IMG/VR virus record: IMGVR_UViG_3300025133_000467
Location: 1 to 28,860 of that record
Origin: a virus
Direction: 5' to 3' (one strand)
Length of the DNA: 28,860 nucleotides
The notes under the pieces are model-generated. The model saw only the letters and a list, made by a program, of their open reading frames with translations, ran no database searches and had not been told where the DNA came from. A program made the position numbers and the translations under genes. Within the stretch, counting starts at the first letter, position 1, and every line of letters starts with the position of its first letter. Below, piece by piece: positions 1-28,860 of the stretch.

Positions 1-566
1 AACGGACGCAGTTTAAGATAAACTTTCTCCAGAAGGAGTACATCTTGTTCATTATACTTGCACATTTTCTTCCAACACTTAGAATCGTTGTTCATACAAC
101 CTCTCCAAAGCTCGAATCCACCAGTATCAACCTTACGACCTAGACCTAGAATTTCTCCAAGAGTGTCAAGTTTGTTTGAAGTGAATGCAAAGTGTGCTTT
201 TGCTTGTTTAAGAGTATCAATCATACGATACGGGGATGGTGGCATCATTCCATTGACTAAGAATCTTGCGTTAAGTTTCTTTACGTCAAACTTTTGAGCA
301 TTATGCCCAACAACGATATCTGCCTCATCAAGAAGTTTCCAAATGTCACGCAATAATGCGCTATCATCCTGTTGGTTCTTCTTAAAAGTCTTCTTATAAT
401 CGGGTAGTGCTTTGGTAATTGTCTTATTACTATCGAGCCATTTCGCTGACCAAGTGAGAACGTACCAATCTACGTCAATCATCTTCATACTTTTCGCTTC
501 GCTCCATAAACTCCACACGTTTGCGAGAAGAGGAGATGTTTCAATGTCAAATAACAATATCTTCAT
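1..566 (-). CDS. DEDDy-type 3'-5' exonuclease, RNase H fold (partial, C-terminus off window)
   Basis: The frame opens at ATG 566, preceded by an AAAGGA ribosome site, and runs off the left edge after about 188 codons. It shows the three exonuclease motifs: FDIETSP (D7, E9) at the N-terminus, GHNAQKFDVKKL (D94) in the middle and YNEQDVLLLEKVY (Y171, D175) near the end. The Y-x3-D arrangement places it in the DEDDy class, close to the YprB-like RNase H-fold exonucleases. It is not T4 DexA-like in sequence around motif I. It probably removes 3' ends of DNA or RNA during phage DNA metabolism; the substrate cannot be told. It is the last visible gene of the minus-strand block, 72 bases downstream of the acidic protein gene. 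Fold assignment is firm, role is inferred. Confidence 0.85.
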   Translation of the reverse strand, partial: MKILLFDIETSPLLANVWSLWSEAKSMKMIDVDWYVLTWSAKWLDSNKTITKALPDYKKTFKKNQQDDSALLRDIWKLLDEADIVVGHNAQKFDVKKLNARFLVNGMMPPSPYRMIDTLKQAKAHFAFTSNKLDTLGEILGLGRKVDTGGFELWRGCMNNDSKCWKKMCKYNEQDVLLLEKVYLKLRP

Positions 567-638
567 AATTTTCCTTTGTTGTGAATCACAATCTAACACA
601 TTGAACCCTCCAATTCAAGTTTTTTATCAATTAATTTA

Positions 639-1058
639 CTAAACTGCCGGTCCTTGACTGTCCATCACACCGTCTTCTGGAACTGATTCCTTAACATTCT
701 TCTCCAAAATGTTTTCAATAGTTTGGAGGATCATTGTACCTTCATGATCACTCTTCACATGCTCTGGATCAAGATTGTCTAGCTTATTTCGTAGACTTTC
801 TTCAACATCGTCGTAGTTGGTTGTTAATGCATGATAACATAGTACTGCCAATTCCTTATAAGGCTTGGTGTATTCAGGTTCTTCAGTGGTTGCACCCTGC
901 TCTGGATTAGGAGATGCGTCCATAGAAGGATCTTCCATCGGCATTTCACTATCCATAGACTGTCCATCGCCTATAGCTCCACCGTTATTGGCATCCATTT
1001 CGGAAATTACGCCATATTCCTTATTCTTCTCTGCTAATAGTTCTTCAAATTTATTCAT
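639..1058 (-). CDS. Small acidic protein with capsid-targeting-like N-terminus
   Basis: A 139-residue acidic protein, not recognised by family. Residues 1-10 (MNKFEELLAE) have the length, amphipathic pattern and final A-E of the T4 internal-protein targeting peptide (MKTYQEFIAE), and L-A-E fits the (L/I)-x-E cleavage rule of prohead protease gp21. Residues about 24-65 are low complexity, rich in D, E, M, G and P; residues about 66-130 look helical, with a run of acidic and Leu residues. The start at 1058 has an AGGT ribosome site eight bases upstream and lies two bases after the stop of the preceding gene, so the two are co-translated. It could be a prohead-core or internal protein; that is inference from the N-terminus only. 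Confidence 0.75.
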   Translation of the reverse strand: MNKFEELLAEKNKEYGVISEMDANNGGAIGDGQSMDSEMPMEDPSMDASPNPEQGATTEEPEYTKPYKELAVLCYHALTTNYDDVEESLRNKLDNLDPEHVKSDHEGTMILQTIENILEKNVKESVPEDGVMDSQGPAV

Positions 1059-1060
1059 AA

Positions 1061-1459
1061 TTATACCTGTACACTCCCTGCACCCATAGTTCCAGACGTA
1101 TTCGTTGAAGCTGGTGCCGCTGAAGTGGTTTGTGTTCCATTGGATGGAGCATTTGGATTGGTTTGAGAATTAGGAACATTGCCCTGCTCTGCTTGCATTG
1201 CTGATGCAATCGCCTGATACTTCTCATCGCCCTGTAGTTTTTCATATTCTGCAACTACTTTAGGATCTTGTCTTCCCATCCAATCTAGCATACCTTCGGC
1301 AGTGATTTCACCCGCTGGTGACTGCGCACCCGTTGGTGCTTGTCCTGTAGGATTAACTCCTGCTGGATTTTGAGCTTGTGGTACGCCCATGGTTTGAGGG
1401 GCTGGAATATTTTCATCCAACTTCTCTACTACGTCATTGATTTTATCTTCAAATTTCAT
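1061..1459 (-). CDS. Pro/Gly/Ala/Gln-rich low-complexity protein
   Basis: A 132-residue protein of unknown function. The first 16 residues (MKFEDKINDVVEKLDE) form an acidic amphipathic segment ending in L-D-E, again a possible gp21-type (L/I)-x-E site. Next comes a P/G/A/Q/T-rich stretch (about 18-50) with repeated Pro-Ala-Gly and Pro-Thr-Gly units, a short ordered island (EGMLDWMGRQDPKVVAEYEK, about 55-75), then a Thr/Ser/Asn-rich tail. The start at 1459 has a strong AAGGAG site. It lies two bases upstream of the acidic gene, so the pair probably works together. The composition suggests a disordered virion or scaffold component; no homologue is recognised. Confidence 0.72.
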   Translation of the reverse strand: MKFEDKINDVVEKLDENIPAPQTMGVPQAQNPAGVNPTGQAPTGAQSPAGEITAEGMLDWMGRQDPKVVAEYEKLQGDEKYQAIASAMQAEQGNVPNSQTNPNAPSNGTQTTSAAPASTNTSGTMGAGSVQV

Positions 1460-1480
1460 GTAATTTCTCCTTATAAGTAT

Positions 1481-2041
1481 TTAGCCCATGAAAAGGCGTT
1501 TAAATTCTATTTTATCAATTAAATTGTCGGTGATGTCGATCAATCCTTCTTTTTTTGCAAACTTCTTGAACTTCTGGAAGCTACTCACCTGATTTTTCAA
1601 CTTCTCTCGGTCACACTCAACTTGCAGAAGGAATTCCTCACCTTCTCCAGTGTGTATATAATTCCCAAACTCTGAAAACTTACAGTCAACTTTTTTAATT
1701 GCCAACGGTAAGTCTCGTTTTGTTCTATCTATCACTCCAATACATTTACTGATAAATATGTCATCATCTGAAATAAGCCCACCGCTCGTGAACTCAATAT
1801 GTTTTGGAATTATTATGGCATTGGTTCGCTTCTGATCAACGTAGACGTATGATTTCAGGATCTCAGCCAAGGTAGCGTGTTTCAGATATCTAGCATTGAA
1901 CGCTTTGGTTATTTTGAGGGGGTGTTCTTTTTGCAGATGTAATATGTCTTCCAAGAAAGACTCTCTGATATCCATTAGGATACCAGAGAAGTCCACGAAT
2001 TTGTAATGTTCGTCTTCGTATATATTAATTCTTCCGTGCAT
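1481..2041 (-). CDS. Conserved-looking phage protein of unknown function (186 aa)
   Basis: A 186-residue mixed alpha/beta protein with no recognised motif. It overlaps the end of the upstream gene by 17 bases, and no clear Shine-Dalgarno precedes ATG 2041, so translation probably depends on coupling. The next in-frame Met would remove 22 residues, so the long form is preferred. The middle (about 60-115) alternates hydrophobic and charged residues, as in beta strands; the C-terminal third is lysine-rich and helical (EKLKNQVSSFQKFKKFAKKE). Its stop codon lies inside the TAAATACTTATA motif that precedes the next gene. Compact domain structure and operon position support a real gene; function unknown. 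Confidence 0.75.
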   Translation of the reverse strand: MHGRINIYEDEHYKFVDFSGILMDIRESFLEDILHLQKEHPLKITKAFNARYLKHATLAEILKSYVYVDQKRTNAIIIPKHIEFTSGGLISDDDIFISKCIGVIDRTKRDLPLAIKKVDCKFSEFGNYIHTGEGEEFLLQVECDREKLKNQVSSFQKFKKFAKKEGLIDITDNLIDKIEFKRLFMG

Positions 2042-2666
2042 TTAACAACGATTCGATTATCATTTGTTCGAATTTAGAAGTGGATATGCCCTTTGACGAA
2101 TACTCTTCAGCCACGGATGTAAGTTTTGAAATACATTCCTGAATGTCATCCTTACATTGTAATTCTATCGGGTAAAGCTGTTCAATATCCTCAATAGAAT
2201 CCACTTCTTTGTTTTCATAGTACAATGAAATGTTTAGAATATCAAGCTTTTCCTGCATTAAATTTTTCACACGGATCAGATATTTATCAACTCCGGTCAG
2301 TGCTTTGCGTTCTTCTAGGTTGTCTGGTTCACGAATGGCATTACCCTGTTCGTCAATCAATCCAAGCTTATAGGCATGAGTCTCATTGATAGGTTGTGCC
2401 AGTTTCTGCATAATCAGCCCCTGAACAATACCATCTTCCAATGCTTCTACCATGATTGGATTGTAGGCTATACCTTTTTGGTGGATCTTTCCGAATGGAT
2501 TGTATGGGCATCCAGTACCAGTACAGGTTGACCCGCACCATACGCAACGACGAGGGTCGTCTACATGAACATGAAGTCTTTGCGGTCCATATGGACAAGA
2601 CTTTCCATAGGCTTTACTATCGCAATACATGCATTTACTATCTCTGTCTGTTCCTGTTATCTTCAT
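2025..2666 (-). CDS. Protein with two Cys3-His zinc-binding repeats
   Basis: A 213-residue protein. The N-terminal 62 residues contain two copies of one module: C12-x2-C15-x8-C24-P-Y-x-P followed by H32, and C41-x2-C44-x8-C53-P-Y-x-P followed by H62. An extra C48 and H34 lie nearby. Each module offers three Cys and one His, as expected for a small zinc finger or knuckle. The remaining 150 residues appear helical and acidic, with no recognised domain. Its ATG overlaps the stop of the upstream nuclease gene by four bases (ATGA), so the two are translationally coupled. A nucleic-acid or protein-adaptor role beside the nuclease is plausible but inferred. Confidence 0.8.
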   Translation of the reverse strand: MKITGTDRDSKCMYCDSKAYGKSCPYGPQRLHVHVDDPRRCVWCGSTCTGTGCPYNPFGKIHQKGIAYNPIMVEALEDGIVQGLIMQKLAQPINETHAYKLGLIDEQGNAIREPDNLEERKALTGVDKYLIRVKNLMQEKLDILNISLYYENKEVDSIEDIEQLYPIELQCKDDIQECISKLTSVAEEYSSKGISTSKFEQMIIESLLNARKN

Positions 2667-3160
2667 TTATTAAACCTCGTGTGATTCTCACTTAAAAATA
2701 TTTTCATGTCAACGATGACATAATGTTTGCGATAGTTCATTGAACAATCTGGCAGTTTGAATTTAAATTCCCTAACTGTCTTCTTATCCAATACAATATA
2801 CGCTCCCGCATTGTTAATCTTGAAGATCACCATCCAATACGGTTTGCTCGTTATCTTAGACTGCTCTATCCAACCATTAAGTTGAGCTATTCCTTCTGGT
2901 TGAAACAATTTCTTCCATGCAAGGTCTTTGTAGAATTTACATTCCAATGACCAATCCTTCCATTCATCTGGCGTAATGATATCTCCATCGAATATTTGAG
3001 TCTGTCCTTCTGTTAAATTTCCCACACGAACTTGGTTTTTACCACCAAGAAAGGCTCCACTATTTGGAACCCTTGTAAAATTTAGCTTTGTTAATTCGTT
3101 GAGATACTTGCAGACATCTCTTTCAAACCCATTTCCTTTTGTTTTTGATTTAGATGGCAT
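2663..3160 (-). CDS. PD-(D/E)XK nuclease, archaeal-type Holliday-junction-resolvase-like
   Basis: A 165-residue nuclease. The start at 3160 is chosen because ATG there follows GGAAGGAGATAGT, an excellent ribosome site, and lies one base after the upstream stop; a longer in-frame extension to 3280 would lie wholly inside the neighbouring gene. Motifs: GNGFERDV (E13), RVPNSGAFLGG (31-40), FDGDI (D60), SLECK (E73, K75) and a conserved tail KPYWMVIFKINN. The order E...GDI...E-x-K is typical of Hjc-like resolvases and related phage PD-(D/E)XK enzymes. It would cut branched DNA during recombination and packaging. T4 uses an unrelated enzyme, endonuclease VII (gp49), for this job. Catalytic residues are intact. 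Junction specificity is inferred. Confidence 0.8.
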   Translation of the reverse strand: MPSKSKTKGNGFERDVCKYLNELTKLNFTRVPNSGAFLGGKNQVRVGNLTEGQTQIFDGDIITPDEWKDWSLECKFYKDLAWKKLFQPEGIAQLNGWIEQSKITSKPYWMVIFKINNAGAYIVLDKKTVREFKFKLPDCSMNYRKHYVIVDMKIFLSENHTRFNK

Positions 3161-3161
3161 A

Positions 3162-3593
3162 CTATCTCCTTCCCAATTTAATTCCAACCACCTCATAAAG
3201 TTTATCATACCATTTATATGAGAACACTTCACCATTGGTGGAAAATACTCTAGCCATATACCTATCAAAAGGCTTGACATATGTCAATGTATAAACTAAT
3301 GGTCTATTCTTTTTCAAATAGGATAACATCTCAGACTCAGTATCAAATTGTATACACATTGATTCTGCCGCTTGTTTATCCTTACCCCACTTCCAATACA
3401 ATGTCACTGGTCCTATATACGAAGGTCTAAAACATCTACACTTTCGTAAAACCTTCTTCAATCGAGGTTCATCATACTGTATGTAACACTGATCCCAAGC
3501 AACATCCCCAATAGCAATTTCACCGTCTTCTAATTCCGGCATCTCATCACTAGCAGTTATCTTAGTAACCGCCCAAATTTCATCTTCATTCAT
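3162..3593 (-). CDS. Hypothetical protein, 143 aa
   Basis: A 143-residue protein without a recognised family. The N-terminal third is acidic (MNEDEIW..., DEMPELEDGEIAIGD) and the C-terminal half is basic and aromatic, with many Tyr, Trp and Phe (VTLYWKWGKDK; YKWYDKLYEVVGIKLGRR), suggesting a small alpha/beta fold. The start at 3593 has an AAGGAGA ribosome site six bases upstream. Its stop overlaps the ribosome site of the nuclease gene, which starts two bases on. It may assist the nuclease or be a DNA-binding accessory protein, but nothing in the sequence proves it. Confidence 0.75.
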   Translation of the reverse strand: MNEDEIWAVTKITASDEMPELEDGEIAIGDVAWDQCYIQYDEPRLKKVLRKCRCFRPSYIGPVTLYWKWGKDKQAAESMCIQFDTESEMLSYLKKNRPLVYTLTYVKPFDRYMARVFSTNGEVFSYKWYDKLYEVVGIKLGRR

Positions 3594-3637
3594 AAATTTC
3601 TCCTTGTAACTACTTATGGAGAATGCAGTAAATGCAA

Positions 3638-4426
3638 TTACATATTTGGGAAAGTTCTTCGTGTAACCGCAAAATCAATCTTGCCGGGACTTACAGACTT
3701 TGGATCTTTCTTCCCCTTCTTCTTCTTTTTCTTCTTCTTTTCGCTTTTGGCTCCTATGACTTTTGGCATCCTTGCATCACCAGTAGCGTAATTATCACCA
3801 CCACTGATTGGACCGCCATCTGGATTGTATGATGCTCCGATTGACTCACCGCCACCGAATGCTCCACCCGCTCCTGCTGTCATATCTTCCATTACCTCAT
3901 TATATTTTGCATTAAATTCATCCTTAGTTCTTTGGGAATTTTTCTTATGTCTGAGATGGAATTCAGTAAGTCCATTATGTGTATAGAATGCAACATCCCA
4001 CACATTAGGATCTACAAGCTTCTTAACCATTCGTGCATATAATCTGCCTCTATTCGTGTCACTCTCTTTCCCACCACTCTTATCAACACTATCAGCATCG
4101 AAGACAATAAGACGAACACGGTCTTCATATCTAGACACATAATCTTCCATCATCGCAATGACAGTACTAAATACTCGTAGTCCATCAGACGCTCCCGTCA
4201 AGTTGAATGTAGATCTTAGATCTGCCGACCTAGCAAGAAATGCAACATCATATGAACCCTCACCATCTTCACCATGATCGTTTATACCAAACTCTATCGT
4301 ATTGCCAGATGCGTCTGTAAATTCACCCTCACCATTCCGTTCATCCATCTTAGTCCATTTATATGGATATGTAGAATTAAAGGATTCATACATTATCCTT
4401 TCATATGTTTCTTCAAATTTTGTCAT
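3638..4426 (-). CDS. Conserved phage hypothetical with Gly-rich linker and polylysine tail
   Basis: A 262-residue protein. ATG 4426 is chosen because AAAAGGA stands just upstream; an in-frame GTG at 4465 lacks a ribosome site. Residues 1-150 look like one alpha/beta domain, with TGASDGLRVFSTVIAMM in the middle and VRLIVFDADS followed by RGRLYARMVKK. This resembles a family of phage hypothetical proteins in which an F-S-T-V helix is followed by a strand and an R-x-L-Y-x-R motif; I recall no known function. A Gly/Asp/Asn-rich linker follows (about 180-220), then a run of eight lysines in a strongly basic segment and the conserved-looking end FAVTRRTFPNM. It is the first gene of the leftward operon, nearest the control region. 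A virion-associated or DNA-contacting role is possible. Confidence 0.78.
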   Translation of the reverse strand: MTKFEETYERIMYESFNSTYPYKWTKMDERNGEGEFTDASGNTIEFGINDHGEDGEGSYDVAFLARSADLRSTFNLTGASDGLRVFSTVIAMMEDYVSRYEDRVRLIVFDADSVDKSGGKESDTNRGRLYARMVKKLVDPNVWDVAFYTHNGLTEFHLRHKKNSQRTKDEFNAKYNEVMEDMTAGAGGAFGGGESIGASYNPDGGPISGGDNYATGDARMPKVIGAKSEKKKKKKKKGKKDPKSVSPGKIDFAVTRRTFPNM

Positions 4427-4465
4427 TCCATTCCTTTTCATTTTCCAAAATGATAGTTTTTCCAC

Positions 4466-4494
4466 TTGACATTCGTTTTTCGGTCCAGTATACT
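4466..4494 (+). promoter_or_regulatory. Sigma70-type early promoter
   Basis: TTGACA (4466-4471) and TATACT (4489-4494) are separated by exactly 17 bases: a perfect -35 box and a five-of-six -10 box. It faces right, toward uvsY 318 bases away, so its transcript would carry a long untranslated leader containing the repeats and hairpins. This is a host-sigma-type early promoter by sequence. Confidence 0.7.
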
Positions 4495-4517
4495 TAATAT
4501 TATCCAGTATATTTAAT
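4484..4517 (+). repeat. Tandem repeat TCCAGTATA(C/T)TTAAT, two copies
   Basis: Two 15-base copies differing at one position start at 4484 and 4503, a 19-base period. The first contains the -10 box of the upstream promoter. A partial inverted relative (CAGTATAATT) lies on the minus strand at about 4658-4667. The copies could be a regulator site overlapping the promoter. Confidence 0.6.
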
Positions 4518-4522
4518 CATAA

Positions 4523-4650
4523 TTTAATCTAATCTAGGGTCATTTAGTTAATTTAATACAGGATATATTTTTAAGTTGTTCATTCTTTTTTTTGTAAACT
4601 CCGTTTACCAACTTTAATCTAACTACTTTATTAGATTAAGTTAGATTTAA
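4523..4650. repeat. TTTAATCTAA repeat cluster, two direct and two inverted copies
   Basis: TTTAATCTAA occurs at 4523-4532 and 4613-4622; its inverted form occurs as TTAGATTAA at 4631-4639 and TTAGATTTAA at 4641-4650. The copies at 4614-4622 and 4631-4639 form a perfect nine-base-pair inverted repeat around an eight-base loop. Such clusters occur at operators and iteron-type origins; function here is inferred. Confidence 0.55.
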
Positions 4651-4669
4651 TTTAATTCAATTATACTGA

Positions 4670-4698
4670 AATATTAACACGAAAAATTCAAAAGTCAA
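4670..4698 (-). promoter_or_regulatory. Candidate leftward sigma70-type promoter
   Basis: Read on the minus strand, TTGACT (4698-4693) is followed after 17 bases by AATATT (4675-4670), or after 16 by TAATAT. The -35 box is good and the -10 box is moderate (four of six). It faces the leftward operon beginning at 4426. No better leftward candidate was found in the region. Confidence 0.4.
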
Positions 4699-4724
4699 GT
4701 ACTTTTTTTGAGTTTTTTTTCGTG
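4678..4724. other. Long imperfect hairpin
   Basis: CACGAAAAA-TTCAAAA-GT (4678-4695) pairs with the segment 4701-4724, whose reverse complement also begins CACGAAAAA and ends GT, around a five-base loop. Bulges of extra A/T are needed. It does not fit a classical terminator because the U-runs lie inside the stem, but it would fold in transcripts of either strand. It could be a processing or attenuation element. Confidence 0.45.
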
Positions 4725-4739
4725 GGATTAATTTGTCCT

Positions 4740-4747
4740 TATAAATA
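4740..4747 (+). promoter_or_regulatory. T4-type late promoter motif TATAAATA
   Basis: This is an exact match to the T4 late -10 element recognised by gp55, 64 bases before the uvsY start and facing it. In T4, uvsW is expressed late, so a late promoter before uvsY-uvsW-55 makes sense. A single eight-base AT-rich match in AT-rich DNA may be chance. Confidence 0.45.
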
Positions 4748-4761
4748 TTTACCTAGAAAGC

Positions 4762-4790
4762 TTGATTATTATGAAATAATATGCTAGAAT
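4762..4790 (+). promoter_or_regulatory. Extended -10 promoter just upstream of uvsY
   Basis: TTGATT (4762-4767), a 17-base spacer and TAGAAT (4785-4790), with TGC directly before the -10 as an extended -10 element. Transcription would begin at about 4797, leaving a leader with AAGGA before ATG 4812. This is probably the proximal promoter of the replication module. Confidence 0.6.
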
Positions 4791-4811
4791 AAAATACATA
4801 AGGATAACACG

Positions 4812-5222
4812 ATGACACAGAACGGATACAAGGAATTAACCCAGCTAAGAGATGAATATATTGAAGATGTAACGGTAAACGTAATGAACATTGGCGAGAA
4901 GTCTATGCTAACCTCCACGATTAAAGCTTCGTGGTGTGGTAGACTGTACGCATATAGGCATAATCTCAAGACTGAAGAGAAGAATTTAGAAGTACTGCGA
5001 GCCACTGAACGCAAAATCATTCAAAGTGGATTAAAGGTGGTAACATCGGAGGCTGAATTGAAACAATTGAAGCTTTCGAACAGCAATGCCATCATCGCAA
5101 AGGAAGAAAGAATTGATGACTTGAAGGAGATTATATCTTTTTTGAGAGAAACGCAGAAACTTGTCGCCTTTTTTGGGAATGACATAAAAAATGCCGTGGA
5201 TTATATGAAGTTGGATGCATGA
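4812..5222 (+). CDS. uvsY: UvsY-like recombination mediator
   Basis: A 136-residue, largely helical, charged protein; T4 UvsY has 137 residues. The C-terminal end (KLVAFFGNDIKNAVDYMKLDA) matches the pattern in T4-like UvsY proteins, where a final helix with D/A-I-K-x-I/A-x-x-x-x-x-F/L precedes the terminus. UvsY loads UvsX recombinase onto gp32-coated ssDNA. Placement directly before uvsW, as in the T4 uvsW-uvsY neighbourhood, strengthens the call. The ribosome site is AAGGA. The stop overlaps the uvsW start (ATGA), so the two are translationally coupled. Identity rests on length, helix pattern and context more than on strong residue identity. Confidence 0.75.
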   Translation: MTQNGYKELTQLRDEYIEDVTVNVMNIGEKSMLTSTIKASWCGRLYAYRHNLKTEEKNLEVLRATERKIIQSGLKVVTSEAELKQLKLSNSNAIIAKEERIDDLKEIISFLRETQKLVAFFGNDIKNAVDYMKLDA

Positions 5223-6670
5223 GGACTGTAAGATTTGAGATATATAGCAAAAATAAAGGACTTATAAAGACTGATTTACTGCCAATGATTAGAGAGAAAC
5301 TGTCGGTTGCTAATAAAAATGCGGCCCACATTGAACGTTCTATCGGCAGAACTGTCCCACGTATTTACGCAATAACTAATGGTGGTCGTTTTGAAATAGG
5401 AATGTTCAAAGAGATCAAGAGAATCATAGGTAAGCTTGGAACCCCTGTAAAATATGAATACAGTGACGAGTTTCGTGAGGCTCTTATCCCGCAATATCCA
5501 TTTCATGAAGAAACCTTGCCTAGTTTGGGGATGGAACCGTATGAATATCAAGAAACATCTGTTCGCAGAATGCTTAAGTTCGGACGAGGGAACCTTTTGG
5601 TTGGTACTGGTGGCGGTAAAACGTTTATCATGTCTCTTTTTGCTAAAACTGTACTTGAAACTAAGAAAGATGACAGGTTTTTAATCATTGTACCGACCCT
5701 TCAGCTAGTTGAACAGACCTATTCTGACTTCCTAGAGTATGGATTCCCTAAGAAATTGATATCCAAATGGTCGGGTGACAATAAATTCAACAATACTCAG
5801 ATAATTGTAGCCAGTGCGTCAATTTTGCAGAGTAAACTCAGTGATTTGAAGTTTTTATCCAAGATAGATGTCCTGCTGGTAGACGAAGTACACATTTTAA
5901 AGAAGTCCAATGGCATCAATAAGATCATTGATAAGGTTCCTACTGCTAATAGGTTCGGATTCACTGGTACAATGCCAGAAGAAACTATTGATATCTGGAA
6001 TGTCCTTGGAAAAATAGGACCAATCCTATACGAAAAGGATTCTAAGGAACTTCGTGATGGTAAATTCATTACAGAAGCTAAGATTGACATCATAAAGGTC
6101 AACTACAACGGCAAATCGTTGATGGATCTGCATGAAAGATTAGATGCAACCCCTACAAAGTACCAAGCTGAGTTGGAATTTGTCATCGAACATGAATATC
6201 GGAACAATCTCATCGCAAAAATGGCTATGAGCCGTTCAGGTAATACACTAATCATGGTAGATCGCATCATACATGGTGAACTTCTAGAGGAAATCCTAAA
6301 GAAAAACACCAAAGGTAAGAATATATACTTTATTCAAGGAGAAGTTGGTGTTAAAGAACGAGAAGAGGTTAGGGAAGTGATGGAGCGAGACAGTAATGTC
6401 ATCTGCATCGCAATCTCTAAGATATTTTCAACCGGAATTAACATTAAGAACATCCATAATATCATCTTTGCAACTCCCGGTAAGGCAAAGGTGAAATTAA
6501 TACAGAGTATTGGTAGAGGATTACGGTTGCACTTAAGCAAGAACATCCTTCGTGTGTTTGATTTTTCAGACAACCTACATTACTCAAACAAACATCTCTT
6601 CAAGAGAGAGAGGTTATACTTATCGGAGAAACTAAATTATGAAATCAGAAACATTAAAGAACCCACCTGA
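5219..6670 (+). CDS. uvsW: UvsW-like SF2 DNA helicase
   Basis: A 483-residue superfamily-2 helicase (T4 UvsW has 503). An N-terminal domain of about 100 residues precedes the motor. Motifs: Q-motif-like YEYQ (108-111), Walker A GTGGGKT (129-135), Walker B DEVH (222-225), FTGT (248-251, motif III), FSTGINI (403-409, motif V) and QSIGRGLR (429-436, motif VI). UvsW unwinds R-loops, branch-migrates recombination intermediates and regresses forks, shifting replication from origin- to recombination-dependent initiation. It overlaps uvsY by four bases and the gp55 gene by 32. All catalytic residues are present. Confidence 0.93.
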   Translation: MRTVRFEIYSKNKGLIKTDLLPMIREKLSVANKNAAHIERSIGRTVPRIYAITNGGRFEIGMFKEIKRIIGKLGTPVKYEYSDEFREALIPQYPFHEETLPSLGMEPYEYQETSVRRMLKFGRGNLLVGTGGGKTFIMSLFAKTVLETKKDDRFLIIVPTLQLVEQTYSDFLEYGFPKKLISKWSGDNKFNNTQIIVASASILQSKLSDLKFLSKIDVLLVDEVHILKKSNGINKIIDKVPTANRFGFTGTMPEETIDIWNVLGKIGPILYEKDSKELRDGKFITEAKIDIIKVNYNGKSLMDLHERLDATPTKYQAELEFVIEHEYRNNLIAKMAMSRSGNTLIMVDRIIHGELLEEILKKNTKGKNIYFIQGEVGVKEREEVREVMERDSNVICIAISKIFSTGINIKNIHNIIFATPGKAKVKLIQSIGRGLRLHLSKNILRVFDFSDNLHYSNKHLFKRERLYLSEKLNYEIRNIKEPT

Positions 6671-7094
6671 AAAGAAAGCTAAGAAAAAGAAGAAGCATTA
6701 CGTAGATCCTGTAAAATTTAAGGAATTGATCCTAGAATATTACGATACGGATGATTTCTCAGAAGAACTTGGTAATATGGTTAATGATATATCAAAACAT
6801 GTGGCATATATGCCCAACTTCATCAACTATACCTACCGAGATGAGATGATTAGCGATAGTAATTTCAAAATGATCAAGGCATTGAACCAGAAAAAGTATG
6901 ATCCGACTAAAGGGAATCCCTTTGCATACTTTACAAAGATCTGCTGTCGTGCTTTCATCAATGTAATCAAGAAAGAGAAGCGTGTTGAAGAGACTGTGAC
7001 CAAATATCAGACAGAGATGTATGATGAATTGGCACTTCACGGACTGCCAATTGGCAATGCCGATGCGTCAACGGATGAATATGTCTATGAATAA
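6639..7094 (+). CDS. 55: Late-transcription sigma factor gp55
   Basis: A 151-residue protein (T4 gp55 has 185). It opens with a basic patch (KKAKKKKK, 12-19). The region from about 67 to 116, containing RDEMISDS, then NPFAYFTKICCRAFINVIKK, matches the gp55 sigma-region-2-like core, where M-I-A-D, N-P-x-A-Y-I-T and F-x-x-x-I-K-K-E occur in T4. It binds host RNA polymerase and recognises the late TATAAATA element. The last residues (STDEYVYE) resemble the clamp-binding tail of T4 gp55 (SLDFLYE). A GGAG lies about ten bases before the ATG. It overlaps uvsW by 32 bases and gene 47 by 14. Confidence 0.88.
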   Translation: MKSETLKNPPEKKAKKKKKHYVDPVKFKELILEYYDTDDFSEELGNMVNDISKHVAYMPNFINYTYRDEMISDSNFKMIKALNQKKYDPTKGNPFAYFTKICCRAFINVIKKEKRVEETVTKYQTEMYDELALHGLPIGNADASTDEYVYE

Positions 7095-8088
7095 GGTATG
7101 CACCATATCAGATCTCCATCTGGGGTGTCATTGTGATAGCGAACACTGGCATAAGATCACTCTGGATTGGGGAAAATGGTTGAGAAATGAACTTATTGAC
7201 CAAGATATTGATAAAATCGTCATGTGTGGTGACTTTTTTGACAATCGAAATGAGATTGGAGTGAAAACCATCGCAGTTGCAGGACAATTAATGGATTTGT
7301 GGAATGATTTTGAGATTGTAATGATCACAGGCAACCATGATCTGTTTTATCGCAACAGAACCGATGTAAGTTCAGTTTCAATCTTTGAAGGTCGGAAGAA
7401 TGTCACCATTGTAAACTCAATGACTCAGGTTACTATGGGAACGAAGACAGTTACATACATTCCTTGGGGTCAAGACCTTGATGACTGTAACAAATGCGAC
7501 ATTATCTTCGGTCACTTAGAAATTAATGGCTTTAAAATGATGCCGGGAAAGATTGCAGAAGGAAAAACAATGCCAAAGTCTTTAACAGATAAGGCGAAGC
7601 TCACCTTCTCAGGACATTTTCACCTTCGGGATGAACGCCAGTATCTAAAATCTAAGATCATCTACGTTGGATCTCCATATCAAATCAATTGGGGTGAAGC
7701 TTCCAACATGCCGGGATATTATCTTGTTGATATCGATGATATGAGTTACGAATTCTTTGAGAATACCGTGTCTCCCAAGCATGTTAAAATGCCATCCGAT
7801 AAGTTACGGCTGGATAGTGTTGAAGGAAACATCATTGCTGTTGATATTAAACAAGGAATGGAAGAAGCTGACATTGAAAAGATGAAAACTCAGGTCTATG
7901 ATAAGAACCCATTGGAAGTTAAATGGAATATTCTTAGAACAGAACATGAAGTTGAAGGAATTAGTTACAGTAGCAACGTTGACATCTCAGAAATGATGAT
8001 GAAATTCGTAGATAAACTGCAATTGGAAGACTATTCCCAAGAAGTCAAGGATAAACTGTTAGAACTTTACAATAAATATAACAAATAA
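7081..8088 (+). CDS. 47: Recombination endonuclease subunit gp47 (Mre11/SbcD-like)
   Basis: A 335-residue calcineurin-fold phosphoesterase (T4 gp47 has 339). Metal-binding motifs, counted from the Met at 7081: SDLHLG (D11, H13), GDFFDN (D51), GNHD (N85, H86), GHLE (H145) and SGHFH (H179, H181). These are the full Mre11 set. ATG 7081 is preferred because GGA stands five bases upstream; ATG 7087 is a close alternative. The frame stays open to 7021 inside gene 55, but that extension lacks support. With gp46 it resects double-strand ends for strand invasion. In T4, genes 47 and 46 are adjacent; here about 2.5 kb of sugar genes separates them. Confidence 0.95.
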   Translation: MSMNKVCTISDLHLGCHCDSEHWHKITLDWGKWLRNELIDQDIDKIVMCGDFFDNRNEIGVKTIAVAGQLMDLWNDFEIVMITGNHDLFYRNRTDVSSVSIFEGRKNVTIVNSMTQVTMGTKTVTYIPWGQDLDDCNKCDIIFGHLEINGFKMMPGKIAEGKTMPKSLTDKAKLTFSGHFHLRDERQYLKSKIIYVGSPYQINWGEASNMPGYYLVDIDDMSYEFFENTVSPKHVKMPSDKLRLDSVEGNIIAVDIKQGMEEADIEKMKTQVYDKNPLEVKWNILRTEHEVEGISYSSNVDISEMMMKFVDKLQLEDYSQEVKDKLLELYNKYNK

Positions 8089-8126
8089 CTTGATTATCAA
8101 ATTATACTATAGTACTATTAGGACAT

Positions 8127-8984
8127 ATGAAAAATAAATTAGGAATCGGATACATCACATGTGATGCTCCAGACAGAGTAAAAGCGACTTACCCAACTAT
8201 TCCAAAGGGTGTAGGAGAATTGGTCGTTGTAAATAGTGGATGTATTCTCAATGAAGATGAATACTTCCCAGAATCTACCAAAGTAATTCAAACTGGTAAG
8301 AAAATTAATGTGGCGGTTGCAAAGAACCGTGCCTTGCGACATCTTATGTCCGAGGGTTGTGAACATATATTCTTAATTGAAGATGATATGATTATTAAAG
8401 ACGCAGGAGTCTTCGGAGCATATCTGAAGTCTGCTGAAGCGTCAGGAATCTGGCATATGAATTATGCCTTGCAGGGTGCATTGAATCGTGCGCAGGATGT
8501 GAATGCCGATGTTAAGACATTAGCTGACTTGAACGCACTGAAATCGGATTCAGCCCCCGCCCCCAGAGCTAAATTAGAGTATGGGAATGGAATCAAATTA
8601 GCATTCTATCCCCATGCTCTTAGCTCATTTCAATATTTCTATCGTGGGATTGTTAAGAACGTTGGATACTTCGATGAAAGATATCAGAACTCCCTTGAGA
8701 ATGTAGATTACATCTACCGTGTTATTGAAGCGGGACTGCACCCTCCTTACTGGTGGTTTGCAGATATTGATAACTCATCATATTATTTGGAAAGCCTACC
8801 AGATTGTGATACCAATTCAGTCCTACGTAGTGATGAATCCTACGGTGAGAATATGCTATTCGGTAAACAATGGTTTAAAGGTAAATATGAAATCACTCCA
8901 GAGATTGTCCCAGACACTCAGGAATCCCTTGCTCTTAAGAGAATTAATGAGATCAAGATGAAGTATGCTAGGAAGGTAACGTAA
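8127..8984 (+). CDS. GT-A-fold glycosyltransferase
   Basis: A 285-residue protein. The N-terminus GIGYITCDAPDR and the acidic triad IEDDM (85-87) after a hydrophobic strand form the nucleotide-sugar and metal site of GT-A enzymes. GYFDERYQNSLENVDYIYR (180-198) resembles the acceptor/catalytic-base region of family-2 transferases, where an acidic pair follows a G-Y-F-D turn. There is no signal peptide or membrane segment, so it acts in the cytoplasm. It starts the sugar cassette immediately after gene 47, with an AGGA ribosome site four bases upstream of ATG. Donor and acceptor are unknown; DNA, a virion protein or a host glycan are all possible. Confidence 0.8.
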   Translation: MKNKLGIGYITCDAPDRVKATYPTIPKGVGELVVVNSGCILNEDEYFPESTKVIQTGKKINVAVAKNRALRHLMSEGCEHIFLIEDDMIIKDAGVFGAYLKSAEASGIWHMNYALQGALNRAQDVNADVKTLADLNALKSDSAPAPRAKLEYGNGIKLAFYPHALSSFQYFYRGIVKNVGYFDERYQNSLENVDYIYRVIEAGLHPPYWWFADIDNSSYYLESLPDCDTNSVLRSDESYGENMLFGKQWFKGKYEITPEIVPDTQESLALKRINEIKMKYARKVT

Positions 8985-8987
8985 TAA

Positions 8988-9773
8988 ATGAAGATATGCG
9001 TATTAGGAAATGGAATTTTAGCCCAAGATTTTGAAAGATTAGATTATGTAGTTCTCGATGGACACTTTCTAGACTTTAAGATTGAGTATGTGTTAGACTT
9101 TGATGTGATCGTCAACACTCATGATTATAGGTGTGATGATGATGGTAATATCAGTCTATCCAATATGAAAAAATGCAATATAGACCTTCCATTTCTATTG
9201 AGTGAGTTCTGTGAGAGTAAGAATAAGAGATATGTTCATATTTCAACTGCGGATCTATATCAGAGTGTGATATGTGATTGTGATGGGACTTGCTTCTTAA
9301 ATGAAGAAGGTGCTTGCACTGAAATATCTAAGATATGTGCCGATAAATCATACGGTGCTAGTAAGATCATGGGGGAAAGTTCCTGTAATAAGAAAAGTTT
9401 AATCATCAGAACCAAGAATATGTTCAATGATGAGCCTGTAAAGGAGAATGCACTATTCCGTGCGATTACGAACACAACTCCAAGTAAGAATGAAGAGAGT
9501 TATTCATGGACAGTCGATGTTATACGTGGGGTCATTGCCCTTCTTAAGAGTAAACAGTACGGAATTTATAATATAGCCTCTGGTGGATTTATCAGCCAAG
9601 CTGAAATTTGTGAAAAATTAGAAATAAGCGGGGTTGCTCCCATAATATCCAACCAAGGTTGTAAGTATATTAAGGTTAGCAACAGTAAATTAATGGAACA
9701 CATCATCCCAATGGATGCCATGGATAATATTCCAAAGTGTTTTAAGAAGTTAAAGGATAAATTAGGAGAATAA
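8988..9773 (+). CDS. RmlD/epimerase-like extended SDR (NDP-sugar reductase or epimerase)
   Basis: A 261-residue Rossmann protein. VLGNGILAQDF (5-15) is the G-x-G-x-x-A dinucleotide-binding turn. HISTADLY (84-91) carries the active-site Ser/Thr and Y122-G-A-S-K126 is the Y-x3-K catalytic pair of extended SDRs. The C-terminal part (GIYNIASGGFISQAEICEKL) matches the substrate-domain pattern of RmlD and NDP-sugar epimerases. It likely produces a modified nucleotide sugar, perhaps a deoxysugar, for the flanking transferases. It is slightly short for the family (about 290) but catalytically intact. It starts three bases after the upstream stop. Confidence 0.82.
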   Translation: MKICVLGNGILAQDFERLDYVVLDGHFLDFKIEYVLDFDVIVNTHDYRCDDDGNISLSNMKKCNIDLPFLLSEFCESKNKRYVHISTADLYQSVICDCDGTCFLNEEGACTEISKICADKSYGASKIMGESSCNKKSLIIRTKNMFNDEPVKENALFRAITNTTPSKNEESYSWTVDVIRGVIALLKSKQYGIYNIASGGFISQAEICEKLEISGVAPIISNQGCKYIKVSNSKLMEHIIPMDAMDNIPKCFKKLKDKLGE

Positions 9774-9775
9774 TT

Positions 9776-9922
9776 ATGAGTAATATAGAAAGAATTAAAG
9801 CATTGTACGTGAAGTTTGACGAACACGTTTCTAATAAAGAATATTCCGATGCACAGAGTGTTATCTGCTTGATTAACGATATAACATGTCTATCAGAAAA
9901 TGATACCGTAGAGGATGGATAA
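9776..9922 (+). CDS. Small acidic ORF, 48 aa
   Basis: A 48-residue ORF with an AGGAGA ribosome site seven bases before the ATG. It begins three bases after the SDR stop, and its TAA overlaps the ATG of the next transferase by one base (TAATG), a typical translational coupling. The product (MSNIERIKALYVKFDEHVSN...) is acidic and probably two short helices. Function unknown; the tight spacing argues it is real and co-expressed with the transferases. Confidence 0.65.
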   Translation: MSNIERIKALYVKFDEHVSNKEYSDAQSVICLINDITCLSENDTVEDG

Positions 9923-10650
9923 TGGCTAATGATATTTTAACCATATGCATCACGGTTAAAAACCGTTCCAGAGTAGAGTGGGAAAACTTAGAAGACCCAC
10001 TTCTACTTCTACCTAACTGTATCCAGAGTATTGGAGAACAGTTTTCAAGGAGGGACAAGGTTGAAATTGTGATCTCAGATTGGCAATCAACCGACTGGCC
10101 CCTACATGAGTGGATGCCTAAAGTCTGTCAGAACCCATATAAGATTGTTACTATTGATAAAGAGGGATTCTCTAAGGGTCACGGAGTCAATGTTGCAGTA
10201 GAACATGCAATGGGTGATACAATCTTCCTAATGGATGCTGATATGCTTCTGAATTCCAGAAGACCTGTCGGTGAAGGTATGGATGTTGTTGCTCATGGTG
10301 GAGTTTACTTCCCAATTCCGAAATATATTGTGAATAAAGAAGGTCACTTCCGTTATTCTTGCGGTGTTGGTAATATGATCATTGATAAACAGATGTTCAA
10401 AGACCTTGGAAGGATGCCTGAGTATTGGAGATATGGATTTGAGGATTCAGATTTCTACAAAATGGTTGAACAGAAGGGAATCAGAGTAATGAGTAAGCCG
10501 ACTACAGACTTGATTCACCCATATCACCCACAATCATTAGCATTCAAAGAACAATATATTGATGATGACCCTGAACATGACAAGCAGATTGAAGAAAGGG
10601 TAGAAGTTTATAGGGCGATGAAAGATAACGATGAAGACTTTACACTTTAA
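9922..10650 (+). CDS. Family-2-type glycosyltransferase (galactosyltransferase-like C-terminus)
   Basis: A 242-residue GT-A enzyme. LTICITVKNR (6-15) is the first Rossmann strand, SDWQSTDW (52-59) and GFSKGHGVNVAV (82-93) are the donor-binding segments, FLMDADM (102-108) is the D-x-D metal site, and YGFEDSDFYK (171-180) is the E-D catalytic-base motif of the galactosyltransferase/chondroitin-polymerase type. The start is set by GAGG upstream and the TAATG junction. It has no membrane anchor. It overlaps gene 46 by 20 bases, so it is embedded in the recombination operon. Its donor is unknown; the neighbouring SDR suggests a modified hexose. Confidence 0.87.
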   Translation: MANDILTICITVKNRSRVEWENLEDPLLLLPNCIQSIGEQFSRRDKVEIVISDWQSTDWPLHEWMPKVCQNPYKIVTIDKEGFSKGHGVNVAVEHAMGDTIFLMDADMLLNSRRPVGEGMDVVAHGGVYFPIPKYIVNKEGHFRYSCGVGNMIIDKQMFKDLGRMPEYWRYGFEDSDFYKMVEQKGIRVMSKPTTDLIHPYHPQSLAFKEQYIDDDPEHDKQIEERVEVYRAMKDNDEDFTL

Positions 10651-12403
10651 GAAATTAAAGTTGACAAATTTTCTGTCTATAGGAGCAAGCCCTCTGGAAT
10701 TAACGTTCCAAGAGGGTTTGAATCTTATTACTGGATATAATAAAGATCAACCTGATGAGAAAAATGGAATAGGAAAGTCCTCGATTTGCGATGGACTCTT
10801 CTTTGCATTGTTTAATGAAACGATCAAAGACCTTAAGATGGGTGAGATCGTAAACGATAAGAATAAAAAGAAGTGTGAAGTTGAATTAGAGTTCTCAATT
10901 GACTATGGGACTCATCATGATCATTATAAGATCATCAGAATGTTAAAACCATCCGATTGTCGCTTTGAAGTGAACGGGCGAACTGATAAAACACTATCAT
11001 CCATCCCTAAAACAAACAAAGCGATTCAGGATGTCTTGGGAATTTCCAAAGAACTCTTCAAACAGGCTATTGTAATGTCTATTGGTAAGAGTGCTTCGTT
11101 CTTTTCGCAGAAGAAAGCTGATAAACGTAAGTTCATTGAAGGAATATTCAACCTTGAAATCATTTCTATGATGCTTGCAGATAGCCGAACTGGATATAAT
11201 GACAGTAAGAAGGAAAAGGATCACCTTCAAGCCCAGTTGGGTAATGAAAATTCCAGACTTGTCCAGTTTAAGGATAAAGATAGTACCTTTGAGGCTAACC
11301 GTGAAGAGTATATTGAGCTTCTTAAAGGTCAAATGCGTGAAGATGTTAAGAAAATTGAACAACTTTCATCAACCCTCAAGGAAGAAACGCCAACTGATGA
11401 GTTGATTGAGAGTCTTTCCGACTTCGCTGAACGTCTTGAGAAGGTAGATGCCTTAAATCTTAAGGTTGAGATTCAACTTTCAGAGCGTAACCGTGAAATT
11501 GATGATCTAGTTAAGGCAATTGATCAGGCTTCAGAGGTTTGCTATGCATGTAATCGAAAATATGATGATGCCGATGAGATTGCGAAGTTGAAAGCTGACC
11601 GAAAACAGCAAATTGAAGATTTAACGGCTGGTCGTATTGATCTAGCAAATAAAAAGAGTAAAATTGTAGACAAGAAGAAGGCTTTGACTAAAGAACGTGA
11701 TGAGATTCGGGTTAGTCTTGCATCAATGAAATCCATTGTGGATTCAAACAAGACAATCAAGTCTCACATAGCCACATTGAAGACTTCATATGCTCAGAAT
11801 AAGGATAAAATTCTTGCAAAACGTGAGGAAGTTTCAGATTTTTCTGATTTAATTTCGCAGACCGTAACGGCAATTACTGACCTTGATGGAGAGTATGTCG
11901 TTGCCTTCCAAGAGCATAAAGTTTTTGATGTTTGTAAGTTTATTTTATCTGAAGAAGGTGTCAAAAGCATTATCATAAAAGAACTGAAGAATTTGTTGAA
12001 CCAGAAGCTAAATAGTTATTTAGATGACTTGGGTTCTCCTGTTACTTGTGAATTTGATGAGTATTTCACGGAGACAATCTACAACAAAAATGGTGTCGAA
12101 AAGTCCTATGATGCATTCTCTGGTGGAGAATCTAAACGCATTGACCTCGCCATACTTCTAACGTTCCAAGACATCCTCAAAGATCAGAGCGGTCTTGATA
12201 TTAAGTTAGGTTTCTACGATGAAATCTTGGATTCGTCCATCGATGAGAGTGGTAGAAAGAAAGTGTTGAGAATATTAAAAGATAAGTCGGATAATACCCC
12301 GACATACATCATTTCCCATCGTGGAAAGATGTCAGATCTCATTGATAATGAGATTGTGTTAGAGAAAAGGAACGATTTTACGTTCATCAAGGAAATTAAA
12401 TGA
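10631..12403 (+). CDS. 46: Recombination endonuclease subunit gp46 (Rad50/SbcC-like)
   Basis: A 590-residue ABC-type ATPase with a split head and central coiled coil (T4 gp46 has 560). Walker A is NGIGKSS (45-51). The coiled coils flank a zinc hook, C304-Y-A-C307. The ABC signature is FSGGES (496-501), Walker B is FYDEILD with D530 and E531, and ISHRG near the end carries the switch His. It forms the Mre11-Rad50-type complex with gp47, processing double-strand ends for UvsX. It overlaps the upstream transferase by 20 bases and the downstream GT-B gene by four (ATGA). All key residues are present. Confidence 0.96.
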   Translation: MKTLHFKKLKLTNFLSIGASPLELTFQEGLNLITGYNKDQPDEKNGIGKSSICDGLFFALFNETIKDLKMGEIVNDKNKKKCEVELEFSIDYGTHHDHYKIIRMLKPSDCRFEVNGRTDKTLSSIPKTNKAIQDVLGISKELFKQAIVMSIGKSASFFSQKKADKRKFIEGIFNLEIISMMLADSRTGYNDSKKEKDHLQAQLGNENSRLVQFKDKDSTFEANREEYIELLKGQMREDVKKIEQLSSTLKEETPTDELIESLSDFAERLEKVDALNLKVEIQLSERNREIDDLVKAIDQASEVCYACNRKYDDADEIAKLKADRKQQIEDLTAGRIDLANKKSKIVDKKKALTKERDEIRVSLASMKSIVDSNKTIKSHIATLKTSYAQNKDKILAKREEVSDFSDLISQTVTAITDLDGEYVVAFQEHKVFDVCKFILSEEGVKSIIIKELKNLLNQKLNSYLDDLGSPVTCEFDEYFTETIYNKNGVEKSYDAFSGGESKRIDLAILLTFQDILKDQSGLDIKLGFYDEILDSSIDESGRKKVLRILKDKSDNTPTYIISHRGKMSDLIDNEIVLEKRNDFTFIKEIK

Positions 12404-13566
12404 ATAATATGATAGGAGTTAACGGATTGCCAATGGGTGTAAACCCACAAAACGCACAAATCCCACAATTTAACAGACCAAAAACTATGGCAAAGCCTGA
12501 AAAGGCTGATAAACCCAACAATGCTGTAAACTATTACGGAGATTTTGGTGGATGTGGTTGGTGGAGAATGCAAATGCCTGAAACTATGATCAATTATAGT
12601 AAGAAAGGTGTGGTTACTGGAATGCACAAGCTGATTCCCGACCCTCAATTCTACGCAGACATACGCAGTGTGCGGTTGCAGAGACAGGCAAGCCCTCAAC
12701 ATGCTCATTTCCTTGATCATATTAAAGGTGTTAGTAAGAAACACGGGTTTAAATTGATCTATGAGATTGATGATATCATTTTCAAGCAGGATATTCCCGA
12801 TTTCAATAAGGCAAAGGTCGCATTTAATAGTGAAGAAATCTTAGCTTCTACATTAAAGATGATGAATACTTGCGATGAGCTTACAGTTACCTGTGATTTC
12901 ATGAAAGATTACTACATGAGCCACTTAGACAATGCTAATATCAAAGTTATTCCCAACATGCCAGCGAAAATGTGGTTTGATGGACACTATAGCACCCAAC
13001 AGGTGATGAAGAATTATGATGATAGTAAGAAACGTCCAAGGGTTTTGTATGCTGGATCAGGAAATCACTTCGATGTTGAGCAGAAAGGTCATGATGATGA
13101 CTTCTCTCATGTTAAAGATGCCATTATCGCATCAAGAAAAGACATCAAGTGGGTGTTCTTAGGATCAATTCCACACTATCTACACCCTTATGTGAAGAGT
13201 GGAGAGATGGAATACCATAAATGGACGATGATCATGAACTATCCTACAATGATTAAGGATCTAAATATCAATGCAGTGGTTGCACCTCTGATGGATTGCA
13301 CATTCAATAGGGCAAAGAGTAACATTAAGTACTTGGAGTCTGCTTGTCTTGGCATTCCCGGCGTGTTTCAGGACTTGGTAACGTATAAGGAAGCACCGAT
13401 TCGCTTCAGTGACGGCAAGGACATGATAAATAAATTGCAGAAACTACTTGCAGATCGGAAATATTATGCTAAGATGTCTAAGCAGTCAAGATCGTATGCA
13501 GAAACAATGTGGTTAGATGATCACCTTGATGAATATACGGACTTGTACTATAATCAGGAGAAATAA
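12400..13566 (+). CDS. GT-B-fold glycosyltransferase
   Basis: A 388-residue protein. Residues 1-42 are a low-complexity leader rich in P, N, Q and K. GGCGWWRMQMP (50-60) and LIYEIDDIIF (119-128) are typical of the N-terminal domain of phage GT-B transferases; IPNMP (184-188) marks the inter-domain linker. RVLYAGSGNH (214-223), WVFLGSIPHY (251-260) and NRAKSNIKYLESACLGIPGV (303-322) form the donor-binding C-terminal domain, where the E of YLES and the L-G-I-P turn are conserved in GT1/GT4-type enzymes. The start overlaps the gp46 stop (ATGA). It sits in the slot occupied by clamp and clamp-loader genes in T4. Substrates unknown. Confidence 0.82.
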   Translation: MNNMIGVNGLPMGVNPQNAQIPQFNRPKTMAKPEKADKPNNAVNYYGDFGGCGWWRMQMPETMINYSKKGVVTGMHKLIPDPQFYADIRSVRLQRQASPQHAHFLDHIKGVSKKHGFKLIYEIDDIIFKQDIPDFNKAKVAFNSEEILASTLKMMNTCDELTVTCDFMKDYYMSHLDNANIKVIPNMPAKMWFDGHYSTQQVMKNYDDSKKRPRVLYAGSGNHFDVEQKGHDDDFSHVKDAIIASRKDIKWVFLGSIPHYLHPYVKSGEMEYHKWTMIMNYPTMIKDLNINAVVAPLMDCTFNRAKSNIKYLESACLGIPGVFQDLVTYKEAPIRFSDGKDMINKLQKLLADRKYYAKMSKQSRSYAETMWLDDHLDEYTDLYYNQEK

Positions 13567-13901
13567 TGAGTAGTATGAAAACAAATAGTATCCCATCACC
13601 AGTTACTGGGGCGTACCCCCCAGTAGGATCAGGGGGTTACGACACTAGTCTAACCCCAGTATACTCACCTTATGGAAGGCAGGGAGATGCCCTCTCTTCC
13701 ATGGATCAAGAAGGTAGAATTGGAATGGATCATAATCACATTCATATCCAACCAACTAGTAATGGATTTGTAATAACAACCTTTACTAAGGAACACGGCA
13801 TCAGGACATATAATTTCAGCGACTTTAAGGAAGTCATAAAATTTATAGATAGGTTGACGATATTAACCCTCGACAATGAGCGTATAGCGGAAAATGTATA
13901 G
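13566..13901 (+). CDS. Hypothetical protein, 111 aa, disordered N-terminus
   Basis: A 111-residue protein of unknown function. Residues 1-50 are low complexity (S, P, G, Y). From about 54 a small ordered region begins (HNHIHIQPTSNGFVITTFTK), with alternating hydrophobics consistent with a beta-sheet, then a helix (SDFKEVIKFIDRLTI). The start overlaps the GT-B stop by one base (TAATG) and the end overlaps the polymerase start by eight bases, so it is coupled on both sides. A strong G/C hairpin lies in its early codons (13604-13625). It might modulate polymerase expression; no homologue is recognised. Confidence 0.7.
   Translation: MSSMKTNSIPSPVTGAYPPVGSGGYDTSLTPVYSPYGRQGDALSSMDQEGRIGMDHNHIHIQPTSNGFVITTFTKEHGIRTYNFSDFKEVIKFIDRLTILTLDNERIAENV
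13604..13625 (+). other. Intragenic G/C-rich hairpin
   Basis: TACTGGGG (13604-13611) and CCCCAGTA (13618-13625) form a perfect eight-base-pair stem with a six-base loop, 38 bases into the 111-codon gene. It is the most stable short stem seen inside coding sequence here, in otherwise AT-rich DNA. It could slow ribosomes or protect mRNA; it may also be a chance effect of the Pro/Gly codons. Confidence 0.45.
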
Positions 13902-16497
13902 AAATATAGTTTATAATAACAGACAAAGAGCAGTAACATTGTGGACTTGGGATGAAGCGGGTAATCGTGTTGAAAAAACAATCCCCTTCAAGCCCCATAT
14001 ATACTTTGAACATAAGAATGGTAAAGATGGTTCAAGCATATTCAAGACCCCTTTGAAGATAAGGGAGTTTGAAACTGAATTTGATCGGAGAAAGTTCGTT
14101 CAGAGTTCAGGAATGAAGAGAATCTTTAACAATCTTCCACCAGAACAGCAATTTTTAATTGAAAAATATGGTGATCTACCTGATCAATCCGCTTTTGTGG
14201 AGCATGATCTACGAGTTTTCTACTTGGATATCGAAGTATACTCACCTGACGAGTTTCCGAAGGCTGAAGATGCTAAACATCCAGTAAACTTGATCACAAT
14301 TTATGATACTATCAAGAAAAAGTACCGCACTTGGGGTACTGATAAGTACACATCGGATCGTGATGATGTAATTTATAAACATTGCCGTAGTGAACCGGAA
14401 TTATTCCGTGAATTCATGAAATATTGGACTAAAAACTACCCAGACGTTCTTACGAACTGGAATGGAGATGGTTTTGATATTCCATACATCGTAAATCGCA
14501 TGGAAAGACTCTTCGGAGACAAATATGCCAACCAACTTTCACCTACAGGACGAATTTGGTCAGTTGAAAAGCTTGACAGGTTCAATAATCCAATTACAGA
14601 GTGGAGTATTCAAGGTGTATCTTGTATTGACTACCTTAAAGCTTATAAAAAGTTCTCAAGAAACGAACGTGAGAGTTATACTCTTGGCTACATTGGTGAA
14701 TTGGAAGTTGGAATGCCTAAAATTGATCATGAAGGTTCGCTTGCCGAGCTTGCAAATGATGATTGGGATACCTTTGTAAAGTATAACATCCGTGACGTTG
14801 AGATTATGGTCTTAATGGAGGCAGAATTGCACTTCCTAGAGCTTTGCAGGATGATTGCATACAAAGGGTTAACGAAGTTTGAGAAGGCTTTAGCGACTAA
14901 TAACGTGGTCGCAGGAGCATTCGCACTACAGGCACGTAAAGTTGGTCTAACAATCCCTACATTTCAGTATGAAAAGGGTGGAAGACCTCCGGGAGGTCTG
15001 GTTCGATTCCCTGAAAATGGGTTTGCTGATGACGTAGCATCTTTTGATGCGAAATCCCTGTATCCAAACACGATTATCACAATGAATCTGTCTCCAGAAA
15101 CAAAACTTGGACAGTGTACTTCAGATGATAACTTTACTTTTGTAACCACGGTTCGTGGAAAGCAATTTAAGCTTAAGAATGATGAGTTCAAAGCTTGGCT
15201 GGTGAAGAATCAGGTGTGTAGATCGGTGCATGGAACTTTATTCTCTCAAAATGTTAAGGGAATTATCCCAAGCATCATTGAGGATATATATTCTAGCCGT
15301 ATTGTGTCCCAGAAAAAGAAGAAAAAGCATGAACGTGCTATTAGTAAGCTAAAATCTGGTACAGAAGAGTATGATTTACTCTCAAAACGTGTTCAAGAAG
15401 AGGATACAATGCAATATACACTCAAGATTTTGATGAATTCCATCTACGGAACGTTCGGAAACCATCATTCTTGCCTATATGACCTTGATTGTGCCGCTTC
15501 GATTACGCTTACAGGGCAAGAATCTAACCTACAAGCTAGTCTTGCAGTGAAAAACTACATCAAAAAGGTGTATAATTGTGATGATGACCTGTTGATCTAC
15601 GGTGATACAGACTCTATTTACATTACATTGCGTCCATTATTTGATCATTTAGGTATTAAACTGCTTGAGAGTGAAGAACGAATAGTTGGGAAGTCTATGA
15701 AGATCACTGACGAGGCTATGAAAATCATCACGGAGCTTGGTGGAGAAGGTAATCCTGCTGATGGAGCCATTACAAAGCATCTTGAATCGTGGGCTAGAGG
15801 GACTTTAAACTCGATTGATCCTCGTTTCATGTTTGCTCGTGAAAAAATCTCAAAACGTGGCATCTTTATGAATGCTAAAAAGCGTTATGTGGTTCAGGTT
15901 GTGGATAATGAAGGGATTGCAGTGCCTGTGGGAAGTAAGAAGGAGTTCTCATACACTGGATTGGAAGTAGTAAGTTCAACATATGCGAAAGAAGTTCAGA
16001 ATATGATGAAAGAAGTCATCCAAACGATGATCATTTCAAAAGATTTGACAACTTCTAACCTATCAGTTGTTGATACCTACGCCGATTTCTGTAAATTATC
16101 ACCAGAAACGTTGGCTACAAGGAAGAGTGTGAAAGATCTTAAGAAGTATGCACCTAATTCTACGGGGTTCCAGATTGGAAAGGGAACTCCACAGAACAGT
16201 AAGGCATCGCTCCTGTATAATAACATGATTGATCACTTGACTTTGGGTAAGCAATATGAGAAGATAAAATCTGGTGATAAGATAAAGATTTTGTATGTGG
16301 CTAAAAACCGCTTCGGATTGGAATATGTTGGATTTAAAGACGTACTTCCTCCTGAATTCGGGATGTCTCCAGACTACAGAAAGCTTTATTTGAAACATGT
16401 TCATACTGTAGTTGAAAGAATGTTCCATGCGGTGTCGTGGAATGCGACAGATCCTACTAAAAACTATGAATGTGACATAATCTCAGAGTTTAGTTAG
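13894..16497 (+). CDS. 43: DNA polymerase gp43, family B
   Basis: An 867-residue replicative polymerase with proofreading exonuclease (T4 gp43 has 898). Exonuclease motifs: YLDIEVYSP (D112, E114), NWNGDGFDIPY (D195) and YNIRDVE (D301). Polymerase motif A: FDAKSLYPN (D385); motif B: KILMNSIYG (511-519); motif C: YGDTDS (569-574, D571 and D573). A KKRY-type motif (AKKRYVVQ) lies in the thumb-proximal part. It extends the leading and lagging strands with gp45 as its clamp. It overlaps the upstream small gene by eight bases. All catalytic residues are intact. Confidence 0.98.
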   Translation: MYRNIVYNNRQRAVTLWTWDEAGNRVEKTIPFKPHIYFEHKNGKDGSSIFKTPLKIREFETEFDRRKFVQSSGMKRIFNNLPPEQQFLIEKYGDLPDQSAFVEHDLRVFYLDIEVYSPDEFPKAEDAKHPVNLITIYDTIKKKYRTWGTDKYTSDRDDVIYKHCRSEPELFREFMKYWTKNYPDVLTNWNGDGFDIPYIVNRMERLFGDKYANQLSPTGRIWSVEKLDRFNNPITEWSIQGVSCIDYLKAYKKFSRNERESYTLGYIGELEVGMPKIDHEGSLAELANDDWDTFVKYNIRDVEIMVLMEAELHFLELCRMIAYKGLTKFEKALATNNVVAGAFALQARKVGLTIPTFQYEKGGRPPGGLVRFPENGFADDVASFDAKSLYPNTIITMNLSPETKLGQCTSDDNFTFVTTVRGKQFKLKNDEFKAWLVKNQVCRSVHGTLFSQNVKGIIPSIIEDIYSSRIVSQKKKKKHERAISKLKSGTEEYDLLSKRVQEEDTMQYTLKILMNSIYGTFGNHHSCLYDLDCAASITLTGQESNLQASLAVKNYIKKVYNCDDDLLIYGDTDSIYITLRPLFDHLGIKLLESEERIVGKSMKITDEAMKIITELGGEGNPADGAITKHLESWARGTLNSIDPRFMFAREKISKRGIFMNAKKRYVVQVVDNEGIAVPVGSKKEFSYTGLEVVSSTYAKEVQNMMKEVIQTMIISKDLTTSNLSVVDTYADFCKLSPETLATRKSVKDLKKYAPNSTGFQIGKGTPQNSKASLLYNNMIDHLTLGKQYEKIKSGDKIKILYVAKNRFGLEYVGFKDVLPPEFGMSPDYRKLYLKHVHTVVERMFHAVSWNATDPTKNYECDIISEFS

Positions 16498-16567
16498 AAA
16501 ATAATTTAATGTTGGATGACTCATTAACACAAAAAAAGCCATCAGTATACTAAGGAAAAAGAACAAC

Positions 16568-16933
16568 ATGAAAAATGAAATTATCGTATTTTTGGACGGT
16601 GTTAGCCGTACAATTGCGGGTGTGAAAATCGCTGATAGCGATACTACTATTACAGTAGAGAACCCAGTTATCGTAAATGCTATGCCGAATCAAGACGGTC
16701 AGATGACCCTTCAGTTGATTCCAGTATTCTTCCGTGAAGTTTTGGAAGATCAGAATCAGGTGTGTGAATTCGAGTACCAGAAAACTCAGATTACGCAAAC
16801 CAACATCTCAGACATGAATAAGCAGATTACTATGCAGTATAAAATGCTTTTCAAGCCAGTTCCAACGCAGGTTGACGCTGGAGGCACTGATAAAGTTGTA
16901 GATTTGTTTGATGAGGAAGCAGGTAATGAGTAA
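16568..16933 (+). CDS. Small beta-rich conserved-looking protein upstream of uvsX
   Basis: A 121-residue protein. Its first 60 residues (FLDGVSRTIAGVKIADSDTT, then VENPVIVNAMP and LQLIPVFFREVL) alternate hydrophobic residues as in a small five-stranded barrel, and the strand order is reminiscent of Sm-like folds, but no decisive motif is present. The C-terminus is acidic (DKVVDLFDEEAGNE). A similarly placed small protein occurs before uvsX in some distant T4-like phages, from memory. An AAGGA site precedes the ATG; the end overlaps the preferred uvsX start by eight bases. An RNA-binding or recombination accessory role is a guess. Confidence 0.72.
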   Translation: MKNEIIVFLDGVSRTIAGVKIADSDTTITVENPVIVNAMPNQDGQMTLQLIPVFFREVLEDQNQVCEFEYQKTQITQTNISDMNKQITMQYKMLFKPVPTQVDAGGTDKVVDLFDEEAGNE

Positions 16934-18014
16934 GGGCAAGATTTCTGCCCTAGACATTCTTAAGGACTTCGCAAAGGATGAGGATTTCGCTATCTCAACC
17001 TTAGAATCTGAACCAATGGACATTGAAAATGACTTTTTGGATACAGGTTCTGCAAGTCTGAATGCAATTCTTTCGGGTTCCACCAAGGGTGGGATTCCGA
17101 AAGGTCATATTACTGGGTTCTATGGACCTAGTGGATGTGGCAAATCGTTCGTAATCGGAAAAGCAATCGCATCTGCACAATTGAAAGGTTATATTCCGAT
17201 AGTAATTGACACAGAAGGTACTTGGGATGGTCGTGCATCAGGATTTGGTATTGATATTTCAAACTGTATCTTGATTAAGGAAGATGTTATTGAGACAATT
17301 CGCAATAAAATCATCCAGATTATTGAAAAATATGCAACTCATCTAGCCAGTGGTGATGTAAAATTCATCATTATATTGGATTCGATTGGTGGATTGCAGT
17401 GTCAGAAGGAAGTTGATGATGCATTGAAGGGTCATAATGCTATGGACATGGGAACTAGAGCGAGAGTTCTACGAACTTTGTTTAAAGGCTTGACAACGAA
17501 GTGTTCAAGGTATAGAATACCGTTTGTTTGGAGTAATCATTGTTATGATGATCCTTCAGCGTTTATGCCTAGTGCTATTCAGAAGATGCCCGGAGGTAAA
17601 GCCCCTTGGTACTTCTCATCAGCAATTGTCATGATGCGTAGAAAGGAAGAAAAGACTGAAGAAACGGGAACTATGATGCGAAATCAGGGTGCATTGCTCC
17701 CAATTGAGTGTGTAAAACAACGTTTCGTCCGTCCATTCCTGAAGGCTGAAATGAGTATTAACTATGCAACAGGATTAAAGCGTTACCACGGTATGTTTGA
17801 GATCGGTAAAGATCTTGGTGTCATTGAAGGCAACAGGTCATACACCCTTTCAGACGGATCTGCCCTTGGTTATAAGAAGGCAATTGTGGGGAATGCACAA
17901 CTATGGGAAGAAACAATTCTTCCTATACTCGACCCGATCATCCAGAAGGAATTTGGATTCGGAAGTAAAGAAACAACGGAACTAATGGAAAGCTTAGAAG
18001 TTGACGAAGACTAA
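16926..18014 (+). CDS. uvsX: UvsX recombinase (RecA-like)
   Basis: A 362-residue recombinase (T4 UvsX has 391). ATG 16926 is chosen because AGGAAGCAGGTA precedes it; the frame extends to 16908 with no better site. Walker A is GPSGCGKS (67-74), the catalytic Glu sits in DTEGTWD (E98), and Walker B is IIILDSIGGL (D152). The DNA-binding loop region contains MDMGTRARVLR and MPGGKAPWYFSS. It polymerises on ssDNA and performs strand exchange, helped by UvsY and gp32. It overlaps the small beta-rich gene by eight bases and gene 41 by 14. Length and motif spacing clearly fit UvsX rather than bacterial RecA. Confidence 0.95.
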   Translation: MSKGKISALDILKDFAKDEDFAISTLESEPMDIENDFLDTGSASLNAILSGSTKGGIPKGHITGFYGPSGCGKSFVIGKAIASAQLKGYIPIVIDTEGTWDGRASGFGIDISNCILIKEDVIETIRNKIIQIIEKYATHLASGDVKFIIILDSIGGLQCQKEVDDALKGHNAMDMGTRARVLRTLFKGLTTKCSRYRIPFVWSNHCYDDPSAFMPSAIQKMPGGKAPWYFSSAIVMMRRKEEKTEETGTMMRNQGALLPIECVKQRFVRPFLKAEMSINYATGLKRYHGMFEIGKDLGVIEGNRSYTLSDGSALGYKKAIVGNAQLWEETILPILDPIIQKEFGFGSKETTELMESLEVDED

Positions 18015-19359
18015 TAAAATAGATCTAGATTTCTTTGAAAACGTGATACTAGATAATTGCTTCAAGAATGAAGCTTATCTAGCTTCTATTATAGACATCA
18101 CATCCCCTGAATATTTCAGGGATGTTGATGTTAAGAAGATATTCAGCGTTTTCAAATTATTCTACGATAAGAGAGCAAGAATACCGACCAATGATGAGTT
18201 AAAGGTTTACTTCGAACATAGTTCGATTAAGTTGGCGTTTAAAAACGTACAATCAACCCTCAGACAATTGGGTGAATATGGTGAAGATGAGCTAATTGAG
18301 AACACGGAAACCTTCATTAAGGAGCGTGGGTTTGAATTAGTACTTGAGGATGTAGTTAACAACTATAACCAACTTGACCTTAAGAACAATTCAATGGAAG
18401 TTTTGGGTCGTTTTGACTCAGTATGTAGTATTTCACTCAACACAAACTTGGGAATGGACTACTTCAATGATATTGAACAGTTCACAGATAGGTTGGATGT
18501 TGGAGAATCTTACATTTCAACTGGATTCTCATGGTTAGACAAGAAACTTGGTGGTGGATATAGGGAAGCAGGTAAAGCCTTATACGTATTCAGTGGTGCA
18601 ACCAATGCAGGTAAGTCTATCATGCTTGGTAATTGCGCAGTTCAGATGGTCAAAGCAGGTAAAAACGTAGCAGTAATCACTTTAGAAATGTCGGAGGACA
18701 TCTACGCCTCCAGAACTACAGCACAGTTGGCACGAATTCCCATAAGAGAACTTAGTGAGGAGCGTGAAAGCGTTGTAGCATACTGTAAACAGCATATTAA
18801 AGCTAATGATAATAGGCTGATGATCAAAGAATTCCCGAACAACTCAATAAAGGTTGCAGGAATTCGCAACTATTTAAACGAATTAAAGAAGCGTAAGAAC
18901 TTTACACCAGATGCAATCGTGATTGACTATCTAAATTTGCTTTGTGCGAACAATCCAACAGGTCAATCATATGCGGATATTAAGACAATTACTGAAGAAG
19001 TACGTGCATTATCATACATTTTCGGATGTCCAGTAATCACAGCTACTCAGTTGGGTCGTGAAGCATTCAATGTTGAAAATCCCGGCATTGAAACCACCTC
19101 CGAAAGTATCGGAACTGCACAAACTGCTGACGTTCAAATCGCTGTTTACTCAAAAGAAGAAGACCGAGCAAATGGGATGATCAATATCGGCATACAAAAG
19201 AACAGATATGGAGATAATTACGGAACCAAGTGCTTAAACATTGACTGGGATACGTTATACGTTGAACAGTTTCAAGACGATGAAGAAGACGATAATGGTG
19301 AAATTGAGAATTTCCTTAATGATGCTGAATCTTCACTACGGAGTTTAGAGATTGGGTAG
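18001..19359 (+). CDS. 41: Replicative DNA helicase gp41 (DnaB-like)
   Basis: A 452-residue hexameric helicase (T4 gp41 has 475). An N-terminal helical domain (1-about 150) precedes a RecA-type motor: Walker A GATNAGKS (199-206), catalytic Glu in TLEMSED (E229), Walker B IVIDYLN (D309) and TATQLGREA downstream, followed by an arginine-finger region and an acidic tail. It unwinds DNA 5'-3' ahead of gp43 and works with primase. The start appears to be TTG at 18001: no ATG occurs in frame until residue 132, which would remove most of the N-terminal domain. It overlaps uvsX by 14 bases, suggesting coupling that tolerates a weak start. Confidence 0.93.
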   Translation: MTKTNKIDLDFFENVILDNCFKNEAYLASIIDITSPEYFRDVDVKKIFSVFKLFYDKRARIPTNDELKVYFEHSSIKLAFKNVQSTLRQLGEYGEDELIENTETFIKERGFELVLEDVVNNYNQLDLKNNSMEVLGRFDSVCSISLNTNLGMDYFNDIEQFTDRLDVGESYISTGFSWLDKKLGGGYREAGKALYVFSGATNAGKSIMLGNCAVQMVKAGKNVAVITLEMSEDIYASRTTAQLARIPIRELSEERESVVAYCKQHIKANDNRLMIKEFPNNSIKVAGIRNYLNELKKRKNFTPDAIVIDYLNLLCANNPTGQSYADIKTITEEVRALSYIFGCPVITATQLGREAFNVENPGIETTSESIGTAQTADVQIAVYSKEEDRANGMINIGIQKNRYGDNYGTKCLNIDWDTLYVEQFQDDEEDDNGEIENFLNDAESSLRSLEIG

Positions 19360-19391
19360 TTGACTTTCGTGACTATTTGGTAAATAGTTAT

Positions 19392-20222
19392 ATGAAAAAG
19401 ATAAAAGTATTTACTAACAATGACCTCGATGGAGCAGGTTCCCTTATGCTGATAAAATGGGCATTTGGTGAACTTGTTGAAATTGACCATTCTGTTACAA
19501 ATATCTTTAACCTTAGAAGAGAGTACGAAAACTTCGATCCTGATGATTATTCAAAAGTGTTCATTCTCAACATGGTTCCAGATTTTGAGATAGACGAAAA
19601 AACGATGATTTTCTCTAAGGCAGAATCCTTAGAAATGCAGTATAAAGGTAAAGTTGACGTTTCTGTCACTACGACAGATTTGATTCAAAAGTTCTTTAAA
19701 AGATCATTATCTAATTTGACCGAAAAACGGCAGAAATTTGTGGATACAATCCACTCATTATATGTTGATGGTGGGTCTAAGAAGGAAGTGATGAAATTGA
19801 ACGCTGTTTTCAGCTATGGAAGAAACAAGCTTTCGGCATTTTATGACCGATTTGCAGACGGATTAGAAGATTATACTGATGAGGAAAATACCATCATCAG
19901 CCACTATTCTAAGAAACTTGCAATGACGTATAAAAGGTTGGAAACCTATGAGCATAAACGGAATAAAGGCGTGTATATAGCCATCGTTCCAGACATGGAT
20001 CATAAGCATGAAATTTTAGACTTGCTTTTTAAGAAGCTTTCGCCTAAGATGGTCTTTCTAGTGGATTTACATAATGGCTTTATCAGTGTCCGAAAAGATG
20101 ATTCCGTTACGGTGGACATGCACAAACTCTGTGAGACTATGATTAGTGGTCGAGCAATGAAGAATTGTGCAGGAGGAAGATATACAGAGAAGTTTCTTGA
20201 CTTCTCAAAGGCGTTCATGTAA
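19392..20222 (+). CDS. DHH-superfamily-like phosphoesterase with degenerate motifs
   Basis: A 276-residue protein. FTNNDLDGAGSLML (7-20) is motif I of the DHH superfamily (RecJ, NrnA), D-x-D-G. The C-terminus (ISVRKDD, then CAGGRYTEKFLDFSKAF) has the layout of a DHHA1 domain, with A-G-G-R where G-G-G-H is usual. The central motif II Asp and the D-H-H signature are not visible: VFILNMVPD and MIFSKAE lie where they would be expected. ATG 19392 is preferred; an in-frame TTG at 19377 is weaker. No clear ribosome site is seen. It may be an oligonucleotide phosphodiesterase with altered chemistry, or an inactive paralogue used as an adaptor. Confidence 0.6.
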   Translation: MKKIKVFTNNDLDGAGSLMLIKWAFGELVEIDHSVTNIFNLRREYENFDPDDYSKVFILNMVPDFEIDEKTMIFSKAESLEMQYKGKVDVSVTTTDLIQKFFKRSLSNLTEKRQKFVDTIHSLYVDGGSKKEVMKLNAVFSYGRNKLSAFYDRFADGLEDYTDEENTIISHYSKKLAMTYKRLETYEHKRNKGVYIAIVPDMDHKHEILDLLFKKLSPKMVFLVDLHNGFISVRKDDSVTVDMHKLCETMISGRAMKNCAGGRYTEKFLDFSKAFM

Positions 20223-20223
20223 T

Positions 20224-20529
20224 ATGTCTAGAATTGAAAACGATGTGGGTAGACTGCAAGCGTACAATCCTTACAATACGATTGAAGAGTTAGAGTTGGA
20301 TGATGTTATCGGAAAATTCGTCACTTTGGTCTGGTTGGTAAAGGATAAAAAGCTTACTAAAACCACCTTCTTTGTTGAGATTGTTGAAAACGATACCATC
20401 AGGGAAATATTTAAGAGTATTTGTGGGTGTGATGATGACGTTGAATTGTACAGGGAACTGTTAATTCGATATCCATCCATTAGCGAATCAAAATTTATTA
20501 AAACTAGAATTAAGAAACTTAACTTATGA
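20224..20529 (+). CDS. Small protein in the gp33 syntenic slot (function unproven)
   Basis: A 101-residue acidic-to-basic protein. It starts two bases after the upstream stop and ends in an ATGA overlap with the gp59-like gene. The sequence (LELDDVIGKFVTLVWLVKDK in the middle; SISESKFIKTRIKKLNL at the end) matches no family I know. In T4 the order is 33-59-32; here the order is this gene, a gp59-like gene, then 32, and T4 gp33 has 112 residues. It is therefore a positional candidate for the late-transcription coactivator, but the expected hydrophobic clamp-binding terminus (D-F-L-L in T4) is absent. The frame is open further upstream to 20167, which would overlap the DHH-like gene. Confidence 0.65.
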   Translation: MSRIENDVGRLQAYNPYNTIEELELDDVIGKFVTLVWLVKDKKLTKTTFFVEIVENDTIREIFKSICGCDDDVELYRELLIRYPSISESKFIKTRIKKLNL

Positions 20530-21185
20530 TAACAAATTTAGAGAAAAGCGTATATAATATGTATTTGAAGACCTTAAGACAGTCTCAAGATAAACCATAT
20601 AAGTTGCGGAAAGATTTTAAAGATTTTGAGAAAAATCCAAATTACCCACATATACGCAAAATCTCTAATTTGTTCAAATCTTGCCCTCATATCTCACTTG
20701 ATGATTACTTCATTGCACCTTATAAGGTGTATGAGCTTGATGATGAGGATAAGGTTTATACACTCCAGTTCTATGGATCAATGAAAGCACTGGGTTGTTA
20801 TAAACAATACATGAATATTAAGGAACTATGTAATCCTGATGAAGAACATCAATTAGACTTCATTAAGCGTTCCTTCCAATTTATTTTAAAATTCTGCATG
20901 GACAATAAAATCTCATATGAAACGTATCTCAATCATAAGAAAGGGTTTACGTATGAGTGGATGAAACATTATGCAGAAAAGAAAATTAGTTTGCTGTGCC
21001 TACTTGAATATGATATTATTTATGATATGATTATGGGCATAGAAGAAGAACACAGGTCACTCCTCTTGGGTGATCTGGAAGATCGTTTTTATAAGATCAA
21101 AGGTGATTACCTGAACTCTGTAAAGGCGAGAGCAATAGTAAAAAAAGCAATAATAATACTACAGAAAAATACTAAAGATACATAG
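20526..21185 (+). CDS. 59: Probable gp59-like helicase loader
   Basis: A 219-residue helical protein (T4 gp59 has 217). The N-terminal segment LEKSVYNMYLKTLRQ aligns with T4 gp59 around K-S-V-Y-x2-Y-L. Downstream, spaced helices (YPHIRKISNLFK, LDDYFIAPYKVY, KKISLLCLLEYDIIYDMIM) follow the layout of the loader's two helical domains. It lies directly before gene 32, as in T4. gp59 loads gp41 onto gp32-coated forks. Its start overlaps the previous stop (ATGA). Sequence similarity is weak by eye; the assignment rests on the N-terminal match, length and synteny. Confidence 0.5.
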   Translation: MITNLEKSVYNMYLKTLRQSQDKPYKLRKDFKDFEKNPNYPHIRKISNLFKSCPHISLDDYFIAPYKVYELDDEDKVYTLQFYGSMKALGCYKQYMNIKELCNPDEEHQLDFIKRSFQFILKFCMDNKISYETYLNHKKGFTYEWMKHYAEKKISLLCLLEYDIIYDMIMGIEEEHRSLLLGDLEDRFYKIKGDYLNSVKARAIVKKAIIILQKNTKDT

Positions 21186-21211
21186 TCTAGAAGACAAGGA
21201 AAAGAAACAAA

Positions 21212-22063
21212 ATGGCAAATGAATATAAAAACCCACTATTCGAGAAATTGAAAGAAACTTGGAATAATAACAAAAAAGGCGGTTACAAAAACGTCTTGAA
21301 GACCACTCCTGACAATACTTATATTGTCCGTGTCGTACCTGACACTGAGGATGTGTCAAAAACGTTCTTCCAGTACTACTTACACGGTTGGACTAGCTCA
21401 ACGGATGGTCGTTACGTGTCCACGGTTTGTCCTACGACATACGGTGAAGACTGCCCGATCTGCACAGAGCGTTTCCGTCTATGGAACAAGGGTGATGATG
21501 CCTCGAAAGAGTTGTCAAAGAACTTGGCTCGTAAAGAACGCTACTACTCAAACGTGTATGTTGTAGATGACCCTACAAATGAAGAAAATAACGGCACTGT
21601 TAAGATCTTCGGATTTGGTCGTCAGATTAAGAAGATTATCGATGAAGCAATTGAGGGCGATGATGCCGAGGAAATCGGTGGTCGTATGATGGACTTCACT
21701 AAAGAGGGTTGTAACCTTCGTATTAAGGTGGAGAAGAATAAGGCAGGATTCCCGAACTATGACCGTTCGAAATTCGTAGTGCCATCGGCTGTTTCCATTA
21801 GTTTGGACGATGCTGTGGCGCAGATTCATGACTTTGATCCACTTCTGGTTCGGAAGACTCAGGATGAGATGAAAGACATGTTGGAAAATGCACTTTACGG
21901 TGCGGGTGAAATGCAAGAAGAACCTTCTAAGCCTGTCAAAGAGGGTGTAAATGCAATTGATGAACTTGTAGGAAAAGCAGATAAAGAAGAGGAAGACATT
22001 CCTATGGATTTTGACTCTCCTGCTGACGAAGAGGACATCCTTGCAGAATTGGATAACCTATAG
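21212..22063 (+). CDS. 32: Single-stranded DNA-binding protein gp32
   Basis: A 283-residue protein (T4 gp32 has 301). A basic N-terminal arm (residues 1-28, including ETWNNNKKGGYKN) would mediate cooperativity. The OB-fold core carries a zinc site H58...C73...C81-x2-C84, matching the T4 H-x12-C-x9-C-x2-C pattern closely. KNLARKERYYSNVYVVDDP (99-117) is the characteristic gp32 block. The C-terminus is very acidic (EEEDIPMDFDSPADEEDIL...), the segment used to contact UvsY, gp59, gp43 and others. AAGGA precedes the start. It coats ssDNA in replication and recombination. Confidence 0.95.
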   Translation: MANEYKNPLFEKLKETWNNNKKGGYKNVLKTTPDNTYIVRVVPDTEDVSKTFFQYYLHGWTSSTDGRYVSTVCPTTYGEDCPICTERFRLWNKGDDASKELSKNLARKERYYSNVYVVDDPTNEENNGTVKIFGFGRQIKKIIDEAIEGDDAEEIGGRMMDFTKEGCNLRIKVEKNKAGFPNYDRSKFVVPSAVSISLDDAVAQIHDFDPLLVRKTQDEMKDMLENALYGAGEMQEEPSKPVKEGVNAIDELVGKADKEEEDIPMDFDSPADEEDILAELDNL

Positions 22064-22071
22064 GATTAACA

Positions 22072-22653
22072 ATGCCCGATAAAAACAAACCAGACTTGGA
22101 TTTACTAGCTTTGGCAGGTTTTACTAAGGCTGGTTTGCGGGATATTGATGGTTCCAGTGTGGGCAGTAATGCCCATGCTGATAAAATTAATTTACGTGAA
22201 ATGGCAGGAGTTGACAAACCGAGAAAAATGCAAGGTAAAGCACCAAATTTATTAAGAGGTATGGACTTTATTGACATGCCCAAATCAAAACCGCTAGGAC
22301 AGGTGGACATGGATGGTATGGAATTGCCAGAAATGCCCCAAGAACGTCCTGTGGACTTCGCTCCTGTACCGCAGGAACTACAACAACATGTGCAATCACA
22401 ACTTGAGAATCTTAACGATAATCCAAGGGAACGCACAGTTGAGCCATCGGCTCCAATACCAACCCCATCTCCAGAGATGGACTTTGATCTGTTCCAATTT
22501 TCTATGATTTCTGACATGATTAAGAAATTTGACATTTCCATAAAAGCTATGGATAGTGCAATGGCAGAAATGGTTCAGAACCGTCAGATGTTGATAGAGT
22601 TGATCAAAGGTGATACGAAATCAAAAGAGGAAAGCGACAATGATCAAACCTGA
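22072..22653 (+). CDS. Hypothetical protein, 193 aa, disordered with helical C-terminus
   Basis: A 193-residue protein with no recognised family. Residues 1-75 are charged and Gly/Met-rich; 75-145 are rich in P, E and M (LPEMPQERPVDFAPVPQELQ; PSAPIPTPSPEMDFDLFQF); 145-185 form a likely amphipathic helix (MISDMIKKFDISIKAMDSAM) and the tail is acidic. An AGGATT site precedes the start, eight bases after gene 32. The C-terminus overlaps the coiled-coil ORF by 14 bases. Location between gp32 and gp45 suggests a replication or late-transcription accessory. It lacks a terminal clamp-binding motif, so it is not obviously gp33. Confidence 0.72.
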   Translation: MPDKNKPDLDLLALAGFTKAGLRDIDGSSVGSNAHADKINLREMAGVDKPRKMQGKAPNLLRGMDFIDMPKSKPLGQVDMDGMELPEMPQERPVDFAPVPQELQQHVQSQLENLNDNPRERTVEPSAPIPTPSPEMDFDLFQFSMISDMIKKFDISIKAMDSAMAEMVQNRQMLIELIKGDTKSKEESDNDQT

Positions 22654-22840
22654 CCCTAATAGAGTGATAGATGAGCTTAAGAGTGACGTTAAACGCCTCA
22701 AGGAAGATCTCAAAAAAGAGCAGAAATTGACCGTTTCAATGAAGAAAGATTTAAACATATTGAAAATTGAACTAAAACGATTAAACACAAGGATGATAAG
22801 CAATGAAAATGACATTGGACACCTCCGTTCTAAACGCTAA
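22640..22840 (+). CDS. Small coiled-coil protein, 66 aa
   Basis: ATG 22640 follows GAGGAAAG, a good ribosome site, so it is preferred over an upstream in-frame start at 22610. The 66-residue product is almost entirely a charged coiled coil with Leu/Ile/Val at heptad-like spacing (VIDELKSDVKRLKEDLKKEQ and beyond). It overlaps the preceding gene by 14 bases and the clamp gene by 38, the longest overlap in the module. It might be an oligomerising partner of its neighbours; function unknown. Confidence 0.6.
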   Translation: MIKPDPNRVIDELKSDVKRLKEDLKKEQKLTVSMKKDLNILKIELKRLNTRMISNENDIGHLRSKR

Positions 22841-23552
22841 GATCTTAAAACCTCTTAGTAGAATCGTAGATGATTGCATTCTCACAATTAATGAGAATCA
22901 TATTGAATCCATTGCAACAGTTGCATCGGGTGGTATCATCATTTATACCAAATATAACGTAGATACTGACATAGACGATGAAATCGATCTTAACATTAAG
23001 GACATTTCCAAGCTTACGTCAGTATTGAATTGTATTAAAGGTCAGACGATTGATATGACGGTAGAACGTGACGCACATATCAAGTATAAATCTGACGAAT
23101 TCAAGTTCAAATTCGGTCTTACGGAGGACGGAGTGATCCCGAAACCGAAGCTGAAAAAAGACAAGCTTGAAAATATCAAATTTAATACGTCCACCCCCTT
23201 GAAAGTGAAGATTTTTTATGATATCTTAAAAGCATCATCATTTATCAAGAGTGATGATGTTAAGTTATACTTCTACACGAAGTCTGATGATGATGGAAGT
23301 GGGTTGTATTGTGATATCACGAATAAGGTTATCATAAACTCTGACTCTATCACTATTAAATTAAGTGATGATTATGACGGAGAAGATATAAGTAAGGAAC
23401 TTATTTGCGACATTGACCATATTAGGAAAATGAATATTCAGAAGGATAGTGATATCTATATGTATTTCAATTCTGAACGAGGATTCACGATCTTTGACCT
23501 GATTGATGAAGCAGGACGAGTAAGATATATCTTACCAACTTTAAGTAAGTAA
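22803..23552 (+). CDS. 45: Sliding clamp gp45 (PCNA-like)
   Basis: A 249-residue clamp subunit (T4 gp45 has 228). The N-terminus is diagnostic: LDTSVLNAKILKPLSRIVDD, then CILTINENHIESIA, as in T4-like clamps. Alternating strands continue to LPTLSK at the end, as for a two-domain PCNA fold. It tethers gp43 to DNA and also activates late transcription by contacting gp55 and gp33. The AAGGA upstream favours ATG 22803. No clamp-loader gene (44 or 62) is adjacent, unlike T4. Confidence 0.88.
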   Translation: MKMTLDTSVLNAKILKPLSRIVDDCILTINENHIESIATVASGGIIIYTKYNVDTDIDDEIDLNIKDISKLTSVLNCIKGQTIDMTVERDAHIKYKSDEFKFKFGLTEDGVIPKPKLKKDKLENIKFNTSTPLKVKIFYDILKASSFIKSDDVKLYFYTKSDDDGSGLYCDITNKVIINSDSITIKLSDDYDGEDISKELICDIDHIRKMNIQKDSDIYMYFNSERGFTIFDLIDEAGRVRYILPTLSK

Positions 23553-23577
23553 ATAATAACAACCCAAGGAATACAAA

Positions 23578-23925
23578 ATGCAGAACAAACTAGCAAAACA
23601 AGCATATTTCATCAAGCGTCTACGTGATAGTGGATACCACGTTGAGCGTCTATTCGCCGCTTATTCAAAATCTGATCCACGTATGTGGACGATTATCATC
23701 AATCCGAAAGGTGCGAGTCTGATGTGTACTTGTTACGCAAATAACGGTGAGGCAGAAGGAATTGCCCCAACATCAAGATGCTTCTTTGAAGTATTTGACG
23801 GAGGTCAGTATATACCGGGCCGTCTGGCAATTGATACTAACAGTATCGAGGTGTTGATCACCAATCTTGTTAATTTTGGCATTGAGCCAGTTAATGAGAT
23901 TACCAAAGTATCCGTTAAGCGATAA
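23578..23925 (+). CDS. Conserved T4-like hypothetical protein, 115 aa
   Basis: A 115-residue protein. AYFIKRLRDSGYHVERLFAA, then DPRMWTIIINPKGASLMCTCY, FFEVFDGGQYIPGRL and SIEVLITNLVNFGI form a pattern I associate with a small uncharacterised protein shared by distant T4-like phages; the strands and final helix suggest a compact alpha/beta domain. An AAGGA site lies nine bases before ATG. It is the last gene of the rightward module, five bases before the terminator stem. Function unknown. Confidence 0.8.
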   Translation: MQNKLAKQAYFIKRLRDSGYHVERLFAAYSKSDPRMWTIIINPKGASLMCTCYANNGEAEGIAPTSRCFFEVFDGGQYIPGRLAIDTNSIEVLITNLVNFGIEPVNEITKVSVKR

Positions 23926-23930
23926 AAACA

Positions 23931-23963
23931 AAAGGCACTCTTAATTTTAAGAGTGCCTTTTTT
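23931..23963. terminator. Bidirectional rho-independent terminator
   Basis: AAAGGCACTCTTAA (23931-23944) and TTAAGAGTGCCTTT (23947-23960) form a perfect 14-base-pair stem with a two-base gap, followed on the plus strand by TTT. On the minus strand the stem is followed by TTGTTTTTA. It sits exactly between the convergent stops at 23925 and 23965 and would end both operons. Confidence 0.92.
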
Positions 23964-23964
23964 G

Positions 23965-25011
23965 TTAACTTGGTGGTGCTGTTGGAGCAGGTCCAGCAGG
24001 ATGTTGCGGTGTAATATACTCGTGAGTATGTGTTGCTCCAGATATCCCTGCGGATACGTGGTCAACTGACGCAGTAGAAGTACCTGTAATATTTACATCA
24101 CCATCTACATTCACATTACCATTAATGTTTGTGGTAGGAGTTGTGATGGTTAACGAAGTACTTGCATCAACCGTGATACTTCCATCCCCATTTACAACAA
24201 TAGTAGTTCCACCACCAACAACAACGTTGATAGTCTGACCAACTTCAAGATTCACCGTTTCTCCAACATTCGTATTTGATGTTTTCTTTACAGTTGCATA
24301 CTTATGTTCTTCAACTAACTCGTAAGAGTCCTTGACTGCATAGGTAGAATTGTAATCATTCAACATCTGAATGTTCGATCCACTGAAATGTGACATGCGA
24401 ATCTCTTCGGTATCGTCCGTATCAATAAATTCCAAAGTGTGTTTGTTAGTATTGATTACATGCTTGTTCTGATAAGGTTCCGAAGCAACGTTTGAGTTCT
24501 CATAATCAGTAGGATAATCCTTTTTAAAGACATCCTGCCACTCTGCTTTACTGTGAGCCGTTCCAAAGTAAACTGGGAAGCTTGTATTACCTTGCTTGAA
24601 CATGACGTATACGTGAGTACCCACGTTAGGAATAGTATAATGACCACCAGCAGTTCCCGAATAATCGCCGGGAGTGTACACTGATTTATCAAAGGCATCC
24701 ATAGGTGGACTCGCTACTTTATCATCAGACGGTCTGACAAGCGGTATAGGCGTTTCCTTATCATTAAGTTGGGTCGTACCACCTCCCATAAGCCCTTGAG
24801 CGCACTCGCACCACGGAAGGTCTTCCTTAAGCTGTTCTAGAATAGCCAAAAGACTGCCATCAATAAACGAGAACTCTTTATTCTCAATAGTATTGTTCCA
24901 ATTATCATAAACAGTGTTTGTGATTCCGGGCACGTAAACTTTAACTCGACCCATTTTATCTGGATCGTTGTTCTGAATTACTATTCCGGTATATATTGTA
25001 TGATCTTTCAT
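23965..25011 (-). CDS. 5: Baseplate central spike gp5-like, without lysozyme domain
   Basis: A 348-residue protein. The N-terminal 150 residues form the OB-like spike base: IYTGIVIQNNDPDKMGRVKV (6-25), LPWCECA (65-71) and HYTIPNVGTHVYVMF (124-138), then FPVYFGTAHS. Residues about 185-310 alternate V, T and N in short repeats (INGNVNVDGDVNITG), typical of the triple beta-helix needle. The end, ATHTHEYITPQHPAGPAP, carries an H-x-H like metal-bound tips of other spikes. T4 gp5 (575 residues) has a lysozyme domain between these parts; here the OB part passes straight to the needle. It overlaps the hub gene by one base (TAATG). Confidence 0.85.
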   Translation of the reverse strand: MKDHTIYTGIVIQNNDPDKMGRVKVYVPGITNTVYDNWNNTIENKEFSFIDGSLLAILEQLKEDLPWCECAQGLMGGGTTQLNDKETPIPLVRPSDDKVASPPMDAFDKSVYTPGDYSGTAGGHYTIPNVGTHVYVMFKQGNTSFPVYFGTAHSKAEWQDVFKKDYPTDYENSNVASEPYQNKHVINTNKHTLEFIDTDDTEEIRMSHFSGSNIQMLNDYNSTYAVKDSYELVEEHKYATVKKTSNTNVGETVNLEVGQTINVVVGGGTTIVVNGDGSITVDASTSLTITTPTTNINGNVNVDGDVNITGTSTASVDHVSAGISGATHTHEYITPQHPAGPAPTAPPS

Positions 25012-26492
25012 TATCTATTAACGTCCTTTGTTTCAATCTTCTGTTTGGCTTGCTCTGTTCCATCTGGATACTTAAACGCATCAGACATATTAGGCTTAAC
25101 TGCCACTAATTTATTGGTATAAGTACTGGTTGTAATACTATGAGTAACACCAACCAAGAACCAAGTGCCTAAGAACCTATCTTCCCAGATTCCTTGGGTA
25201 TCTGTTTCAGAGTAAATCTCCACAAACGATCCCGGTGTCCTATACGGAAGTCCCAAAGTGTCCATTACCAACGAATCGTTCAACATCAACGAAGCTTCTA
25301 TCGTCTGCATAACAACAGAGGTAGGTTGTAGCCCATATTTCTCAATAACATTGTAGTTTTCAATTTTACGTTCATTCAAAACCAACAATGGAGATCTATT
25401 TCCTTGAGTAAACCCATCTAGCAACTTAGTGTAGAGTGTTCTAACATTCTCAATATGGGCATCTTCAATGTTTGTTAAGAATCTGCCACCTTCAGCATCG
25501 TATCCTGAAAGCAATCTACTATTGATCTGGGAGATGCTATCAGCCCCTGACATTTTATTGTACTTATATGTTAGGATATTGCTGATACTTGGAATTTCAA
25601 ATGTATTATTCCCATCGCTTCTAAAAGGTACGATACCGTTATTCGGATTAGTAGGGTCGGTGAATCTCATACGTTCCCTTAAGGTGTCTTTATATCCTTT
25701 AAAGATTGCATCATATCCCACCAGTTTAAACTCTCGCTCAAATCTGTCAAAGTAGAAGTACTCTGGATACCCACCGGGATTTATACAACCCCCTAATAGA
25801 GTATCCAAGTCGTTTAAAACTGTTGAAGATGGTGGAGATACGTAAAATGATTTGTTCGCACACATACCCCAATCGTCAGATACTGGAGCATTCATCTTAG
25901 TCTCTAGGATATACTTTACGATTTCACTATTAGGTACACTACGATCTGCATTGCTTAAATTAGGAACATCTTTAGGTTCTTCATTCTTAGCAGTACTATT
26001 CTTGTTGGACAAATACTCACCAGTAGACACACGCAGATTAGAATTCAATGCAAGATTGTAATTATAATCCCAGAAGTATATCTTCTTAAGCTTATTGTCA
26101 ATACCACCTCGTGTCAAATCTTCAGTATCATATACGATACCATCAAACTTCAAGAACATCTTCTCTGATGGAAAATGCTCAAGGGCTTTCTTTGACTTAT
26201 CAGTGTTCGCTTCCATCTTCGGAGTGAGGTCAATGGTGATCTGGTCGGTTCCATCCATTCGGAAATAGAAAAACTCACTGTTCTTCACATCTTTCTTTTC
26301 CTTATAGCGTTCCAATTGTTCAAAATTATTATCGTAGATTAAATATCCACGGAATCCCCAGTTCAAGAATGATTCCTCAATCTCTAATGCGGTAAATAAA
26401 ATCTTTGGAAGTTGAATACTGCCAGATGAGTTCGATAATGTAATGTTGAACACATACTTAGTATCATTTAATGTTAAAATATTCTCTTCCAT
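25011..26492 (-). CDS. 27: Baseplate hub protein gp27-like
   Basis: A 493-residue protein (T4 gp27 has 391). The N-terminal region (FNITLSNSSGSIQLPKILFT, then LNWGFRGYLIYDN) and the C-terminal beta domain (PGSFVEIYSETD, FLGTWFLVGVTHSITTSTYT, KLVAVKP) fit the tube-like barrels of hub proteins of the gp27/gpD class, where the conserved end domain contains a G-x-W-x-V-x-x-x-x-H strand pair. Position directly before gp5 in the same operon supports this, since gp27 and gp5 form the hub-spike complex. The extra 100 residues lie mainly in the middle. It overlaps both neighbours by one base. Confidence 0.75.
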   Translation of the reverse strand: MEENILTLNDTKYVFNITLSNSSGSIQLPKILFTALEIEESFLNWGFRGYLIYDNNFEQLERYKEKKDVKNSEFFYFRMDGTDQITIDLTPKMEANTDKSKKALEHFPSEKMFLKFDGIVYDTEDLTRGGIDNKLKKIYFWDYNYNLALNSNLRVSTGEYLSNKNSTAKNEEPKDVPNLSNADRSVPNSEIVKYILETKMNAPVSDDWGMCANKSFYVSPPSSTVLNDLDTLLGGCINPGGYPEYFYFDRFEREFKLVGYDAIFKGYKDTLRERMRFTDPTNPNNGIVPFRSDGNNTFEIPSISNILTYKYNKMSGADSISQINSRLLSGYDAEGGRFLTNIEDAHIENVRTLYTKLLDGFTQGNRSPLLVLNERKIENYNVIEKYGLQPTSVVMQTIEASLMLNDSLVMDTLGLPYRTPGSFVEIYSETDTQGIWEDRFLGTWFLVGVTHSITTSTYTNKLVAVKPNMSDAFKYPDGTEQAKQKIETKDVNR

Positions 26493-26842
26493 TACTCGCC
26501 TTTAATCGTTGTTAAAATATTCTGGGTGATGTCTGGGGTGAAGATCCTAAGAACTGTTCCCGGCTCAGGAAACAATAATGGATTCTGTATATTATTCGCC
26601 ACACAAATAATCCACCACAATTTAACATCAGAATAGACATTATGAGCCAGCAATGTCCACGTATCTCCCGGTTTTACGGTATAATTGAAGAAAAATCTAC
26701 TATCAACTTCGTCAGGGATATTTACTTTCCTTAATATATTATAGAAATAATCTCCATCGGTAGTCCCGTATACTTTGAACAGGTTCTCATAGTTCTGGAA
26801 GAATATCTTTTCCTTAATATCTGCAATATCATTTCTCTTCAT
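26492..26842 (-). CDS. 53: gp53-like baseplate wedge protein with LysM-type domain
   Basis: A 116-residue protein. Residues 54-100 (YTVKPGDTWTLLAHNVY, then LWWIICVANNIQNP and PGTVLRI) form a LysM-type domain of the kind found in gp53 and tail protein X, where it binds protein in the baseplate rather than peptidoglycan. T4 gp53 has 196 residues; this form is shorter and lacks much of the N-terminal part. It would join wedges around the hub. One-base overlaps (TAATG) with the upstream tube gene and downstream hub gene show coupling. Confidence 0.78.
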   Translation of the reverse strand: MKRNDIADIKEKIFFQNYENLFKVYGTTDGDYFYNILRKVNIPDEVDSRFFFNYTVKPGDTWTLLAHNVYSDVKLWWIICVANNIQNPLLFPEPGTVLRIFTPDITQNILTTIKGE

Positions 26843-27870
26843 TAAAATAGTCCTCTAGCCTGATTGACTGCAATATCAGTGGCACTTGATGCCTTCCTAG
26901 TTACGTCACCAACAACATTTACAACATTAACCTTTTGATAATCAAACACACTATCATAGATTTCTCGTGTTTCATTGTGAAGTTCTGTCACGTTGACTGT
27001 GATCTCATACGCATCTGGGATAATTGCCTGAATAGTTCGAATCTCGCCATTAGAATCTGGAACATCCATACTCTTAGTATTTAACTGTCCGATATTCTGC
27101 ACACTGATGTTCAAAACAACAATTGGCGCATACCGAACGCCGGGAATTTGTAACGTATAATAACATGGTGGCAACATGGTTGCGAACGATGTTCTATCTG
27201 GTAGGTTATTGTAGATCAATGTCCGAACTAGATTGTAATTCTTTGGAATATCTTCCATCGGATTGAAGGTGTTGTATAAATGGAACGTAAATGAATATGA
27301 TGCAGGGGTTGATCCTTTCCACACCCTACGTTTTTCAATCAATCCACGTTGGAATAGACTTCCAAATCCTTTAATTGCATCTGTGATAGGAGCAGTTAGC
27401 GATGCACCTTCTTTAGCATTAGCTTCGCCCCATGAATTTCCAAGCATATGGTTATATGGATTGAAGAATGGCAATTGGAATATGTTCTGAGTCAAGGCTC
27501 CACTGTATATTTTCAAATACGGACTGACCACTGCACTCTCACCTTCTAATTGGTTCTCCATTACAGCATTCTTAGCAGTATTATATGCACGTACAACCTG
27601 TTCCTTTGTATATTTCAAATCCTCTAGCAATGGACCTTCAGTTGCCTGATATTCTATAAGCCGACATACTGGAATTTCCTTGATGAAATCCTGATCTGCT
27701 CCGTTTATACCCCAACTGTAATCGGAATACACATTACCTTCACCAACTCCTAACGTGCGAACGTTGGCAACCCGTGCGCCAGCTTGTTTTGCAAGCTTCT
27801 GCCCTGCTGAGTATTCATCTTGTTCTGGTGTAAGTGGTTTATCTGGTTTATCTGTTTTTATTTCGGCCAT
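26842..27870 (-). CDS. Baseplate tail-tube protein, gp48/gp54-like
   Basis: A 342-residue protein. After a charged N-terminus (KTDKPDKPLTPEQDEYSAGQ) comes a helical middle and a C-terminal beta region: SYSFTFHLYNTF, NLVRTLIYNNL, IVVLNISVQNIG and PDAYEITVNVTELHNETREIY. This order (F-x-F/W strand, a helix, then a P-x-x-x-x-I/L-x-V-x-V-x-E-L strand) is that of gp48 and gp54, which polymerise as the first rings of the tail tube on the hub. Which of the two it corresponds to cannot be decided. AGAGGATAAAA precedes the ATG. It sits between the tape measure and gp53-like genes. Confidence 0.6.
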   Translation of the reverse strand: MAEIKTDKPDKPLTPEQDEYSAGQKLAKQAGARVANVRTLGVGEGNVYSDYSWGINGADQDFIKEIPVCRLIEYQATEGPLLEDLKYTKEQVVRAYNTAKNAVMENQLEGESAVVSPYLKIYSGALTQNIFQLPFFNPYNHMLGNSWGEANAKEGASLTAPITDAIKGFGSLFQRGLIEKRRVWKGSTPASYSFTFHLYNTFNPMEDIPKNYNLVRTLIYNNLPDRTSFATMLPPCYYTLQIPGVRYAPIVVLNISVQNIGQLNTKSMDVPDSNGEIRTIQAIIPDAYEITVNVTELHNETREIYDSVFDYQKVNVVNVVGDVTRKASSATDIAVNQARGLF

Positions 27871-27872
27871 TT

Positions 27873-28860
27873 TTATCCTCTATCCCTATATTGTAATCTA
27901 AATGAATGTGACGAGTCTGTTGTAGCCTCTCTTATACCACCCATATCAAGGGCGATGCCACCATCTCCACCTTGCGGTGTTGGTTTCTCTACCAATTGTT
28001 TCAACAATTCTATCTGTTCCTGACTTGCTAGGTATTGTTCTTTAGCACTCTTCTGCTGTGCTTCGGCATTCCTAGCCAATAGTTCATTACTCTTCTTAAT
28101 AGCTTCTTCAGTTTCCGACTGATTGAATTCAGGGACTGCAATTAATGGAGTTCCAGATGATGCAGAAGCAATTGCCTTCGCTTGCGCCACCCTTTCTTCT
28201 TCAAGATCCTTCACAATCTCAGCTTCTTGCCCTTTATCGAACCCCTTCTTACCACGCTTCCACCAATTCTTGATGTTATCCCAAGCATCACTCAACCATT
28301 CTCCGATAAAACCTGTAAGTTTTTCATGAAAATCCTTTATACCTTTCCATGCTTTACTTAATCCCTCTTTAGTAAAGAATTCTTTAATTCCTATCCAAAG
28401 GTCTTCAATAGTACTCAAGAATTTGGCATTTAGGTTTCCGATAAAATATCCGATACCTTCCAAAACTCCATCTGAGAACCCTGCTGTTAATTCTCCCCAC
28501 TTTTCTGAGAACCATGCACCTATTTTGTCAAAGGTGTTTGCGATCTTTTCACCACCGATCCAACCTAATAGACCACCGATAGCGGCCCCAATCAAACCAC
28601 CAGCAAGTACGCCAACAGGTCCACCAAGTAGCCCAATCCCTGCACCAATCATTGCATATTTGCCCATGCCAGTGAACGCACCCTTCAGACCATCACCAGT
28701 TCCACCAAGAATTCCACCTAATACCGAAGACACTTTAGAAGTTCCCCACTCATCAGCTTTCAAAAATCCTTTGATTCCGTCCATTACTGCCCAAAGAAGA
28801 CCACCCGCAAGCAGACCCGCACCGCCAAGACTCTTAACCATTGAAGGATTGAGCCAAGTA
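27873..28860 (-). CDS. Tape measure protein, C-terminal part (5' end off window)
   Basis: The frame remains open to the right edge (residues upstream of Met 28841 read T-W-L-N-P-S), so the true start is outside. The visible 328 residues contain long Gly/Ala-rich hydrophobic segments (MIGAGIGLLGGPVGVLAGG and more), amphipathic helices with Trp (IGAWFSEKWGELTAGF; DAWDNIKNWWKRGKKGF) and a charged, Gln/Glu-rich helical tail. This is the usual make-up of the C-terminal part of tape measure proteins, which fix tail length and may enter the host membrane. T4 gp29 likewise lies beside gp48 and gp54. The end (HSFRLQYRDRG) is followed after two bases by the next gene. Confidence 0.72.
   Translation of the reverse strand, partial: TWLNPSMVKSLGGAGLLAGGLLWAVMDGIKGFLKADEWGTSKVSSVLGGILGGTGDGLKGAFTGMGKYAMIGAGIGLLGGPVGVLAGGLIGAAIGGLLGWIGGEKIANTFDKIGAWFSEKWGELTAGFSDGVLEGIGYFIGNLNAKFLSTIEDLWIGIKEFFTKEGLSKAWKGIKDFHEKLTGFIGEWLSDAWDNIKNWWKRGKKGFDKGQEAEIVKDLEEERVAQAKAIASASSGTPLIAVPEFNQSETEEAIKKSNELLARNAEAQQKSAKEQYLASQEQIELLKQLVEKPTPQGGDGGIALDMGGIREATTDSSHSFRLQYRDRG

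Follow-up and report, generated by a model that had tools for sequence, protein, structure and literature searches.

A divergent AT-rich intergenic region upstream of uvsY as a candidate R-loop replication origin in an uncultured T4-like virus

In this study, we analyzed a window of 28,860 bases, which is one whole virus record and a genome fragment of an uncultured T4-like virus, and characterized the AT-rich intergenic region at 4427–4811 between a leftward operon and the rightward uvsY-uvsW-gp55-gp47 operon. The region probably serves as a divergent promoter region for both operons. We tentatively propose, at somewhat less than an even chance, that it also works like a T4-type R-loop origin, in which a promoter is combined with an unwinding element; a plain divergent regulatory region is nearly as likely. 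The gap has a GC content of 24% (vs 38%) and is the sole long intergenic gap, as the original prediction stated, with all others at 149 bp or less according to a hand-picked gene list. The most likely start codon of the leftward gene is ATG 4426 (RBS AAAAGGA) and not GTG 4465, and the gap is therefore 4427–4811, or 385 bp. A search for a hidden small gene found no ORF common to the gap of the window and that of its closest relative, L002.

Genes run leftward in 1–4426, rightward in 4812–23925, and leftward again in 23965–28860, and a strong bidirectional terminator-like hairpin (AAAAGGCACTCTTAATTTTAAGAGTGCCTTTTTT) lies at 23926–23964 between the convergent operons. The GC-skew switch tracks gene direction and the third-position skew does not separate the segments, so that GC skew, suggested earlier as a check for an origin, gave no independent signal. 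The rightward block begins with uvsY (4812), uvsW (5219), the gp55 late sigma gene (6639), and gp47 (the ORF opens at 7021, with the start at about 7093), followed downstream by gp46, DNA polymerase, UvsX, a DnaB-like helicase, and a gp32-type SSB. Directly upstream of the SSB gene, 20526–21185 encodes a 219-residue protein of no family, which, judged by its place and size, is possibly the gp59 helicase loader. The protein encoded at 4812–5222 (plus strand) had no family match when searched singly. It matched KVP40 UvsY in tblastn (E 2e-3), six of the eight members of its protein alignment matched Pfam UvsY, and its profile matched the T4/KVP40 UvsY profile in hhalign with a probability of 96.8% (E 2e-10), identifying it as the recombination mediator UvsY. 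The gap had been thought to be followed immediately by uvsW; the next gene is uvsY, and the uvsW helicase gene comes only then, at 5219–6670 on the plus strand (PHROG 16 DNA helicase, E 3.5e-75; tblastn to annotated cyanophage uvsW). Its presence would give the phage a UvsW of its own as a candidate R-loop remover. On the other side, the first gene of the leftward operon (3638–4426, minus strand) has a lysine-rich C-terminal part that is kept across relatives and a long, variable N-terminal part without a clear match, L002 included.

Protein, profile, and DNA-pattern scans over 2.9 million viral contigs yielded one close relative, L002, whose uvsW is 61% identical; no other close relative emerged from these contigs when UvsY, gp55, uvsW, and gp47 served as queries or when the P2 promoter block (see below) was used as a DNA pattern. 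The homologous gap in L002 is 451 bp with 23% GC. At the DNA level, conservation is higher in the gap than in the adjacent uvsY coding sequence: the alignment of the two gaps scored z values over shuffles of 11.8 (global) to 13.6 (local), compared with 0.6–3.9 for the uvsY coding DNA and 2.3–2.7 for the 5′ part of the left gene. At the protein level, the two UvsY sequences are about 36% identical. Conservation is concentrated in a left block (approximately 4436–4560) and a right block (approximately 4655–4752), the latter containing the leftward promoter P2 (block z 11–13) and a rightward TATAAATATTTAC block, while the middle (4560–4660) is AT-rich in both genomes and not conserved in sequence. 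The gp55 late sigma gene of L002 (L002:4081–5574) contains an in-frame insertion of approximately 340 residues, which begins with CVDADTEALT and ends with YVTGN before T; it reads like an intein and had no Pfam match at 1e-3.

Promoter-like matches in 3600–5600 numbered eight against a shuffle mean of 7.9, and real promoters therefore have to be picked by conservation and not by consensus score. The best conserved promoter of the gap is P2, which was absent from the original prediction. It is an extended −10 promoter on the minus strand at 4671–4698 (TTGACT-N16-(TGT)TAATAT; −35 TTGACT at 4698, −10 TAATAT at 4671), found by scan and present in L002 at 2091–2063 with an N17 spacer. The predicted start is at approximately 4664, giving a leader of approximately 240 nt that crosses the AT-rich element. 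The near-consensus promoter on which the earlier reading relied (P1, TTGACA-N17-TATACT, 4466–4494, plus strand) does exist, with 11/12 consensus matches in the promoter scan, and faces P2 across the AT-rich element, but the number of such matches is at shuffle level and P1 is weakly kept in L002, where the aligned sequence reads TTGGCC-N16-TATATT (9/12 matches). An extended −10 promoter had also been proposed, and the scan recovered it close to uvsY at 4762–4790 on the plus strand (P3, TTGATT-N17-(TGC)TAGAAT); L002 has a similarly placed TTGCAA-N17-(TGA)TACTAT, but the two gaps show no sequence conservation there. The late motif was confirmed as an exact TATAAATA box at 4740–4747 (plus strand), the single copy in the window, within the TATAAATATTTAC block (4740–4752) that points at uvsY and is identical to L002 over 13 bases. 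L002 likewise has one copy (2133), in the same place and on the same strand. We take TATAAATA to be a T4-type late box. As a genome-wide late box, it was not enriched over a reversed control in the contigs of five relatives, and the late-promoter label therefore rests on knowledge of T4 and on placement. The gap thus carries the conserved P2 on one strand and TATAAATA with P3 on the other, as in a divergent promoter region.

The long imperfect hairpin noticed earlier corresponds to an inverted repeat around the −35 element of P2 (4678–4724), with arms CACGAAAAA (4678–4686) and TTTTTCGTG (4716–4724; P 0.004). The homologous arms in L002 are GGTCGAAAA and TTTTCAACC (P 0.006); since these differ from the arms in the window, about four pairs have changed on both sides. 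Covariation of the repeat is suggestive only, as two sequences were compared. A nine-base-pair inverted repeat with a short loop is also present, but its significance is marginal (P 0.05). Four TTTAATCTAA-type repeats in direct and inverted order, which the original prediction regarded as special, did not hold up: two copies are exact, the others match with mismatches, and shared 10-mers in the gap are at the level of shuffles (direct, 2 vs 1.3; inverted, 1 vs 1.4). We rejected these repeats as a signal, as they are no more frequent than AT-richness predicts. Such chance repeats and promoter-like strings would be expected if the gap were AT-rich filler left in this small clade after the decay of a lost gene or an insertion, and the confinement of the gap to two genomes, the shuffle-level promoter-like matches and TTTAATCTAA repeats, and the lack of a common small ORF are all in line with decay. 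However, decaying DNA is not expected to align with z values of 12–14 between genomes as distant as their UvsY proteins indicate, and P2, the TATAAATA block, and the compensated inverted repeat are all kept in L002. We regard decay as very unlikely.

We compared 77 loci with the same divergence of uvsY and the left gene, including the window and L002, using gaps defined by longest-ORF calling. The other 75 uncultured loci share the gene order and orientation of the window, but their gaps range from −108 to 134 bp and are mostly below 65 bp, without a 200-bp melting minimum; the window (346 bp) and L002 (418 bp) alone have a long gap in this calling, so the evidence on the long gap covers two genomes. 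TATAAATA is found on the opposite strand in the tiny gap of 27 of the 77 loci, directed at the leftward genes, while in the window and L002 it points only towards uvsY. In L095 (4557), L131 (4590), L138 (4555), and others, the leftward TATAAATA lies approximately 10–20 bases from the likely first leftward start codon, and late transcripts there would therefore be nearly leaderless. These loci bear on the possibility that the gap is purely a transcriptional control region, in which an early P2 serves the left operon, an early P1 serves the right operon, and the late box and P3 serve uvsY-uvsW, with no replication start. The facing P1 and P2 would then interfere to form a timing switch between the operons, and the long leaders or the inverted repeat would tune expression. 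Divergent operons meet here in most relatives, and the conserved blocks are promoter-like, namely the P2 block and the 13 identical bases of TATAAATATTTAC. In addition, two leaders, the rightward one of the window and the leftward one of L002, fold better than shuffled sequence (z about −3.5), but this folding is not common to both genomes (z −0.6 for the leftward leader of the window; z −1.4 for the L002 DNA fold). A conserved leader RNA, considered as a candidate, was dismissed, with no Rfam match and folding z values not shared between the window and L002. Against purely transcriptional control, gaps mostly below 65 bp suffice for the same divergent operons in relatives, and the core at 4560–4660 keeps its composition and not its sequence, which would be expected if it were an unwinding element but not if it were a regulatory leader. 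Because 75 of the 77 loci manage with a short gap, 385–451 bp is not explained by promoter duty alone. We consider transcriptional control without an origin a serious possibility, although one that falls clearly below an even chance.

The physical properties of the gap bear on the origin reading. Nearest-neighbor helical stability, calculated over 200-bp stretches, is lowest in the 28.8-kb window at 4489–4688, a predicted DNA unwinding element (211.0 kcal/mol vs a window mean of 253.5, sd 9.6). In L002, the minimum is at 1871–2070 (193.9 vs a mean of 248.9, sd 10.5). Relative to the mean, these minima are lower by 4.2–4.4 SD in the window and by 5.2 SD in L002, compared with 3.2 SD for the lowest stretch elsewhere (458 kb of large contigs from three relatives and 50 kb of T4). 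In none of 57 relatives does the least stable 200-bp stretch of the locus fall in the uvsY gap, and in T4 the oriF stretch has the lowest 200-bp stability within the surrounding 4.5 kb. In the window and L002 alike, the minimum begins right at the predicted start of the P2 transcript, so that, by calculation, a promoter is immediately followed by an A+T-rich unwinding element. Low melting energy largely reflects AT content, which is also a trait of promoters; divergent intergenic DNA is AT-rich in general, in keeping with a control region without a replication start. The second lowest 100-bp minimum (8047–8146) lies around the short gap separating gp47 from a glycosyltransferase gene and includes a palindrome (TACTATAGTA), another copy of which is located just upstream of uvsY in L002.

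The tandem repeat with a 19-base period was borne out in two copies of TCCAGTATA(C/T)TTAAT (4484–4517, plus strand). The copies at 4484 and 4503 are identical at 14 of 15 positions, above the expectation from dinucleotide shuffles of the gap (P about 0.005). Adjoining the melting minimum, the tandem TCCAGTATATTTAAT copies could be bound by a phage or host protein beside the AT-rich element, as in a protein-initiated, iteron-like origin, and L002 has a degenerate counterpart. There are only two copies, however, and their spacing changes from 19 to 17 in L002, where the pair is not significant by itself. A search for DnaA boxes in the gap found two 1-mismatch sites (0.9 expected) and none that was exact, so that two tandem copies do not make up an iteron or DnaA array. 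No initiator gene was seen in the window, and the T4-type replisome genes point to RNA or recombination priming. Among the readings considered here, protein-initiated replication seems to us the least probable.

A T4 origin requires a promoter together with an A+T-rich unwinding element, the exact sequence of which is irrelevant; the hybrid at the origin needs no specific sequence, the primer end is believed to be generated by RNase H, and UvsW, expressed late, unwinds the R-loops (PMC3016281). The T4 record annotates oriF, or ori(uvsY), at the 5′ end of uvsY and names the transcript of this gene as the primer. Because it lies directly upstream of uvsY, at the 5′ end of the gene, the gap of the window is in the place of T4 oriF. 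Both regions combine a promoter with an A+T-rich unwinding element, arranged in the order known from T4 origins (PMC3016281), in a phage that encodes UvsW, and the T4 uvsY promoter also holds an inverted repeat (CACGTT..AACGTG). In contrast to oriF, the promoter feeding the AT-rich element points away from uvsY, P2 is of the −35/extended −10 type and not the MotA type, the AT-rich element has a much lower stability, and the gene directly after uvsY, on the same strand, is uvsW. The arrangement also differs from the use of the uvsY transcript as primer in T4, because P3 has ordinary coding DNA downstream. The likeness to T4 origins claimed in the original prediction is strengthened by uvsY as the flanking gene, which that prediction did not name. 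A MotA-type middle promoter was not found: the gap contains one 1-mismatch MotA-like site (1.9 expected), which does not precede a good −10 element. As this promoter was sought and not found, we do not claim membership of the oriF type. T4 oriE appears to use an early-mode promoter (PMC3016281), as P2 would be; oriE lies near gene 5 with repEA and repEB nearby, and neither of these genes was seen in the window.

We propose a pathway for an origin of this kind, in which promoter activity, R-loop formation, initiation, and timing are inferred from the elements described above. Transcription by the host RNA polymerase would begin at P2 (leftward), and possibly also at P1 (rightward), and enter the exceptionally unstable AT-rich element. 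The P2 transcript would remain paired with its template as an R-loop and, from its 3′ end, serve as the primer for leftward leading-strand synthesis, and the helicase-primase would load onto the displaced non-template strand. Late in infection, expression of uvsY and uvsW would increase through the TATAAATA box and P3, and UvsW would remove R-loops, shifting replication to the recombination mode. P1 could prime in the direction opposite to P2. An extended form, in which P1 and P2 face each other across the unwinding element as a two-promoter origin of this uncultured T4-like clade, with R-loops on either strand, forks running both ways, and the inverted repeat controlling P2, is unlikely, though less so than decay. 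For the proposal of an origin or master switch as a whole, the uvsY position, the promoter-plus-AT order, the extreme minimum shared with L002, and the constraint on the gap speak in favor, but the elements favored originally are the least supported. As the window is a fragment, the phage may have another origin elsewhere.

To our knowledge, T4 oriF and oriG are essentially the only R-loop origins of T4-like phages known in detail, and a literature search found no report of such a region in marine T4-like phages. If the origin reading is true, origins that are linked to uvsY and combine a promoter with an unwinding element would extend far beyond the T4 group, here without a recognizable MotA promoter. 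The gap would then offer a 385-bp target for studying how T4-like phages of uncultured hosts start replication.
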